DNA from: Podaxis mareebaensis
Taxonomy: Eukaryota; Basidiomycota; Agaricomycetes; Agaricales; Agaricaceae
Length of the DNA stretch: 22,491 bases
Assembly (NCBI GenBank): GCA_018524725.1
Contig: JAEUWP010000031.1
Coordinates: 1-22,491 of the forward strand
Reading direction: 5' to 3'
Positions 1 through 22,491 of this stretch are shown here, piece by piece. The position numbers and the translations under genes were made by a program. Positions within the stretch are counted from its first letter, which is position 1. The number at the start of each line of letters is the position of its first letter. The notes beneath the pieces were generated by a model that was not told where the DNA came from, searched no databases, and saw only the letters and a program-made list of their open reading frames with translations.

Positions 1-81
1 TGTATTCTGTGTTAACTAGAAGTTTAATTCTAATTAATTTCTGGGGTGTATCTCATCCAAGTCTGTGGATGTCCGTGTCCT

Positions 82-89
82 GTTAAATA
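82..89 (+). promoter_or_regulatory. TATA-like box of outer gene 1
   Basis: TTAAATAG lies about 65 nt upstream of the ATG at 154. The inner homologue has a clear TATATAAA about 52 nt before its ATG, so a core promoter at this distance is plausible. Weak match, positional inference only. Confidence 0.35.
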
Positions 90-153
90 GAGGAACTCGA
101 TGCTAGCCAATTCCTCACCACTCTGCTGAATCCTTCAAAGTGCCCTGCATCTC

Positions 154-2463
154 ATGTCTCCATCTTTGCCTATCGACTCTCTAAAAGCTTTATCTTCCAA
201 AGACTTGGAAGTTCTACTCACGAGGAAAAAGGCTGAGGAGCAAGAGGAGGAAGCCCATGTTGCAAGAGAAGCCGAGGAAAGGAAACGAAAGAAGGAAGAG
301 AAGCAAGCCAGAAAGGAAGCAAAACGTCAGGCCCGCGAGGAGTCTGAGCGCCAAGCCAAAGAGGAGGAAGAGAGGAAGAAGAAGGAAGAGGAGGCCTGCA
401 AGGCTCGCGAGGAGGCCAAATGCGTCGCTCGTGAAGCTGAAGAGAAGAAGAGGGAAGAGGAAAGACATCAGGTTCTCCAACATCAAGAGGAGGAACGTAA
501 ACATTGCAAGGCAGAAGAACACTGGTGCTGCAAAGTTGAAGCTCATCTTCTAGCACAAAGTAGGTACTGTTGCGTCCTCGTTAATTATCTTTACTGAATT
601 TTTTGGTGTTTGTTAGAGGCAACCTCCCTTCCTGCTGCCATGCAGGTGGCAGCTGGTACAGGTAGGCTTTTTGCCTCTTCCCTGGAGATGTTTGGTAGGG
701 AACTGTTTCTCCCACCAAACATTTTCTATATCAAATAATATTCTGAATATCTTTTCCAGGCCCGTCTCTTGCAATCCTGGCTCCACCCCCTACTCCAAAA
801 GCAGGGCCATCTCATCAGCCATCTGTCCCTCAGAGTGAGTGTTTCATTTCTCTAACATTTCCCAAAGTTCATCTACTGATTCTTTCTCTAATTCTAGCTC
901 CCAAGCCTAGGAAGAAGTGCCAACTTCTTCAAGCCCCCAAGATTGGAGACCCTCCTCGTGAGGAAATTTCTTCTGGGGAGTTTTATCAGCCTTCCCCAAC
1001 CCCTAGCATCTTGCCTTCCCCATGTCCCAAGAAGCGGTCCCACAGCAAAACGTCGTCGCACCCTTCTAAGGTCGCTAAAACTGCTAGTTCTCAAGATGCC
1101 GGTTCTAAACACCACGAGGAGACTGGCAAGCCCAAGGGTAAAGGCAGAGAAACTGCCCCCAAACCTGGTAACACTTCTTAGTTGTTTCATGCTACTCCTC
1201 TACTGACATCTGGAATTTTATTCTAGTGCCACATACCAATGACGATTTGGTACACGAGCACAGCATGGTCACTTCTTACCGGTGGCTTCATCCTGCCGGT
1301 AAGTTCTTTACCCTCCCTCACATTGAGGAAATGGTAAGTACTTTCCCTTGCTATCTCTCTACTAAGTCTGAGTTTCTTTCAGGGGCCTATGTGGGATGAG
1401 AACCCAAAGTGCCCCAACTGTATTCGCAGTTGGGTGCCTTGCACCCACAAGCCCTTGTCCTCAGATGACAAGGATAAGGAAAAGGACCCTGATGATCCCA
1501 TCACACATCCTTTGGAGGTTGCCACCAAGCAGGTCCCTTGTGAGCCATGCCAGGCTAAAGGGCAACCCCACTGCAGTCACACTAAACCCCCAGCCCTGGT
1601 TCAAAACCTCACAGAGATGCTTCGCATAGGTACAATTTCCAGTGAGCACTGTAAGTTTCTTATAATTCTTCTGACTTTGCTATATTTTGAATCTGACTTG
1701 ACCTTTAGACCTTCAAAACTGTCTTCACAGCTTGAGTGTCACTTGGACGCAAGTCCAGGCTCTCAAGTTGCAACATCACCTGGCCATTTCCAGTTACCAA
1801 GCGCAACTCAGTGAGTTCGCTTTGGACTTGGTAATGGTGGAGAAATACCATAGCCACAATCCCAACTATTGGGTTGAGGCTGGTCTTGCTGACAACCAGG
1901 CACAAGCAGACTGGCTTTTCCAGCTGGCTCACAAGTGTTTGGAGGATTCGGCTGTTGACATGGGTGCCCCCGAGACTTCCGCACGTCTCTACACTGTGCA
2001 AGGTCATCTCGAGGAATACCTCTATACTGCTATAGGGGCTAAGCCAGCCATCTGGCCTGAACTCCCTGCTGCCCCTACTTGGATGGACCAGTGCCAACTG
2101 GCCAGGGAATGCACGGGGATGTTGCCCATTCCTCAAGAACCATCTTGCGAGGAGGAACCCAGTGAGTTCCCTGAGAACAAGGATATCACGATGGTAGAAT
2201 CTCACGAGGATCGATCACCCTCACTTCCCTCCATCCCAATGCATTCTCCTTCCCTTGTCAAGGTCCCTTCCCCTGGTCCTAGTGGATCCTCGTCTTCCAA
2301 GTCATCCACTGAGGACCCATCTTCCAGTTCTCGCGCAGCCACTCCAGCTAAACCTCACATTCAAACCCCACCTCCTGCTTCTGCGCTGTCTGTTCCTGCT
2401 CTGGGATCCTCAGACTCTGATTCTGAGGAGTCCTCCGAAGAGGAGCCTTTGGCTGGGAAATAG
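154..2463 (+). CDS. Outer accessory gene 1: coiled-coil, Zn2Cys6-like cysteine-cluster protein, antisense to pol
   Basis: No named family recognised. A seven-exon model keeps frame throughout: 154-559, 617-661, 760-834, 898-1167, 1227-1333, 1383-1650, 1709-2463 (641 aa, stop TAG). Introns are 49-98 nt with GT..AG ends (for example GTAGGT, GTGAGT, GTAAGT donors). Residues about 20-130 are extremely Glu/Lys/Arg-rich and look like a long charged helix or coiled coil. Residues 311-365 hold six cysteines: C311-x2-C314-x6-C321, a 32-residue linker, C354-x2-C357-x7-C365, a Zn2Cys6-like spacing with a long linker. A conserved region of about 130 residues follows, then a Ser/Pro-rich tail ending in an acidic SDSDSEESSEEE stretch. 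From exon 5 on it is homologous to inner gene 1 (9149-10921), with introns in the same places and phases. A DNA- or chromatin-binding role is only a guess from the cysteine cluster and acidic tail. All exons are open, although the neighbouring pol is decayed. Confidence 0.75.
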
Positions 2464-3451
2464 GGTTTACTGGGCTTTCTCGCGTGGATTTTTCTTAATC
2501 TTTTTTGGCATGTTTTGAACTTTTATGTTTGTCATTACTCTGTTTTTGTAACTAGAGCCTCGTTTTCTGTACCTAGGGTATCAACCTTAGGTTTACTTTC
2601 TCTAGTTACTGTCTATCTCTTGTTCTGTTATAGTTAGGAACTTGTAACTTAGTTTCTTAACTACAATATTTTTTGATGTTTATATTTTACAGTCTTAGAA
2701 TGTAATGACCATTCTCCTGGAATCCTCGCATGATTTTAAGTCTAGGCCTTCACCTGCATTACTAAGTGAGAGACTCCACTCCTATGAAAATTCCTCTATG
2801 ATAGGGTTTCCATGATGATACAAATCTGACCCCATTGATGAGAGTCATCTTTACTGATCCATTGGAGAATCTCGCTACTGTAATTGGGTATCTTCCTTAA
2901 TTAGGATCCATTATTGGTTGTGCCAAAAAATCCACTTCAGGTCTCTGAATGCAGTTTTACTGAGTTGTTGAACTCCTTATCTCTCCCCCCCACCAAATAG
3001 ATGATGTCCTCATCTTTCTAGTTAGCTTTGTGGAGTGATTTCTATTACAATGATTATGCATCAACCTGCTGTGACTCGTTAACTGACACATCTTGTATGG
3101 GATCATTCAATGATGTCTATATCCAGGTTTGCCGTTCTTTCAATACTACTGACACATCCACTGTGGAGATACTCCACGCATCATCTGCTGAGTTATCTCT
3201 ATTCAGTCTTTCATCTGGGAAGTGAGCAGTTCATTCTTCAGTTGCCACAAACAACTATTGCAGGTTAGGTAGCTCAGTAATAGGCTTTTTCGGCCTTTGA
3301 AACTAGTGTACCCTAAGCCTGTAGTATATTCTCACAAAGATTTTCTGGTATAATTTTCTGTGGATATTTAAGAGCCTCTGAATTGACTGTAGCGACATTA
3401 CTCTGGCCAGTCTTGAGTACTCTTAAGCACCTATCTTCTTCTGTTCTTATC
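2464..3451. other. Intergenic spacer between outer accessory genes 1 and 2
   Basis: About 990 bp, T-rich, with stop codons in all frames at short intervals. It should hold the 3' UTR of gene 1 and the promoter of gene 2. The only longer plus frame (3028-3225, 65 codons) has no counterpart in the inner spacer (10922-11597). I see no RNA gene, repeat array or other coding signal here. Confidence 0.5.
3365..3372 (+). promoter_or_regulatory. TATA-like box of outer gene 2
   Basis: TATTTAAG sits about 80-87 nt upstream of the ATG at 3452. The inner homologue has TATAAA at 11509-11514, at nearly the same distance from its ATG at 11598, which supports a conserved core promoter position. Confidence 0.4.
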
Positions 3452-4776
3452 ATGTCTCTTGAATCTCTTAACGCTTTCACTGAACTCGACAATGCTGTTA
3501 GTAATTTCCACCATCGTCTTCAATGTTTTGGGCATAAGGAGACCACCAAGACCTCTGTCTTTAATGCTCTCCAGGCAATTATCAAACCAGCAGTATGTTT
3601 CTCATGTGGGGCCTTCTATAACATTCTGGTTGACTCTTATGTATATATTTAGGACGTCTTCCTTTGTCAATTAAAGGGAGACGCGAGCACCTTAAACAAG
3701 CCCGACTTCAGCAAGTTGATCTATCGAGCTCGTCGCTCTTTCGAGTCCTGGCAAAGTGATCATGACGGGAGCTACAAGATGCCCCCCATTTATCACCAAC
3801 TCTGCCAGCTGTGTCAACAGCTTTCTCGCATCAAGACCAAGACTTCTGTTCTGACTGAAACGACTTCTAATCTTCCTGGTGGAGGTGGACCTGATAACGG
3901 ATCTGCTGGCTCGTCCACCAGTTCGGTTTCCAGTGCAGGATCCTCTGCTCCTCTGAAAAAGGTATGTGATTTTTGATTTATCTTTGGAACTCCACAGCTC
4001 ACTCCCTTCTATAGCGTCGCAGGGGAAAAGCTGCTTCTAGCGGCAATCAGGCTGCTAGCGAGGCTCCAGAAGAGGAGACTCAAATTGTCAATCTTAACCC
4101 GGCTAACAGTCTGCTTCAGTCTGTCTCTCCTCCTGAGGTAAGTATCTAATATTAGACTTTCCCCACCTCTGACAGGATTCTGATTCTCTCGCTAGGACCG
4201 CATGCACATGGACAATGCGAGTTCTAGTTCGATGCCTTCATCACTTGAGGTGCTTACTCAGGCCCCCAACTCAACTGTCCATGTTTGTACAAGTCTCTAG
4301 TTTTCACTTTATAAATCTGACTGTTCTTTATTAGACTGGTACTGCATCGGGCCCTTGCTCTTCCACCATACATCTTCCTTATGCGTTGGTCCCAGGCATG
4401 GATACTTCCAGCTGTGCTTACCAATGTGCTGTACAGCTTACCACTAGTTATCATCCTCGTGTTGTCACTGCCGAGGCTTCTAGTGATGGTAGGTTGTTTA
4501 ATTCTTCTCCGGGTCACTGTAGTACTGATATGGTTTTCTTAAGCTGCTTCTTTGTCCAAGTCCTTGCAAGGCTTCGCTGCACGAGCTGTCAAGCTCACTG
4601 AACATCTCGCTTCAACCGCTGGTAGGCTGGCTGTTGAAACCTGCCTCCTTGGCTGCAGCTCGGAGGTTGTTCAAGCTGTGGAAGATTTAGAGGTAGCGGT
4701 TTGTTGCTACCAGTACTTATCTGGTGAACAGGATAATCTCCTCAAGGCTCTCAACGGGTTGTCCATCAAGGCTTGA
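3452..4776 (+). CDS. Outer accessory gene 2: conserved element-borne protein of unknown function
   Basis: No named family recognised. Six exons stay in frame: 3452-3592, 3653-3961, 4015-4137, 4196-4282, 4335-4488, 4544-4776 (348 aa, stop TGA). The introns are 52-60 nt; the fourth has a less usual GTTTGT donor, chosen because it keeps frame and alignment. The protein has a helical-looking N-terminus (NAFTELDNAVSNF), a Gly/Ser-rich linker around residues 125-147, a basic RRR at the start of exon 3, an acidic patch before IVNLNP, the motif LPYALVPG at about 234-241, and a helical C-terminus. Inner gene 2 (11598-13021) aligns along its whole length, with exons 1, 2, 3 and 5 of identical size. No signal peptide, membrane segment or catalytic motif is visible. 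It lies tail-to-tail with the outer integrase, 183 bp away. Confidence 0.78.
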
Positions 4777-4959
4777 TTGTTACTGGTTTGACTACTCCTC
4801 ATGTACCATGTCTGTCACTACAGCTTAACACCCCACTCATCCGTATACTGCTATTAACCTCTATATCTACTGTTTGATTGTCTGACTGCATCTGAATATG
4901 ATTGTGTTGTCTGTGACCTTGGTTGTTAGTTAAGAAACCCTCACAAGGATGGTTCCTCA

Positions 4960-7206
4960 CTAGACTTCCATGTCTTCATCTGTGAGGTTATTATCTGACT
5001 CTTCTAGCATTCTAAGGGCTTTGGAATCAGTATCTAATAAACTCTTGACCTTATCATTGGACTTGATTTGTTTTCTCGCAAGGTAAGGTATGACTCTGAA
5101 GGCCGCTACCTTATTCTGCCAAACTGAACCATCCAATTCTGCTAAGATATAAGCACCACCACTTAACCATTTAATGACTACCATAGGTCCTATATACCTA
5201 GGCTTCATTTTATGATCTGCAGACATTTCAATTGCCGAATTCTTCACTAGGACCAGATTTCCAGGTCCCAGTTTGAAGTCTTTAATCTTATGCTTATAGG
5301 CTTCTTCTAATTGTAATGCGTGGGTTAACTTTTCTTCAGTTATCCTCGCGTGCATTTCTTCTACATGTGCAACATGTTTCATGAGAGCTCGTGCTCGTAA
5401 TCCAATAAGTTTGTTAGTATATATTAACTTGTCTGGATACTTAACAGGCCATGTCGCTTCTATTATGTCTAAGGGTACTGTAGGATGAGCACCCATAACC
5501 ATAAAATACAGTGAACACCCTGTTCCTTTTCTAATGGTGATACGATCCGCCCACATTACATGGTGTAGTGACCAGTACCATTTCTTAATGTCACCATTTG
5601 TTGCTTTGAACAGCATTTGTCTAAGATCCCAATGGGGTCTCTTGATAGTACCATTCACTTGTGAATTGTAAGGTGAAATGGTAACACCTTTAATTCCATA
5701 CTTTTCTGATAGCCATTTTACGGCTTTCTTAAATGGAGATCCATTATCCATGACTATTTTAACTAGCGAGCCCCATCAACAAATGATGTCTTCAAACAAC
5801 CATTGCCCAATAGACTTCGCGTTCTCTTTTCTTAATGCTCTCACTTCCATCCAGGAAGATAACCCACATTGCCCATGCACAATATAACTACATCCGTTTG
5901 ATGGTGGAGTGATATGTACCGTGTCCACGTGTAATACTTGGAATATAGACAGTGTATGTGTTACCACTGGAGGCAGTTCTAGTGCCATTTTCTGTCTGAT
6001 CTGACAAAGGTGACATGATTTAACATACCATGTGATGTCGCCTTCCATCTCTGGCCACCAAAACCTTTGGGCAATCATCTGGTTCATTGCGTAGGCACCT
6101 CTATGTCCCAATTTATTGTGACATTCTTTCATGATGCTCATGCAATTTTCTGGATCTACCACTAGTTGTGGAAAACCAGATCCAGTTGATTTTCTGTATA
6201 GTTGTCTGTCATTATCTAACCAGAAGTGTGAGGCCACTCTGATAAACTTTGCCTGTTCTGTTGTCATCCTTGTGAGGTCCAATTTCTTAGGTCCAGTAGC
6301 TAGCCATTCCCTGATTTTGTGAAGATGTTCATCCTGCATCTTGGCAGTCTGAGTTCTTCTATCCTCATCATAAGGTTCTTCACTAGCTGCTAGGTCCTCT
6401 AAGTCTTGTTCCTCTCGCAACGTTACTTTATTCAGGAATTGTCTGATGAGTATAGGACAGCTGGGATCTCTCGCGAGTATCCTTCACTGTTTAATTTCTC
6501 ACTTGGCATTTTCTTTAGCCTCTTTTAAGACCATCTGGAACTCTGAATTATCTTTGAAGAACTGCTGCAAGAATCCAGTCCTATTGTCGATTTCATCGAA
6601 GAAGTCTTCCAAGTCTAAGGGGTCCTCATTGTGAGAGTCATTCTTTACCAACTCGAAGTCTTCTCCATCATCTTCTGAACCATCATCGAACTTTCGCTCA
6701 ACAGGATCTCCTGGAAACCAGGGACATCATGAGAGTCCATCTGGACTGAAAGTCTTTCCTTTCTTATGTATCAGAGTGAAGTGGAAGTTGGTTCTGATAT
6801 AGTCTACCCAGCAATTGATCATCATGTTAGGCAATTTACCAGGATTATTCAACATTCCGAACAGATACTTGGTGTCAGTTTCAATTACTAAGTTTCTACA
6901 TCCTCTTAATAAATACGCTTCTTCTTCTAGTGCCATTCTTAACCCGCACAATTCTCACTTAGGTTGTGAATACCGCTGTTGTCTGGGATCCATTAATATG
7001 GAATTGAATTTCACATAATGAATCTGCTTAGGGTCTACATCATCGCGTTGATAGATATAATACCCTACTGCTCTCCATGAGGAGTCTACTGCCATTACAA
7101 TAGGCTGTTCACTAGGAAACTTAGGATTCCTAGTATGAAAGCATTCTTGTATCTTATCCTTCAACTGCTGTTGCATGAGCTCCTGTTCTGGTCCCCATTC
7201 AAATGG
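4960..7206 (-). pseudogene. pol: Outer pol, 3' part: RNase H and integrase, decayed and interrupted
   Basis: Minus-strand remnant of Ty3/gypsy Pol. From 7206 down it holds RNase H (AVDSSWRAVGYYIYQ, then the ELCGLRM and IETDTKYL regions), a linker, the integrase HHCC zinc finger (CHNKLGHRG... CHLCQ), the catalytic core with first Asp in LHVDTVHI and second in DNGSPF, and a GPY/F-like C-terminal module (PRYIGPMVVI) ending at TAG 4960-4962. In-frame TGA codons occur at 6955-6957, 6727-6729, 6499-6501, 6484-6486 and 5776-5778. At 6727 the inner copy encodes Arg, as expected for CGA-to-TGA decay. The third integrase catalytic residue is Lys (codon 5641-5643) where the inner copy has Glu. The frame continues across the inner insertion into 21979-22491. 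Non-functional. Confidence 0.92.
7202..7206. repeat. Target-site duplication, left copy (AATGG)
   Basis: AATGG immediately precedes the left LTR and is repeated at 21979-21983 immediately after the right LTR. Five bp is the usual Ty3/gypsy duplication length. It lies within the outer pol reading frame. Confidence 0.95.
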
Positions 7207-7580
7207 TGAAGAGGCAGAATGCGGGTGCAGTGGAGGATTAAGATGATAACTATCAAAAACTAGTATTGATCTTTTATGGGCAACCGTAAAAAGGGGGGGG
7301 GTGAAATGCTATCAATGATAATGATGCACAAAAGAGGGTTTTCTGCACAAAAGGCGAGTTCGTGGGGAGGTTATTCAGAAAAGAGGAGATTCGCTAAAAA
7401 GGGGGAACTAGCTAACGCCACACAGAAGGACGAAGGCGTTTGAATAGAGAGGAGGATGGAGTAACTACGAAGACTAACTATCATTCTGTCGACCTTTGGT
7501 GAACTGCCGCTATGCTTTCAACACAGCCATTCCACTTAACTTCAAATCTAACTAAACACAACTGCTCTGTAAGCAGCCCC

Positions 7581-7586
7581 TTTATT
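7581..7586 (-). promoter_or_regulatory. LTR polyadenylation signal (AATAAA, minus)
   Basis: AATAAA on the minus strand, about 280 bp downstream of the LTR TATA box in element orientation. In the 3' LTR it would end the genomic RNA, putting R at about 7840-7560. Positional inference. Confidence 0.45.
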
Positions 7587-7862
7587 TAGCTAGCAACCGA
7601 AAACACACTGTCTTGCACCTAAGATGCCTTGCACCTTGATACAACATCCAATATATTCTCTGTTTAAGGTTCCCTCTATGAAACCCGAGGTCTTTTTCTT
7701 AGTCAAGTGTCCCAGGGACAACATCTGATAACTGTGTTCCTCTAGTTCTCTGAAGGTTCATCCTTAGACTGTGTTGCACACAATAGATAATTGCTTAACA
7801 CAATCCTCTAGTCGCAGCGCTTTAGCCAGGGGGTTCCTTGCCTAGCACTCCCAACTGAGGCG

Positions 7863-7870
7863 TTTATATA
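7863..7870 (-). promoter_or_regulatory. LTR TATA box (3' LTR copy, minus)
   Basis: TATATAAA on the minus strand in the middle of the LTR, placing U3 at 8583 to about 7840. The same sequence in the 5' LTR (21258-21265) would drive the genomic RNA. Confidence 0.5.
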
Positions 7871-8583
7871 TTATTCAGGAAAGGTACATGAGTAAGACAA
7901 AATGCATAACATACTACAGACAATTCAGACATGGGATACAAACTCGGGGGAAAGACACATTAGACATTAGTAAAGTACTTGTGGGTCCATGCAGTTCCCT
8001 TGACCCAATTAGGTATTTTCTTCTGATGCTGCTGAGCTCCATGTGCTTTCTGCTTGGCTCAGCATTCCATACAGGGGCTGTCTGGTTCCTTCTTGTTGAT
8101 CCATCCCTGAACACCATGTGGGTGTCAGCCCGGTGCTTCTATTCTGGTTCCTGTCTCTGTTCGCTCCATCCTTCATGATCAGCTAACTCTTTGAGAGGAC
8201 ACACTCTGCTAAGCTAGGCACCTTGTGGACTCTGTTCCCTTCAACTGACCCTGAAGAGGGGATCTTAGCCCATGAGACCCTGCTTCCTGGCATTTACAAC
8301 CTACGTTTCAGCCTGACATTACCACTGATCATAGGATCTACATATGTTACTGCCACTTCAGCTAAGTACACACATTCTTCCATAGTCACAGCTAGTCAGT
8401 CATCAGGAAGGATAGTGGGGTCTTTATAGCTAGATCTCTTTTAGATGCTGGTGGGCATTGCTAATTCCTTAGGCTTTGCTGAGTAGGGTGACTCTTGCCC
8501 TCCCTAACTGAAGTACTAGCTTTTTAGCTATGTTTGAATGTTATTCAGTAGGATTCAGGCTTAGATTGGCCTGGGCTGTAACA

Positions 8584-8596
8584 TCTCCCCCTCACT
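8584..8596 (-). other. Polypurine tract of inner element
   Basis: The minus-strand sequence AGTGAGGGGGAGA is all purine except one T and directly abuts the left LTR. Ty3/gypsy elements prime plus-strand DNA synthesis from such a tract next to the 3' LTR. It fixes the element's orientation as minus, in agreement with the PBS beside the right LTR. Confidence 0.85.
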
Positions 8597-9089
8597 AAAT
8601 AATGACTGCCCTCAGTCCTCTTCTAGGTTCACTTCTGGGTCTAGTAGTTTTCCATATTGGTGTCTGCCTTTGAAGTTCCACTTCTAAATTCCGTCTCACT
8701 AATGGACTCCTTCGCAAGCAGGACAGTGATCCCTTGCTGTGGGATATCAAACTTCTGATGTGTATGGGTTGACTTCCCTGATTTGAGGCTTGAGTTTCCG
8801 TTTAGTAATCCCCTTACCTGATTTGGACAGGGCGAATACTTCACATCTGTGCACTTGTTCAGTTACATCACCACTCAGTATTTCTTTTTCTACAGTGGGA
8901 GCATAGCGCCTCACTGTCTTTTTAGGTGGTCTTCTTTCTGTTTTTTGTTTGTTCTGATGCCTGTCTGTTCTAGCCCTCGGTGGAGTTCCACCTGCATAGC
9001 CGTTTTTATGTCTTGTCCATTGTTGGGCAATAATGGCGAATTAGCTTTATGACTCAGGCAAGTTTCTATAGACTTTCGATTTTCTGTTC
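8597..9089. other. Spacer between PPT and accessory gene 1 (upstream region of gene 1)
   Basis: About 490 bp without a convincing gene. It presumably holds upstream control sequence of gene 1. No repeats or RNA genes recognised. Confidence 0.4.
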
Positions 9090-9097
9090 TATATAAA
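9090..9097 (+). promoter_or_regulatory. TATA box of inner accessory gene 1
   Basis: TATATAAA lies 52 nt upstream of the ATG at 9149, which has a strong start context (ccaccATGg). This is good evidence that gene 1 has its own plus-strand promoter, independent of the minus-strand LTR promoter. Confidence 0.65.
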
Positions 9098-9148
9098 GCT
9101 GTCATTTCAGCCTTATTGTTCCGATCTCTTCCTTCTTCTTTCTCCACC

Positions 9149-10921
9149 ATGGCCAGCAGTAAATCCAGCCTCAAGCACTCCTCGTTGCATAGTCGTAAGA
9201 CCAGCAAGTCTCCCTCGAAGTCTCGTCATCACAAGAAGTTGAAGGATCGTTCTGACAAAAGAAGGTCCAAGAGGAAGGACAGGAAGAAGAAGAGGAGGAT
9301 GGAGAGTAGCGAAGAGGAGTCTGAAGAATCCAGTTCATCTACTTCTACCTCTCTTTTCATATTTCTCTTTTTACCCCTCTTCTCTTTAGCTTCATCTAGT
9401 TCAGACACTGATGCTTCTTCTGACGAGGCCAGCATGTCATCATTGTCAGATTCTGAGTCTGATACTCCTCCTTGTAAGAAGTTGACTCGCAAGTCTTGTA
9501 AACGTGCTGCTTCAACTGATAATGACAAAGATGTCGACGAGAAAGCCAGAGCTCCTGCTCGCACGACCAGTTCTTCTCAGAAACGCAGTGCCCCGTCACC
9601 TTCTCCTGGTCCATCAGCCAAGCACCCTCACAAGCAAGTTTCCATTGCTGCTTCTGCAGCTGCTGTTAAAGGCAAGATCCCTGTGGTAGAGATCCCTGTC
9701 ACTCCTGCAGTTCCTTCTATGGCTGGAGGCAAGCCTGCCGCTGCTCCTTCCAAGGCTAAACCTGTCCCAAAAGCCAAACCTTCTCTTTCTGAACCTTTAC
9801 CAGCCCCTCCTGCTGGCTCTTCTACATCTGGTGACAAGTCCGCCACCACACCTCCCAAGGCTAAGTCTGTCCCAAAGGATAAGCCTCTTCCTCCTGAGCC
9901 TTTGTCAGCTCCTCCTGCAAACTGCTTGTCTTGTCGTCCAGGATTGCACTCAGCTGCTACTAATGCTGGGAAGGGTACTGCTCATCACTCAGGTCTGTGT
10001 TCACTCTTGGCTTCTTTTTTTTTTTCTTGCCTTTTTATCTCCTATCTAGGTACACACTGCACAGAGGCTCACCTCAAAGAGGAGTTTGGTGTTTATTCCT
10101 CAGCTCCTTTCCTGGCAATGGCTGCTCCTGCCTTTTCTATCCTGGATAGTCATGAGCTGGTGCATCTTGCCCCCCTCCCATCTCTATTCTAGGCTCATCT
10201 TTCTCATTCTATTTTAGGGTCTGGCCAGTGAGGAACGCTGCCTCAATTGTATCTGCACCTTCGCCCAGGAGTGCACACGTCATGACAACAAGGAGACCCT
10301 GTTCACTCCCTGCCAGCAATGCAAAGACAATACTGCCTCCCACTGCTCTTTTGCTAAGCCTGCCCTGATCCTTCAGTTCCAGGCAGAGGCCGCTCATTTA
10401 TTCAGTATCACCAGTGATGGCTGTGAGTACCTTGTCTGTTACTCTGCTATCTTAGTTCTTCTAACACAGGTTATCTAGACCTCTCCGATCGCCTTCGCAA
10501 TCTGACCATGGCCCATACTTCTGTTTCTGCTCTGGCTGCTCATCTTGAGCTAGCTCAAGCTCATTACTATTCATCTGTCTTTAGCTTTGCTCAGGACCTC
10601 GAAATCGCAGCCTGTTACCATGGAGCTAAGGCATCTTTCTGGGTGGACTCTGGTCTCTGTGAGACACAGGAACAGGCTGCAGAGCTCTTGGATGTCGCTG
10701 CATTCATTTCTGAGAATGCCCTGGCTGGGGGAGCTCCTGACGTCACCTACTTTGCCCATGGCTGCTTCCTCAACATTCTTCATCACCTTCATGGTGATGA
10801 CCCTCTCCAGTGGCCAGATATCCCTGTCTCCACCAATTGGGAGCGCAAGCACCAGCGCCAGGACCCAGTTCCACCATCTGAGGCTCCACCATCTGAGGCT
10901 ACTGTGATGCCTGCAGTTTGA
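9149..10921 (+). CDS. Inner accessory gene 1: basic/Ser-rich, Zn2Cys6-like cysteine-cluster protein, antisense to gag-pol
   Basis: No named family recognised. Proposed exons: 9149-9332, 9390-9992, 10050-10159, 10218-10422, 10470-10921 (517 aa, stop TGA). Intron 1 (57 nt) has a weak GTTCAT donor and contains no stop; if retained it adds a hydrophobic block in an otherwise Ser/Glu-rich region. Residues 1-50 are very Lys/Arg/Ser-rich (nuclear-signal-like); then come a Ser/acidic stretch, a Pro/Ala/Lys-rich linker with imperfect repeats, and six cysteines: C307-x2-C310-x7-C318-x12-C331-x2-C334-x7-C342. This is close to the fungal Zn2Cys6 spacing. The region after it (residues about 367-500) aligns with outer gene 1. 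The N-terminus does not resemble the coiled coil of the outer copy. A nuclear, nucleic-acid-binding role is inferred only from composition and cysteine spacing. Confidence 0.72.
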
Positions 10922-11597
10922 GTGGGTTTTCTGTACTTCTTGTCATCTTTTCTGCTCCATCTTTGTTTTATGTCTGAGTCTGTCATTTCTCGTGCTCTAC
11001 ATAGCCTGTACCCTTTTGCTTTCTATGTAGTAGCTCCTCTTGTTCTTTTCTTCTGGTTTCACTGGAAATATACGTCTCCTGGTGTTTTTGGTTAGGTGGT
11101 GTGATTACTTTTCCCCGTTTAATCTTATCTGTGTCTCCCCCTTCACTAAGAAATGGGTGTCCTCACCCATCTTTGTTGTCTCAGGTACACATGTTTACTC
11201 TGTCTCATCTTTCAGGATCTGAAGTCTACCCACTCCTTGGTCGACAAGCACCCCTTGATACATCACAGGTTGCCTTAGCCAAGGCTTCATGTGACCTTCT
11301 CCTATATTCTGCATTGGAGGTGACTCTCAGCTGTCTTCCATCATGCCTGAGGAACCATGCATTGCTAGCCAGTTGGACCTACTCACTGCTGATTCTTGAT
11401 CAGCCTTGTAGACTCTATCCCCGGTCAACTATCCTCCTCAGTCCTCATTCTGACTTTGCCAGGGTCTGACTGGTGCTTATGTCTTCCTGATCTTGGGTAG
11501 TTCCTCGGTATAAATTGTGAGCCCCCACTTCCTCTGGTTCACTCGCCTTATACCTATCTTTTATTCTTGCTCTAGTCCTCTAGCTACAACCAACGTC
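10922..11597. other. Intergenic spacer between inner accessory genes 1 and 2
   Basis: About 675 bp holding the 3' UTR of gene 1 and the promoter of gene 2. The ORF at 11101-11469 has no counterpart in the outer spacer and is not called. No RNA gene or repeat seen. Confidence 0.45.
11509..11514 (+). promoter_or_regulatory. TATA box of inner accessory gene 2
   Basis: TATAAA, 83 nt before the ATG at 11598, at the same relative position as a TATTTAAG before outer gene 2. Confidence 0.55.
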
Positions 11598-13021
11598 ATG
11601 CCTGCTGAGACCTCCAATGCATTTACCAAGCTGGATGATGCTGTCAGCAGCTTCCAGCACTGCGTAATTCGGTTTCAGCGCAAAGAATCCATGGTCAACT
11701 CTGTTTTCAGCACATTGAATGCTGCGATTCAGCCTGCCATATGTCTAGCTAAGCTTCTATGCTTCTAACGTGATTCTGACTAACATTGGTCCTGCACCAT
11801 TACAGGAGGTCTTTCTTCACCAGCTCAGTGCCAACGCTTCTGCTCTTGAAGATGCCAACAATATTAAGCTCGTTTTCTGGGCTTGCAAACTCTTTGAGAC
11901 TTGGCAGAATGATTTCAATGGTGCATTCCACATGCCCCTGGTGTACAAAAAGTTGCAAGACTTTTGTTCCCAGTACCAGTGTACCCATGCTAGAGCCAAT
12001 AAGTTGGGCTCAAGTGCCTCCACTGGTGACAGTAACTCTGTCTCTTCGGGTGGCACAAGCAACACTCCCATTTCTAAAGGATCAGCTACTGGAGGTGTCC
12101 CTCCCGCCAAGAAGGTGGGTGGCCCTTATCTGCTTCCTTTAGCTTTTCTTGTCTGACCCCATCTCTTTCTCTAAGCATTGCTGTGCTAAACAGCCTATGT
12201 CCACTGAGACGGTGGAGAACTCTGATGCTGAGGAGGACATTGAGGTCATTAACTTGAATCCAGAGGAGGCACCCCTGTGTGCTCTCTTGCCTCCTGCTGT
12301 GAGTTTCATGCCTCCTGTGTCTTTCTTCTTTCCTGACTAAGTGTTACCCTTACCAGGACGGGATGCAGGTTGATGATGTCAGTGGCCCTGCAGTCACCTT
12401 AAGTGCTACCACTGCCCCCCCTGCTCCATCCAGCCTCCAGGCTGCCGCAGACATTGTAGTTAAGGTAAATATCCCTTCCTCTCGATGCCGTAGCACCTCC
12501 CTTTCAGCGGTGGTGGGTTCTTTGGTCTTAGCCAATTATTTGGTCACTAATCATCTCTTGTTTATTCTTTGCATCCAGGAGACAGCTACAGCTGAGTCTC
12601 ATGCTGAAGTGGTGGGTCTCCCTTATGCTCTAGTTCCAGGCATAGACATCAACAGTAAAGCTTACAAAAGAGCTGTTCAGCTCATGATGGGAGCCAAGAG
12701 TGTCCATTTCACAGCTGCCACTGCTACCAAAGGTCGGTCATCCTGACTGCCAAAGACTTCGGTTTCTTAGTTAACATCCTGCTAGTCAGCCACCTCTCTT
12801 CCTCCATTCAAGGCCTCGCTGCACGGGCTTGGGAGCTTCACCATTACTATGTGAAATGTTGTAATCCTGCAGTCCTCCAACAAGCTCTCTTAGCCATCAG
12901 CACTGCTGTTGTCAAGGCTGCTCAGGAGCTCGAAGTAAGCACCCAACACTACCAGCTTCTAGCAAATGAGCAGGAGTTGTTGTCTCAACTTCTCGAGAAA
13001 GCCACTGCTTCTTCTGCCTAG
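11598..13021 (+). CDS. Inner accessory gene 2: conserved element-borne protein of unknown function (splice donor 1 probably lost)
   Basis: No named family recognised. Six exons by homology with outer gene 2: 11598-11738, 11806-12114, 12176-12298, 12357-12464, 12579-12732, 12813-13021 (347 aa, stop TAG). Exons 1, 2, 3 and 5 are exactly 141, 309, 123 and 154 nt in both copies. Shared blocks include NAFTKLDDAVSSFQ, the EVFLHQL start of exon 2, a Ser/Thr/Gly linker, EVINLNPE, LPYALVPG, and a C-terminal helical region. The intron 1 donor reads ATATGT after GCC where the outer copy has GTATGT after GCA; a G-to-A change at an ancestral CpG explains this and would retain the intron, giving a stop (TAA 11766-11768). 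The basic RRR at the start of exon 3 in the outer copy is HCC here, also compatible with CpG decay. It may therefore be a recent pseudogene. Its 3' end is only about 100 bp from the convergent integrase end. Confidence 0.72.
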
Positions 13022-14173
13022 CCTAAGCCCGTAATGTCTTTATTCCTTTTCCTTAGACAGTTTTTCTCTAGTTTGTATCTCTCAGGTACCAATAGAGTTT
13101 TTATGTCTTCAGCATCCTATGGTCATTCCTTGTCCAAGTCGTCCATATCATCCTTGGAGTCTTGTTCCACTAACTTCATCATTCCCTCCCTAGAGAGGTC
13201 GATTGCTTCTTCTATCTTCTTATCTAGCTGTATCTTCTTCCTCACCAAGTAAGGTATCACCCTAAAGGCAGCTACTTTATTCTGCCATATTGAGCCATCG
13301 AGTTTGGCTAATATGTAGGCACCCCCTTTGAGTCTTCTGATCACAACCATAGGGCCAAGATATCTCGGCTTCATCTTGCGATCCACTGACATCTCTATGG
13401 CAGAGTTCTTAACCAGCACTAGATCACCTGATTGAAAGTTATACGTTTTTATCTTATTTTTCAGCTCTTCTTCCAGCTTTAGCGTACACTTCATCTTTTC
13501 TTCTGTTATTCTCTGTCTCATCTCTTCCACATGTTTTACATGCTTAGCCAGTGCTTGAGCATGCAGACTGACAAGTTCTTCTGTAGTCACGAATCGTTCT
13601 GGGTACTTGACTAACCATGTTGCTTCTGTTAAGTCTAAAGGCAGTGTGGGGTGTGCCCCTGTCACCATGAAATAGGGCGAGCATCCTGTTCCCTTCCTGA
13701 TCGTTATTCAGTCTGCCCACATAATGTGGTGTAGGGCCCAGAACCACTTTTTTATGTCTCCCCCCATTGCCTTATATAACATCTGTCAAATGTCCCAATG
13801 AGGCCTTTCTACAGTCCCATTAGCTTGTGAATTATATGGAGATATCGTAACTCCTTTAATCCCATATTTCTCCTCAAGCCATTTTACTGCTTTTTTGAAA
13901 GGTGCTCCATTGTCTGTTACAATTTTAACTAGCATTCCCCATCTGCAGACAATGTCTTCAAAGAGCCACTGTGCAATGGCTTTTGCATTTTATTTTCTGA
14001 GTGCTCTGGCTTCCATCCATGAGGACAGGGCACATCTTCCATGGACGATATAACTGCAGCCATTAGACAGTGGAGTCATGTGTATTGTGTCTGCATGTAA
14101 GGTCTGAAATAGTGATGGAGTGTGCGTCACTACAGGGGGTAGCTCCATTGCCATTCTTTGCCTAATTTGACAG

Positions 14174-14188
14174 AGGTGACACGTTTTC
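14174..14188. repeat. LINE target-site duplication, left copy
   Basis: AGGTGACACGTTTTC; the right copy at 14839-14853 is AGGTGACATGTTTTC. One mismatch in 15, again a CpG-to-TpG difference. Duplications of this length are typical of LINE insertions. Confidence 0.9.
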
Positions 14189-14838
14189 TTTTTTTTTTTT
14201 TTTTTTTTAAATCAACATTTATTGCAATAGAGCTAGCTACTACAAACGGGTGCACGATAGCAGTCCCAATATCAAAACTAAGAGAAAAAAGAAGTTATAG
14301 AGGAAAGAGAGAAAGAAAAGTACTAGAGTGAATGAGGCTACTCTAAATATGGGTGAGATGAAAAGAAAGCGAACTAACTTAACAAAACGAGTAAAAGAAA
14401 AGGAGGAAAGAAAGAATAGAGGGGTAGGAGCAGGGAGCTAGCTACAAGGCAAAGGGAAGGAGAAGGGCCTTCAATGTACGTCCGGGACTCCGTTTCTTGC
14501 AAGTCACTCTCTACGGTTGAGGCGGCGGGTGGTGAACTCTTCCTGTGTGATGGGTCCTTGAATCTGGTCGGCGAATGAGAACGCCGCAGGGTTTTGGTCT
14601 AAGAATTGGATAACCCAATGGAAGCCATCACGGGCTCCATAAGGATAGTGAAAGCAGGGGCAAGCATTGAGTAAATGGTCGTGTGTCTCGAGGGGTTCAC
14701 TGCAGGGGCAAGAAGTGATATGGCACCCAGGGAAGAAGCGCTGTTGAAAGGCGCCGATGGGTGCGTGATTGGTAATGCAGCGAGTAAAATGTGTGCAAAG
14801 TTGGGCATTCTTTCCGAGGGGGGACTTTAGGTAAGTCC
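14189..14838 (-). mobile_element. 5'-truncated LINE (non-LTR retrotransposon) copy inside inner integrase
   Basis: On the minus strand the insert runs from 14838 to a run of 20 A at its 3' end (poly-T at 14189-14208 on plus), with an AATAAA signal at 14218-14223 just before the tail. It is flanked by the 15-bp duplication. The coding remnant (14838 to TGA 14504-14506) encodes a Cys/His pattern, C-x-C-x10-H-x5-C-x-C (CPC...HDHLLNACPCF), typical of the C-terminal tail of LINE ORF2 proteins in fungi. RT and endonuclease are missing, so this is a dead-on-arrival copy. It interrupts the integrase zinc finger between its His and Cys pairs. Confidence 0.88.
14504..14838 (-). pseudogene. LINE ORF2 C-terminal fragment (Cys/His-rich tail)
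   Basis: Open on the minus strand from the truncation point at 14838 to TGA at 14504-14506 (about 110 codons). It contains the sequence SPLGKNAQLCTHFTRCITNH followed by the CPC...HDHLLNACPCF knuckle. This resembles the post-RT/RNase H tail of Tad-like fungal LINEs, from family knowledge and not tested. The alternative minus frame 14599-14808 is a shadow of this one. Confidence 0.75.
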
Positions 14839-14853
14839 AGGTGACATGTTTTC
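14839..14853. repeat. LINE target-site duplication, right copy
   Basis: Partner of 14174-14188, 14 of 15 bases identical. Confidence 0.9.
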
Positions 14854-17557
14854 ACATACCAGACCACGTCTCCCTCCATTTCTGGCCACCACATTCTCTG
14901 GGCAATCAGTTTGATCGTCACATAGGCCCCTCTGTGGCCTAACTTATCATGGCAACTCCGCATGATGCCCATCCAATGTTCTTTGTCTATTACTAACTGT
15001 GGAAATCCACTGCCAGCATTCTTCTGGTATAGTTTTCCATCTTTATCCAACCAGAAGTGTGATGCTGCTTGCACGAACTTCAAATCCTCAGCCATCATAT
15101 GGCTGAAGTCCAGGGTTTTCATTTGGTCAGCCAGCCACAATCTGATGCATTCTAGCCTCTTGTCTTGCATCTTTGCAAGCTCAGTTCTTCTGTTCTCATC
15201 GTATGGCATCTCTTTGAGGACCTCTGACTTGTCAGCTAACCCTTCTTCTTCCAGATTAGCGACCTCATCTAGAAAGTTGCTAAGAGGTGTTGGACAATCA
15301 GTGTGGTCCACTAACCTTCGTCGCACACCAATGTCTCGTCTAGTCTCTTCTGCTACTCTTGCAAGCTCATCTTTCAGTCTCATAATCGATACTTGGGCTT
15401 GTTGGGTAAAGCCCGTTCAGGTATCAATTTCGTCATAGAACTTTTCTAAATCTAAGGGGTCTTCATCTTCTGGGTTGGCTTTTATTAACTTAAAATCCTC
15501 CCCTTCATCTTCTGACCCATCATCAAATTTTCTTTCCACTGGGTCACCTGGGTACCATCTTCTTCGAGATAGACCATCAGGCCCAAATGTCTTCCCTTTC
15601 TTATGTACCAGTTCGAAGTGAAAATTAGTCCTTATATAGTCTACCCAATGGTTGATAGTCGCATTAGGCATCCTACCCGGATTATTTATCATTCCAAACA
15701 AATATTTTGCATCCATTTCTATAACTAAGTTCCTACATCCCCTCAGGAGATAGGACTCTTCTTCTAGGACCATCCTCAGGCCACACAGCTCTTGCTTAGG
15801 CTGGGAATATCTCTGTTGTCTTTCATCCATTAGAATAGAATTAAATTTTACATAATGGATGGTCTTTGGCTCCATTTCATCCCTCTGGTATATGTAGTAT
15901 CCTACTGCCCTCCAAGATGAGTCAACAGCTAAAACGATAGGTTGGACACTTGGGAACTTAGGATTCCTTGTGTGGAAACAATTCTGTATGGCTTCTTTTA
16001 GCTTCTCTTGTGTGGCCTGCTGTTCAGGCCCCCACACAAAAGACACATCTTTCTTACAGACATTGTATAATGGAGCAGCTATGGTGACGAAGTGCGGTAT
16101 ATGGTTCCTGCACTGCACCGCCATCCCTAAGAAACTTCTAACTTCTGTGGTGTTTTTGCAGGGACCCCAACAAAGGATCTTCCCAATTGTGTCAGTAGTG
16201 GGTTTTCTTCCTTGGTACAAACAGTCAAAACTGACAATGGTGATATGATCTGCACATATCTTTGTCTTAGGGCCTGAGAACATGCCCCCACAGTACTTCA
16301 TTCTTTGCAGAATTCTATTAACCATGTTCAGGTGTTCCCATATGAATCTCCTTATCTTGGGATTTCTGTCTAGTGCTTCATAGCTTCCATCCGATTGCTC
16401 ATACTGAGTAGACGGCCCTCATATGGGTACATCATCGATGTAAGGCATTGTATATTCTGGGATTTCTTCCCTTAGAATGTAGGTAACATCGTTGTGAAAG
16501 ATAGGAACAGAATTGGTCCATCCCATGGGCAGAGTCACCAATCTTAGCGCTCCGAATGGGGTCTGGAAGGTAGTCATGTCCCTAGAAGCCTCTCCCAACT
16601 GTCGTTCATCATATCCAACATATAAATCTAACACACCATTACAGGCTCTCCCCATGAAGTGCATAGCTAATTCTTCTGTTGCAGGTGGAAGACCTGAATG
16701 CGTGATTGTTACTCTGTTTAGGGGCTCCAGACTATGTACCAGTCTTAAGCTCTTCCCATCCTTCTTTATTATGCAAAACCATTTAGAATGGTAGGATGAA
16801 TTAGAGGGTTCATAAACCCCTGCATTGATCTTTCTCTTAATGATTTTGCAGACTTCGTCATATATGGCTGGTGGTATCCTAAATGGCTTCTCCACCCACA
16901 GTGTATGGGCTATGGTAGGGATCTCTATAGGTGGAAAGTATTCCTCTTTAAACTTCCGCCTTTCCGAGTCATCCCATGCAAAGGCTTCATTGTGTTCTGC
17001 CACAAGCCAATGCACTAGCTTCAGTTCTTCTGTTGTCAGGAATCTGTCATCATGCATCAACTCCATTTTTTGCATTCTCTCAGCTGTATACCTTCCCTTG
17101 GCTACAGGCTCTGGGGGATGTATGGGCAAGATTGGGAGGTTGGACAGTGGATCTCCCTGAATCTCCCTGCAGATCCTGAATCTCTCTGGTAGCTCTCCCA
17201 AGACTGGTCTCACTTTTAGTGCGACCAGCTTGTACTTCTTGGACAGACATAATATCCCTTCTTCGGTAGACAGGCCAGCTCCCTCCTTGACTGCTACCAC
17301 TCTCCGCTCTACTCCTTCCAAACTGATGACCTGGGCAAGATAGGATTCCACTAGCTTGGCCTCAGGGACTTCTTCTCTTTCTCGCAGGGCTCTTTTCAAA
17401 TACAGTATCTTTACTTCATCTTCAGACAACACTGGAGTATTGACTGAGAGTACTTCACTAATGTGTGGCTCCTGGTCAGCATTTAGACTGATAATGCATG
17501 CAACCTCTCCTTCTACTGCGTCTTTGAAATCCTCGAGGTTACTGAAAAATTTACACC

Positions 17558-18610
17558 TCATTTCTTGGGTAGCTGCCCTCTGGGATAGGTTGGCAGCATT
17601 GTTCTTACTTTGGTGTTGGGATCAGTGAGCACTATCAACTGATTCCCATCAGCAGAGTTGACTACCCGACTCTCTGTTAGAACATCGAATGGCCTGCCCA
17701 ACAACACCCTGTAAGGTGGGTTGTCCATGACATGAACTTGCAGGTACACCACTACATCACCAAATCTGAACAGTACATTCTTAGCCAACCCACAGGTGCA
17801 GCTTATCTGGCCGTTCGCACTTTGCATATTGATGGTGATATCTGGATCCCATGCAACTTTGCATGCTATAGCTGCCTCTCTGGACATAGACACAATCTGT
17901 GAGCCACTGTCTAGGAGAGCTTCCTCTTCTCCTACATCATTTACCAAAGCAGGTATCACTTGAAGTGATGCCATATCTTTAGCTGAAAGTGAGTCTGCTT
18001 TACTAAGTGCAAAAATTTGCTTTTTCCAGGTATTGACAGGCACCATTTTTAGGTATTGTAGGACTGGGTCTGTTATTCTCCAAGTCAGGTATGGCCTCCC
18101 TTCTGGATCCAGGACCTGCTCAGAAACCCTCTCAGGCTGCCCCAGCTCTGCTACCTGAACTAGCATAGGGGCTGTCCCCTCTGCGACCTCTACATCTGCT
18201 AGACTCTCTAGCATCAGGGAATTATTGTCTATCATGACCCTTTTCTTGGCTATCATTGCCTTATATGCTTCTCAAAACTTTGGGGACATAGCTAATAATT
18301 CCTTAAGTGTAACAGTCATGTCTCCGGCTAATATTCGCTTCAGAATTTCCTCTATGTCAATTCCCTCTTCTACTTCTGCTTGGTGTTTATAAGTAGGTGC
18401 TTTCTTCTCTTCTCTGATATATCTGGCTGGTAGTGGCGGGACTTCCACCACTGGTTTCCAGACTGGAACCTTTCTGTAAGGAAAGTCTGAAACCTGTTCA
18501 GACCTTACTTTCTCTGTTTTTATCTTTTCTGGACCACTAGATATTCTGTCCTCTGATCCTGCTGGCTTCTGGAAGGTGACCTGTTTTCCAGAGGGTGGTT
18601 TCTTCATCGA
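17558..18610 (-). pseudogene. Inner retropepsin-like aspartic protease region (pro)
   Basis: Minus-strand frame lying -1 relative to gag. It begins near 18610 with a Lys/Pro/Glu-rich stretch, is cut by TGA at 18272-18274 (context fits CGA decay), and continues to TGA 17558-17560. The aspartic protease signature ALLDSGSQIVSMS is clear, with DSG at 17903-17911, followed by the hydrophobic flap and the second conserved block RVLLGRPFDVL. It would cleave the Gag-Pol polyprotein. The last TGA overlaps the ATG that opens the RT frame, which is shifted a further -1. Confidence 0.85.
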
Positions 18611-18615
18611 ACTTT

Positions 18616-20193
18616 TCAGAAATCCAAAGGTGCCTTCTTGCTAAAAGGCTCTTTCTTCTGTGCAATGTTCAGTACCCAAGCTAGCTGACTCAGCAATTCC
18701 CGAGATACCTCTCCGTCTTCTTCTTCTTCTGTTCCTACTTCTCTGGCAGACTCAGGAAAGTCCTTAGTTAGAAGTCTCTCCATCATCGACATCTTTCCTT
18801 TTAAGTTCTCTAATTCCAGGGCTCTTTGATCCATAGCTTGCCTGGTCTGTTCTATGATCACGTCTCGGTGATCCTTGACTTGGTTGGTATAAATGGACAG
18901 CTCAGGTGATTTAGTTATAGCACCAGTGTCAGGTACTTCTTCCTCTTGAGGGAGCTCTGGGATGCCCAACCATGCCACTAAGCTGGCAGGCAAGAACTTG
19001 GCTATACAAGCTTTTATCAGCATCCCCAATATCCTCAGAATGGGGGCTCCATTCGCAAAGTGAATCTGGTTCCCTTCTACCTTAATCTTCCCTTCTTTCA
19101 CATCCTGATCTTTGTGTGGGCAGGCCATCCACCTGTGGCCAAGCTCTTCACAATAGTAACAAGGGCAATCAAGCGGCGGCCCCATATTCCCACTGTTAGG
19201 GAATCCCGGCATTCTGGCTGACCCTTGGTTATAGTTAAAACTATTTGTAGGCCTTGCCATCGCTCCACTAAGTGTAGCTTTTAGTGAGTCAATATAACTC
19301 TGCATATTTTTCTGTGTAATATTCATTTGATCCTTTAATGCTGCAATTTCAGCCTGTAAGCCTTCATTGGTGGCTGATGTTTGTATTTCCACCTCCTGGG
19401 GTTCAGACTTTAGATGGGGTGGTGGCTCCCATCGTGACCCTCCAGGGCTATCATACTGCAGTGCCTTCACTATGGTTTTCCCACTGACTAAGTCCACTGC
19501 CTTCTTGATGACTTCTTTCCAATCATAGGGATCTTCACCTCTCACTAGTCCAGCCAATGTTCTGGGGCTCCCGTTCAAGCTTAATCGTGCATTCAAGCTA
19601 TCTCAGAAGTTTCTGTCTAGTGTCCCAACAAACATTTCAACTAGTTCTCTATTTGTAACCAAAGCTGGTGTTACTAGACATTTTTCTGCTACAGCTGAGA
19701 ACCTTCTTTTGAAGGCCAGCAGCCTGTCTTCTTCGCTCATAGACAGTCCCCTGTACTCTCTACATAGATTTCTGAGTCCTGTTATTGTGCCCTGTTCTAC
19801 TAGGACAAGCTCCGGATATTCAATCTTTAGGCATGCTTTAAACCCATTCCAGTTGGGTACCAGGTATTCTGTAAAGCTCGTCCATTCATCTCTGACATTT
19901 GGGTCCACATAGGTGACAGCCCATTTGACCTTTTCTTCATCAGTATTGACATGACTAATGTCAAAGTATCGCTCTAACTGCCAGAGGTACTCTCATAGTG
20001 TGGCAGGATGACCATCCCAGCTAGGTGCGCCATTGGCTAATGGCAAAGGCATAGGTGGGTAAGTCATTCTAGACAGGGTTCTAGGATTTGTACTGTTCCT
20101 AATTTGACTTCTAGCCATGCTAGACGAACTGTTTTGGGACTGTATCTCAGTCGCATTACTCTGCACCTGAGGTGTACTAGCAGTCTGTGCCAT
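18616..20193 (-). pseudogene. gag: Inner gag: capsid and CCHC nucleocapsid, with decay stops
   Basis: One minus-strand frame from an ATG at 20191-20193 to TGA 18616-18618, interrupted by TGA 19993-19995 and 19603-19605. In both the next codons continue a normal Gag protein (EYLWQLERYFD; DSLNARLSLNG), so CGA-to-TGA is likely. The retrotransposon-Gag-like capsid region covers about 20000-19500. A canonical zinc knuckle C-x2-C-x4-H-x4-C (CYYCEELGHRWMAC) lies at 19120-19161. The frame can be read upstream to about 20430 through further TGA codons, so the true start may be earlier. Gag forms the particle and packages the RNA. Confidence 0.85.
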
Positions 20194-20199
20194 TCTCAA

Positions 20200-20580
20200 A
20201 GCTGGTTGCTCCCAATCACCTGGTAACTGCTGGTGTACCTGACATGTGGCAGGTGTAGTTTCTGGGGTGTCTGTTTCCAGTGTGGAGAGATCTTCATTCT
20301 CAAGAATGTTAGGTAGCTCTGAAAGCAGAGATCAATTTCTCCTCGCTCGGTTAGCTAGCCTGATTGTCTGCTCTGGATCTTCTAAGAAGATAGGATAACC
20401 TAATCTTCTTGAATTCTGGGTTCATCTGTTCTGAGCAATCTTTGTGAAAGATACTGGTATTACTTCTGAGTGTGTTGTTCTGAGTGGATGGTTTCAAGGC
20501 CGATTCCAATTGTACTTTTTAGAAAGATAAGGTGTGGGGTTTAAGGTTGCGAATACAAGTCCTCTGTAAATCTGAAACTC
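20200..20580 (-). other. Inner element leader between PBS and gag, start of gag uncertain
   Basis: The gag frame continues upstream as plausible polar protein with TGA codons near 20335 and 20425 that may be decayed CGA, so part of this stretch may be gag N-terminus. No other gene seen. Confidence 0.4.
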
Positions 20581-20598
20581 CCCTCGTGGTGGGCTCCA
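20581..20598 (-). other. Primer binding site of inner element
   Basis: On the minus strand, two bases (TC) after the 5' LTR, TGGAGCCCACCACGAGGG begins with TGG and is complementary to a tRNA 3' end ending in TCCA. U at position 73 and C at the position expected for C61 are compatible with tRNA-Cys, but the tRNA identity is not certain without the host tRNA set. Confidence 0.75.
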
Positions 20599-20975
20599 GA
20601 TGAAGAGGCAGAATGCAGGTGCAGTGGAGGATTAAGATGATAACTATCAAAAACTAGTATTGATCTTTTATGGGCAACTGTAAAAAGGGGGGGGGGTGAA
20701 ATGCTATCAATGATAATGATGTGCAAAAGAGGGTTTTCTGCACAAAAGGCAAGTTCGTGGGGAGGTTATTCAGAAAAGAGGAGATTCACTAAAAAGGGGG
20801 AACTAGCTAACACCGCACAGAAGGATGAAGGCATTTGAATAGAGAGGAGGACAGAGTAACTATGAAGACTAACTATCGTTCTGTTGACCTTTGGTGAACT
20901 GCCGCTATGCTTTCAACACAGCCATTCCACTTAACTTTGAATCTAACTAAACACAACTGCTCTGTAAGCAGCCCC

Positions 20976-20981
20976 TTTATT
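20976..20981 (-). promoter_or_regulatory. LTR AATAAA signal (5' LTR copy, minus)
   Basis: Same site as 7581-7586. In the 5' LTR it lies downstream of the presumed start site and would need to be bypassed. Confidence 0.4.
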
Positions 20982-21257
20982 TAGCTAGTGACTGAAAACA
21001 CACTGTCTTGCACCTAAGATGCCTTGCACCTTGATACAACATCCAATATATTCTCTGTTTAAGGTTCCCTCTATGAAACCCGAGGTCTTTTTCTTAGTCA
21101 AGTGTCTCAGGGACAATGTCTGATAACTGCATTCCTCTAGTTCTCTGAAGGTTCATCCTTAGACTGTGTTGCACACAATAGATAATTGCTTAACACGATC
21201 CTCTAGTTGCAGTGCTTTAGCCAGGGGGTCCCTTGCCTAGCACTCCCAACTGAGGTG

Positions 21258-21265
21258 TTTATATA
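21258..21265 (-). promoter_or_regulatory. LTR promoter TATA box (5' LTR, minus)
   Basis: TATATAAA on the minus strand, mid-LTR, conserved between both LTRs. Likely core promoter for the genomic RNA, with the start about 30 bp further left. Confidence 0.5.
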
Positions 21266-21978
21266 TTATTCAGGAAAGGTACATGAGTAAGACAAAATGC
21301 ATAACATACTACGGACAATTCAGACATGGGATACAAACTCGGGGGAAAGACACATTAGACATTAGTAAAGTACTTGTGGGTCCATGCAGTTCCCTTGACC
21401 CAATTAGGTATTTTCTTCTGATGCTGCTGAGCTCCATGTGCTTTCTGCTTGGCTCAGCATTCCATACAGGGGCTGTCTGGTTCCTTCTTGTTGATCCATC
21501 CCTGAACACCATGTGGGTGTCAGCCCAGTGCTTCTATTCTGGTTCCTGTCTCTGTTTGCTCTGTCCTTCATGATCGGCTAACTCTTTGAGAGGACACACT
21601 CCGCTAAGCTAGGCACCTTGTGGACTCTGTTCCCTTCAACTGACCCTGAAGAGGGGATCTTAGCCCATGAGACCCTGCTTCCTGGCATTTACAACCTACG
21701 TTTCAGCCTGACATTACCACTGATCATAGGATCTACATATGTTACCGCCACTTCAGCTAAGTACACACGTTCTTCCATAGTTGCAGCTAGTCAGTCATCA
21801 GGAAGGATAGTGGGGTCTTTATAGCTAGATCTCTTTTAGATGCTGGTGGGCATTGCTAATTCCTTAGGCTTTGCTGAGTAGGGTGACTCTTGCCCTCCCT
21901 AACCGAAGTACTAGCTTTTTAGCTATGTTTGAATGTTATTCAGTAGGATTCAGGCTTAGATTGGCCTGGGCTGTAACA

Positions 21979-21983
21979 ATGGT
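21979..21983. repeat. Target-site duplication, right copy (AATGG)
   Basis: Matches 7202-7206 exactly. Confidence 0.95.
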
Positions 21984-22491
21984 ATGTTGGGTCTACAGAT
22001 GTTATACAAAGGAGCTGCAATGGTTACAAAGTGAGGAATATGATTCCTGCACTGAACCGCTGTACCTAAGAAAGCTCGCATGTCAGTAGGGTTTTCACAA
22101 GGTCCCCACCTAATGATCTTTCCTATAGTATCTGCGGTAGGTTTTCTTCCTTGGTAAGAACAGTCAAACCCGATGATTGTAATATGATCAGCACAAATTG
22201 TAGTCTTGGGACCTGAAAATGTTCCTCCCGTGTACTTCATTCTCTGTAAGATTCTGTTGACTGTTTGCATATGCTCCCATACAAAGTGATGAATTCCTGG
22301 GTTCTCGCATAGAACTTCATAACTTCCGTCAGGTTGTTCGTAGCGAGATATAGGACCTCTAATAGGCACATCGTCTATGTAGGGCATAGTGTATTCTGGT
22401 ATCTTGTCTTGCAAGATGTAAGTTACATCATCATGAAAGATTGGAACAGAATTAGTCCAACCCATTGGTAGGGTGACCAACCTCAATGCTC
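21979..22491 (-). pseudogene. pol: Outer pol, 5' part in window: reverse transcriptase fragment
   Basis: Continuation of the outer element beyond the inner insertion, running off the right edge. The minus frame carries the RT block LRLVTLPMGWTNSVPIFHDD, the catalytic YIDD at 22370-22381, the RT thumb/connection region, and ends at the insertion in APLYNICRPNIP. Residue for residue it is close to inner pol (16540-16050). No in-frame stop is visible in this piece; the rest of RT, protease and gag lie outside the window. Its frame matches that at 7201 once the insertion and one AATGG are discounted. Confidence 0.93.

Follow-up and report, generated by a model that had tools for sequence, protein, structure and literature searches.

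A Ty3/gypsy retrotransposon in the Podaxis mareebaensis genome carries, between its integrase and its polypurine tract, two genes encoded on the strand opposite to gag and pol. The window, which is the whole stretch of 22,491 nucleotides that was analyzed, contains this element on its minus strand (positions 7207–21978; 14,772 bp). The distribution counts, dN/dS values and intron comparisons described below all come from one genome, the P. mareebaensis assembly. In this family of elements selection has maintained both genes, a sign that they are of use to the element, and it is very likely that they form a conserved coding module in its service. Taken as a whole, the data are probably best explained by a clade-specific antisense accessory module, the products of which most likely regulate the cycle of the element itself; regulation, taken as a separate claim, is a tentative proposal to which we give somewhat less than an even chance.

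The boundaries of the element were read from its LTRs, which are 1.38 kb long each and identical in 1335 of 1378 aligned columns (96.9%), with one gap. They begin with TG, end with CA and are flanked by a 4-bp target duplication, as is typical of Ty3/gypsy elements. The pol region of such elements encodes protease, reverse transcriptase, RNase H and integrase in this order on one strand, and the minus strand of the window element shows the order gag, protease, reverse transcriptase, RNase H and integrase, with only the reverse transcriptase match being weak (E 0.052). The final pol ORF stops at 13123. A PBS-like sequence starting with TGG is located just inside the right (5′) LTR. Its complement occurs at three places in the genome, including this PBS itself; ARAGORN was run on one of the other two and detected no tRNA, and no tRNA or Rfam family was found within the window. 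A match of the integrase tail to ATG11 (23 bits versus a cut-off of 22) was judged spurious. The window element (the inner element) has inserted into the pol of another Ty3 element to which it is related; this outer, older element is seen at both window ends and carries the same two antisense genes. An earlier note on this DNA had placed two plus-strand multi-exon genes between the integrase end and the polypurine tract of an element bounded by LTRs and target duplications, and both the placement and the coordinates were confirmed (Table 1).

Table 1. Features of the inner and outer Ty3/gypsy elements in the window
Feature	Position	Strand	Basis
Target duplication ATGG, left copy	7203..7206	none	sequence reading
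3′ LTR	7207..8583	-	alignment to other LTR
Polypurine tract adjoining 3′ LTR, inner side	8584..8593	-	sequence reading
Gene 1 TATA-like box, 59 bp upstream of ATG	9090..9097	+	consensus match only
Gene 1 exon 1, basic Ser-rich N-terminus	9149..9332	+	predicted splicing
Gene 1 exon 2, low complexity	9390..9992	+	predicted splicing
Gene 1 exon 3; introns on both sides recur in other subfamilies	10050..10159	+	predicted splicing
Gene 1 exon 4, six-cysteine module CX2CX7C-X12-CX2CX7C	10218..10422	+	predicted splicing
Gene 1 exon 5, predicted all-helical domain, to last base before or within stop codon	10470..10921	+	predicted splicing, model
Gene 2 TATA-like box, 89 bp upstream of ATG	11509..11516	+	consensus match only
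Gene 2 exon 1; donor after it AT in 3/3 subfamily copies	11598..11738	+	predicted splicing
Gene 2 exon 2, predicted helical	11806..12114	+	predicted splicing, model
Gene 2 exon 3	12176..12298	+	predicted splicing
Gene 2 exon 4	12357..12464	+	predicted splicing
Gene 2 exon 5	12579..12732	+	predicted splicing
Gene 2 exon 6, including stop codon	12813..13021	+	predicted splicing
Integrase C-terminal tail, SH3_Tf2-1-like	13123..13707	-	Pfam, below cut-off
Integrase zinc-binding domain H2C2	14697..15416	-	Pfam
RNase H	15417..16418	-	Pfam
Reverse transcriptase region	16419..17621	-	weak Pfam match, E 0.052
Aspartic protease	17558..18271	-	Pfam
gag region, CX2CX4HX4C knuckle, in-frame stops	18616..20331	-	ORF and sequence reading
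5′ LTR	20601..21978	-	alignment to other LTR
Target duplication ATGG, right copy	21979..21982	none	sequence reading
Gene 1 of outer element	157..2460	+	start by alignment; ATG just upstream
Gene 2 of outer element, six exons, GT donors	3452..4755	+	alignment

Gene 1 is predicted to encode 517 amino acids in five exons, and gene 2 347 amino acids in six exons, both on the plus strand. The TATA-like boxes that had been noted upstream of both genes are present as consensus matches, at the distances from the ATGs given in Table 1. None was seen upstream of gene 1 in the outer-like copies, an observation of little weight since start codons are unplaced there. The six cysteines of the gene 1 module are all kept in eight of nine readings, the protein of element C129 being one short, while in element C33 they are arranged as CX2CX6C, a loop of 32, and CX2CX7C. 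The N-terminus of the gene 1 protein is charged or basic, and in the C33-like and outer-like copies gene 1 also has an acidic Ser-rich tail. The spacing of a fungal Zn(2)-Cys(6) cluster is CX2CX6C...CX2CX6-8C. Pfam did not support membership of the corresponding family (Zn_clus, PF00172): the only hit, from C33 gene 1, scored 7.9 bits where 21 is the cut-off, and gene 1 of the window was not listed.

To define the spread of the module, loci were sorted by the identity of their integrase tails. Gene 2 was found antisense downstream of the integrase at 18/18 loci with tails at least 58% identical, and at none of 30 loci with tails at most 50% identical, the absence at the latter being determined by sequence matching except at C169 (also C47). 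In the sister element C169, which has identical LTRs, the module is physically missing, with the 3′ LTR starting about 32 bp past pol, and C47 gave no module match downstream of its integrase. At 17 of the 18 close loci gene 2 lies at a distance of 108–491 bp. A gene 1 match accompanies it at 14 of them, in 12 cases with E 0.001 or better and in two (C391 and C142) with E above 0.001 only; in 11 elements gene 1 is located within 2.1–2.9 kb. Hence, the same layout recurs in many elements, which supports the earlier claim that both genes are part of the mobile unit. Like the antisense additional ORF class aORF-3R (PMC7264820), they lie between pol and the 3′ LTR on the opposite strand, and most family members carry them. 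The possibility, raised earlier, that the homologs would be mainly single-copy host genes was not borne out, because 17 of 19 gene 1 loci detected at E 0.001 or better also had a gene 2 match on the contig. The other two, C418 and C396, were opened as candidates for an isolated host gene, and both turned out to be element fragments. Among the loci opened, with C85 and a weak C151 match left out, there was no gene copy outside such elements.

The comparison of diverged elements showed that five introns of gene 2 share both their positions (residues 47, 150, 191, 227–228, and 279 of the window protein) and their phases. This was seen in the inner element, C136, the outer element, C129, C232, and C421, the subfamilies being 34–40% identical in protein. 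The aligner put some introns elsewhere or at non-GT donors: the first in C319b and C28, the second in C189 (donor AT), the third in C370 (AT in C28), and the last in C33, C370, and C189; with the window protein as query, the fourth and fifth introns of C33 were displaced by 9–10 residues. The donor of the first intron is AT in the window copy, C136, and C342, which is all three copies of the subfamily, and GT in 10/12 elements from other subfamilies. Without splicing at this intron the gene 2 frame meets a stop shortly past exon 1. The AT donor means that in the window subfamily gene 2 has either been damaged or is spliced from a non-canonical donor, and it may be dead there. The splicing described earlier is a prediction for both genes, in line with the conserved intron places and, for gene 2 of the window, weakened by this donor.

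Selection at the codon level was apparent when gene 2 of C33 was compared with that of the outer element. The exons were identical at 783/1002 positions without gaps, while the introns were identical at 174/286 with six gaps. The differences were distributed over the three codon positions as 64/26/131, and the coding frame was stop-free, while the other five frames contained 11–62 stops each. Among 12 pairs, gaps divisible by three made up 12/20 in exons and 5/48 in introns; the gap argument is limited to the C33–outer pair, because truncations or boundary effects account for some of the exon gaps. When C33 was set against outer-like copies, the dN/dS of gene 2 was 0.11–0.18; the values were 0.13–0.21 for the gene 1 domain inside the outer-like set, and 0.07–0.11 for the integrase tail between subfamilies. 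In comparisons of the window with other elements, where computable, they were 0.21–0.26 for gene 2 and 0.35–0.40 for the gene 1 domain, while for gene 1 of C33 versus the others synonymous sites were saturated and dN/dS was not computable. With values between subfamilies far below 1, the absence of purifying selection, which had been named as an outcome that would count against the genes, was not observed. The identities of gene 2 and integrase were also strongly correlated (r 0.97, Mantel p 0.0003; 36 pairs, 9 elements). Chance ORFs strung together as genes could be imagined, as Ser/Pro/Lys-rich low-complexity stretches stay open easily; the intron positions and codon-level selection kept across diverged elements refute this explanation, which has a negligible probability.

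The same data bear on two further explanations. The region could act through antisense RNA, by dsRNA- or siRNA-mediated self-limitation, with the proteins being irrelevant, and antisense promoters and RNAs have been discussed as regulators of retrotransposons (PMC7264820). The codon-level selection, with the low dN/dS of gene 2, the skewed codon positions and the confinement of gaps to introns in the C33–outer pair, makes this very improbable as the sole mode of action, while RNA-level action may occur alongside the proteins. Alternatively, the genes could be passive passengers captured from the host, either transduced recently or acquired when an intron-bearing locus was inserted at the DNA level. 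Given their introns, the genes would not have entered as spliced sense cDNA, no viral or transposon relative was recognized in Pfam, and the window subfamily lacks a canonical first donor in gene 2, all of which would fit such an origin. The presence of the module across the clade, the purifying selection between subfamilies, and the lack of copies outside elements among the loci opened argue against it, and we consider passive capture improbable. The module could have originated in an ancient capture that the element subsequently co-opted.

In agreement with the earlier statement that the proteins are unrecognized, neither sequence nor fold searches gave a usable relative, and no match in Pfam, among PDB sequences or among folds speaks for a regulatory function. 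In a large protein set no relative was found at E 0.001 or better with gene 1 residues 280–490 as query, and none at E 0.001 for gene 2 of C33 (best 7994 word-sharing candidates scored) or for an alignment of four gene 1 proteins (best 7992 scored). Pfam gave no usable match for either gene, and paralogy between gene 1 and gene 2 was not detected. The gene 1 profile matched one of the PDB sequences with E 0.049, which was not credited. Two-row alignments served as input for AlphaFold models, whose confidence was low (mean pLDDT 67.5 for the helical exon of gene 1 and 69.6 for exon 2 of gene 2), and Foldseek returned no PDB match at E 0.001 for either of them. Instead of acting as regulators, the proteins could have a structural or life-cycle role, being envelope-like, capsid-associated, or involved in the nuclear import of the integration complex. 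Such roles have been discussed for additional ORFs of plants (PMC7264820), basic stretches were seen by eye in both proteins, and the first cysteine pair of gene 1 resembles a gag knuckle in a very weak profile match (probability 16.7%), from which a gag-knuckle origin was not accepted. An envelope role is unlikely, because no membrane-like segment was detected in the four proteins tested (best 19-residue hydropathy 0.74–1.43), while the observations do not discriminate between regulators and factors for import or assembly. Overall, a structural role appears rather unlikely, and yet it is the most serious of the alternatives.

Under the preferred reading of a regulatory accessory module, a Ty3/gypsy clade would have gained the two-gene opposite-strand module between integrase and 3′ LTR and kept it since. 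Transcription of both genes would run towards pol, probably starting at promoters of their own close to the 3′ LTR, and the host would splice the transcripts. Gene 1 would most likely be a nuclear nucleic-acid-binding regulator of element expression or silencing, and gene 2 its helical partner. The antisense introns would survive each round of copying, because the genomic RNA is the other strand and has no splice sites there; the module thus illustrates how introns on the unpackaged strand can persist in an RNA-mobile element.

HBZ of HTLV is a spliced, regulatory antisense gene. It is comparable to the genes described here in that it encodes a protein on the strand opposite to the sense genes, with expression driven from the 3′ LTR (PMC10186651); HTLV is a human retrovirus, and the comparison concerns the way of working. 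In plants, antisense genes between pol and the 3′ LTR are present in maize Grande (gene23, with its own promoter and a nuclear product), rice RIRE2, and PvRetro13 (PMC7264820), and their likeness to genes 1 and 2 is positional. Antisense TRP28 ORFs of the plant Retand lineage have a proposed regulatory DNA-binding role, and the word "intron" is absent from the accessible part of that account (PMC11963269); genes 1 and 2 differ from them in having no Pfam match to TRP28 (PF04195).

The fungal precedent found is one family, Boty, whose gene brtn was reportedly the subject of a 2011 study by Zhao et al. The available portions of three sources describe brtn as an antisense gene of Boty/BcGypsy1 of Botrytis cinerea (PMC8365987, PMC4227169, PMC7264820), and the Boty ORF, also present in Sclerotinia, is listed among antisense ORFs between pol and the 3′ LTR (PMC7264820). 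Boty resembles the window element in being a fungal LTR element that has additional coding sequence antisense to gag-pol, but it has one gene and belongs to ascomycetes, whereas here there are two multi-exon genes; the likeness is one of layout. No two-gene antisense module was found in the literature searched. Antisense genes in this position have precedents in Retand, Grande, and Boty, while two spliced, conserved, and exchanged ones look like a novel form of the arrangement. To the usual summary of gag and pol the clade adds a set of genes that have introns, are coded in the opposite direction and are constrained only somewhat less than integrase.

Elements that are otherwise about 90% identical have exchanged gene 1. 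In four pairs measured, elements with this identity from the gene 1 stop through gene 2, and in the integrase tail where compared, had gene 1 DNA identities of 0.61–0.74. Within the same gene 2 subfamily, synonymous divergence in 16/20 pairs was 0.59–2.81 or saturated for gene 1 versus 0.17–0.33 for gene 2, and in the remaining four pairs it was 0.27–0.37 for gene 1. One gene 1 class (C31, C357, C370, C129) was found across two element subfamilies. It is conceivable, if speculative, that gene 1 is a swappable specificity module, deciding recognition of the element's own promoter, in copy-number control, of a target or of a host silencing factor, with rare versions being favored; the retrotransposon would then carry its own equivalent of a diversified regulatory locus, antisense and with introns. 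The diverged subfamilies, the exchanged gene 1 classes and the module-less sister clade form a comparative set for testing the function of antisense ORFs.

The window copy itself is damaged. Its gag and pol contain several in-frame stops, and a LINE-like insertion with a 15-bp target duplication interrupts the integrase region. Within subfamilies the dN/dS of gene 2 was raised to 0.24–0.51, and to 0.56 for the inner element versus C136. This is read as the decay of dead copies, mostly at CpG: among 5576 sites of 8584–14180 compared between the inner element and C136 there were 257 differences, 250 of which were transitions and 235 of which lay in a CpG-type context.

The window holds a Ty3/gypsy element with LTRs of ~1.38 kb that are identical at 1335 of 1378 columns of their alignment, a polypurine tract, and protein domains in the order protease, RT, RNase H, integrase, bounded by an ATGG target duplication. 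This main element is inserted in the pol of another Ty3 element related to it, pieces of which lie on both flanks. The outer element belongs to another subfamily and has a gene 1 and a gene 2 of its own, these being the multi-exon genes antisense to gag-pol between integrase and polypurine tract. The gene 1 protein of the main element combines a basic, serine-rich N-terminus with a long proline/lysine-rich stretch, a module of six cysteines and a helical domain. Its N-terminus is highly charged, and its C-terminus acidic and serine-rich, in the other two subfamilies, C33-like and outer-like. The gene 2 protein is short with a basic patch, and a structure model of its second exon suggests that it is partly helical. 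Pfam gave no recognised family for either gene. A very weak profile match (probability 16.7%) was seen between the gag knuckle (18616-19602) and the first cysteine pair, in exon 4 of gene 1.

Features of the nested elements, in window positions
Feature	Position	Strand	Description
Main Ty3 element	7207-21978	minus	LTRs, target duplication, domain order
Outer Ty3 element	1-7206 and 21983-22491		pol DNA ~69-74% identical to main element
Gene 1	9149-10921	plus	five exons, 517 aa, predicted
Gene 2	11598-13021	plus	six exons, 347 aa, predicted
LINE-like insertion	14188-14839	poly-T run on plus	integrase region, 15-bp TSD

The 36.95-Mb assembly (429 contigs, one of them the window) was searched for further copies, here given C-numbers. 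This assembly has 19 hydrophobin and 25 DUF6534 matches, families that had none in any of 14 control genomes; both are consistent with a fungus, and DUF6534 with Agaricomycetes. The gene 1 protein matched further loci at 27-36% identity, and gene 2 exons mostly at 28-56%. Of 58 integrase-tail matches, 48 were compared with the gene 1 and gene 2 loci; the ten dropped were seven second pieces of loci already counted and three with E > 0.003 (C118, C19, C323), at which the gene 2 genome search gave no match. The data showed a gene 2 match downstream of the integrase, on the opposite strand, at all 18 loci with an integrase tail at least 58% identical, at a distance of 108-491 bp in 17 of them and 13 kb in C31. 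A gene 1 match was also present at 14 of the 18 (C391 and C142 at E > 0.001), 2.15-2.89 kb from the integrase at 11 and 10.7-16.0 kb at three. The latter are C31, C98 and C319, where the long distances are presumably due to later insertions. Neither gene was found within 20 kb at any of the 30 loci with an integrase tail at most 50% identical, and no gene 2 match lay in any other arrangement within 3 kb at the 48 loci. Five of the 23 gene 2 loci at E 0.001 or better had no integrase-tail match (C342, C357, C81, C422, C85); of these, C342 is truncated and C357 ends shortly past gene 2. Because divergence could hide the module from sequence matching, the 3′ end of C169, from a sister clade (loci L051 and L059), was opened. 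Its LTRs are identical (447 bp) and its 3′ LTR begins ~32 bp after pol, so the antisense module is physically absent. The identical LTRs and the long open pol frame show that this element is very young. In C47, no match was seen downstream of the integrase.

Antisense extra genes as a kind are already known: antisense TRP28 ORFs occur nearly throughout Retand, according to PMC11963269, and brtn, the antisense gene of Boty from Botrytis cinerea, is cited in PMC8365987 and PMC4227169. The titles and abstract openings of the papers listed, which included few from subscription journals and probably no Repbase reports, mentioned no module of two spliced antisense genes in an element of a basidiomycete. 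As far as can be judged, this clade therefore has a new form of a known kind, one that is modular and has two intron-rich genes.

Introns were placed with a purpose-written protein-to-genome aligner. The five gene 2 introns agree in residue and phase among the inner (main) element, C136, outer, C129, C232 and C421; in C33, three keep their residues and the other two lie no more than ten residues away. They differ between elements in length and sequence. The gene 1 introns near residues 263 (phase 1), 298 (phase 0) and 388 (phase 1), numbered as in C33, are shared by C33, outer, C232, C421, C319a, C98a and C81, the second being absent from the C129 model. The window gene 1 has introns at residues 263, 299 and 368 with matching phases, and residue 368 stands opposite residue 388 of C33 (alignment A1, read by eye). 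Between C33 and outer, gene 2 exons are identical at 783 of 1002 bases with zero gaps, and introns at 174 of 286 with six gaps. The gene 2 dN/dS is 0.14 for this pair and 0.11-0.18 for C33 versus C129, C232, C421, C319b and C189. For the gene 1 domain it is 0.13-0.21 for outer versus C232, C421, C319a, C98a and C81; for C33 versus the others, saturation of synonymous sites makes it uncomputable. The integrase tail gave 0.07-0.10 between C33 and outer-like copies. Comparing the window copy with the other subfamilies gave, where computable, 0.21-0.26 (gene 2) and 0.35-0.40 (gene 1 domain). Stops numbered 11-62 over the two sequences when the same bases were read in the other five frames. Gene 2 and integrase-tail identities covary (r 0.97, Mantel p 0.0003; 36 pairs, nine elements).

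The main element has two close copies in the genome, which complete its subfamily. C136 is full length, 95-96% identical, and lacks the LINE-like insertion; C342 is truncated and 89% identical. That insertion has a cysteine-rich LINE-type 3′ end, as judged by eye. The window copy is damaged by this insertion and by in-frame stops in gag and pol, and has undergone strong methylation-type mutation, as seen in its CpG observed/expected ratio of 0.28 (7207-21978) and its differences from C136, 235 of 257 of which are CpG-type transitions (8584-14180). Because the differences are mostly of this type, the two copies were probably nearly identical when inserted. The first gene 2 donor (11739-11740) is AT, not GT, in all three copies of this subfamily, and GT in 10 of 12 elements from other subfamilies (outer, C33, C129, C232, C421, C189, C370, C31, C357, C422); in C319b and C28 the aligner placed this intron elsewhere. 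The AT would be accounted for if a GT donor had decayed at a CpG. Alternatively, as all three copies have it, one at only 89% identity, the subfamily may have lost gene 2 or may use a rare AT-AG intron.

As their life cycle would imply, intron-bearing genes in an RNA-mobile element could survive only on the antisense strand, since it is the opposite strand that is packaged as RNA. All three subfamilies have A/T-rich boxes ~-87 to -90 of gene 2 (sequences read by eye), which suggest that this gene may be transcribed from its own promoter, and a TATA-like box precedes gene 1 in the window's subfamily. No membrane segments were found in the proteins tested; with the cysteine module and charged ends, this would suit nuclear proteins binding nucleic acid or chromatin. 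These same features lead us to favor, tentatively, by a narrow margin and at somewhat less than even chance, a role of genes 1 and 2 in regulating transcription or silencing of the element itself over a somewhat less likely one as assembly or import factors.

Gene 1 is a mosaic, exchanged between otherwise ~90% identical elements. Along outer versus C421 and C129, gene 1 DNA identity is 0.52-0.72 in most 200-base windows, and versus C232 it varies more (0.56-0.94). From about the gene 1 stop codon onward, all three comparisons give at least 0.80, and mostly near 0.9 in gene 2 and the integrase tail. Synonymous divergence is in agreement, with values for gene 1 and gene 2 of 1.40 and 0.20 (outer-C421) and of 2.12 and 0.18 (C33-C31).

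DNA identity by region for element pairs
Pair	Gene 1	Spacer	Gene 2
Outer vs C421	0.67	0.88	0.91
Outer vs C422	0.74	0.86	0.91
C33 vs C370	0.61	0.90	0.92
C33 vs C31	0.61	0.91	0.91
C33 vs C28 (contrast)	0.89	0.93	0.92
C370 vs C31 (contrast)	0.87	0.90	0.91

The gene 1 tree of 11 elements groups C129 with C31, C357 and C370 (support 100/100), so that one gene 1 class is common to two element subfamilies. It rejects the gene 2 subfamily C33+C28+C31+C357+C370 (p-AU 6e-5), and gene 2 rejects the C129+C31+C357+C370 group (p-AU 1e-44; 11 elements), but both values are descriptive only, because the gene 2 tree is poorly resolved, with no starred branch and support of 77/100 for that subfamily, and because the groups were chosen after the distances were known. 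A neutral route to such exchange exists, namely a single template switch within the spacer between the two genes during minus-strand synthesis. In the retroviral mechanism this synthesis begins at the 3′ end, so one switch is enough for a hybrid with LTR and gene 1 from one parent and gene 2 and pol from another. The low C33-C370 identity upstream of gene 1 (0.45) is consistent with this route; the outer-C421 identity of 0.90 in the 100 bases just upstream of gene 1 is not. Mosaic gene 1 was seen at loci L025, L026, L050, L020, L062 and L065 (outer, C232, C421, C129, C33, C31, C370).
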